Below, one piece after another: positions 1-43,183 of a stretch of 43,183 nt of DNA (positions are counted from its first letter, which is position 1; every line of letters starts with the position of its first letter). Origin of the DNA: Myxococcota bacterium (GTDB lineage: Bacteria > Myxococcota_C > UBA6777); NCBI GenBank assembly GCA_963169055.1, contig CAUJFU010000037.1, forward strand, positions 1 to 43,183, read 5' to 3'. The notes beneath the pieces are model-generated. The model did no database searches. It saw nothing but the letters and a program-made list of their open reading frames with translations, and was not told where the DNA came from. Position numbers and translations under genes: made by a program.

Positions 1-888
1 GATCTGGTTTCAGGCCGTTGTGTCGGTGGCACATGTACCGACAACACGGGCTGTTTGAGTACCCAGTTTTGCAAAAGTGGCGGGTGTGTCGCAAGAGAGT
101 GCGACCCCGCCATCGGGCTGGCCTGTGCGGCAGGTGAAACCTGCACCAACTTCGAGTGTACAGGGGGCGGCCCGCGCACTTGCACATCCGACAGCGATTG
201 CAAAAACACGCAGTATTGTAAGTCTGGGACATGCACCACCAAAGAGTGCAGCGCCACACAAACCTGCCCAAGCGGGCAAACCTGCCAAGACTCCCGTTGC
301 GTCGCCTCCCAAACGAAAAAACAATGTACGACCAACACAACCTGCGGAGCGGGTTCGACTTGCGTTGGTGACGATCCAAACGTCAGCTATGGACATTGCT
401 ATCGAACCTGCACAACGCCCGATACACAGGGCATTTGTAAGGCTGGCGAGATCTGTGCGGTGATCACTTCGACGCTCACGCTTTGCTTGCCCGTCGGCAC
501 CAAGCCCACAGGCGCAACCTGCGGTATTGTCGACAACCGATGCGATATCAACAACGTCTGCTTCTTCGAAAGCGACACCGCTACAACCGGCCTTTGCTAC
601 AAACGATGCACCACCGTCGGTAGCACCACAGGATGCCCCTCCAGCACCTCCTGCGAAACCATCGGTGTCTCCAACGCTTGCGTCCCTCCCCCCACGCAAA
701 ACTACCTCGGAACCTGCGCCGGTATCACCAAGCGTTGCAAATCGCCCAACATCTGCGTCCGAACTTCTGCGACCGCATCATCTGGCACTTGCTATAAGCC
801 TTGTACAAAGAACTCCGATTGCTCGGGACTTGGTTTGTACGATACTTGTCAATCGCTCCAAAACGGCGGGGGCTTCTGCTATCTGTGA
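1..888 (+). CDS. Cys-rich secreted/surface protein, 5' truncated by window edge
   Basis: Frame of ORF 55..888 is open back to base 1 (DLVSGRCVGGTCTDNTGCLSTQFCKSGGC...). Repeated Cys patterns (SDSDCKNTQYCKSGTCTTKEC, TCPSGQTCQDSRC). Stop at 886-888. Confidence 0.75.
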   Translation, partial: DLVSGRCVGGTCTDNTGCLSTQFCKSGGCVARECDPAIGLACAAGETCTNFECTGGGPRTCTSDSDCKNTQYCKSGTCTTKECSATQTCPSGQTCQDSRCVASQTKKQCTTNTTCGAGSTCVGDDPNVSYGHCYRTCTTPDTQGICKAGEICAVITSTLTLCLPVGTKPTGATCGIVDNRCDINNVCFFESDTATTGLCYKRCTTVGSTTGCPSSTSCETIGVSNACVPPPTQNYLGTCAGITKRCKSPNICVRTSATASSGTCYKPCTKNSDCSGLGLYDTCQSLQNGGGFCYL

Positions 889-966
889 TCCTACTCCGCC
901 CTTTTTCCTCGCCATACGCCCCCACGCATCCGCTTTTTGATAGAACCACGGTGATTTTTTGAATGG

Positions 967-1215
967 TTTTGTGGGGTGCTACCCCACCCCCCGCAAGGGA
1001 ACTGCGTCCCCTTGACCCCGTGTTGGCGAAAAGATCACTGTTTTTCAAACCAACGACGCTCTCGCTTGGACAGGCACGATCGCGGGTTTTTTGGGGCCAA
1101 CCGCGCCATACGAAATCCGACCGTAGCGTGATCGCAACATGGAAGGGCAGCCCCTTGTAGCCCAACCACAGGGCGTCTACAGCGGGTGGATCACACCTAC
1201 CCTTCGATCACACTC
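967..1215 (+). repeat. Composite intergenic repeat, copy 1: tandem hairpins GGGGTGCTACCCC and CAAGGG..CCCTTG followed by a conserved tail and a second module (AAGGGCAGCCCC..ACCCTTCGATCACACT)
   Basis: Aligned by eye with 25341..25560 (same order and similar spacing), 27677..27760 (reverse strand, first module only) and 3991..4092 (second module only). Confidence 0.65.
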
Positions 1216-3772
1216 GGCGGCGAACCAAGACCAACAAAAGCAACAATCCCCATCCAAGCGGAAGACTCGGATCGTGGCCTCTTGTGTCGCATCCGCAACC
1301 TCCACCCGAAGTGATCAACGTTTCTGTCGTGACTTGCTCTTTGGGGCTTTCTTGGACAGGCTCAGGAGTGTTTTCTGGGCTTGCATCCGCCACAACCGCT
1401 TCTTCGATCACAGGCTCAGGACTGATCTCGGCAACGGGTTCAGGCGTAGGTTCGGGGGTCGGTTCTTGCGTAGGTTCGGGGGATACAGGTTCAGGGGGAG
1501 GTTCATTTTTCTTGGTGGGATCGAAGGTGCAGATATCGTTTTCGCACTTGTGCTCTGCGGGACAGCCTGTGTCCGCCTTGCAAGGACTACCCTTGGCGCG
1601 TGCGCAATAGCCGTAAACAGAGCCATCTTGCGAAGTAAACAGACGCTCACACACGCTGCCTTGGGGACATTCCTTCGCATCGCGACACAAGCAGATCGCA
1701 AAGTCACCGCCAAAACTCACGCAGTTTCCGTTGCCGTTGCAAGGCACCGAAGAAGAGCAACTTTGCATACATATCGGACCCTCTTGTTCGCTAGAGAAAC
1801 GATTGCAGCTCAACCCTTTTTCACAACGTAGCGTCTGGCTGCACGATTGTCCGGCCTTTTGCGTGCCATCTCCCGGCAAACAAGCTCCCCCAACACTCGA
1901 AGTCGGGCGACACGAAGTCCCCGAAGGACAAGGCGTTCCCGCACCTTTGCTCACACAAGCCCCAAATCCATACGAGCCTGTGACGGTTAGATTGCATTCT
2001 TGGTTAGGACCGCAATCGCTGTCTTGCTCACAGATGCAAGCCGAAAAGGTACGGCCCAATCGTTGACAAGAACCGCCGTTCGCACAAGTCCCCGAGCAGG
2101 CCCCCAAGCAAATCGCCAAGCCACCGCCAAATTGGACGCATTGCAGCCCGGCATCGCACGTGCCTCCCGAACGACACTGGCTTCCCGCGCTCCCGTCTGG
2201 AGGACCGCAGCCCAACGCGCAACGGCCCGCTTCTTCTGTTTCAGACACGCACTTGTAGCCCGCTGCGCACACTGTTTGTTGGTTGCAAAAGTCACCGTAT
2301 TTTCCGCCACCATCGCGCTTACAAACACCGCCCACACACTGATAATCCGATGGACAGGCGTTTTGAGCAGAACAATTCATGCTACAGATCGCATTCGGTA
2401 AGCAGCGCTTGAGACCTGCGGCGATCTCCTTGCAAGCAAATCCCACAGGACAATAATCGCCCTCGCTGCAACCTTGGTCGCAATAACCAAGACCGCTGTT
2501 TCCTCCCAAACAAAAGCCGTTGCTTCCGCATTGATCGCTGCTATAACACGGACGGCAGATCTGCGCATTGGGCGCAGGCAACGATATCTTGCACACACCA
2601 TTGTCGCAAACTTCGGAAGGACCGCACTCTGTGTCAACCGTACACGTGGCGGGAGGACATTCGTTTTGCGAAGGAAAGCAGAGTTTCGCCGTGACTCCGC
2701 CATCATCGGCATGTTCACGACAAAAGCTACCGCTCGGACAACAATTGTCCGTATTGCAGGGCATCACACAGCGATACCCTTCTTTTAATTGAAGACATTT
2801 TCCGCCACTACAATCGGCATCTTTACGGCAAGGCGCACAGACACCTGTGGGAAGCGAGACAGGTTTACGCTCACAAAACAGGTTCTTGCAAGTATCGCAG
2901 GAGCTACAGTTTTTGTCTTCGGTGCAGGGTTTGGGCCCGTCGCTGTACTGATCGAGATAAGGCTGCAAAAAGTCTGTGAGGCTGGTGTCGACGCGGCAAG
3001 AAACGGCTCCCCCGTCGCAGTAAGTTTGCCCTGCTTGGCCGGTTGAAGTGGCGCGGTACGCGGTCGAAGTGACTCCCAAGATCACCCATTTTCCATCGAT
3101 CATCGTAAGGGCCGGTCCACCCGAATCTCCGTGACAGGCGCTTTTTCGTTGAGCGACGGTAGGATTTTGATCGAAGTGAATAAATGTGTTGGTGGCGATC
3201 TGATCAAGCGGGATATCCGCAGCGTATTTTTTGTCTGCGGAGACGATGCTTGGGCGAGTTTGGATCTGACCGTACCCCACGACACGGATATTTTGGCCGA
3301 TCAGCGCTTGAGGGATCGGAGCCGTGTTGGGTGTGATCGGTGTGACGTTGTTGGCTTTGGTTTTGAGAACCAAGACAGCGATATCATAATCCGAATAATT
3401 CGCGGTATTGTTTCGGCTGTATTTGGGGTGGGTGACAGCTTGGTCAAGTTGATAATAATCGCTGGTATAAGTACCGTTTGCGGCAGGAAAATCAACCCGA
3501 TATTCCACGTTGGTGATGCCGTATTGACGCACAGCTTCGACACAATGCGCAGCCGTCACCACAAGCTGCTTTGTCAACAAAGTTCCTGTACAAAAAGGCG
3601 AGCGTCTGGCAGTCAAAGCCCCGATGGCAGGCTCGGATAGGTCACCTTGACCGTTGATGATAAACTTTTCTTGCTTCGCAGGCGCTTCTTCGATACGTCG
3701 ACAAGCTCCCGACCAAGCCCCCACCAAGACCAACGCGGCCAACCAAAAAAAACGAATTCGAACCCGTGACAT
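1208..3772 (-). CDS. Trypsin-like (S1 family) serine protease, lipobox N-terminus, Cys-rich middle, MYXO-CTERM-like C-terminus
   Basis: Triad motifs TAAHCVE, DYDIAVL, CHGDSGGPAL. N-term LVGAWSGAC lipobox. C-term GGGCGCDTRG..WGLLLLLVLVRRRV. ATG at 3772 preceded by AAAGGATGG (the ORF track starts at 3820). Confidence 0.88.
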   Translation of the reverse strand: MSRVRIRFFWLAALVLVGAWSGACRRIEEAPAKQEKFIINGQGDLSEPAIGALTARRSPFCTGTLLTKQLVVTAAHCVEAVRQYGITNVEYRVDFPAANGTYTSDYYQLDQAVTHPKYSRNNTANYSDYDIAVLVLKTKANNVTPITPNTAPIPQALIGQNIRVVGYGQIQTRPSIVSADKKYAADIPLDQIATNTFIHFDQNPTVAQRKSACHGDSGGPALTMIDGKWVILGVTSTAYRATSTGQAGQTYCDGGAVSCRVDTSLTDFLQPYLDQYSDGPKPCTEDKNCSSCDTCKNLFCERKPVSLPTGVCAPCRKDADCSGGKCLQLKEGYRCVMPCNTDNCCPSGSFCREHADDGGVTAKLCFPSQNECPPATCTVDTECGPSEVCDNGVCKISLPAPNAQICRPCYSSDQCGSNGFCLGGNSGLGYCDQGCSEGDYCPVGFACKEIAAGLKRCLPNAICSMNCSAQNACPSDYQCVGGVCKRDGGGKYGDFCNQQTVCAAGYKCVSETEEAGRCALGCGPPDGSAGSQCRSGGTCDAGLQCVQFGGGLAICLGACSGTCANGGSCQRLGRTFSACICEQDSDCGPNQECNLTVTGSYGFGACVSKGAGTPCPSGTSCRPTSSVGGACLPGDGTQKAGQSCSQTLRCEKGLSCNRFSSEQEGPICMQSCSSSVPCNGNGNCVSFGGDFAICLCRDAKECPQGSVCERLFTSQDGSVYGYCARAKGSPCKADTGCPAEHKCENDICTFDPTKKNEPPPEPVSPEPTQEPTPEPTPEPVAEISPEPVIEEAVVADASPENTPEPVQESPKEQVTTETLITSGGGCGCDTRGHDPSLPLGWGLLLLLVLVRRRV

Positions 3773-3938
3773 CTGTCCATCCTTTCGATCAAACAGGCGC
3801 TTCCGTTGCGCCTGCAACAAATAACTGTAGTCTATTTCGATGGCTGAAATCTCTTTTGGGATTGGTATCTAGGCGAGAAGATCAACACATCCTGAAACGC
3901 AGCGGAGACACACTAGGCGAGGCTTCACGCAAGATGTT

Positions 3939-3953
3939 GTTCAAAGATTGAAC
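3939..3953. promoter_or_regulatory. Inverted repeat GTTCAA-AGA-TTGAAC upstream of the first protease paralog
   Basis: Perfect 6-bp arms; identical 15-mer at 6910..6924 upstream of the second paralog. Confidence 0.4.
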
Positions 3954-3990
3954 GGCTTTGTGACGAAAATCCTCAATTCGACGCAGTGGT

Positions 3991-4092
3991 GCGAAATCCG
4001 CGCATGGTGTGATCGTAAAGAGGTAGGGGCAACCCCCTGTGGCCCAACAATAGGGCTTCTACAGCGGATTGCGTCTACCCTTCGATCACACT
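3991..4092 (+). repeat. Second module of the intergenic repeat, copy B
   Basis: GCGAAATCCGCGCATGGTGTGATCGTAAAGAGGTAGGGGCAACCCCCTGTGGCCCAACAATAGGG..TCTACCCTTCGATCACACT closely parallels 1109..1215. Confidence 0.65.
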
Positions 4093-4114
4093 GCTCTCGA
4101 ATATCGTGTGACGT

Positions 4115-6739
4115 TTAGGTGCGTTTTCGTCGCCCCCACAAGAACAGCCCAAAGACAGCGAAGAAAGCAAGCCATAAGGAAGAATCTTTCTCGCCCGACG
4201 CGACAGAACAACCACAGCCTCCGCCGAGGATCTTTGGCTCAGTGGTCATCTCTGGGCTGTTGTTTGAAGAGTCGGAAGGACCGGCATCTTGGGCGATCTC
4301 TTCGCTTACAACCACCGCTTCTTCGGGTGCATTCTCCGCTACTTTTTCGACCGCAGGCTCAAAAAGCTCAGGTGTCGGTTCGGTGGGCATTTCGGAGGGC
4401 TTTTCTTCGATGGGTTCGGTGGGCTTTGCGAAGACACAAGCACCGGCGTTGCAGGTGTAGTCTTTGGGACAATCCTTGTCTGCGGTGCAATTGGCGTTGA
4501 ATGCGGGGCGACAGATGCCAACCCCCTGATCGCGAAAGACTAGATCGCATTGTTTTCCAAGACCACAATCTTGATCGCGCTGGCAGACGCAAAGCAAAAG
4601 TCCACCGCCAAAGTCCGCGCATCCGCCGCCGTTAGAACAAGTATTGTTGGAATCGCAAGGCTCCATGCAGCGGGGTGTTCCGTCAAAATTATAACAAGCC
4701 AGTCCCGGCTGGCAACGCAAGGTACGGCTACAGAGCGCACCTGCACGCAAATCCCCGTCCTCTGGGAGACAAGACTTGCTTGATGAGGCCGATCGACACA
4801 CCAGCGAATCGGGGCAAGGCGGAGGGGCTTTTGTTTTGTCCACACATCCGCCAAGCGCCGAAGAAGCCCAACGATTGATGTTGCAGAATTGGTCTGCTTT
4901 GCAGTCGCTATCGCTGCGACAGATACATACGATCACGCCTTGTTGGACATCGGTACAGATCCCGCCTTCCGCACAGGCTTGGCCGATGTTCGTGCAATCT
5001 TTCATACAAGCAGGAGTGCGTGTACCGAAACAAGAAAGGCCCGTATCACATGCGCGATTGCTGCCACAAGCATTCCCCGCAACAAGGCCATTGGGAGCGC
5101 AATTCAAGGCACAGCGGCCACTTCCATCATCTTCGGACAAACAGCGGTAGTTGGGCGCGCAAGTGAATCCATCCGCACAAAAATCACCGTCTTTTCCGCC
5201 CCCATCGCGTTTGCAGCTTCCTCCGCTACAAGTGTATCCGTTCGGGCAAGCCGTCACATCATCGCAGCGCATAAAGCATCCTGCTTGGGGGATACATTGT
5301 TTCGTGCCTTGCGTGAGTTGCGTACAAAGGAAGCCCTCGGGGCAATAATCGCCTGCACCGCAGCCTTGGACGCAATAACCCAAACCACTCCCCGGCTCCA
5401 AACAAAAACCGACGCCGCAATCGGCGCTACTCTTACAAGGTCGGCAAAGTTGAGCGATCGGCGTGGGGCGCTCGATCTTGCAGACGCCTTGTGTGCAAAG
5501 CTCGGCAGGACCGCAGTCCGCGTTGGTTTGGCATGACGCAGGTGGGCAAACCCCGTTGGAAGGGCGACAAGAAAGCGTGGCTTGTGCGCCTCCCCCTGCG
5601 ACAGTTTGGCAGATCCCGCCGGATGGGCATTGATAGCACGCTGCGTCTGTACACGGCTGCATACAGCGAAAGCCTTCGGATGTACGCAAGCATTGGCCGC
5701 TAAAACCGCAATCTGCGTCCGTGGCGCAAGGCTTACAGTATGTTGTGGCGCTGACGGTTGCGGCCCCACAAGCCCCTTGTTGGCACGCCCCACAAGCCCC
5801 GCAATCAGCGTCTGTTGTGCAGGTTGGCGGAGTGTCTGCGTAGCGTTTTAGATAAGGCTCCAAAAAGGCGATATTCACATCCAATCGCGTCGATACACCG
5901 GCAGAATCGCAAAAGGTCATGTTGGTTTGTGGGTCAGGCGTAGCACCTTCGACCACAGAACTGACGCCGAGAATGTATTCCACGCCGTTGACGGTGTACA
6001 ACGCAGGCCCGCCCGAATCCCCGTTGCATACGCTTTTTTTGGTGGCTTTGTCCCAATGACGAAAAGACCGAGGTCGGATCTCATCAAGCGGGATCATCGC
6101 GGATTGTTTGCTTTGCGCGGAAAGCCGCTGGGGTTGGGTTTGAACTAGCCCATACCCGACCAGTTTCAAATCGGTTGTCAACCAAGTCGTTGGGAGCGCG
6201 GTTCGGTTGACAGGGACGGGAATCACCCCAGAGACGGGCTGTTTGAGTATCCAGATCGCAACATCGTAGTCGGAATAAGCTTGAACAGAAACGCTTCGGC
6301 TGTAGCGAGGATGCGCAGCCGATTCTTGGACCTCGTACAACGCCGTCGTGAAGGTGACTCCGTCGGCGTTAGGCGTATCGACACGGAAGCGAAAGTTTCC
6401 CAGATCATCTGCAACTCCCTCCACACAATGGGCCGCTGTCACGACAAGTCGGCTGCTCAACAAAGTACCTGTGCAAAAGGGCGAATATCCGCTTCCTGCG
6501 CGCCGCATGAGAGCGCCGATCGCGGAATTGGAGATATCTTGCGCCCCGTTGATGATCGAGCGGCGGGTTGTTTCATAAGCAGATGGGGACGGCACGCGCT
6601 CGCACCCCCCCATCCACAATCCAAGCAAGCAGACGACCCAAACCAACCTCCAAAAAGGCCGATGCACCAAGATCTCGGAACCCAAAACCATTTTTCTTTT
6701 TTGGGTGGTATTTGAAACAAGAAGTGGGGTATGCAACAT
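4115..6739 (-). CDS. Trypsin-like serine protease, paralog of 1208..3772, with lipobox and MYXO-CTERM-like tail
   Basis: TAAHCVEG, DYDVAIW, CNGDSGGPAL; LLGLWMGGC lipobox; LGGGCGCSVASG..FLWGRRKRT tail. ATG at 6739 preceded by AGAAGGA; 6691 is an alternative (the ORF track starts at 6877). Confidence 0.87.
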   Translation of the reverse strand: MLHTPLLVSNTTQKRKMVLGSEILVHRPFWRLVWVVCLLGLWMGGCERVPSPSAYETTRRSIINGAQDISNSAIGALMRRAGSGYSPFCTGTLLSSRLVVTAAHCVEGVADDLGNFRFRVDTPNADGVTFTTALYEVQESAAHPRYSRSVSVQAYSDYDVAIWILKQPVSGVIPVPVNRTALPTTWLTTDLKLVGYGLVQTQPQRLSAQSKQSAMIPLDEIRPRSFRHWDKATKKSVCNGDSGGPALYTVNGVEYILGVSSVVEGATPDPQTNMTFCDSAGVSTRLDVNIAFLEPYLKRYADTPPTCTTDADCGACGACQQGACGAATVSATTYCKPCATDADCGFSGQCLRTSEGFRCMQPCTDAACYQCPSGGICQTVAGGGAQATLSCRPSNGVCPPASCQTNADCGPAELCTQGVCKIERPTPIAQLCRPCKSSADCGVGFCLEPGSGLGYCVQGCGAGDYCPEGFLCTQLTQGTKQCIPQAGCFMRCDDVTACPNGYTCSGGSCKRDGGGKDGDFCADGFTCAPNYRCLSEDDGSGRCALNCAPNGLVAGNACGSNRACDTGLSCFGTRTPACMKDCTNIGQACAEGGICTDVQQGVIVCICRSDSDCKADQFCNINRWASSALGGCVDKTKAPPPCPDSLVCRSASSSKSCLPEDGDLRAGALCSRTLRCQPGLACYNFDGTPRCMEPCDSNNTCSNGGGCADFGGGLLLCVCQRDQDCGLGKQCDLVFRDQGVGICRPAFNANCTADKDCPKDYTCNAGACVFAKPTEPIEEKPSEMPTEPTPELFEPAVEKVAENAPEEAVVVSEEIAQDAGPSDSSNNSPEMTTEPKILGGGCGCSVASGEKDSSLWLAFFAVFGLFLWGRRKRT

Positions 6740-6909
6740 CAAAAATCCTTCTGTCCTGTCTGTCCAAAGAGCAACAACACGCGCAGAAAGGTTGGATGTG
6801 AGCAAGAAAAAAGCGTTGCGAATCGCTCCCCCCGCAACAGACCTTTTCCAACGCCCCAACCAAACGGCGCAAAACAAAACGAACGTAGAACATACCCAAG
6901 AGGCTCGCT

Positions 6910-6924
6910 GTTCAAAGATTGAAC
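6910..6924. promoter_or_regulatory. Inverted repeat GTTCAA-AGA-TTGAAC upstream of the second protease paralog
   Basis: Identical to 3939..3953. Confidence 0.4.
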
Positions 6925-7141
6925 TGATTCATACGTGCTCGATGTTCGGCACAATGTCTACGGCTCTCTTGGCAAATGTCGATGACATCTGTTTTTCCCG
7001 TTGGGTCAACATAGGGCTTCGGTATTCTTTTTTCAGACCGTCCTCAGGAAAGTACACTAAACAGACCTTTTCGCCCTCATTTCTCGATCAAGATCGGCAC
7101 TGAGGCGATCCAGCTTTTGGGGTTCGTTATAAAAAATCTTC

Positions 7142-7170
7142 TTGACACGCATTATTTCATGGAATACACT
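7142..7170 (+). promoter_or_regulatory. Candidate sigma70-type promoter for the restriction-modification pair
   Basis: TTGACA (7142-7147), 17-nt spacer, TACACT (7165-7170); AT-rich leader to ATG at 7350. Confidence 0.4.
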
Positions 7171-7349
7171 CCACATAATTACAGTAATTCGAATCAGTAA
7201 AGATGAGCGCGCAAGTGAAAATCGCTGGAATACATGAAGAGAAACGAGCGAAATGAGCAAAAAAGTCAGATGTCTACAGTTCACTCAAAGCATTTATTAA
7301 AAAAATATCTTACAACGATCATACCAATTCACTAGAAGGAACCACAAAA

Positions 7350-8423
7350 ATGCTTTCCAACACAACAAGCCTGATGAAAGTCTCCGTCGAGCGTGGAAAA
7401 TACAAGGTATGTGACGCAAAAAAAGTCGCTGGTGGGCAATATCATACAAAAAGGCAGCAATGGCTTAAACAGCATATCGCTGAATTTATTCAACAAGCAA
7501 ACGCACAACACTACGTGGACCCCTTCGCAGGACACGGTGATCTCTTCCGAACATTGCTTCATTTGATCGGAGAAAAATCAACGATTGGTTACGATCTCGA
7601 TCCGACGCTTCATTGGCCAATCAATAACAGCCTCATCGAAATACCAAAGCACCCGAATTCAATCCTCGTTACGAACCCTCCATACTTGGCAAAACACAGC
7701 GCAAAACGTAAAGGAGTGGAGCATTCTGTTTGCGATTACTATAACGACAGCGGATTCGACGACCTTTATTTGATCGCGATGTCGAAATGTATAAAAAGCT
7801 ACGACAAATGTGTTTTTATCGTCCCAGAAACGTATGTGAACTCGAATACTCGATTCGATGGGATTGTTTCAATAACAATTATACTTGAAAGTATTTTCGA
7901 CGACACTGATACTCCGGTATGCGTCGTCTGTTATGATAAATCTTTTCTGGGAGATGTTCAAATATTTATTGGCGATCATTTGATCGGGAGGATGGCACAT
8001 TTGAATTCATTTCGATTGCGGCCAAAGAAAGATGTATCCATTCGGTTCAATATTCCCGACGGGCGTATCGGCCTACGCGCTGTCGATATGTTGGATTCAT
8101 CCAAAAAAATCAAATTCATGCCAGCTTCGGAATTAAAATACAACGTAAAAAACATAAAAAACTCAAGTAGATTAATCACCTACATCGATTTAGACGGGGT
8201 ACAAACCGAACAGATTCCGAAGATATGCGAGAAGGCGAATGAATTATTGATCAAAATTAGAGAAGCAAGCTCCGATATAATTTTTTCGCCGTTCAAGGGA
8301 AACGCAAAAGACGGTACGAGAAGAAGGCGGCTTGATTACGATCTGGCCAGAGCTATATTAGAAAAAGCTTATAAGGAAACGGTACCGAGGCCAAACACTC
8401 CAGCGCAATTAAGGATGTTTTAG
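7350..8423 (+). CDS. N6-adenine DNA methyltransferase, probably of a type II restriction-modification system
   Basis: SAM motif I-like VDPFAGHGDLF; catalytic NPPY at 7674..7685; AAGGAA upstream of the ATG; stop directly abuts the next ATG (TAGATG). Confidence 0.85.
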   Translation: MLSNTTSLMKVSVERGKYKVCDAKKVAGGQYHTKRQQWLKQHIAEFIQQANAQHYVDPFAGHGDLFRTLLHLIGEKSTIGYDLDPTLHWPINNSLIEIPKHPNSILVTNPPYLAKHSAKRKGVEHSVCDYYNDSGFDDLYLIAMSKCIKSYDKCVFIVPETYVNSNTRFDGIVSITIILESIFDDTDTPVCVVCYDKSFLGDVQIFIGDHLIGRMAHLNSFRLRPKKDVSIRFNIPDGRIGLRAVDMLDSSKKIKFMPASELKYNVKNIKNSSRLITYIDLDGVQTEQIPKICEKANELLIKIREASSDIIFSPFKGNAKDGTRRRRLDYDLARAILEKAYKETVPRPNTPAQLRMF

Positions 8424-9410
8424 ATGAATAATCTCGATATACTCGATTTTTGCACTCAAAACCCAGAGCCAGCCTACGATCCATTTTATTCAAAAGCTGA
8501 ATCTTCATTGATCATAAGCAAAGACAACGGGACTCTCAACGATCTGCAAAAAGCAAACCGCATGATGATCGAGTCTATCTCAGGAATATCCGCGTTGATG
8601 TCCTGCCCGGAAGATAATTCTAGCGCAATTGACAGCTTAATAAAAAAAATAGCAAGCATTCTTGATTCTTGTGATGGAATCAATTATTCAGAATTAGTAA
8701 GCTACTTTTCAGTCAACGACGTAAGTTTTAGTGTTTATTCAAAGTTGAGCAAAAATGATAAGTTAGATTTTCTCAGTGAAATCATCAAAGAATACATCAA
8801 AGACAGACACAGTATTTATTTGCAATACGGATACACAGACACCAGTCTACAATCAAAAGCAGATTCGTTTGCACACAAAAAAAGTGGACCCCAAGGCTCT
8901 TCTAAAATTGAGTCTATCCTCGCAAGCATGCACGTTATCTACAAACCAATAACAACGTACATCCAATTTTGCTCAGCAAGCGCCTGCTACATCAAGCCTG
9001 ATCTCGCAGACGCTCACCTGTTCAAAGAAATTTTAGCAAAAAAGCGGATACGTTTTGATTGGTCGAACGCTCATATAGGAAAAGTTCCAGATTTTTGTAT
9101 AAAGATCCACGACAACATCTTGATTGGCGAGCAAAAGCATATGAAAGAATCAGGTGGTGGGCAAGACAAGCAAGTCGTAGAACTCGTGGATTTTATTGAC
9201 CAAAAAGAAAATTCTAATTACATAAAATATATATCATTTTTGGATGGCGTTTTATTCAATCAAATTTTCAATCACCCTTCAAAAGGGAAAATGGAAGAGC
9301 AAAGATCGAAAATTTATGAGATATTGAATCGAAATGAAAATTCGTATTTCGTTAACACTGCGGGATTTAGGCGACTCATATCACTCGCGTCAAGCAAAAA
9401 CCTTACGTAA
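8424..9410 (+). CDS. Putative type II restriction endonuclease (PD-(D/E)XK-like)
   Basis: Immediately downstream of the methyltransferase; PDFCIKIHDNILIGEQK (PD-X12-EXK) at 9087..9137 in a KVPDF..EQKHMKESGGGQDKQVVELVDFI context. Confidence 0.72.
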   Translation: MNNLDILDFCTQNPEPAYDPFYSKAESSLIISKDNGTLNDLQKANRMMIESISGISALMSCPEDNSSAIDSLIKKIASILDSCDGINYSELVSYFSVNDVSFSVYSKLSKNDKLDFLSEIIKEYIKDRHSIYLQYGYTDTSLQSKADSFAHKKSGPQGSSKIESILASMHVIYKPITTYIQFCSASACYIKPDLADAHLFKEILAKKRIRFDWSNAHIGKVPDFCIKIHDNILIGEQKHMKESGGGQDKQVVELVDFIDQKENSNYIKYISFLDGVLFNQIFNHPSKGKMEEQRSKIYEILNRNENSYFVNTAGFRRLISLASSKNLT

Positions 9411-9444
9411 CTTAATGCTTTGCCGACCCAAGCGATGACGGACA

Positions 9445-10443
9445 TCATCGAATGGTTTTGAAGACGCGATCCCAACGAATCCGTTGAACGAAAAAGCCGG
9501 GTTTCTCGCCCTGATCGGAGACCCAGATCAAGAAGGCTTTGCCCTTGATATAATCCATCGGGACAAGACCCCAATCGCGGCTGTCTGAGCTGTGATCGCG
9601 ATTATCGCCCATGACAAAGACATGGCCGGGCTTCACCACAGGCCCCCAAGGCCGCCGAGAAAGAGGGCCGTTGTCTTGGGAAGACCAGTTTTGAAATAGG
9701 CTTCCGTCTTGTTCGTCTGCAAGGGTCTGATAACTCACACCATAGAGATTTTCTTGAAAGATACGCCCGACTTTCTTGTCCCATCGTTCTTCGTCGACAG
9801 GCTCGAAATAGGTGTGTTGTCCACCTTTGGCGCGAGAGATGGGTTTGTCGTTGATGTAAAGAACGTTTCCACGGACAGCGATGCGATCTCCGGGCAAGCC
9901 GACAACACGCTTGATAAAGTCTTTTCGTTTGTCAAAGATGCCCAGAAAATTGGTGCGTTTTTCGGCGGGGTACACGAAGACGATCACGTCGCCGCGTTGG
10001 GGTCCAGCGCCGAGTTGCAGCTTTTTGTTGACGAAGGGAATCCACAAGCCATACGACATCTTGTTGACAAAGATATGATCGCCGATCGCAAGGGTGGGAA
10101 CCATCGAACCAGAGGGGATCTTAAAGGGTTCAATCAAAAAAGTTCGCAAAAACAAAGCGATGGCGACAGCAATCAGGATCGAATCGGCATATTCTCGAAA
10201 CACACTTTTTCGGAAGGGAGCAAGGATGCGTGCGGCGTCCTGTTCGAGCGCTTTGAGGGCTTTGCTGAGTTTTTCGGGTTCAGCGTTTTGTTGCGCGAGC
10301 AGCTCAGAAAGTGCCTTGATGTGTTCGTCGAGTTTGGCGAGATCGGCAGATTCGAGCTTTTTGCTGTGTTTTTTGTGAAGCCGCTGGACCTCAAGGAGCA
10401 AGGATTGAGCGCGACGGCGCTCAAGAACAGCAGGAGTGGGCAT
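9445..10443 (-). CDS. lepB: Signal peptidase I
   Basis: IPSGSMVPTLAIGDHIFVNK, GDVIVFVYP, KRVVGLPGDRI, FVMGDNRDHSSDSRDWG. Confidence 0.95.
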   Translation of the reverse strand: MPTPAVLERRRAQSLLLEVQRLHKKHSKKLESADLAKLDEHIKALSELLAQQNAEPEKLSKALKALEQDAARILAPFRKSVFREYADSILIAVAIALFLRTFLIEPFKIPSGSMVPTLAIGDHIFVNKMSYGLWIPFVNKKLQLGAGPQRGDVIVFVYPAEKRTNFLGIFDKRKDFIKRVVGLPGDRIAVRGNVLYINDKPISRAKGGQHTYFEPVDEERWDKKVGRIFQENLYGVSYQTLADEQDGSLFQNWSSQDNGPLSRRPWGPVVKPGHVFVMGDNRDHSSDSRDWGLVPMDYIKGKAFLIWVSDQGEKPGFFVQRIRWDRVFKTIR

Positions 10444-10505
10444 CGCTCTTTTTCGTCCTTTTTTCTTCGCGTGGTGTACAGGATAAACGCAATCACAGGG
10501 TAGAT

Positions 10506-12308
10506 TTATTCGTCATCCAAGCGCAAGACGGCCATGAAGGCGCTTTGTGGGATCTCGACGTTGCCGATCTGTTTCATGCGCTTTTTCCCGGCCTTTTGCT
10601 TTTCGAGCAGCTTGCGCTTTCGAGAGATATCGCCGCCGTAGCATTTGGCGATGACGTTTTTGCGCATCGCTTTTTGAGTGGTTCGTGCGATCACGCGATT
10701 TCCGATGGCGGCTTGGATCGCGACTTCAAAGAGTTGTCGGGGGATCACATCTTTGAGTTTTTGCGTGAGCGCTTGGCCGCGATGGAAGGATTTGTCGCGA
10801 TGCGTGATGATCGAAAGCGCATCCACGTTGTCGCCGTTGAGCAAGATATCCAATCGCACGAGATTTCCAACGCGGTAGTCGAGGAAGTCGTAATCAAGCG
10901 AAGCATAGCCGCGAGAGACCGACTTCAGGCGATCAAAAAAATCAAACGCCACTTCGGCGAGAGGCAGATGATAACGAACCGCCGAGCGTTGGGTTCCAAG
11001 GTATTCGATGCCTTGTTGAATGCCGCGACGCTCTACGCACAGTTTGATGATGGCCCCGATGTATTCGGTTGGGACGTAGATGGTGGCGTTGATATAAGGC
11101 TCTTCGATATGCTCGATCTCTACGGCATCAGGGAGCTTTGCGGGGTTGTCTACGTAGATCATATCGCCCGATTTGAGGAAGCAATGATAGATCACGGAAG
11201 GCGAAGTGGTGATCAGATCGAGGTCATACTCACGTTCGAGGCGTTCTTGGATGATCTCCATGTGGAGCAAGCCAAGAAACCCACAGCGAAAGCCAAAGCC
11301 TAGAGCTTGCGAGGTTTCAGGTTCAAAGGAAAAAGAAGCGTCGTTGAGGCGGAGCTTTTCGAGGGCTTCGCGCAGATCTTCGTAATCGGCGGATTCTACG
11401 GGGTAAAGACCGCTAAAGACCATCGGCTTGACTTCTTTAAATCCACGCAAAGGCTCAAGGCAAGGACGCTCCGCAAGCGTGATCGTGTCTCCGATTCGAG
11501 CTTCCGAGACATTTTTGATGCTGGCGGTGACAAAGCCGACTTCTCCGCACAAAAGCTGTTGCATCCCGCCCGGGCGAGGAAGAAATGCGCCCAAGGTTTG
11601 GACTTCATAGGTTTTTCCCGTCGAGCAGATCTGGATCTTGTCGCCGACTTTGACGCTACCGTCGACCACGCGGATCATCGACGTCACACCGCGATAAGAG
11701 TCATACCAGCAGTCGAAGATCAAAGCACGCAAAGGAGCTTCGGGATCGCCTTTTGGGGGGGGGAGTTTTTCTGCGATCGCTTCCAAGACTTTTTCGATAT
11801 GAAGCCCCGTTTTCGCGCTCACAAAGATCGCCTCAGAAGCCTCCAAACCGATGATATCTTCGACTTCTTTGGCGATGCGCTCGGGTTCGGCGCTCGGCAG
11901 GTCGATCTTGTTGACGACGGTGACGAGTTCGAGATTCGAATCCAGCGCCATGTAGACGTTCGAGAGCGTCTGGGCTTCGACACCTTGGGCAGCATCGACG
12001 ACCAACAAGGCTCCTTCGCAAGAGTCCAAGGCACGGGACACTTCGTACATAAAGTCCACATGGCCGGGGGTATCGATCAGGTTGTATTGATAGATTTTTC
12101 CGTCTTTGTGTTTGTAATGCAAACGCACCGCAGAAGCCTTGATCGTGATGCCGCGTTCGCGTTCGAGATCCATATTGTCGAGAAGTTGCTCTGTTCTTTC
12201 GCGGTCATCCACAGCCCCAACAGCGTCGAGGATACGATCCGCAAGGGTGGATTTGCCGTGATCGATATGAGCAATGATACAAAAATTACGGATATGTTCT
12301 TGTGACAT
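10506..12308 (-). CDS. lepA: Elongation factor 4
   Basis: [42 protein letters not shown]; 600 aa; upstream of and co-directional with lepB. Confidence 0.97.
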
Positions 12309-12491
12309 GATCTACTTCTTGTGTAAGTCGCCGCACATCGGGCATTTTGGCATCCGAACCTTCGGTTCCAAAACAGTGCCTTGATGTGTTTGGCAGAAAC
12401 CATCAAGCGGAAGAAAACAAGTATCCACAGACGCTTTAGCAGGTCACATCCTTTGATGCTGTGGGCAAACCCAACCGCGTCGCTTGTGGCA

Positions 12492-13436
12492 TTAGCCGAG
12501 ATATCGCCGGTAATAGGCGATGGTTTCGGCGAACCCCTCGCGTGGTGAATAGCGCGGGGACCACCCCAAGACTTGGCGGGCTCGGCTGATATCGGGACAA
12601 CGGCGTTTGGGATCGTCTTTGTGTGGCAGCGGCATATAGGTTAACGTGCTTTTGGATTCGGTGAGTTCGATGATGAGTTCAGCGAATTCGCGCACAGTCA
12701 TCTCGTGTGGGTTGCCGATATTGACGGGATCGTTGTAATCGCTCCAGAGCAAACGAACGATCCCTTCGACTTGATCGGCGACGTAGCAAAAAGAGCGTGT
12801 TTGGCTACCGTCGCCAAAGATGGTGATCGGCTCGTTGCGAAGGGCTTGCATAATAAAGTTGGGGACAACACGCCCGTCGTCGGTGCGGTTGCGCGGGCCG
12901 TATGTATTAAAGATCCGCACCACGCGCACAGGGATATCCCATTTTCGGTGATAGGTGTAGGTGATGGCTTCTGCGAAACGCTTGGCTTCGTCGTAGCAAG
13001 CGCGTGTACCGATCGAACTGACGTGTCCGACGTAACTTTCGACTTGCGGGTGGATCTCGGGATCACCATAGACCTCAGAAGTGGAGCTCAGAAAGAATCG
13101 CGCCCCGCTGTGACGAGCGACTTCGAGCATATTTTCCGTTCCGTGAGAGCCAACACGCAGCGTTTCAATCGAATAGCGCACATAATCAACGGGACTGGCA
13201 GGGCTGGCGAGGTGCATCACCGCATCCCATCCACCATCGTACAGGTCGGATAAATCAAGCGATACATCGCGTTCAAGAAATTGAAATCTCGGATGTTCGG
13301 CCAGATGTTGAAGGTTGACACGCCTTCCTGTCAAAAGGTTGTCCAGAACGGTCACTTCGTGGCCGTCTTGCAACAGACGATCCGTCAAGTGCGACCCCAA
13401 AAACCCCGAACCACCAGAGAGTAAGATCTTGCTCAT
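12492..13436 (-). CDS. NAD-dependent SDR, UDP-glucuronate decarboxylase-like
   Basis: [10 protein letters not shown] nucleotide-binding motif, [38 protein letters not shown]. Confidence 0.85.
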
Positions 13437-13782
13437 AAAAAATCCTACGATAGAGAAAGATAAAAAGAGATCTCCCCCTTCTTAGCAGGCCAACACAACG
13501 CACCAACAGATAGAGAGATTGTTTTTGCGGCGATTTGAGTGGGATGAGTCGAAGGAGGGGTGACACGAAGTCTTTGCCTTGATTCTTTTTGATCGAGGCG
13601 TTATGCTCACGCCGATCGTGTGTGGGTGTACCATCCCCGCACTAGCGATGTATAAGATGGCACATCCGCTTGCAGGAAAAGCTCTCGCAGGCAGGATGTT
13701 TTGGGTTGACCCCTGCGATGGCCCGCTAAGTTACTGAGAGGTCGGCCCCTTGTCAACTCTTCTTTTGTTGGAGAACAAATCC

Positions 13783-14433
13783 ATGCGAGGGATGCTTTCC
13801 TCTGTTCGGTTTCTCGGTGCCTTCTGCTTTGTTTTTCTCGTAGGCTGCGGCCCCGCCAATCAAGACGCACAGAAAAAAGACGAGAAAGCAGACCCAATCA
13901 AAGCTGCTTCTCAAGAACCCACCGTCCCTCAGCCGGGCGAAACCATGCAGCGTTTCGATCTCAACAAAGACAAAAAGCCCGATATGTGGAAGTTTTTCGT
14001 TGAAAAGCCTGATCCACGCGATGGCAGCAAAAAGATCCGAGAGCTTGTCCGTATCGAAGTCGATCTCAACGGCGACAACCGCGTCGACATCCAACGCTTC
14101 TATGAAAACGGTGTCAAAGTTCGAGAGCGCTTTGATTTGGATTACGATGGAAAGTTTGATCTCGTCAATCACTACAGCCAAGGCTATCTAATCAAGCAAG
14201 AGATCTTCCAACGCTCTCAAACCATCCCCGACCTCATAAAACACTTCGAGGTCATCGAAGAAAAAGGCAAAAAGAAGAAAAAAGTTCGCCTTGCCCGCAA
14301 AGAACGGGATCAAAATCTCGACGGAAAGCCCGACTATTGGGAGTATTGGGAAAACGGAATGCTTGACCGTATTGGCCGAGACACCGACTTTGACGGAAAA
14401 GTGGACGTTTGGGAACGCCCACAAGCCAACTAA
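13783..14433 (+). CDS. Lipoprotein with Asp-rich (DxNxDxxxD) repeats
   Basis: MRGMLSSVRFLGAFCFVFLVGCGP lipobox; repeats DLNKDKKPDMW, DLNGDNRVDIQ, DLDYDGKFDL, DQNLDGKPDYW, DTDFDGKVDVW. Confidence 0.75.
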   Translation: MRGMLSSVRFLGAFCFVFLVGCGPANQDAQKKDEKADPIKAASQEPTVPQPGETMQRFDLNKDKKPDMWKFFVEKPDPRDGSKKIRELVRIEVDLNGDNRVDIQRFYENGVKVRERFDLDYDGKFDLVNHYSQGYLIKQEIFQRSQTIPDLIKHFEVIEEKGKKKKKVRLARKERDQNLDGKPDYWEYWENGMLDRIGRDTDFDGKVDVWERPQAN

Positions 14434-14439
14434 ACCAAG

Positions 14440-17400
14440 CTATTTGCAGAAACCACCTGTGCAAGCGACGTTGGCGGGAGCATCGGGGAGGGCGGAGCAC
14501 TGGGATGTTTGGGTGCAAGTGGGTCGGCAAGCATTGGTGTCACAAGATTCGCCACTTGCGCAAGGCTTGCTGCAATCGGGGTTTTGGACGTTGAGTTTGA
14601 CTTCGGCGCTTTTTTCGGTGGTGTTGCAGGAGGGATCTTTGCAACGCAACACATAAAGCGGGTACTGTCCGGCATATTTAATGTTGGAAAGATTCAGCGT
14701 GAAGCTAAAGGTGCTGGTTTTGGGTGTGGTTCCGGGGATGGGGTTGAGCAAGTTGTTGTTAAAGATCACGATATCGGTCGCGAGTAGATTGGCGCCCGTG
14801 ATATTCACCTGTTGAAAAGCAACACCGCGATAGACGATGGGCGGGCTGACGCTGGTGGCGGTCGGCGCGGGGGGCGGCTTGATGGTAAAGATCACAGGAT
14901 TGCTCTCTTCGCCTGTGGGGTTGGAGATGGTCATGGTGTAATCGCCCGCTTCAAGGCCGTTAAGGCTCAAGATTCCATCCGCGTACTCGTCGTCGATATA
15001 CGACTCCCACTGCCAAGCCGAAGTCACGTCTTTCCCCTTGGGATCGATGATCTTGATGACGGGATCTTTCAAGCAGTAATAACCTGTTCCGATATCACAC
15101 ATCCGCTCGCCCGAAAAATAGATGTCAACAGAAGTCTTGGAACCGAGTACAACGCTGGTGGGGGAGATGTAGTCAACAATTGGCGGAGGAACGGGCTTAA
15201 CGAAGATCATAAACAAGTTGCTGGTCGTGGTTCCTTCGCGTGCTTGGAAGTAGTAGTTGCCCGAGGCAAGGCTGTTTGCGTCGATTTTCGTCACTTCGAT
15301 CAACAGAGCGTTGCTGAATGTGCTGGCAACAACTTGGTTTTGAAACAACATCTCTGTATTGGTGGTAAAGCCTTTGCCGTTGGCTTTGATCGGGCCGTAG
15401 CTTTGGCCGCGTTGGAAGTTGTTGGGATCAAAGGCATCGATGGTCAACGTGGCGGATGCAGCGAGGATAGAATAACGTATCTCATTGGTTTTTTTAGAGT
15501 TTTGGTTATCGACCACAAACTTGATCTCGCCGGGTGTTGCGCCTGTAAAGTCCACAGGCAGCTTGGTTTCGATCTGTTTGTCCGAAACGAAGTTGGTGTC
15601 GATGGCTGTGCCATTCCACAAGAGCTTGTGTTTGGAACTGAAGTTTGCACCGTTGATGACGATCTTTGCCTTGTCACCGACCTTTGCATAAGGCGGGGAA
15701 ACGGAAGAGACGTAGGGATGGGGTGGTTCGAGAACAGCAAAGGTGGCGGTTGCACTTTTGGCACCACAAGGATTGACCACAGCGAGCGAGACTTTTCCGG
15801 GAGCCACGCCGTTGAGGTTGAGACGCACAGAAAGCGTGGAACAGTTGGACGATGAAGAGGAATAGCGGACACAAGTGGTCGATTGCGCAACCCCGTTCAT
15901 TTCCACGACGGCTCCCGGTCGCCAAAGCCCTTCGGAACCCGAGGCATAATCCAATTCGACCTCAGCGATCGTGTCGGCGGGAGCGGCGGAGGGTGCAAGA
16001 GAATCGATGCTGCGCGTCGATGTTTCCGAGTTGGCTTGAACGACGAATTCTTGGGGAGCGGACTCTGCACCGGGGCCGTTGATCACCTTGACTTGGTAGG
16101 AGCCAGCGACAAGGTTGCTGCCTTTCACGCTGATGCGGAGTTCTTGGGCAGAAACGAAGGTGAGTTTGTTGGTAGTGCTGGTGGTGGTGTAAGACGTGTT
16201 ACCGAACATCAATTCGCTGGTGGCGACAAAGTTGCGTCCGTAGACAACGACATCGGTATCGCATTTGGTGTTCCAGCCGTCAGGGGTAAGAGCGGTCACT
16301 TGGGGGGCGCGATAGGTGACCGTCACGGTGAAGTTGTTGGATTTTTTACCCGTCGAGCTTTGGACATGGGCGTTGTAGTTTCCGGGTGTAAAGTTGTAGT
16401 CTTTGGGGTTGAGTTCTGCGACAAAAAAGAATGGGCTGATCCCAGAGATCTTTGTGATCTCTTTGTTGTCGATGAAAAATTTGAGGCCTGTACGAAAGCG
16501 TTGACCGTTGACGTTTACTTTGTTTTCTTCGCCGATGTAGATATTGAACGGGATCACGCGATCGAGGATGGGGGCGGGATCGGTGTCTTCGACGTTGAAC
16601 TTGAACTTGTTGGATTCTTGCCCCGAGGGATTCTTCACCCAAACGTCGTATGCACCGGCAGCAACGTTTGTAAGATCAAGTTCGGGATCCGCTTGGATCT
16701 CATCGCGCCGAGGGCGCACAGAAGGGATCTCTTTTCCATCGAAGAAGAGTTTGACACCGACTTCAAAGCCGGTGCCGTGAACGCTGAAAGGCAACTTGGT
16801 TCCAGCCGTCGCAAACGGCGGATTGAGCAAGGAGATCTGCGGGGGGGGGCCGAGAACAAGCACTTCAAAGTTGACCGAGGCCGAACGACGGCCACCGGGG
16901 TTGAGGACATAAAACTTGTAGGTGCCTTTGAAGATCCCTTGGAGGTCGAGAGGCGCTTTGATCTGCGTGGGGCTGACGTATGTCGTCGCAAGAGGCGTTG
17001 TTTCAAAGAGAATCTGCGAGTCTTGAATGAAGCCTTTGCCAGCGATCTGGATCTCCAGCTTTTGTCCTTCTCCCGCTCGATCGGGTGTGATCGACGTGAT
17101 CTCTGGAAGAGGGATATCGTTGACCTTGAACTGAAGGGCGTTCGAGCGTTTGTTGTTGATGTTGATCACGCTCATATCGTAACTGCCCGCTCCAACGCCT
17201 CGAAGATCAAGTTTGATCTTGAGTTCGGTATCCGAGACATAGCGGGTTTCAAGACGACGGTTGCCAAAATCAAGACGCGCTCCTGCAACAAATCCGGTTC
17301 CTTTGAGAACGAGATCGACGGCGGACTCGGTGCTTGCTTCGGTGGGAGAGACGCTTGCGAGGGTGGGTTCTTTGTCAAACCCCAAGATCGCCGTAATGGT

Positions 17401-18138
17401 GAGGGTATCGGGGGCAGAGGCCAGACCACGCGCATCCGTGACCACCAAACTCAAGATATACTCGCCTTCTTTGTCAGGCGTAAAGTCTGGTTGTGCGGTG
17501 TCCGCTTTGTCGAGCTTGGGGTTGCTGCCGTCGGGTTGTTTGGTGATCTTCCAAGAAAAAGTCAGGCCCGAAGCCTCCCCATCGGGATCTTTGCTATTGC
17601 GACCGTCGAGGACAGTCTTGAGGCCGGGGGCCGTTTTTTGATCAGGCCCTGCATCCGCAACAGGCGCATCGTTGGGGGCCTCTTTGACTTCGATCGAAAG
17701 GGGAGTTGCAAGCTGTGAGCGCGCTTTTCCGTCGCCGACCTCAAGGTTCACTTTGTAGGTTCCAGCGATATCGGGCACAAAGCCTGTGCGGTTTTGTGTT
17801 GTAGTATCTAGTTTGGCTTTGCTTCCTGCGGGAGCTTCGAGTGTCCAGATGTAATCGAGCGCATCGTTGTCATCATCACGGCTGCGGGAAGCGTCGAGGA
17901 AAACTTTTTCGCCTGTTTGTGGGGAAGATGGGTTGAAACTGGCGATGGCTTGGGGCGGTTTGTTGGCGGGGATGGAGCGGCAGATGCGACCGATACAACG
18001 AAGTCCTTCTTTGCAGTCTTCGCCGACCTGACACGAGTCTCCAAGTCCCCCTTTGGAAGGTTCGGGAACGCAGGCTAGATAGGTTCCCGCAAACAACAGG
18101 AACAACAGGATATACAAAAAGATGCGATGGTGTCTCAT
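14440..18138 (-). CDS. Large lipoprotein with PKD-like and multiple IPT/TIG-like repeats, Cys-rich at both ends
   Basis: FLLFAGTYLACVPEP lipobox; DSCQVGEDCKEGLRCIGRIC near the N-term; PKD-like blocks; repeated ISPxxxxxGxxxxxxVxGxxF..LxxGxYxxxVxNPxGxxS units; C-term CSKPCASGESCDTNACRPTC. Start at 18138 (MRHHRIF). Confidence 0.85.
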   Translation of the reverse strand: MRHHRIFLYILLFLLFAGTYLACVPEPSKGGLGDSCQVGEDCKEGLRCIGRICRSIPANKPPQAIASFNPSSPQTGEKVFLDASRSRDDDNDALDYIWTLEAPAGSKAKLDTTTQNRTGFVPDIAGTYKVNLEVGDGKARSQLATPLSIEVKEAPNDAPVADAGPDQKTAPGLKTVLDGRNSKDPDGEASGLTFSWKITKQPDGSNPKLDKADTAQPDFTPDKEGEYILSLVVTDARGLASAPDTLTITAILGFDKEPTLASVSPTEASTESAVDLVLKGTGFVAGARLDFGNRRLETRYVSDTELKIKLDLRGVGAGSYDMSVININNKRSNALQFKVNDIPLPEITSITPDRAGEGQKLEIQIAGKGFIQDSQILFETTPLATTYVSPTQIKAPLDLQGIFKGTYKFYVLNPGGRRSASVNFEVLVLGPPPQISLLNPPFATAGTKLPFSVHGTGFEVGVKLFFDGKEIPSVRPRRDEIQADPELDLTNVAAGAYDVWVKNPSGQESNKFKFNVEDTDPAPILDRVIPFNIYIGEENKVNVNGQRFRTGLKFFIDNKEITKISGISPFFFVAELNPKDYNFTPGNYNAHVQSSTGKKSNNFTVTVTYRAPQVTALTPDGWNTKCDTDVVVYGRNFVATSELMFGNTSYTTTSTTNKLTFVSAQELRISVKGSNLVAGSYQVKVINGPGAESAPQEFVVQANSETSTRSIDSLAPSAAPADTIAEVELDYASGSEGLWRPGAVVEMNGVAQSTTCVRYSSSSSNCSTLSVRLNLNGVAPGKVSLAVVNPCGAKSATATFAVLEPPHPYVSSVSPPYAKVGDKAKIVINGANFSSKHKLLWNGTAIDTNFVSDKQIETKLPVDFTGATPGEIKFVVDNQNSKKTNEIRYSILAASATLTIDAFDPNNFQRGQSYGPIKANGKGFTTNTEMLFQNQVVASTFSNALLIEVTKIDANSLASGNYYFQAREGTTTSNLFMIFVKPVPPPIVDYISPTSVVLGSKTSVDIYFSGERMCDIGTGYYCLKDPVIKIIDPKGKDVTSAWQWESYIDDEYADGILSLNGLEAGDYTMTISNPTGEESNPVIFTIKPPPAPTATSVSPPIVYRGVAFQQVNITGANLLATDIVIFNNNLLNPIPGTTPKTSTFSFTLNLSNIKYAGQYPLYVLRCKDPSCNTTEKSAEVKLNVQNPDCSKPCASGESCDTNACRPTCTQTSQCSALPDAPANVACTGGFCK

Positions 18139-18408
18139 CAAAAAAACCTCCAACGGCGGTGGGCTCTTACGGCACGCCCTTTTGAGATGAAGGGGCCGAA
18201 ATCATGGACTTTAACGAGTTTGCGTTTGCATTGCAACGGCCACGATCTTTTTGAGATGGAGATTTTTGTGGTGGGTTTTAGATCGCATCAACAGGAGCGG
18301 CGTAGAAAAGCAAGTCACGCAGAAACACCCCGCGCCAACACGCGCAGGCTCACGATCTCGCTTCGTGCTTTTCTGCGCTTTGTTTATTCAACGCAAGGAG
18401 GATCTTAG

Positions 18409-20724
18409 ATGAAGCTCCGTCTCGTTTCCCACGCAAGGCGTGTGGCCTGTTGGCTTGGCTTGGCCTTGTTGTGCGGTGTTCCTCAACACGCCTACGCCCA
18501 AGGCTTTTTGATCCCAACCCAACAAGCGATCGCACCGTTGTCGCTTAAATCGCACCGCGTCATGGTCAAGATCCAAGGTCGTGCCGCCAAAACAGATGTC
18601 ACGCAAGTCTTTGTCAACCACACCAATCAGCTTTTGGAAGCGACCTTTTTGTTCCCACTGCCCAAAGATGCGACCTTTTCCAACTTTGTGCTGTACATCA
18701 ACGGCAAGCCCACCCAAGGAACGGTCTTGGTCAAAGAAAAAGCCCACGCGATCTATTCGTCGATCGTTCGGACAATGCAAGATCCCGGATTGATCGATTA
18801 TTTGGGCGGGAACCTTTTTCGCGCACGTGTATTCCCTATCCCCCGACGCGGCGAGCAAAAGATCCGCATCTCCTTTACACAGATCATCCCGTATGAAGGC
18901 GGTTTGCATCGTTTTGTGTACCCGCTCAAAACCCCTCGTCGCGTTTGGCGCACCGATCAGGATTTTACGATGGCCGTCCAATTGCATAGCAGCGCGCCGA
19001 TCAAAAACATCTATTCCCCAACACACAAAGTCTCCATCCGCCGCAAAACCGATCGTCACGCGATCGTCGGATTCGAAGAAGACAAAGTCGCGCTAGATCG
19101 GGACTTTGTGATGTACTACTCGGTCTCCCCCAAAGATGTCGGGATCGATGTTCTTGTGCATCGAGCGGGCGAACAAGACGGCTATTTCTTGTTGATGGCC
19201 ACCCCCAAAACCACCTTTGCAGCCAAAGAACTCAGCGGCAAAAACATCACCTTTGTTCTCGATACATCGGGTTCGATGCGCGGTGAAAAGATGAAATGGG
19301 CCAAAGTCGCCTTGGTGCGCTGCTTGAAAAAGTTAAATCCCAAAGATCACTTTAACGTTGTGCGCTTTTCCACGGATGTAGAGGGCTTGTTTGGCGAGTT
19401 GCAGATCGCAAGCCAATCCCATATCCAACAAGCCGTCAGCTTTGTGGAAAAAATGGAGGCCGCAGGCGCGACCGCCATTGAAGAAGCGATGGCCAAAGCC
19501 TTGGAACAAAAGCCCCGTGGGGACGGGATCAGTTTGATCGTCTTCATCACAGACGGCCATCCCACCGTCGGCGAAACCTCTCCCGAGATCTTGGTCAAAC
19601 AAGCCAACGAGCGCAACAAGTGGAAGTCACGCATCTTCACCTTCGGGATCGGAACCGACATCAACATCAAATTGCTCGATCAGATCGCGCAAAGCAGCGG
19701 AGCGACGGGCGATTATGTGGAACCCAACAAAGAGATCGCGACACGCATCGATACCTTTTATGACAAAGTGCGCTACCCCGTGTTGAGCGACGTCCAATTA
19801 ACCACCAGCGGTGCTGTGCGTTTGCGCGAGATCTATCCGCTGCGTTTGCCCGATCTCTTCCGTGGTGGGCAGCTTTTGGTGATGGGCCGTTATCGCGGAA
19901 CGGGACACGCCGCAATCAAGCTGACAGGAAAAGTCAACGGTGCAGCCCGTCAATTCGTGTACGAAGCAGCCTTCGCAAAAGAAAGCAAAGAAAACGATTT
20001 CATCTCCCGCCTGTGGGCGCACCGCAAAGTCGCTTATTTGCTTGATGCGATCCGCATGAAAGGTGAACTCCCCGAACTCAAACAAGAAGTCATCCATCTC
20101 GCCAAACAATTCGGGATCGTCACACCCTATACCTCGTATCTCGTTGTCGAAGAAAAAGACCGATGGCGTCTCGGAGAGGACGCACAGCCCCAAGCCACCG
20201 GCACGCCATCTCCCGCCACGCCCTCGATCGCAGCGCCAAGAACCGCTTGGAATCAGCGCGCTCGAAGGGTCTGGGGAAAACGAGGTGCAGCAGATGACGC
20301 AGAACGCGGGCCTAGCGGAGGCGGAAGCGTCCCCGCACGCGAACCATCCGCTGCGCCGATGAAAAGCGAATCGCTCGCCAAGACCGACGGAGACGAAGCC
20401 GTCCGCGTTAGCCGCCAACTGCGAAAGATGAAAGAAAGCAAAGTCGCTCAAAAAGGCGGCAGTGTCCGACTAATCCAAGGTGTTCGTTTCGTGTGGCAAA
20501 GCAACCAATGGGTCGATGCTCGCTACAACAGCGAGATGAAGACACTCAAGCTCAAGTACCTCAGCGATCTGTACTTTCAAGCCTTGGCCCTCCGCCCCGA
20601 TCTGCGCCGTGCGTTCACATTGGGCGCACGCCTTGTCGTTGTCGTCGGTAAAAATCGCGCCCTTGTGATCGGCCCCGAAGAAGACACTTCCACCCCCACA
20701 CTTCGCAGCTTTTTGCGCAAGTGA
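18409..20724 (+). CDS. VIT domain plus vWA domain protein (inter-alpha-trypsin-inhibitor heavy-chain-like)
   Basis: N-term VFVNHTNQLLEATFLFPLPKDATFSNFVLYINGKPTQGTVLVKEKAHAIYSS typical of VIT; vWA MIDAS DTSGSM; RBS AAGGAGG before the ATG. Confidence 0.88.
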   Translation: MKLRLVSHARRVACWLGLALLCGVPQHAYAQGFLIPTQQAIAPLSLKSHRVMVKIQGRAAKTDVTQVFVNHTNQLLEATFLFPLPKDATFSNFVLYINGKPTQGTVLVKEKAHAIYSSIVRTMQDPGLIDYLGGNLFRARVFPIPRRGEQKIRISFTQIIPYEGGLHRFVYPLKTPRRVWRTDQDFTMAVQLHSSAPIKNIYSPTHKVSIRRKTDRHAIVGFEEDKVALDRDFVMYYSVSPKDVGIDVLVHRAGEQDGYFLLMATPKTTFAAKELSGKNITFVLDTSGSMRGEKMKWAKVALVRCLKKLNPKDHFNVVRFSTDVEGLFGELQIASQSHIQQAVSFVEKMEAAGATAIEEAMAKALEQKPRGDGISLIVFITDGHPTVGETSPEILVKQANERNKWKSRIFTFGIGTDINIKLLDQIAQSSGATGDYVEPNKEIATRIDTFYDKVRYPVLSDVQLTTSGAVRLREIYPLRLPDLFRGGQLLVMGRYRGTGHAAIKLTGKVNGAARQFVYEAAFAKESKENDFISRLWAHRKVAYLLDAIRMKGELPELKQEVIHLAKQFGIVTPYTSYLVVEEKDRWRLGEDAQPQATGTPSPATPSIAAPRTAWNQRARRVWGKRGAADDAERGPSGGGSVPAREPSAAPMKSESLAKTDGDEAVRVSRQLRKMKESKVAQKGGSVRLIQGVRFVWQSNQWVDARYNSEMKTLKLKYLSDLYFQALALRPDLRRAFTLGARLVVVVGKNRALVIGPEEDTSTPTLRSFLRK

Positions 20725-20731
20725 TACCTTC

Positions 20732-20780
20732 CCATCCTCTCTGCCCCCGTCCTCTCTGCCCCATCCTCTCTGCCTCCATC
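20732..20780 (+). repeat. Short pyrimidine-rich tandem repeat (CCATCCTCTCTGCC-like, about 3 copies)
   Basis: CCATCCTCTCTGCC / CGTCCTCTCTGCC / CCATCCTCTCTGCC read directly. Confidence 0.6.
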
Positions 20781-20820
20781 CACCCGCCCCACCTGAGACA
20801 ACGCAGCGAAAAATCCTACA

Positions 20821-21105
20821 TCAGCCACCCAAAAACATCCCACCACCCGCCATCAAACCACCCACCAACATCAAGATCCAAGCGATCGAGTCATCCATCC
20901 CCCCAATCAACGGGATCCAATCGGGGATCAAGTCCCATGAACCCAACATCTTGTACAACAGACCGATCAAAAACAGCGATCCACCCGTCATCACGAGAAT
21001 ACCCTTGACGCCCAACTTCAAGTTCGTGATGCCCACATACCACAAGACGGGGATGGCGATCATCAGCGCAAGAATCACGGTAAAACGAAAGAGCTTTTGT
21101 AGCAT
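20821..21105 (-). CDS. Small membrane protein with DUF1232 (YkvA)-like motif
   Basis: DLIPDWIPLIGGMDDSIAWILMLVGG resembles the DUF1232 core; hydrophobic segments. Confidence 0.6.
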   Translation of the reverse strand: MLQKLFRFTVILALMIAIPVLWYVGITNLKLGVKGILVMTGGSLFLIGLLYKMLGSWDLIPDWIPLIGGMDDSIAWILMLVGGLMAGGGMFLGG

Positions 21106-21316
21106 GCTCTGTTCTCCTTGTTGTCGATGCCCACCTCATTCATCGAATCTACGGGCATCTTGGTTTGATCTTCCGAAACACGCCGAGACAAGATAATGTG
21201 CCTTTATGCAAATGTCGATGTAGCGCGCTCGATCAAAATGAGGGTGGACTTACGCGGTTGGGCTTGTGATCGCGAGGAGGGCTGATGCGATCGGTTTGGG
21301 AGGGAGATTGGGGGGG

Positions 21317-21886
21317 CTACTTGGAAGGCTTGACTGCGGGGGTCGGGGCTTTTTGGAGCGTGACAAAGTGAGCGGTAAAAGCGACGACTTTTTGAGGTTT
21401 GTACACTTTGCGGATCGCGCTCTTGTCACCGCTTTCTTCTGCGTAGTGCTTGACGATCTTGGCGGGCAGAATCGCTTCACGCGCCGAACCAACGACGGTA
21501 GCGAAATACCCTTTGCAGTTGGTGGGGATAAAAAACTTGTAGCCCTTAAAGCGGATACGCATCATATTTTCGCCTTCTTGCAACATCATCCAACAACCTT
21601 TGCGCTGGCAAACATCGCGGATCTTTGCGGTCACAGCGACAAGACGACCTGCGTATTTTTTGGGATCTTTGTTCAAAACGGTCAGGCTGACGGTTTCAGT
21701 GGAGACTTTGACGGGGGTTCCATACGTTCCCGAACAATCTGGGCGCGGCGACCAAGGATACACGACCTTACCACCTTGTTTGGCGACAGGTTTGGTCTTG
21801 CCATGATCGTGGCCATCGTGTGCTTGGGCATTTGAGGAGACGCCCACAAAAACGAAAAACAAAAACATCATCGTACGCAAAGACAT
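21317..21886 (-). CDS. Secreted DUF4920-like protein with His-rich mature N-terminus
   Basis: ATG at 21886 preceded by AGGAG; signal peptide, then AHDGHDHGK; GRLVAVTAKIRDVCQRKGCWMMLQEG..MRIRFKGYKFFIPTNCKGY. Confidence 0.72.
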   Translation of the reverse strand: MSLRTMMFLFFVFVGVSSNAQAHDGHDHGKTKPVAKQGGKVVYPWSPRPDCSGTYGTPVKVSTETVSLTVLNKDPKKYAGRLVAVTAKIRDVCQRKGCWMMLQEGENMMRIRFKGYKFFIPTNCKGYFATVVGSAREAILPAKIVKHYAEESGDKSAIRKVYKPQKVVAFTAHFVTLQKAPTPAVKPSK

Positions 21887-22068
21887 GAAAAGATACTCCT
21901 TTTTGTGTGGATAACACGTTTCCGAAGTGCGGCGGCGGTACATTAGATGCAGAACCCAGATTTCGCAAGTCGATCCAAACGAAAAATCTGCCAAACGACC
22001 CATCATATCGGATGATCGAACGCTAACCCAATCTCAGCGAAAAACCAACGAGAGTTCAGGTAAATCAC

Positions 22069-25000
22069 TCAAGAAGCCGAAGAGTCGGGGGATTGCATCG
22101 TCATCGTCATTTCAGGATCAGGGGCTTTTTTCGGAACCAACCGAGCAGCGAGTCCCATCCAATGAAGCCGAAGATCATCAAAGAACGTATAGAACAAAGG
22201 AACGATGAACAATGACAGGATCACAGAGGCGGTCAATCCGCCCATCACCGAGATCCCAAGCGCAGCGTACGAGATCCCGATGGCTGCTGTTTGTCCCGTA
22301 GCCATTGGGATCAAGCCACAGATCGTTGTGAGCGCGGTCATCAAGATCGGGCGCAAACGTTGGGTCGAAGCGTCAAGGATCGCTTGCAGACGAGGAACCC
22401 CTTCGGTCCGCAATTGATTGATGCGATCGATCATCACGATGGCATGGTTCACCACGATACCGATCAACATCACAAGACCGATCCCACCCATCATATCGAG
22501 CGAAGTATCGGTCAAATAGAGCAGCCAGTACACCCCAAGAAACGCCAGCGGGATACTCAACACAACGGAAAAAGGCAACAAAAAGGATTCAAACAAGATC
22601 CCCATCAACAGAAACACAAACGTGATACTCAAGAGCAATGCGAAGTTCCTCGAAGCATCGGCCTCTTGGAGATCGCGAAAGTCCATCCCTTTGGCCCAAG
22701 TGTAGCCCGAAGGCAATGGAAAACGGCTCATGATCGTGTCGAGTTGTGCGTACATCTGGGTCATGTTGTCGTTCTCGACACTGATCTTGAGTTTGAGATA
22801 GGTCTTGCGATCCACATGGCGGATCACTCTCGGCCCCACCGCGTAACGCGAACTGATCACCTGATTGAGCGGAACCGCGTTATTGGTTCCGCGCTGAATC
22901 AACGGGAGTTGCTGAAGCTTTTGAAAAGTGTCGCGATCTTCTTCGCGGACTTGGATCCGTACAGGCACGTCTCTTCCGCCGATCTGCATATTGCGAAGTC
23001 TGCGCCCACTCAGCGCGTAATACACGTTCCCACCGACTTGTTGCGCAGCAAACTGATAGCGAAAAGCCCACGCCCGATCGATTTGAAGCTGAATTTCGGG
23101 CAGTTGATCGCGGTCGATCTCTGCTTCAGCCTGTTTGAAGTCCGGATAACGCTGAAGATGTTCTTCGAGCCGAAGCGCTAGATCTTCGAGGGTTTTGGAA
23201 TCGGCACCGTAAAGATGGAGACTGATCGACGCTTCGGTGCTCCCCACCGCCCGCCATCCCACCCGCCTCGTCACACCGGGGGCCATCGGTAACGATTGGC
23301 CCACGCTTTCGATCAACGTCCGTCGATTGATCTCTAGTTTACGTTTACCCGGGCGCAAAAACACGATCACTTCGGCATGTTGACCGCGTCGATTGAGTTT
23401 GGTTCCAACGTGGTTGACGCCCCACTCTTCTTTCTTTTCGTGCAAAACCTTCTCTACCCTCCGAAGATAGGCATCTTTTGCAGCAAAGGGATAACTTTGG
23501 GTAAAAGTAAAACGCAAGCCAAAAGAAGTCCGACCGGGTTGGCCTTGATACGTCTGTTTGAGCCGATTCATCGGATAAAAGATAGTCAAAAATAGCAAGA
23601 CACTCCACAACGCCGCATCGAAACGGTGCCGCATCACCCATTCCAACACATCGCGATAATACAACGTCACGCGATCAAAAAGCGGCCAAGGCTTCGGAGG
23701 ATGCTGGCCGAGCGTCTTGTACGCGCCTAGAGGGATCACGACCAAGGCCACCAGCAAACTCGCAAGCAACGCTACCGACACAGGAAAACCAAGCTTTCCC
23801 ATGTAAAAACGAAACATCTTTGAACCGCTCATCAAGATCAGCGGCAAAAACACAACGATGGTGGTGGATGTCGCAAGCGAGATCGCCAAAGCCACCTCGC
23901 TTGCGCCTTCTTCGGCGGCTTGGGCTGGATCTCTCCCTTCCATCCGCAGACGCGAGATATTTTCGACCACAACAATCGCGTTATCCACCACCATCCCAAC
24001 GCTCAGCATCAACCCCATCAGGCTCAACATATTGAGGCTTTCGCCAAACATATACATACACGCGAGCGTCAACAGCAGCGAAAGCGGGATCGCCGTCAAC
24101 ACCAGCAACGTCATCTGCGTGTGGCGCAAAAAGATCCACAAGATGATCATCGCAAACAGCGCTCCCCACAAAGCAGACTGCTGAAGTTGCCACAACGCAT
24201 CTTCGATCATCGTCCCCTGATTGACGAAGATGTGTTGTGTAAACCCTTTTATCTCTGGGCGCTGAAAGGCCGAATCCAAGAGCTTTTGGATGCGATTGCA
24301 CAAATCGATGGTGTTCGCTTCCGACTCTTTAAACACGGAAAGAAAAACCCCTTCACGCCCGTTGATCCGAAATATCTTTGGATCTGGATCTTGGCCGTAA
24401 GTGACTTTCGCCACCTCACCCAAGCGAATCCCCGATGCCATCGGATAATCGCGCAACGCTGCCACGCTGTTGAGCCGATTGTCGCTGCGCAAAAAGAAGC
24501 GGCGTTTTCCATCGTTGATTTGTCCTGAAGGCATCGAAAAGTTGTCTTGACGCAGCGCGTTGGTGATGCTCCAAACGCTCAAACGATGGCTGCGAGCGCG
24601 TTCACGATCCAACTCGATGCGGATCTCTGGTTGATCGAGTCCTTGGGTGTCGAGGCGGCTCACCCCGGGAAGCCGCTGGATCTTTAGAAATATCGACTGG
24701 TTGAGAGCGCGATAACTGTCTGCGTCGATCTTGTCTGCGGATATCCCAAACGAAAGGATCGGCTGATCGTCAGGATTCCATTTCCAGATAAAGTAACGCT
24801 CGACATCTTCGGGCAGTGTCGGCATCAAACGCTCCAAACGATCGCGCACTTGGTTGTAGATCGTTGTCATCGAAGCGTTGTCGTTGAACTTCATCCAAAA
24901 TGAACCGTGGTCTCCGTTGGCCCACGAACGCATCCGCCTCAGCCCTTCGAGCGTTGCGAACATCTCTTCCGCAGGCCGAACGATCTGATCTTCCACCTCT

Positions 25001-25185
25001 TTCGGGGTTGAATTGGGGTAGACAATGCGCACGTACAAGTTGGGGGCCGTATAGCCTGAAGGAAAAAGCTGAACAGGGATCTGCACATACGCGATCACCC
25101 CTAAAAGCATCATCGCGATCATCATCATCACGACCGTCACAGGCCGACGCAAACTAAAACGCGGCAAAAAAGAACCCGAAGCCAT
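22069..25185 (-). CDS. RND-family efflux permease (AcrB/HAE1-like)
   Basis: 1038 aa; SLRRPVTVVMMMIAMMLLGVIAYVQIPVQLFP; GMVVDNAIVVVENI; GIGLVMLIGIVVNHAIVMIDRINQLR; AAAGGA upstream of the ATG. Confidence 0.92.
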   Translation of the reverse strand: MASGSFLPRFSLRRPVTVVMMMIAMMLLGVIAYVQIPVQLFPSGYTAPNLYVRIVYPNSTPKEVEDQIVRPAEEMFATLEGLRRMRSWANGDHGSFWMKFNDNASMTTIYNQVRDRLERLMPTLPEDVERYFIWKWNPDDQPILSFGISADKIDADSYRALNQSIFLKIQRLPGVSRLDTQGLDQPEIRIELDRERARSHRLSVWSITNALRQDNFSMPSGQINDGKRRFFLRSDNRLNSVAALRDYPMASGIRLGEVAKVTYGQDPDPKIFRINGREGVFLSVFKESEANTIDLCNRIQKLLDSAFQRPEIKGFTQHIFVNQGTMIEDALWQLQQSALWGALFAMIILWIFLRHTQMTLLVLTAIPLSLLLTLACMYMFGESLNMLSLMGLMLSVGMVVDNAIVVVENISRLRMEGRDPAQAAEEGASEVALAISLATSTTIVVFLPLILMSGSKMFRFYMGKLGFPVSVALLASLLVALVVIPLGAYKTLGQHPPKPWPLFDRVTLYYRDVLEWVMRHRFDAALWSVLLFLTIFYPMNRLKQTYQGQPGRTSFGLRFTFTQSYPFAAKDAYLRRVEKVLHEKKEEWGVNHVGTKLNRRGQHAEVIVFLRPGKRKLEINRRTLIESVGQSLPMAPGVTRRVGWRAVGSTEASISLHLYGADSKTLEDLALRLEEHLQRYPDFKQAEAEIDRDQLPEIQLQIDRAWAFRYQFAAQQVGGNVYYALSGRRLRNMQIGGRDVPVRIQVREEDRDTFQKLQQLPLIQRGTNNAVPLNQVISSRYAVGPRVIRHVDRKTYLKLKISVENDNMTQMYAQLDTIMSRFPLPSGYTWAKGMDFRDLQEADASRNFALLLSITFVFLLMGILFESFLLPFSVVLSIPLAFLGVYWLLYLTDTSLDMMGGIGLVMLIGIVVNHAIVMIDRINQLRTEGVPRLQAILDASTQRLRPILMTALTTICGLIPMATGQTAAIGISYAALGISVMGGLTASVILSLFIVPLFYTFFDDLRLHWMGLAARLVPKKAPDPEMTMTMQSPDSSAS

Positions 25186-25340
25186 CGAGGTATCCTTTGC
25201 ATCAAGGCAAATGCTTGTGTTGTGGTGTCGTACGTTGCGAGAAAAGCAACCTCAAGAAACAAACGCCCCATACCACCAAGCCACTAGGTTCGTGTGCTTC
25301 GCATACCCCGTCAAGACACAACCCCCACACCATTGGATGA

Positions 25341-25560
25341 TTTTTTGTGGGGCTTTGCCCCAAACCCCGCCATAGAGCTTTGCCCCCTTGACCCCGTATT
25401 GGCGGAACGAACAGACGTTTTTCAAATGGATGGAAGACGATGGAGGGGATACGATGGAGAAGAAAAGGAAGCAAGAAGAATGTTAGGGAGCGACACGAAA
25501 TCGTGAGGTTGGGAGGTCAAACGTGTAGGGGCAGCCCCCCGTGGCTGCCCAAAAACAGGC
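25341..25560 (+). repeat. Composite intergenic repeat, copy 2
   Basis: TTTTTTGTGGGGCTTTGCCCCAAACCCCGCC..CCCTTGACCCCGTATTGGCGGAACGAACAGACGTTTTTCAAA (25341-25426), then CACGAAATC and GTGTAGGGGCAGCCCCCCGTGGCTGCCC about 98 bp later, as in copy 1. Confidence 0.65.
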
Positions 25561-25577
25561 CCATAACAAGCGAGCGC

Positions 25578-25602
25578 ACAGACGTTTGGGCGAAACGTCT
25601 GT
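25578..25602 (-). terminator. Hairpin ACAGACGTTT-GGGCG-AAACGTCTGT 3' of ftsZ
   Basis: Perfect 10-bp stem 11 bp past the ftsZ stop; no T-tract, so intrinsic termination is uncertain. Confidence 0.35.
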
Positions 25603-25613
25603 GGGGGTTCGTC

Positions 25614-26927
25614 TTAGCTGCGGCGCAAGAAGGTTGGGATGTCGATATCGTTGTCGTCGATGCCGGAGAGGTCGAAGAATTCGCGATCTTTGGCGGCGGG
25701 TGGTTTGTTTTGCCGAGGCACGGGCGTTTTCAACTCGCGCTGAGCTTGGACGGCGGGTGCGGGGGTTTGGTGACGCGGAACGGGCGTTTGCGCTGGATGG
25801 CGAAACGCGGGAGTGCTTTGTGGTGGCGTCATGCTTTGCATGGCAAAGCGGCTGCTCGGGGCATTGGGGATGCCGGGTTGTGCGAAGGCTTGCGGTGAGC
25901 GCCGAGAAACGGTGCTTTGCGGGGCTTCGTAGAGCAAATCTTCGGAAGGAGCTTGCGGTTCAAAGCCTGTGGCGATGACCGTGATCTTGATCTCGTTGTT
26001 CATCTCAGGATCGAACGCTGCACCGAAGATGATGTTGGCGTCTTCATCGGCTTCTTCTTCGATCAAGCTTGCGGCTTCTTGAACTTCGGCAAGCGTCATA
26101 TCCTCGCTACCTGTCACGTTGATCAAGATGCCTGTAGCGCCTTTGATCGAGATATCTTCGAGCAAGGGGCTTTCGATGGCTTGGCGTGCTGCGTTGATCG
26201 CACGATTTTCGCCCGTAGCGCGGCCCGTTCCCATCAAAGCCATGCCCATGTTCGACATAATCGCCCGAACATCGGCAAAATCCACGTTAATGAAGCCTTT
26301 CACCGTGATCAATTCGGAGACACCGCGAACGGCGTTTAGCAAGACGCTATCGGCCATATAGAAGGCTTGATGGAGTCCTGTGGTTTCACCCACAACCGAA
26401 AGCAGCCGTTGGTTTGGGATCACGATCAACGTATCGACTTGCTCTTTCATCGCTTCGATGCCGAGCTCGGCTTGGCGGCGGCGGCGTTTTCCTTCAAAAT
26501 TGAAGGGGCGTGTGACTACGCCAACAGTCAAAGCTCCGACAGAACGGGCGATTCTGGCCACTTCTGGGGCGGCTCCTGTACCTGTACCGCCACCCATGCC
26601 CGCCGTCACAAAGACCATATCGGCCCCTGCAAGGGCTTCTGCGATACGGGCCTCATCTTCGAGCGCGGAGTTACGGCCCACTTCAGGGTTTCCACCCGCT
26701 CCTAGCCCTTTGGTCAAACGGGGCCCAAGCTGAATGCGCGATGCGGATTCGCTTTTGATCAACGCCTGCATATCGGTATTTGCGACGAAATATTCAACGC
26801 CACGAAAATCCGACTTGATCATCGTATTGATGGCGTTTCCTCCGCCTCCCCCTACACCGATCACCTTGATAATCGCAGCGCGTGGTTCTTGCTCAGCCAT
26901 CGTATTTGTCATCATCTTGTGCATCAT
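25614..26927 (-). CDS. ftsZ: Cell division protein FtsZ
   Basis: [39 protein letters not shown]-terminal peptide [16 protein letters not shown] upstream of the ATG. Confidence 0.97.
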
Positions 26928-27091
26928 CGAAAACCTCCTTGCTTCTTCCTTCCATCCGAAACATACCCAAGCAAACCACGCCCATGATCAAGATCGCAAT
27001 TTTTCGACACGAAGTTCATGGAACACATTAGCAAGATTTTGATTTTAATGTACTTTTTGATTCGATAAACACACTCTGCGATCGACACGTG

Positions 27092-27108
27092 ATGATCGCG
27101 GCGATCAT
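27092..27108. promoter_or_regulatory. Near-perfect palindrome ATGATCGC-G-GCGATCAT upstream of ftsZ
   Basis: 8-bp arms, 1-bp centre, about 165 bp upstream of the ftsZ start. Confidence 0.3.
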
Positions 27109-27133
27109 GCCGAACGCAACGATGAATACTGCC

Positions 27134-27165
27134 GCTCTTTGGTTTGTGTGATCGCGCCAAAGAGC
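27134..27165 (-). terminator. Inverted repeat GCTCTTTGG..CCAAAGAGC 3' of queF
   Basis: 9-bp perfect arms, 14-nt loop, downstream of the queF stop; no T-tract. Confidence 0.3.
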
Positions 27166-27230
27166 AGCCCACAACAAAGCAAACAGAGCGTGGGGGGAGA
27201 TTGTGGGGAATACAGGCAAGAGACGAGGGG

Positions 27231-27596
27231 TTATGCGTGGGGCTTGGTGTGGGTCACTTCAACGATAGTTTTGATCCCACCGCGCACATAAAAATCGCCA
27301 ATGACGGTGATTTTGCGTGGCGAGACTGCTGCGACGAGATCGTCAAGAATGCGGTTGGTGATTGCTTCGTGAAACGCCCCTTCATTGCGATAAGACCAGA
27401 GGTACAACTTCAACGACTTGAGTTCGACGCAAAACTGATCAGGGACGTAATGGATCGAGATCGTTGCAAAGTCGGGTTGGCCTGTTTTGGGGCAAACGCA
27501 AGTAAACTCGGGACATTCAAAGCGGATCGTGTAGTCGCGCTCGGGCTTGGGGTTCGGAAAAGTATCCAAGATCTTCGACGGTTGGGTGGACATCAT
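27231..27596 (-). CDS. queF: NADPH-dependent 7-cyano-7-deazaguanine reductase (short type)
   Basis: [53 protein letters not shown]; start MMSTQ at 27596/27593 (ORF track over-extends). Confidence 0.93.
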
Positions 27597-27676
27597 CACC
27601 TCGTATGGAATATAAGGAGCGACACAGTTGACAAAAACCCCGTGTGTTCGAGGCTTCAAGCGGAGCCGTGGTTGGT

Positions 27677-27760
27677 TTGAAAACGTCTGTTCGCCCCGCC
27701 CACACGAGGCCAAGGGAGCAATGCCCTTGCCGATGGGGCGTGGGGCAATGCCCCGCAAAA
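27677..27760 (-). repeat. Composite intergenic repeat, copy 3 (first module, reverse strand)
   Basis: Reverse complement TTTTGCGGGGCATTGCCCCACGCCCCATCGGCAAGGGCATTGCTCCCTTGGCCTCGTGTGGGCGGGGCGAACAGACGTTTTCAAA aligns with 25341-25426. Confidence 0.65.
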
Positions 27761-27960
27761 CAAGTCCAACCGCGTCATTTTTTAGAAAAAAGCGGCAAAA
27801 TACACCGAAGGAACGGAGCATACAACGCTCTCCAAAACAGGCTTTAGCGTATCGCGATACAAAGATCAAGCAAGCAGTCCAACTTGACAGGCCGTAGATG
27901 CCTGCTTAAAGAATCACGCTGCCGAAGCAAGAACGAAGCGATTACCCAAAGGAAGCAAAG

Positions 27961-28953
27961 ATGACAGAAAGCCGAACCACACGCGATATCCAAGAACAGA
28001 TCCGAGAAAAAAGTGAGTTCGTTCAGCGGCTCCGCCAAGCCATCGGCGAAGTGATCGTCGGTCAACAAGACCTTGTCGAACGCTTGCTTGTTGGTCTCCT
28101 TGCCAACGGGCATGTCCTCGTCGAAGGTGTCCCCGGACTCGCCAAAACCACCGTTGTCAAGGCCCTCGCGGATGCTTTGGATGCAAGCTTTCAGCGGCTC
28201 CAATTCACTCCCGATATGCTGCCTTCGGATATCCTTGGAACAGAGATCTACGAACAGCAAAAAGGTACTTTTTCGGTCAAAAAAGGACCGATCTTTGCGA
28301 ATATCATCCTTGCAGACGAGATCAACCGCGCTCCCTCCAAAGTCCAATCCGCCCTGCTCGAAGCCATGCAAGAGCGGCAAGTGACGATCGGGCACGAAAC
28401 CTTTGCTCTCCCCAGCCCTTTCCTTGTGATGGCGACACAAAACCCCATCGAACAAGAAGGCACCTATCCCCTCCCCGAGGCCCAAGTCGACCGCTTTATG
28501 CTCAAGCTCAACGTCACCTACCCCTCCAAAGACGACGAAAAAGCGATCATGCGGCGGATTGCACGCACAACCCCCAAAGCGACCGAATCTGTCGTACGCC
28601 CCGAAGAAATCCTTGCGGCCCGTGAACTGCTCAAAGAGATCCGCCTCGAAGATCGCCTCGAAGATTATATCGTCGATCTGATCGTGGCGACCCGTTCGCC
28701 CCAAGAATACGGACTCAACCTTGGGCGTTATATCCAATACGGCGCTTCGCCGCGTGGAACGATCTTTTTGCACCAAGCCGCCCGAGCGATGGCCTTTTTG
28801 CGCGGTCGTGACTACGTCATCCCCCAAGATGTCAAATCGATCGCCCCCGATATCTTGCGCCACCGCATCTTGCTTTCCTACGAAGCCGAAGCCGAAGACA
28901 TCAAAGCCGACGATATCATCCGCGAACTGCTCGAACAGATCGAGGTTCCCTGA
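27961..28953 (+). CDS. MoxR-family AAA+ ATPase
   Basis: GHVLVEGVPGLAKT Walker A; ILADEINRAPSKVQSALLEAMQE Walker B; MATQNPIEQEGTYPLPEAQVDRFM. Confidence 0.96.
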   Translation: MTESRTTRDIQEQIREKSEFVQRLRQAIGEVIVGQQDLVERLLVGLLANGHVLVEGVPGLAKTTVVKALADALDASFQRLQFTPDMLPSDILGTEIYEQQKGTFSVKKGPIFANIILADEINRAPSKVQSALLEAMQERQVTIGHETFALPSPFLVMATQNPIEQEGTYPLPEAQVDRFMLKLNVTYPSKDDEKAIMRRIARTTPKATESVVRPEEILAARELLKEIRLEDRLEDYIVDLIVATRSPQEYGLNLGRYIQYGASPRGTIFLHQAARAMAFLRGRDYVIPQDVKSIAPDILRHRILLSYEAEAEDIKADDIIRELLEQIEVP

Positions 28954-29837
28954 TGCTTTCCGAAGAACTCAAACAACAAATCAAACAGATCCATATCTAC
29001 ACTTCTTACCTCGTCAACGAGGCGATGGCTGGCGAGTATGCGTCGGCTTTTAAGGGGCGTGGGATGGAATTTGAAGAAGTGCGCGATTATCGCCCGGGCG
29101 ATGATATCCGCACGATCGATTGGAAAGTGACGGCCCGAACGGGCGCTCCCTACGTCAAACAACACCGCGAAGAACGCGAACTCACGATCTTTTTGATGGT
29201 CGATATGTCGGCTTCGGGTCGGTTCGGTTCGGGAAACAAGCTCAAGACCGAAGTGATGGCCGAGTTGGCGGCTGTGATGGCCTATCTTGCGAGCCGAAAC
29301 AACGACCGTGTCGGCATGATGCTGTTCACGACAGAAGTCGAGCGCTTTGTTCCCCCCAAAAAAGGCCGCGCCCATATCTGGCGGTTGATCCAAGAGATCC
29401 TCACCTTCCAACCCAAACACCAAGGGACGGATCTAGGCGGCGCACTCGAATATGCAGGACACCTTCTGCGCAAAAAAACGGTGCTGTTCCTGATATCTGA
29501 CTTTCTCGACACGCGCTACGAACACGCCCTCTCTCTTGCAAGCAAACGCCACGATATCACCGCGTTGCACGTCAGCGATCCTCGCGAGAGCGAACTGCCA
29601 AACGTCGGCCTGCTCGAACTCGAAGACGCAGAAACAGGAGAAGTGATGTTGGTGGATACCGCCGATGCTCGGGTTCGTGCGTATTTTCAGGCCCAAGCCA
29701 ACACACAACGCCAACGCACTCAAGCGATCTTACGACGGCTGGCTGTCGATGAAGTCCCGATCGACACCACACACTCTTTTGTCTTGCCGTTGATGCGGTA
29801 CCTACGACAACGCGAGCGTCGACGTGCGCGCAGCTAA
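28953..29837 (+). CDS. DUF58-domain protein
   Basis: FKGRGMEFEEVRDYRPGDDIRTIDWKVTARTGAPYVKQHREERELTIFLMVDMSASG; 1-bp overlap with the moxR stop. Confidence 0.95.
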   Translation: MLSEELKQQIKQIHIYTSYLVNEAMAGEYASAFKGRGMEFEEVRDYRPGDDIRTIDWKVTARTGAPYVKQHREERELTIFLMVDMSASGRFGSGNKLKTEVMAELAAVMAYLASRNNDRVGMMLFTTEVERFVPPKKGRAHIWRLIQEILTFQPKHQGTDLGGALEYAGHLLRKKTVLFLISDFLDTRYEHALSLASKRHDITALHVSDPRESELPNVGLLELEDAETGEVMLVDTADARVRAYFQAQANTQRQRTQAILRRLAVDEVPIDTTHSFVLPLMRYLRQRERRRARS

Positions 29838-29853
29838 AGACCAACGCATGGTG

Positions 29854-29963
29854 TTGCAACGTCTGCGTTCGCCCGATGCACACGGGTTCCCGTTTTGCGT
29901 GCGCGCAAGAACCACCTTCACCTCTGTTTGCAACGTCTGCATTCGCCCGATGCACACGGGTTC
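29854..29963 (+). repeat. Two 36-bp direct repeats TTGCAACGTCTGC(G/A)TTCGCCCGATGCACACGGGTTC (29854-29889, 29928-29963)
   Basis: One mismatch between copies, 74-bp period; partly resembles the tail of the composite repeat. Confidence 0.8.
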
Positions 29964-30045
29964 AAGGGGACCGTAACAAAGCGGGGATTTTTTCAACGGC
30001 GTCACTTCTCTCAAGAAATGCTTCTCAAACGGAGCGAGAATCGCG

Positions 30046-31230
30046 ATGTGGATCACCCTGTTTTATTTGCTTTTTGTCTCGCTTTTGGGCGTCTCGTTTG
30101 GCGCGATCTTCGCGTGGTGGGCGGGTGGCCTTTTTGCATCTGTGGCGCTGCTGTTGGCGCTTCCGCTCGAAAGAGCTTTGCGGATATCTTTGCGCATTGG
30201 AAGATTGCCCATCGCTGCGCTGATCCCGATGGTTTGGCTTGGCCTTGTGATCGGAACAGCTCTCTACGAAGCCCAAGACGCCCAAGTGACGGCCCGCCAA
30301 CGCACAGAAGCTCCCTTGCGCGCTCCCCTCGAAGCCTCTGCTTGGGTCGATCGCACTACTCTTCGCGTGGAAAAAGACACCCTGCGTTATACCGTCTTGA
30401 TACGCCATGCCAAGGCACTCAAGCCGCGCCTGCCCAAGATCACCGAACATCCGACCTTTCACGGCCATTTTTTGATGCCCGCCGAGCATCCGCCAAAGAT
30501 CACGCAAAATCCCGAATCTGACGGCACAATCACGCACCGTTGGATCGTTACGCTGATGGCTGTTGCAACAGGACCACTTGATACGCCCCGATTCACCGTC
30601 CATTACAACCACAACGGCAAACCCCACGAAGTGATCATCCCCTCTATCGCCATCGAAGCCACCGAGATCGAAAAGCCCAACATTCTGCTCGCGGGTTTGC
30701 GCCCAGCCAAGCCCCCCACTCTCCCCGAAAAGCCCGACCTCCAAGTCTCTTGGGCATGGTTGGGAGGCACAGGTGGAGGATTGCTTGCGCTGTTGCTTTT
30801 GGGCCTGTGGTTTCGCCAACGCAGTCTGCGCCCCGAACCTCCCCGCCCACCGCATGAATGGTTTGCTCAGGCTTTTCAATCCCTCCAAGCCCAACAACTC
30901 CTCGAACAAGGAAAAGAAAAAGCCTATTACTTCGCATTATCCGAGCTTTTCCGTGGATACCTAGAACGTCGATTCGATTTCCCCGCTCTCGAAAGCACCA
31001 CCGAAGAGATCGTTTTGTGGGGCAAGGCCAACGATGCCCTCTCCCAAGAAACCTACAAAGATATCCGACGCCTTTTGCAATGGATGGATCAGATCAAGTT
31101 TGCAGGCGCCACCGCTTCGCCCGAAGAACGCGAAGAGATGGATCACCGTATGCACAGCGTCATCCGCCGCACTCTCCCAAGCCCCGAAACATCGGCCACT
31201 TCCACCACTCCCTCTCGGGCGGATGCTTAA
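30046..31230 (+). CDS. Bat-operon membrane protein (DUF4381/BatD-like)
   Basis: N-terminal TM segments, beta-rich middle, single TM (LGGTGGGLLALLLLGLWF), cytosolic helical tail AYYFALSELFRGYLERRFDFPALESTTEEI typical of such proteins. Confidence 0.6.
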   Translation: MWITLFYLLFVSLLGVSFGAIFAWWAGGLFASVALLLALPLERALRISLRIGRLPIAALIPMVWLGLVIGTALYEAQDAQVTARQRTEAPLRAPLEASAWVDRTTLRVEKDTLRYTVLIRHAKALKPRLPKITEHPTFHGHFLMPAEHPPKITQNPESDGTITHRWIVTLMAVATGPLDTPRFTVHYNHNGKPHEVIIPSIAIEATEIEKPNILLAGLRPAKPPTLPEKPDLQVSWAWLGGTGGGLLALLLLGLWFRQRSLRPEPPRPPHEWFAQAFQSLQAQQLLEQGKEKAYYFALSELFRGYLERRFDFPALESTTEEIVLWGKANDALSQETYKDIRRLLQWMDQIKFAGATASPEEREEMDHRMHSVIRRTLPSPETSATSTTPSRADA

Positions 31231-31248
31231 CGCGGAGATTTTGTTTTG

Positions 31249-32508
31249 ATGAACGGCTTTCGATTTGCTTACCCTTGGATCTTTGCACTTCTCCCGATCT
31301 GGCTGATGCTGTTGTGGTGGATACATCGCCAACATCGCAAACGTGTAAGCCTGCGCTTTTCTTCTCTGCACGCCCTCCAAGGCGCTCCCGTCGGGCTACG
31401 CACTCGACTGGCCCGCGTCCTTCCTACAACGTTGCGCGGTATGGCCCTTCTGCTCGGCCTGATCGCTCTAGCGCGGCCCCAAAGCGTAGTGCGCAAACAA
31501 TGGTTTGAATCCACAGGCGTCGATATCGTTCTATCACTCGATACTTCGGGCAGTATGAAGATCATCGACATGGACACGCGTGGCGGTCTTGTCCAAGATC
31601 TCCACCGACAACTTACCAACCAAGGTGTCCTCGACTTTGGCACGGCACGCGCCGACGCGATGGATCGCCTTGATGTGGTCAAAACCGTCGCCCAAGAATT
31701 CATCCGAAAACGCAAAGGTGATCGCCTCTCCCTTGTAATCTTTGGAACCGAAGCACGCACTCTTTGCCCCCTTACGCACGATCTCAGCGCAGCCTCCAGC
31801 CTTTTAACGGATATCCAGATCGGCATCGTTGGCGAGATGACCGACCTCCAAAAAGGCATCGAGTTCGGACTCAAGCGCCTCGTCGGTCTCACGGTCGAAG
31901 ATGTCCTAGACATGGCCAAAACCCGTTCCAAAGACTACATCCTCGAACAGATCCGCACCCGCAAAGCCTCCTTCCTTTTTGATGCCAAAACCGAAGCCCT
32001 GCTCCAACAAGCCAAGATCGACAAAACCATCCTTGAGGCGATGCGCGCCCGCAAACCCCGCTCTCAAATCCTGATCCTGCTCACCGACGGAAAGCACACC
32101 GCCAAAGAAGGCTCGGAAGGCCGCGAAGATGTCCTGCGCGCCGCCCGCGAAGCCGCCCTCTACAAGGTCAAGATCTACACTATCGGCATCGGTAGCAAAC
32201 AAGCCTACACCTTCCTACGCATCAAACGCAGCGGACGTGACAACGTCGTTCGCTTCCCTAGTGACTCCTACGACGAGGACTTGATGCAAGAGATCGCCAA
32301 GATCACAGGCGGACGCTTCTTTGCCGCGCAAGATCGCAACGCACTCCAACAGGTGTACAACGATATCAACAAGCTCGAACCCAACCGCTTTAAGGTTCAT
32401 CAATGGGACGAAACCCAAGAACGCTATCTGTGGTTTCTGTTGCCCTTGCTCGGCCTGCTCGCTCTCGAACTCCTGCTCGGCGCAACGCTGTTGCGACGCA
32501 TCCCTTAA
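31249..32508 (+). CDS. BatA-like vWA membrane protein with an inserted segment in the vWA domain
   Basis: ATG at 31249 (31246 is TTG). MIDAS DIVLSLDTSGSM; LILLTDGKHTAKEG; YTIGIGSK; C-terminal TM; insertion at 31882..32061. Confidence 0.9.
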   Translation: MNGFRFAYPWIFALLPIWLMLLWWIHRQHRKRVSLRFSSLHALQGAPVGLRTRLARVLPTTLRGMALLLGLIALARPQSVVRKQWFESTGVDIVLSLDTSGSMKIIDMDTRGGLVQDLHRQLTNQGVLDFGTARADAMDRLDVVKTVAQEFIRKRKGDRLSLVIFGTEARTLCPLTHDLSAASSLLTDIQIGIVGEMTDLQKGIEFGLKRLVGLTVEDVLDMAKTRSKDYILEQIRTRKASFLFDAKTEALLQQAKIDKTILEAMRARKPRSQILILLTDGKHTAKEGSEGREDVLRAAREAALYKVKIYTIGIGSKQAYTFLRIKRSGRDNVVRFPSDSYDEDLMQEIAKITGGRFFAAQDRNALQQVYNDINKLEPNRFKVHQWDETQERYLWFLLPLLGLLALELLLGATLLRRIP

Positions 32509-32526
32509 AGCGGAAAGGACGCCCTG

Positions 32527-33708
32527 ATGACGCAACACAAACTTCACCCTACCCCGACAAAAGACCCGATTTCTCCCGTCCTTCCGCCCTCCGCAACATG
32601 GGTGATGATCGGTGTTTTGTTTGCTTTGCTTTGTCCGCTCAGTTTGCTGCTTGACTTCCATACGCAGGTCGCCCGTTTTCTGTTGCCAGAGATCCATCTG
32701 GCCCGTGCTTGGGTGCTTGCGCTGCTTTGGTTGCTCCCTGCTGTCGGCCTATTTTTGCAGCAAGCCCGCCGCGCACGTATGCAACGCCTCTCTCAGATGG
32801 CGAGTCCGCACACGCTCCAAAACCTGCTCCGCCATTACAGCCCCGGGCGCATCCGCTTGAAGGGATGGCTGCTTGGGATGGGTGCGGCCTTCTTCCTGAT
32901 CTCGTGGGCAGGCCCACAATGGGGAACCCGCGTCCGACTGATCCAACGCAAAGGGATCGATGTGGTCGTTGCCATCGACGTTTCCGAAAGTATGCTTGCA
33001 CGCGATATCCCCTCAGCCACAGGGCAGCGCAAACAACGCCGCCTCGATCTCGCCCGTCGCAAGGTGCGCTACTTGATGGATGCCCTCGCAGGCGAACGCA
33101 TCGGCATCGTCGCCTTTTCTGGAAAACCCGTCACACTTTGCCCACTCACCAGCGATTACAACACCTGCGCGCTTTGGCTCGACGACTTTGACCCCAGCCT
33201 GATCCCCTACAGCGGAACCGCCCTCGCAAGCAGCCTCCAACACGCCATCCCCATGTTCGCCACCAGCGGCATGAATTCACGCGCCCTCTTCTTGATCACC
33301 GATGGCGACGATCACGAAAAAAATACCCTGCAAGCCGCCAAAGAAGCCAAAAAGCAAGGCATCCGCATCTACGCCCTCGGCATCGGCTCCACCGAAGAAG
33401 TGACGCTCGATCCCCGCGACCTTCCCCCACCTCCCGCAGGTCAAGCACCCGATCCTCGCCCGATCGTCACTCGGCTCAACGAAAAACTCTTGCAACAGAT
33501 CGCCCAAGAAACCACCGGCCTTTATCGACACGCCGAAGCCAGTCAACGCGATATCCGCCAATTGTTTGAACACGCCACCCAAACCCTCGAAGCCCGCACA
33601 CAAAAAAGCCGCCGCCAAGTCTTTCGCGAAGAGCGCTTCCCTCTTTTTCTCGGCTTGGGACTGCTTTTGCTCCTCGTCGATATCAGTCTGCGCGAACGGA
33701 GAAGTTAA
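32527..33708 (+). CDS. BatB-like vWA membrane protein
   Basis: DVVVAIDVSESMLARDI; SGTALASSLQHAI; LITDGDDHEKNTLQAAKEAKKQGIRIYALGIGS. Confidence 0.93.
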   Translation: MTQHKLHPTPTKDPISPVLPPSATWVMIGVLFALLCPLSLLLDFHTQVARFLLPEIHLARAWVLALLWLLPAVGLFLQQARRARMQRLSQMASPHTLQNLLRHYSPGRIRLKGWLLGMGAAFFLISWAGPQWGTRVRLIQRKGIDVVVAIDVSESMLARDIPSATGQRKQRRLDLARRKVRYLMDALAGERIGIVAFSGKPVTLCPLTSDYNTCALWLDDFDPSLIPYSGTALASSLQHAIPMFATSGMNSRALFLITDGDDHEKNTLQAAKEAKKQGIRIYALGIGSTEEVTLDPRDLPPPPAGQAPDPRPIVTRLNEKLLQQIAQETTGLYRHAEASQRDIRQLFEHATQTLEARTQKSRRQVFREERFPLFLGLGLLLLLVDISLRERRS

Positions 33709-33710
33709 CC

Positions 33711-36700
33711 ATGCCTTCGATCCAACCCCGCCCCATCGCTCTTTTCACGCGCACTCTCCGCCTTTGTGGGTTGCTCTCTGCTGTGTTTTTTCTTTCCGCT
33801 TGTGAGCAGCTTCCTTGGACCCAACAGAACCAACAAAACGAGCGTTTCTTGCGGCATCAAGAAGGGCTTCAATCTTACAAAGAAGCCCGATTTCTCGACG
33901 CACAACGCATCTTCCTCGATCTTCAAAGCAAGCAGCCCGAAAGCCGCTTGTTGATGTTCAACCTTGGCGCGGTGTACTTGCAGATCGCCAAGCAAGAGAA
34001 AAAAGCTGAAGCACGCCAGCCTTTGCTTGAAAAATCCGAAAAAATGCTCAAAGCGGCCCTCGACAAAAGCAGCGCAAGCATCCGCCAAAAAGCGCACTAC
34101 AACCTCGGCCTGCTCTACACAGAAAAGAAACAATACGAAGAAGCCCTCTTCCACTTTTCAAACGCCAACCAACTCGCACGCAAAACCCTCAAAGAACCTG
34201 ACGCAGACGCCGAAAAAAACCAAGAACTCCTGTCGATGTTGCTCCGACAACGCAAACGAGAGCAACAAAAACTCAGCAGCAGCCGCGTCTTTCGCTATGA
34301 AGAAAAAGTCTTTCGATTGCACGCCAAGCAACCCACCGCTGATCCACATCACCACCTTGCACTCCAAGGCGTCTTTGTCCACGAAACCACCCAAACACGC
34401 GTGATCCTCTCGGGCTATCCGACCTCCGAACAACAATGGCAACTGCGCTTTGTTCCCGTCCATTCGGGCAAATGGCGCTACACCATCCAAACCATCCAAC
34501 AAAAACGCCCTGATGGCTCGACGACACGCCTCGACACTTCGCTCCACGACCAAGGTCTCTTCCAAGTCTTGCCTTCTGCTCGACCCGGCCAACTGATCGT
34601 CTCGACCGACAACCCCGCACGTTTCGCGTGGAAAAAGCCTGAAGAAGCCAAAGATCTCACCAAAAAGAAAAAAAACACCCCCTCTCCCAACAACCCCAAG
34701 CCATCGGCCTCTTCAAACACCCCCAAACCACCCAGTCCAAACAAAGAGGCCGCTTCGGGCAAAGAAGCTGACAAAAAACAACCGCAGATCGCCAAAGATG
34801 AGCGCATCCTTGTCTGGCGTGGCCTTGCGGTAGAAAACTTGTTCTCTGCGACACTTCAAGACAAAGATTTCGACGCACACCTGCGACTCTTTGAAGCCCT
34901 TCAACTCAATGGAATCTTACTTTCCATCGATCTCGACAACCTTTTTGTGATCTCCCAAGGACAAGCACGCCCCGAGCAAGCTGCTTGGCAACGTTTGCAA
35001 AAGCGCCTCACCGAGATGCAAAAAAATCCCCTCCACACATGGGCTTTTATCCTGAATCTTCGCACACGCCACGCCCATCCCTCCGCGATCTGGAGTGCGA
35101 TCTTGTCACATACCCACGCTCGCCTCGCCCATACCCACGCCATCTGGTCCTTGCGCGATCTGCCTTCAACCCTCCAAACACAAACCCACGCATGGCTCGT
35201 CGCCCACGATCCCTACGCCCAACCCATCGCATGGCCGCGCTTCCCCAAAGAACTGCTCTCCAAGCTGATCGCTCTCCATGCCACCAAAGCCCCCACCACT
35301 CGGCCTTCCCCACAAACCAACAACACCAAAGACCCCAAACCATCGAACAAGCCACGCCTTCGCGATGTTCTTCACACCTACGAACAAGACGAGATGGCGA
35401 TGATGATGCGCCCCGAGGTGATGACACCTTGGCTTGTCGAACTCCCCATCCACGAAAAACTCGATCCCAAGGCATTTTTGCAAACGTGGTGGCGCCGCTA
35501 TCTTACAGGCATCCACACCACCCTGCGCTTTCCTCGCCCTCTTCGCAAAAACGAGATCGACACCCTCCACACATGGCTCCAAAAAGCCGCCTCCCAAGAA
35601 GAACTTCCCCCTCATCCTGATGCCTCTGCACCGACCTCTCGCCCTGCCGCTCAAACCTCCGCAGCATCCGCTGTTTCCAAAACCACATCTCAAACCTCCG
35701 CAGCATCCGCAACATCCAAACCTACCGCTCAAACCTCCGCATCATCCGCAACATCCAAACCCGTCTCTCAGCCTGTTTTCGCCAAAGACGATCTCTCACG
35801 ACCCTTCCTTCATGCTCACATCTTGCGCATGCGATGGGAACGATTTCTTGCCACCATCGATCTTCACGAATATCTCCGACCCGATCCGATCCCTGCGCGT
35901 GTCCCCGATTATGCGGCTTTGGCAAAACGCCCCCCCCAACAAATCAACGCCCAATCGATCCCTTGGCGCACCGTCCCCATGTACGGTTATGTTGCCACCA
36001 ACGGGCTGACCACGTTGTATATGCCCCCTCCACAGCGCACCGAAAAACCACCCAAGATCCAATGGAAACAATACAAACTCGATCTCGACTTTGTTTGGTA
36101 CAACGCGCAAACAGGAAAATTTTTGGAGACCCAAAAACTTCGTCAAGTGACGGGGCTTGAGATCACCCATCCCAAAGAAGAAGCGCACATCGCCAAAGTG
36201 ATGATCGCCGATCATCCCGCACACACGGCATATACCGTCCATCTTCCGCACAAATCAACGTACCTCGAATCGCCCACCCCGCTGCATCTCCAAGCATGGG
36301 AGATCGCGATCACTCCACCCAAGCGACCGACCTTTCGCGTTCCCTTCTTGCGAACCTCCCACGGTTGGGTGGCGCGTTTTCGCCCTGATCAGCCCGGTTT
36401 ATGGACTTTTCAGATCCACCACCAAAACAAACCACCCAAAGGCGATCTCGGCCTGATCAGCCGCTTGAAAGTGATGCCATCCACCCTTCCTGCTGCGATA
36501 TCCGCACACCCCAAAGCACCGCGTTTTCTTGTCGCAGGAGATGCACCCTTTTTCTTTTACGCTCGCCGTGAAGATGCCCTGCTCACCCGCCCCGAAAGCC
36601 TCGCCGCCTTCAAGCAGCGCATCCAACAGCTCCGTCAAAGCGATCCTGCCCTCACCGTCGTGATCACACGACTTCCTTCGTTTGCTTGGTCGCCTGCCTC

Positions 36701-38024
36701 CACCGCCCGCGATCTTGGCGCGCCTTCGCTCTCTCTCAAACCACGCCATCGGCCGACGTCTGCTCCCTCGTCCCCCATGCTGGCGTCTTCTCCCGAACTC
36801 CTGCGCCAATTCGATCAGATCGAAGCCAAGATCGAGATCTTGCACAAAGCGGGTTTTCACGTCGCCTTGCAGATCGATCGCAGCCGTTGGAGCGCGTGGA
36901 ATCCCCTCGAACGCATCCAACGTGCGCTCTATCTGATCGATCGCTTGCATCCCATCGCGCCGCTGTTATGGATCGCGGATCTTTCTGGCAAAGACGATAC
37001 GCGAAAACATCGATGGTTTCCGCAGATGCTTCAAACGTGGACGATGCTTCGCTTGATCGATCCGCAAGCGCTCCAAACCTACCAAAAAGATCCGAAAAAA
37101 AACCAACCCCCCCAACTCTTGGCTCCGCCGCCTCTTTCTCTAGCCTATCTTGGAAAGCCCCAATCCACCGCTCGTTTAGAAGAAGCAGAAAAATCCTTTG
37201 CGATGCTGTGGCTGGAGACCCAAACCTTGGAACGCGAGATCAAAGACTTCAAACTGCTTGAACGCAAACGCCCGATCGTTCTCTCTTGGGCCGATCTACC
37301 GAAAAAAGCAGACGACCTCTCACCTACCGATCCCAAATCTCCCACCCCACCGAAGATATCTCTGCGATGGGCGGCCTTTCTCTGGCATTCCCATCTGCTC
37401 GGCTTTCACCACACAGGCCCATCAATACCGACCCGATGGCCCTCAAATGCCCCTGCACCCGCCTCTCCAGAACAAGTCCCCCTCGCACAACGCATCCCGT
37501 TGCTTCTACGGGGCTTTTTCCAATCTTTTGATTGGACACAGCTTCAACCCGCGATGCACAGCCTGCGCCTGCGCGAACATCAAGCCTTTGGCGCAGAAAC
37601 CCCTGCACCACGACAAGCCCAACAACCGCATCACGCGGTGGTTTGGGTGCGTGACAGCGTGCGCGGCAAACTCGAATTCGAACGCCTCAAGGATCTCTCC
37701 AAACACCGCTACACTTGGCTCGATCCGATCAGTGGACAGCAGCCCATTCAACCGCAACTCCTCCCGCCCGCTCCAAAACCCGGTCAACCCGAAACCTTTC
37801 AACTTCCCTTTCGCCCGGCTGTCTTGTATCTCTTCCGTCGTCCTCCCCAAAAAGGCGACAAAAAACAACAACCTCAACCCCAACCCAACCCAAAACAAGA
37901 TCGCGTCTCACAACGCCAACAGATCCGCAATCGTCTCAAACGCCTCCAAGAAGATCGTCGCGATCTCTTGCGCAAGATGCTCCAACGACAAAAACCAGCC
38001 TCGCTTTCCGATAAACGCGGTTAA
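33711..38024 (+). CDS. Giant lipoprotein: TPR (BatC-like) N-terminus plus two modules resembling DUF5060 and TIM-barrel glycoside hydrolase
   Basis: LLSAVFFLSACEQ lipobox; TPR-like blocks (MFNLGAVYLQIAKQ, AHYNLGLLYTEKKQYEEALFHF); FVPVHSGKWRYTIQT and FRPDQPGLWTFQIHHQ; C-term RWAAFLWHSHLLGFHHTGP..HRYTWLDPISGQ. Confidence 0.85.
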   Translation: MPSIQPRPIALFTRTLRLCGLLSAVFFLSACEQLPWTQQNQQNERFLRHQEGLQSYKEARFLDAQRIFLDLQSKQPESRLLMFNLGAVYLQIAKQEKKAEARQPLLEKSEKMLKAALDKSSASIRQKAHYNLGLLYTEKKQYEEALFHFSNANQLARKTLKEPDADAEKNQELLSMLLRQRKREQQKLSSSRVFRYEEKVFRLHAKQPTADPHHHLALQGVFVHETTQTRVILSGYPTSEQQWQLRFVPVHSGKWRYTIQTIQQKRPDGSTTRLDTSLHDQGLFQVLPSARPGQLIVSTDNPARFAWKKPEEAKDLTKKKKNTPSPNNPKPSASSNTPKPPSPNKEAASGKEADKKQPQIAKDERILVWRGLAVENLFSATLQDKDFDAHLRLFEALQLNGILLSIDLDNLFVISQGQARPEQAAWQRLQKRLTEMQKNPLHTWAFILNLRTRHAHPSAIWSAILSHTHARLAHTHAIWSLRDLPSTLQTQTHAWLVAHDPYAQPIAWPRFPKELLSKLIALHATKAPTTRPSPQTNNTKDPKPSNKPRLRDVLHTYEQDEMAMMMRPEVMTPWLVELPIHEKLDPKAFLQTWWRRYLTGIHTTLRFPRPLRKNEIDTLHTWLQKAASQEELPPHPDASAPTSRPAAQTSAASAVSKTTSQTSAASATSKPTAQTSASSATSKPVSQPVFAKDDLSRPFLHAHILRMRWERFLATIDLHEYLRPDPIPARVPDYAALAKRPPQQINAQSIPWRTVPMYGYVATNGLTTLYMPPPQRTEKPPKIQWKQYKLDLDFVWYNAQTGKFLETQKLRQVTGLEITHPKEEAHIAKVMIADHPAHTAYTVHLPHKSTYLESPTPLHLQAWEIAITPPKRPTFRVPFLRTSHGWVARFRPDQPGLWTFQIHHQNKPPKGDLGLISRLKVMPSTLPAAISAHPKAPRFLVAGDAPFFFYARREDALLTRPESLAAFKQRIQQLRQSDPALTVVITRLPSFAWSPASTARDLGAPSLSLKPRHRPTSAPSSPMLASSPELLRQFDQIEAKIEILHKAGFHVALQIDRSRWSAWNPLERIQRALYLIDRLHPIAPLLWIADLSGKDDTRKHRWFPQMLQTWTMLRLIDPQALQTYQKDPKKNQPPQLLAPPPLSLAYLGKPQSTARLEEAEKSFAMLWLETQTLEREIKDFKLLERKRPIVLSWADLPKKADDLSPTDPKSPTPPKISLRWAAFLWHSHLLGFHHTGPSIPTRWPSNAPAPASPEQVPLAQRIPLLLRGFFQSFDWTQLQPAMHSLRLREHQAFGAETPAPRQAQQPHHAVVWVRDSVRGKLEFERLKDLSKHRYTWLDPISGQQPIQPQLLPPAPKPGQPETFQLPFRPAVLYLFRRPPQKGDKKQQPQPQPNPKQDRVSQRQQIRNRLKRLQEDRRDLLRKMLQRQKPASLSDKRG
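35649..35765 (+). repeat. Three tandem 39-bp units encoding (A/S)QTSA(A/S)SA(V/T)SK(T/P)(T/V)
   Basis: Units at 35649-35687, 35688-35726, 35727-35765 read directly. Confidence 0.85.
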
Positions 38025-38058
38025 TCTTCCCATCTTTTTTGAAAGAAAGGATCACGCG

Positions 38059-41000
38059 ATGTCGCCGCACCAAGCCCCTCTCCAAATCGCCTTCTCTATA
38101 CGTTGCGGCTTGTTTTTGCTCGCTCTCTGGGCCTTGACGCTCTATGCTCCGACTGCCCACGCACAAACCGACCGAATCCTGCTACTCTCACAGAGCCAGC
38201 ATTACCAACAGGGCGAACGCATCGCAGTGTATGCTTTCTTTTTTCGGATGCCTGAACAGTTTTCCTTCTTTCGCGTGTGGGAACGCGCCTTACAAAGCAA
38301 TCAAGACTTTACGCTGCGAAAAACCGAACGCCTCTCGATCGTTCAAGAATATGGACGGGATACCAACGGCTTCCCAAGCGAGTCTTACAACGCCTTGTAC
38401 CGCCTTGAACTTGAACCCAAGCGCCTCCAAGGAACCCTTCAATACGGCCCTTTACGCCTCCAATCCCTCGTCAGCAATTCTCTGCGCTTCGCTCCCCAAA
38501 GCGCCACGCCGCGCTCTTCGATCCAAAGCGAGGTCAGCGTCCTCACCCCCACCCGCCAACAAGGAACTCCTCTTCAGATCCGCTATCGCTTCCGCTGTCC
38601 CCTTGCGTTGTGCAACTACGATCAACTCGACCAAAACGACCTGATCCAACATCTTCGCCAAAAAGCCCAACTGTCCGACCTCCAAGGCTTGTGGCCCGCC
38701 CAAACCAACGTCACCCCCGAAGTCCTCACAAGCACCTCGCACCTCACCATCCAATACACCTTCACTTTTTACCCCACCCGCAGCGGCTCCCTCCCAACCC
38801 CACGCCTGCGCGTCCCGATCCCCACCCTCCAAGCCCTTGACTTTCGGCCCATTCAACACCGCATCACCCAATGGCTCCAATCCACACACAACATCCCCGC
38901 CGCAAACGCCCAACGCTACATCCAGATCGAGCGCAACAACCCCAACCGCATCCAACTCCAAACCGAGATCACCCCACCTCTCTCCTTGGAGATCGCCCCC
39001 GTCCTCGGTTGCCCCGGCCAATGGAAGCTCCACAGCCGCCTCGTCACCCCCGAAAAAAGCAACGCCGTCTATTGGGAGATCTCCCTCCGAGGCGACGGCT
39101 TCCTTCTGCTGGCGCTTCCTGCGCTGCGCCGTACCCTTCAAGACCTCCTCGCCCAACACAAACTCTCCCAAACCCTCGAACTCGCCCATGCGATCTGGCG
39201 CGCCCCCCAACAAGATCTTCACCAACAAATCGAGATCGCTTACTACTTTGCCCTACCCTCCCAACGCCCCGCACTACCCGCGATATCCATGTCTTTCCTC
39301 AACGCCCAAAACCAACCCTACACCCAACAAACCCCTGCCATCGAACGCAACGCTCGCGTTGTACCGCTCAATGAAACCTTTGCCCCCGCCCCCAACGATC
39401 GACGCATCTATCTTTATTACGATCGCGCCCCAACCACCGAACAATCCGAACAAACCGAGCTCTGGGCCTACCAACTCCCCGAAGGCTTCCCTCTCCCCAC
39501 ACTTCTTTCGCAACGTTGGTCACTCAAACAGCCCCCACAGATCAAACACGAAAGAAAAGTGCGCAACATCACGCGCCGCCATCAAACACGCGGAATGTTC
39601 GGCATGATGACACAAGTCGTCACCCAAGGCGTCCCCCTCGATGTCCACACCGCACAAACCGAAGCCATGCTGCGCTCTCATCCGCTCGCACGCGTCTTTC
39701 CCACCGTCTATTGGGGTTCTCAGCGCCTTTCCATCCAAGAAGAAACAGGCAGCGGCCTTACGCTTTCCGCCCAAACTTCCCAAAAACGCTACTTTGTCGG
39801 CGAAGATATCGAATACAAGGCCGAGTTGCGATGTCCTCCCAACGAATGCACCCCCAAAACGCCCGGCTTTTACAAACAAATCTTTCAAAAACATCTCAAA
39901 CTCCCAAGCTTTGACCGTTTCAGCGGTTGGCAAAAGCTGGACGATTTTACGCGCCGCGATCTACCCGATGGACGAACGAGCTTCACCTACCGCATCCGCT
40001 TCAAAACCAACCAAAGCGGCCCGCTCTCTCTACCATCCACCTCCCTACGCCTCCCCGAACAAGTCTTACAATCCCTTCAAGCCGAACACCAAGTCTGTTT
40101 CTTTCGTGGAGGACGCGCCGAAGAACGCCTTGCAAGCGCGATCATGCGCGACCACATGAACCTCAAAGGCGAACAAGAATGTGCCACAGGCACCCAAGAG
40201 ATCGAAACTACACCCATCCAGATCTCGATCGAAACACTCCCCGCTGAAGCCCGCGATATCAAACTGGTCGGGATCTTCCGCCTCCAAGCTACCCTCTCTC
40301 AACTCAACTTCCCCACCAAACAAGCCACCGTCGCCGACAAACCCTTTTATCTTTTGATCGATATCTCTGGCGACGGCGACCTCAAAACTGCCCAGCAGAT
40401 CATCCAAGATCAACTGGCTCAGATCACCCGTGACTTGCGAAAAAAAGACGTCACCGCTTACACCGAGATCCCTCCAGACGAGCAAAAGCCCGATCGCTTG
40501 CGCGTCCAACTCCAACTGATCGCCGAACAACCCACCACCCTCACTCTGCCCTCTCTCTCCCTTCGCTACTACCACCGCGAAGAAGGCGTGCTCACCGCCC
40601 AAACCCTCCCCCTGTCCGTTCGCATCGAACCCCGCGATGGTATCAGCGGCGGCGTGACACCTCGCAAAGCCGAGCCGCCCCCCACCCCCAAAGAAACCAC
40701 CTCATTGCTCCAAGAGACCGATCTACGGCCCAATATCGTCCTCTCTCAACAAGAAGCCCTTGTCGATCAATCCTTTTCTCCTTGGCACGGGATGTATCTT
40801 TCGCTGCTTGCTGCTTGCCCCTTGTTGCTGCTGCTGTTTGCGGGGTGGCAACGCCAACAACGCTTACGCGCAGCCGATCCCACAAAACAGATCCAACAAA
40901 AAGCCCTCCACCGCGCACGCCAAGCCCTCAAACAAGCCCAACAACACGATGCTTGGGAACGCGCCACCCTGCTCGCTCTCCAAACCTACCTCACAGAACG

Positions 41001-41223
41001 CCTCAACCTCCGCCAAAAACACCCCACCAGCGACGAGATCAAGCAGTTCCTCGCCCGCCAATGGCCCGAATACACCCGCCACGATTGCGCCAAGCATCTC
41101 CTGTCCCACCTCCAAGCGCTCGAAGATGCCCTCTACGGCGGAAGCCAACCCACCGACGCCAAAACGCTGCTGCCTTCCGTCGAACAAGCCATCAAGGACT
41201 TTGACCGCCAATGCCCCCGATAA
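38059..41223 (+). CDS. BatD-like protein (signal peptide, repeated beta domains, C-terminal TM and helical tail)
   Basis: MSPHQAPLQIAFSIRCGLFLLALWALTLYAPTAHA signal; AAAGGA upstream; TM MYLSLLAACPLLLLLFAGW. The ORF-track start at 37198 overlaps the preceding gene. Confidence 0.82.
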   Translation: MSPHQAPLQIAFSIRCGLFLLALWALTLYAPTAHAQTDRILLLSQSQHYQQGERIAVYAFFFRMPEQFSFFRVWERALQSNQDFTLRKTERLSIVQEYGRDTNGFPSESYNALYRLELEPKRLQGTLQYGPLRLQSLVSNSLRFAPQSATPRSSIQSEVSVLTPTRQQGTPLQIRYRFRCPLALCNYDQLDQNDLIQHLRQKAQLSDLQGLWPAQTNVTPEVLTSTSHLTIQYTFTFYPTRSGSLPTPRLRVPIPTLQALDFRPIQHRITQWLQSTHNIPAANAQRYIQIERNNPNRIQLQTEITPPLSLEIAPVLGCPGQWKLHSRLVTPEKSNAVYWEISLRGDGFLLLALPALRRTLQDLLAQHKLSQTLELAHAIWRAPQQDLHQQIEIAYYFALPSQRPALPAISMSFLNAQNQPYTQQTPAIERNARVVPLNETFAPAPNDRRIYLYYDRAPTTEQSEQTELWAYQLPEGFPLPTLLSQRWSLKQPPQIKHERKVRNITRRHQTRGMFGMMTQVVTQGVPLDVHTAQTEAMLRSHPLARVFPTVYWGSQRLSIQEETGSGLTLSAQTSQKRYFVGEDIEYKAELRCPPNECTPKTPGFYKQIFQKHLKLPSFDRFSGWQKLDDFTRRDLPDGRTSFTYRIRFKTNQSGPLSLPSTSLRLPEQVLQSLQAEHQVCFFRGGRAEERLASAIMRDHMNLKGEQECATGTQEIETTPIQISIETLPAEARDIKLVGIFRLQATLSQLNFPTKQATVADKPFYLLIDISGDGDLKTAQQIIQDQLAQITRDLRKKDVTAYTEIPPDEQKPDRLRVQLQLIAEQPTTLTLPSLSLRYYHREEGVLTAQTLPLSVRIEPRDGISGGVTPRKAEPPPTPKETTSLLQETDLRPNIVLSQQEALVDQSFSPWHGMYLSLLAACPLLLLLFAGWQRQQRLRAADPTKQIQQKALHRARQALKQAQQHDAWERATLLALQTYLTERLNLRQKHPTSDEIKQFLARQWPEYTRHDCAKHLLSHLQALEDALYGGSQPTDAKTLLPSVEQAIKDFDRQCPR

Positions 41224-41258
41224 TCCGCCCCCACCATCTTTCTCCCAAGAGGTCTCTC

Positions 41259-42074
41259 ATGCGCCACGCCTTTGCTCTCGGCTTGCTCTCGTGCCTTGCT
41301 TTCTTTGTTTGCGCTGCTTTTTCTTCGGAGGCTTCTTCAAAACCCCATCCCACCGAAACTTCCGCATCCGCTGTGTTGATGCAAGCCAACCAACACTATC
41401 ACGCCCAACATTACGCAAAAGCCGTTGAACTTCTCGAAAACTTGCGCACCAAACGCCATCTCAACCACTTTGCGATCCACTACAACCTCGGCAATGCCTA
41501 CTTTCGGCTTCGTCGCTACGGACACGCGCTTGCCTCCTATCGCCGCGCTCAACGCCTCCACCCCAACCACGAAGATCTCTTACACAACCTCCAACTCCTC
41601 TACCAACGCACAGGACAAGCAGATCCCGACAACAATCTCCGCCAACGTGCGCTGTTTTGGTATCGCCTCTTGACGCTGCGCCAGATCTTTTGGCTGGGCT
41701 TGGCTTGCCTCGCCCTCACCTGCTTGCTTTGGGGCGTCTTCTTGCATCGAAACGCCCAAGGACACAAAGGCATGCGCTGGTGGGCGGCATCCTTCACCTT
41801 GATGACCCTGTTGCTCGGTGGAAGTCTGGCCGCCAAGTTTTACAACGAACAGCTCGTCACAACGGGCGTGATCATCACTCCCAAGATCACCGCACGTTCG
41901 GGGTACGGTGAAAACTTCGAGGCTCTGTTCACGCTTCAAGAAGCCGAAGAAGTGACTGTCCGAGAACGCACCGCTGGATGGTTTCGGATCGAAGTCTGGC
42001 AAGAAGACACCAAGCAAAAACGCCGACACCTCCGCTCGGGCTGGCTCCCCGAACAATCTCTCACAACTCTCTAA
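41259..42074 (+). CDS. BatE-like protein: TPR, two TM segments, C-terminal SH3-like domain
   Basis: HYNLGNAYFRLRRYGHALASYRRAQRLHPNHEDL; IFWLGLACLALTCLLWGVFL; TARSGYGENFEALFTLQEAEEVTVRERTAGWFRIE. Confidence 0.85.
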   Translation: MRHAFALGLLSCLAFFVCAAFSSEASSKPHPTETSASAVLMQANQHYHAQHYAKAVELLENLRTKRHLNHFAIHYNLGNAYFRLRRYGHALASYRRAQRLHPNHEDLLHNLQLLYQRTGQADPDNNLRQRALFWYRLLTLRQIFWLGLACLALTCLLWGVFLHRNAQGHKGMRWWAASFTLMTLLLGGSLAAKFYNEQLVTTGVIITPKITARSGYGENFEALFTLQEAEEVTVRERTAGWFRIEVWQEDTKQKRRHLRSGWLPEQSLTTL

Positions 42075-42134
42075 GAGGCTGCTCGGCTTACACTTTTTTA
42101 TAAGTCATCCCCACTCAAAGCGACGGAATCCACG

Positions 42135-43183
42135 ATGCCTACGTTTTTTTTCTTTAGAACAAGTCGGCTCCTACTCGGTTGGTTCGGCCTTTTGGGAGCT
42201 TTCTGCTCACAAGCCGCCCAAGCAGGCCCACCCCATCCGTATTTTTCGCGCTTCCCCAAAGCCGAAAAGGAACTCGAAGCGCTACTCCAACGCGCTCAAA
42301 TCCAACCGCTCGAACCCCAACCTGCGGATCTATCGCTCAAACTCCTTGATGCCCGAGAATCGAGGCTTTACAACGTCGCACGTCATCGCGGCCAAGTGAT
42401 CGTCCTCTCGCGATGGGCCACATGGTGTTCAGCTTGCAAAGCAGAACTTCCTTCCAAACTGGCGATGCACAAACAACTCCAAGACGCACGCCTCGCACTA
42501 ATCGGCGTATCCGAAGAAGATCGCGAAACCGTCCGTGCTTACGAACAAAAAGCGGCAGAACGCTATCCGATCAGCTTGCTTGATTCATCGGGCATCGTGC
42601 AAAAATTTTTCCCAAGCAGCGGACTCCCCACCACGATCTTGATCGATGCGTGGGGATGGGTGGTGGGGATGCGTGTCGGTGGCCTTGCATGGGACTCCAC
42701 AGAAGCCCTCGCCCTCATGCGCTATCTTTTGTCGATGCGCCCCGCACAGCCCTTGCGCGATCAAGCCCCCGCCCCCCAAGCCGACTTCTCCCGCCGGTGG
42801 CGCGTTCGCATCGGTCAAACCTTTACGATCCCCATCACCCTTCGCTGGAACGGAGAAGCCGACAAATACGCCCGTCTGGCCTTCCGCCTCCCAAAAGATC
42901 CAGCCTTCTCCAACGAAGGTCTCGAAACATCGGGCGTCACCTTCAACGACCAAGGCAACCAACGCACCTACACACTCAAGCTCAAACTCTTGCGTACAGG
43001 GCGCTTTGAACTCAAACCCATCTTGCTCAACTACTGGCTCAAAGATTACGACCAACACTTCCAAGCCGACCTCGGCAGCATCACCGTTCAAGCCAGCGCA
43101 CTCGCCCCACTCCATGCTGTCCCACCTTGGACTCTCTGGACCAGTTTGGCTGCTGTTCTCTCCTTCTTGCTCTTCCTTGGCTT
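42135..43183 (+). CDS. TlpA/thioredoxin-like protein with C-terminal BatD-like beta region and TM, 3' truncated by window edge (not in the ORF track)
   Basis: ATG at 42135 (MPTFFFFRTSRLLLGWFGLLGAFCSQAAQAG..); VIVLSRWATWCSACKAELPS; SSGLPTTILIDAWGWVVGM; then FTIPITLRWNGEADKYARLAFRLP..GRFELKPILLNYWLKDYD and a hydrophobic segment at the edge. Confidence 0.78.
   Translation, partial: MPTFFFFRTSRLLLGWFGLLGAFCSQAAQAGPPHPYFSRFPKAEKELEALLQRAQIQPLEPQPADLSLKLLDARESRLYNVARHRGQVIVLSRWATWCSACKAELPSKLAMHKQLQDARLALIGVSEEDRETVRAYEQKAAERYPISLLDSSGIVQKFFPSSGLPTTILIDAWGWVVGMRVGGLAWDSTEALALMRYLLSMRPAQPLRDQAPAPQADFSRRWRVRIGQTFTIPITLRWNGEADKYARLAFRLPKDPAFSNEGLETSGVTFNDQGNQRTYTLKLKLLRTGRFELKPILLNYWLKDYDQHFQADLGSITVQASALAPLHAVPPWTLWTSLAAVLSFLLFLG

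Follow-up and report, generated by a model that had tools for sequence, protein, structure and literature searches.

A giant lipoprotein in the BatC position of a Myxococcota Bat operon, with two apparently non-catalytic modules of glycoside hydrolase type

Bat operons are widespread, and their target is not established. The 43,183-nucleotide stretch of DNA analysed here (the window) contains a MoxR-Bat operon in which the usual place of BatC is taken by a gene for a protein of 1,437 residues. Is this giant lipoprotein a Bat subunit, and what could its two hydrolase-type modules contribute? The assignment of the operon in the preliminary description was confirmed by Pfam, which recognised MoxR, DUF58, BatA-N, VWA, BatE-type TPR and, through homologues, BatD. 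The genes are:

27961..28953, + strand: MoxR AAA+ ATPase; Pfam AAA_3, E = 3e-67
28953..29837, + strand: DUF58 protein; Pfam DUF58, E = 2e-82
30046..31230, + strand: membrane protein with no Pfam or NCBIfam match, conserved in the operon
31246..32508, + strand: BatA-type vWA protein; Pfam BatA N-terminal domain and VWA
32527..33708, + strand: BatB-type vWA protein; Pfam VWA and position
33711..38024, + strand: lipoprotein gene in the BatC position, whole; 1,437 aa, open frame
38059..41223, + strand: BatD, ~1,054 aa; Pfam BatD in 3/5 homologues; in-frame ATG at 38059
41211..42074, + strand: BatE-type TPR protein; Pfam TPR, weak SH3_3

The order MoxR-DUF58-BatA-BatB-[giant lipoprotein]-BatD-BatE was found in all five phylum genomes, with the lipoprotein gene in the identical slot between BatB and BatD, and the operon contained no recognisable BatC gene beside it. 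An Rfam scan of the window gave no matches.

The frame begins with ATG and contains no internal stops. Full-length homologues were present in 5/5 phylum genomes examined (draft assemblies in many contigs), which represent three genera, with identities of 37-92%; for the three genomes of other genera, the identity was 37-39% over ~1,500 aa. The ORF as first described is therefore upheld, and the possibility that a frameshift splits it was not borne out, since the equivalent frame is unbroken in the five genomes. A scan of genome contigs turned up one close relative, in a record that matches G001. Ka/Ks ratios of 0.02-0.17 in the folded regions and the tail, against 0.29-0.35 in the linkers, show purifying selection. 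Given the 37-39% identity across genera, the low Ka/Ks and the shared operon slot, the giant lipoprotein is not a product of chance. A look for the same fusion in other MoxR-Bat operons had been suggested; among 381 genomes outside the phylum, no BatC-type TPR fused to hydrolase-type modules was found.

The domain order is lipobox, BatC-related TPR, two successive sets of DUF5060, hydrolase-type barrel and C-terminal beta domain, and a basic tail:

33711..33803, + strand: signal peptide and lipobox LSAC (L/M-x-A/G-C in the homologues), residues 1-31; Cys31 unchanged in 5/5 homologues
33843..34280, + strand: BatC-related TPR region (residues 45-190); TPR_1 and TPR_BatC_Lepto; BatC of G078 and G155 among the best outside matches
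34281..34640, + strand: Ig-like DUF5060 domain of module 1 (residues 191-310); PF16586 exceeds its cutoff in 5/5 homologues; 97.7% against the hydrolase DUF5060 part
34641..34775, + strand: low-complexity linker, residues 311-355; 4% invariant columns, Ka/Ks 0.35
34776..35618, + strand: first degenerate barrel of TIM type (module 1, residues 356-636); hydrolase barrel profile matched at 92.9%; PDB 4N0R; Foldseek GH5 and other barrels; acid/base Glu absent
35619..35780, + strand: Ala/Ser/Pro-rich linker, residues 637-690; 4% invariant columns
35781..36230, + strand: end of the module 1 barrel followed by the C-terminal beta domain (residues 691-840), the latter tied to the hydrolase C-terminal domain by motif only (WYNAxTG); 30% invariant, Ka/Ks 0.05
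36231..36500, + strand: Ig-like DUF5060 domain of module 2 (residues 841-930); second Pfam stretch; 95.9% against the hydrolase DUF5060 part
36501..37610, + strand: second degenerate barrel of TIM type (module 2, residues 931-1300), containing RPIVLSW1193; 80.5% barrel-only; Foldseek ManDH5 and 4N0R; acid/base Glu absent
37611..37865, + strand: C-terminal beta domain of module 2 (residues 1301-1385) with the W(L/V)(D/N)P..G motif; 42% invariant, Ka/Ks 0.02
37866..38024, + strand: basic tail and stop codon, residues 1386-1437; 15 K/R against 5 D/E; KRG-stop end invariant in five homologues

Comparison of the homologous sequences shows that the module duplication and the fused architecture have been kept in the operon slot across the five genomes of the phylum. 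The module 1 barrel continues with more barrel-end helices past the Ala/Ser/Pro-rich linker.

The lipobox pointed out in the preliminary description, with its invariant Cys31, indicates a lipoprotein that is probably lipid-anchored at this residue, and its location would be the periplasm or the inner face of the outer membrane. The TPR-like start held as well: TPR_1 (Pfam) matched the N-terminal region with E = 5e-5, and the NCBIfam model TPR_BatC_Lepto matched residues 50-188 with E = 3e-6, under the model's own cutoff. The PDB sequence search with the full protein gave only weak matches, to the TPR region. Two of the five best TPR matches outside the phylum (G078 and G155) are ordinary BatC proteins of 226-281 aa in Bat operons, where they occupy the equivalent position; around the other three (G025, G208 and G238), no Bat operon was recognised. 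Because the slot is shared with ordinary BatC in G078 and G155, and because these BatC proteins rank among the best TPR matches, we read the giant lipoprotein as a Bat subunit.

The likeness to BatC thus lies in a sequence-related TPR and in the position between BatB and BatD. In contrast, ordinary BatC is typically ~230-330 aa long, carries no lipobox (0/30 proteins) and ends with AERIL..AL...KDW, whereas the giant lipoprotein has 1,437 aa, a lipobox, two hydrolase-type modules and no such ending. The fuller form of the signature, S+E-AERIL.AL...KDW, was also missing. An insertion of the modules between the BatC TPR and this signature was considered and rejected: the tails look alike by eye and score no better than shuffled ones. 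The earlier BatC label therefore suits only the TPR portion of the protein and its place in the operon, and fails at the C-terminal signature. Functional equivalence is not certain, since ordinary BatC has no lipobox and its signature is absent here.

Both modules resemble DUF5060 glycoside hydrolases, e.g. 4N0R (BVU_0362), in which a DUF5060 Ig-like domain is followed by a TIM-type barrel. DUF5060 (PF16586) scored 49-59 bits in the five homologues, compared to the gathering cutoff of 27.2, with two stretches and 49 bits in the giant lipoprotein itself, which carries the sole DUF5060 of its genome; no other DUF5060 protein was found in the five phylum genomes. The GxWxYxI and GLWTFQI strands noticed earlier (GKWRYTI and GLWTFQI) turned out to be the cores of the two DUF5060 copies. 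Module profiles matched genuine DUF5060 hydrolases at 97-98%, and barrel-only profiles matched hydrolase barrels at 92.9% and 80.5% over the first barrel half only, with controls ≤ 2% in both cases. For the remaining half of the barrels and for the C-terminal domains, no significant alignment to hydrolases was obtained. The 4N0R structure was found by sequence with module 1 (PDB search) and by fold with module 2 (Foldseek); the PDB sequence search with module 2 gave no hydrolase match. On the predicted module models, which have low confidence (pLDDT 46 and 51), Foldseek returned hydrolase barrels including 4N0R. The two Ig-like and barrel segments proposed from the letters are consistent with all of these results, and the homologues conserve both barrel segments together with the W(L/Y)(D/N)(P/A)..G motifs of the C-terminal parts.

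A missing catalytic Glu had also been suspected. The acid/base Glu after strand 4 is lost from both barrels, being replaced in both modules of 5/5 homologues. The nucleophile Glu after strand 7 also appears to be lost, as its position reads Trp in module 2 (the RPIVLSW site) and Leu/Ile in module 1; because the second barrel half is not significantly aligned to hydrolases, this is a motif reading. The suspicion is thus confirmed for the acid/base residue and, for the nucleophile, stands as a motif reading.

Across the five homologues, invariant columns made up 12-24% of the barrels and 28-42% of the Ig-like and C-terminal beta domains, with the module 2 C-terminal beta domain as the most conserved region. 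By Ka/Ks as well, the beta domains are under tighter constraint than the barrels, which favours a non-catalytic scaffold arm.

We therefore propose, with a probability of about 0.5, that the giant lipoprotein is a lipid-anchored, BatC-derived Bat subunit with a double non-catalytic, hydrolase-derived arm serving as a scaffold. The architecture anticipated in the preliminary description, a BatC-type TPR fused to tandem, possibly dead modules, agrees with the Pfam, profile and fold matches and with the missing acid/base Glu. The TPR domain would sit where BatC usually does, next to BatD and the two vWA membrane proteins BatA and BatB, and would dock on the Bat complex. The tandem modules, presumably descended from a DUF5060-type glycoside hydrolase, would have been added to the BatC TPR with loss of catalysis. 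The double module of ~1,200 residues may form a long arm, the beta domains of which would hold an envelope partner, protein or glycan, near the MoxR-driven vWA complex. In Borrelia, the vWA domain of a BatA homologue is exposed to the periplasm (PMC5700661).

It is also possible, though on the unlikely side, that a groove for sugar binding survives in the dead barrels, which would then anchor the Bat complex to envelope polysaccharide, in line with the preliminary description. The descent of the modules from glycoside hydrolases (profile, fold, 4N0R) and several invariant Trp residues in the barrels point in this direction, as does the precedent of PgaA, a TPR protein, and PgaB, which has a hydrolase domain; the two jointly handle PNAG in the periplasm (PMC9384988). 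PgaA/PgaB can serve as a working analogy only, since the systems are not homologous and neither an outer-membrane porin nor a deacetylase or synthase turned up at the locus. Nevertheless, the barrels, where the groove would be expected, are the least conserved folded parts, which is mild counter-evidence. Moreover, among the operon genes and neighbouring window ORFs scanned, Pfam recognised no polysaccharide synthase or export gene, with a sugar-nucleotide epimerase at 12492-13436 as the one exception. A bolder and unlikely proposal is that the MoxR-Bat machine of the phylum has as its direct target a glycan or glycoprotein of the envelope, which the dead arm would capture and the vWA/MoxR complex would remodel or assemble.

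That the giant lipoprotein is a client folded or assembled by MoxR/Bat, and not a component, seems distinctly improbable. A large protein with many domains is a plausible client for a chaperone, and an action of MoxR1 on RipA, a cell-wall hydrolase, has been reported (PMC12067865), but here the BatC slot is occupied by a protein with a BatC-related TPR, in an operon without a visible separate BatC gene. Active glycoside hydrolases using other residues are very hard to reconcile with an acid/base Glu missing from every copy, a Trp at the strand-7 Glu position of module 2 and only moderately conserved barrels. Two acids, D1090 and E1296, are invariant in module 2 and may have a role; Asp serves as a catalytic residue in some hydrolases. 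An assembly artefact, or unrelated frames juxtaposed by chance, is practically ruled out even for draft assemblies split into many contigs, given the full-length homologues in five genomes and three genera.

In comparison with known systems, Bat subunits also occur in fusions in Leptospira biflexa (BatB-BatC; PMC3557215) and in Borrelia (BB0170, BatD-TPR-SH3; PMC5700661). Those fusions join Bat subunits together, whereas the added part of the giant lipoprotein is of non-Bat origin. Unlike in 4N0R-type hydrolases, its modules are duplicated, have lost the acid/base Glu, are joined to a TPR and a lipobox, and are encoded in a Bat operon. No earlier report of a fusion between Bat and DUF5060 hydrolase modules was found in the literature searched, where DUF5060 appeared in a single paper, on Lactobacillus jensenii.

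The duplicated glycoside hydrolase modules offer a clear case of enzymes turned into apparent pseudoenzymes. A large, selected and apparently non-catalytic arm on one Bat subunit points to the envelope, and the two expressible modules provide a concrete bait for a Bat partner or substrate. The growth of a small Bat helper to 1,437 residues in a little-sampled phylum suggests that Bat handles a large envelope structure there. If true, capture of a glycan or glycoprotein by the dead arm would give the Bat system a physical substrate.

The 1,437-aa gene formed one uninterrupted frame of 1,437 codons, flanked by MoxR, DUF58, vWA, BatD and BatE-type genes, in agreement with the preliminary description. 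Gene order and spacing suggest co-transcription of the Bat operon, which comprised:

starts 27961, + strand: MoxR, Bat operon member
starts 28953, + strand: DUF58 protein, Bat operon member
starts 30046, + strand: membrane protein, no Pfam match
starts 31246, + strand: BatA-type vWA protein, Bat operon member
starts 32527, + strand: BatB-type vWA protein, directly upstream of the 1,437-aa gene
33711-38024, + strand: the 1,437-aa gene, between the BatB-type vWA gene and BatD
38059-41223, + strand: BatD, directly downstream of the 1,437-aa gene
starts 41211, + strand: BatE-type TPR protein, Bat operon member

BatD was recognised by Pfam in three of five homologues (best E = 2e-6), and the window's own copy had no Pfam match. 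The window's BatD has ~1,054 aa and its counterparts in two ordinary Bat operons (loci L070 and L074) ~600 aa, so BatD and BatC are both enlarged here. The gene after BatE (~42150-43183, + strand), which continues past the window end, encodes a signal peptide and a thioredoxin-type fold with WCSAC, followed by a beta-rich segment and a membrane helix. Similar genes follow BatE in the homologous loci L021, L023 and L024, the last with an AhpC-TSA/Redoxin match; a redox protein adjoining the operon would fit the aerotolerance name. Elsewhere in the window we observed a VIT + VWA protein upstream of the Bat operon (18409-20724, + strand), two large genes for trypsin-like proteases (1208-6877, − strand), 870 and 920 aa long, of which the second contains a Cys-rich stretch resembling Dickkopf, and two neighbouring genes (7350-9410, + strand) with weak matches to Eco57I methylase and Tsp45I restriction enzyme, likely a restriction-modification pair.

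The protein is real and conserved. It was present at full length in all five genomes sampled from the phylum (all draft assemblies), with 37-92% identity to the window copy and in an identical operon slot, the L022 contig starting inside the operon. Between the two closest copies, Ka/Ks ranged from 0.02 to 0.17 across the tail and the folded regions, and from 0.29 to 0.35 across the linkers of low complexity. All five homologues end in KRG before the stop (window 38013-38024; same place in L021-L024), after a variable basic tail.

As initially described, the protein starts with a lipobox, whose Cys31 is invariant, and TPR-like helices (residues 45-190). The TPR part matched the NCBIfam Leptospira BatC model (E = 3e-6, below the model's cutoff), and two of its best five matches outside the phylum were BatC genes, in genomes G078 (281 aa) and G155 (226 aa), each part of an ordinary Bat operon and flanked there by BatB and BatD. 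Both its sequence and its position thus relate the TPR part to BatC, as had been proposed. Ordinary BatC proteins lack the lipobox (0 of 30) and carry a conserved C-terminal AERIL..AL...KDW signature that is absent from the 1,437-aa protein.

DUF5060 was above the Pfam cutoff in all five homologues, with two stretches in four, and each homologue holds the sole DUF5060 of its genome. The profiles of residues 188-840 and 836-1390 matched each other at 94%. Against a profile built from DUF5060 hydrolases of other genomes, modules 1 and 2 scored 97.8% and 97.3%. Without the Ig-like part, the barrels still matched at 92.9% and 80.5%, against ≤2% for unrelated Bat profiles and column-shuffled profiles. 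From the PDB, the module-1 profile retrieved 4N0R alone (E = 1.8e-4), an entry whose annotation is putative glycoside hydrolase. AlphaFold models from five sequences were weak (mean pLDDT 46 and 51). In Foldseek, the module-1 model fell among TIM barrels, those of GH5 included (best E = 1.7e-4), and that of module 2 matched the GH5 mannanase ManDH5 and 4N0R over most of its length (E ~1.6e-7), with rmsd near 19 and TM ~0.3; we took the models as support for fold class, not geometry. Pfam, profiles and Foldseek thus agree with the two tandem DUF5060-barrel modules first proposed.

The acid/base Glu is conserved in neither module, since the WWSLANE found after strand 4 in 4N0R-like enzymes is replaced by WSLRDL, WSAKEL, WSIKDM or WSLHQW in module 1 and by WIADLS, WIVDKS, WFVDLR or WLVDKS in module 2. 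After strand 7, KPVVIDE of the enzymes corresponds by motif to RPIVLSW in module 2, with Trp1193 invariant, and to PWxx(E/D)(L/I) in module 1. The second barrel half gave no significant profile alignment with hydrolases, so loss of the nucleophile Glu is likely, not proved. The earlier suggestion of possibly dead modules agrees with the missing acid/base Glu and, by motif, with a probable loss of the nucleophile Glu at the RPIVLSW stretch that it had pointed out. Two acids, D1090 and E1296, are invariant and might have a function. In another genome, an 824-aa ORF (locus L052) encodes a DUF5060 protein with YNLCWNLLCLPQ in the acid/base region instead of W..NE, possibly an independently dead hydrolase.

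Fusions of one Bat gene to another have been described in Leptospira (PMC3557215) and Borrelia (PMC5700661). Our literature search found no BatC-type protein that carries tandem modules derived from glycoside hydrolases. In a whole-protein profile search of 381 genomes outside the phylum (best two candidates per genome), only short stretches matched, a few of them in DUF5060 and almost all others in the TPR part; none of the matches listed combined both, so the fusion, a search for which had been suggested, was not seen among them.

Invariant columns made up 30% and 42% of the C-terminal beta regions, 38% and 28% of the Ig-like domains and 12-24% of the barrels, which were the least constrained. 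A retained sugar groove predicts conserved barrels; the opposite was seen, favouring a non-catalytic arm in which the beta domains would make contacts and the barrels would mainly provide size and spacing. A reading of the modules as glycan-binding, the less likely one here, would find a working analogy in PgaA/PgaB (PMC9384988). Like RipA, which is reported as a client of MoxR1 (PMC12067865), the protein may instead be a MoxR client.

The vWA domain of a Borrelia BatA homologue faces the periplasm, and mutants of a related Rhizobium operon are cited in the same paper as having envelope defects (PMC5700661); Bat TPR proteins have been proposed as scaffolds of complexes (PMC3557215). With the modules read as a non-catalytic arm, the simplest picture is that of a lipid-anchored periplasmic subunit whose TPR part would dock on the Bat complex and whose arm would contact an envelope partner, which may be a protein or a glycan.
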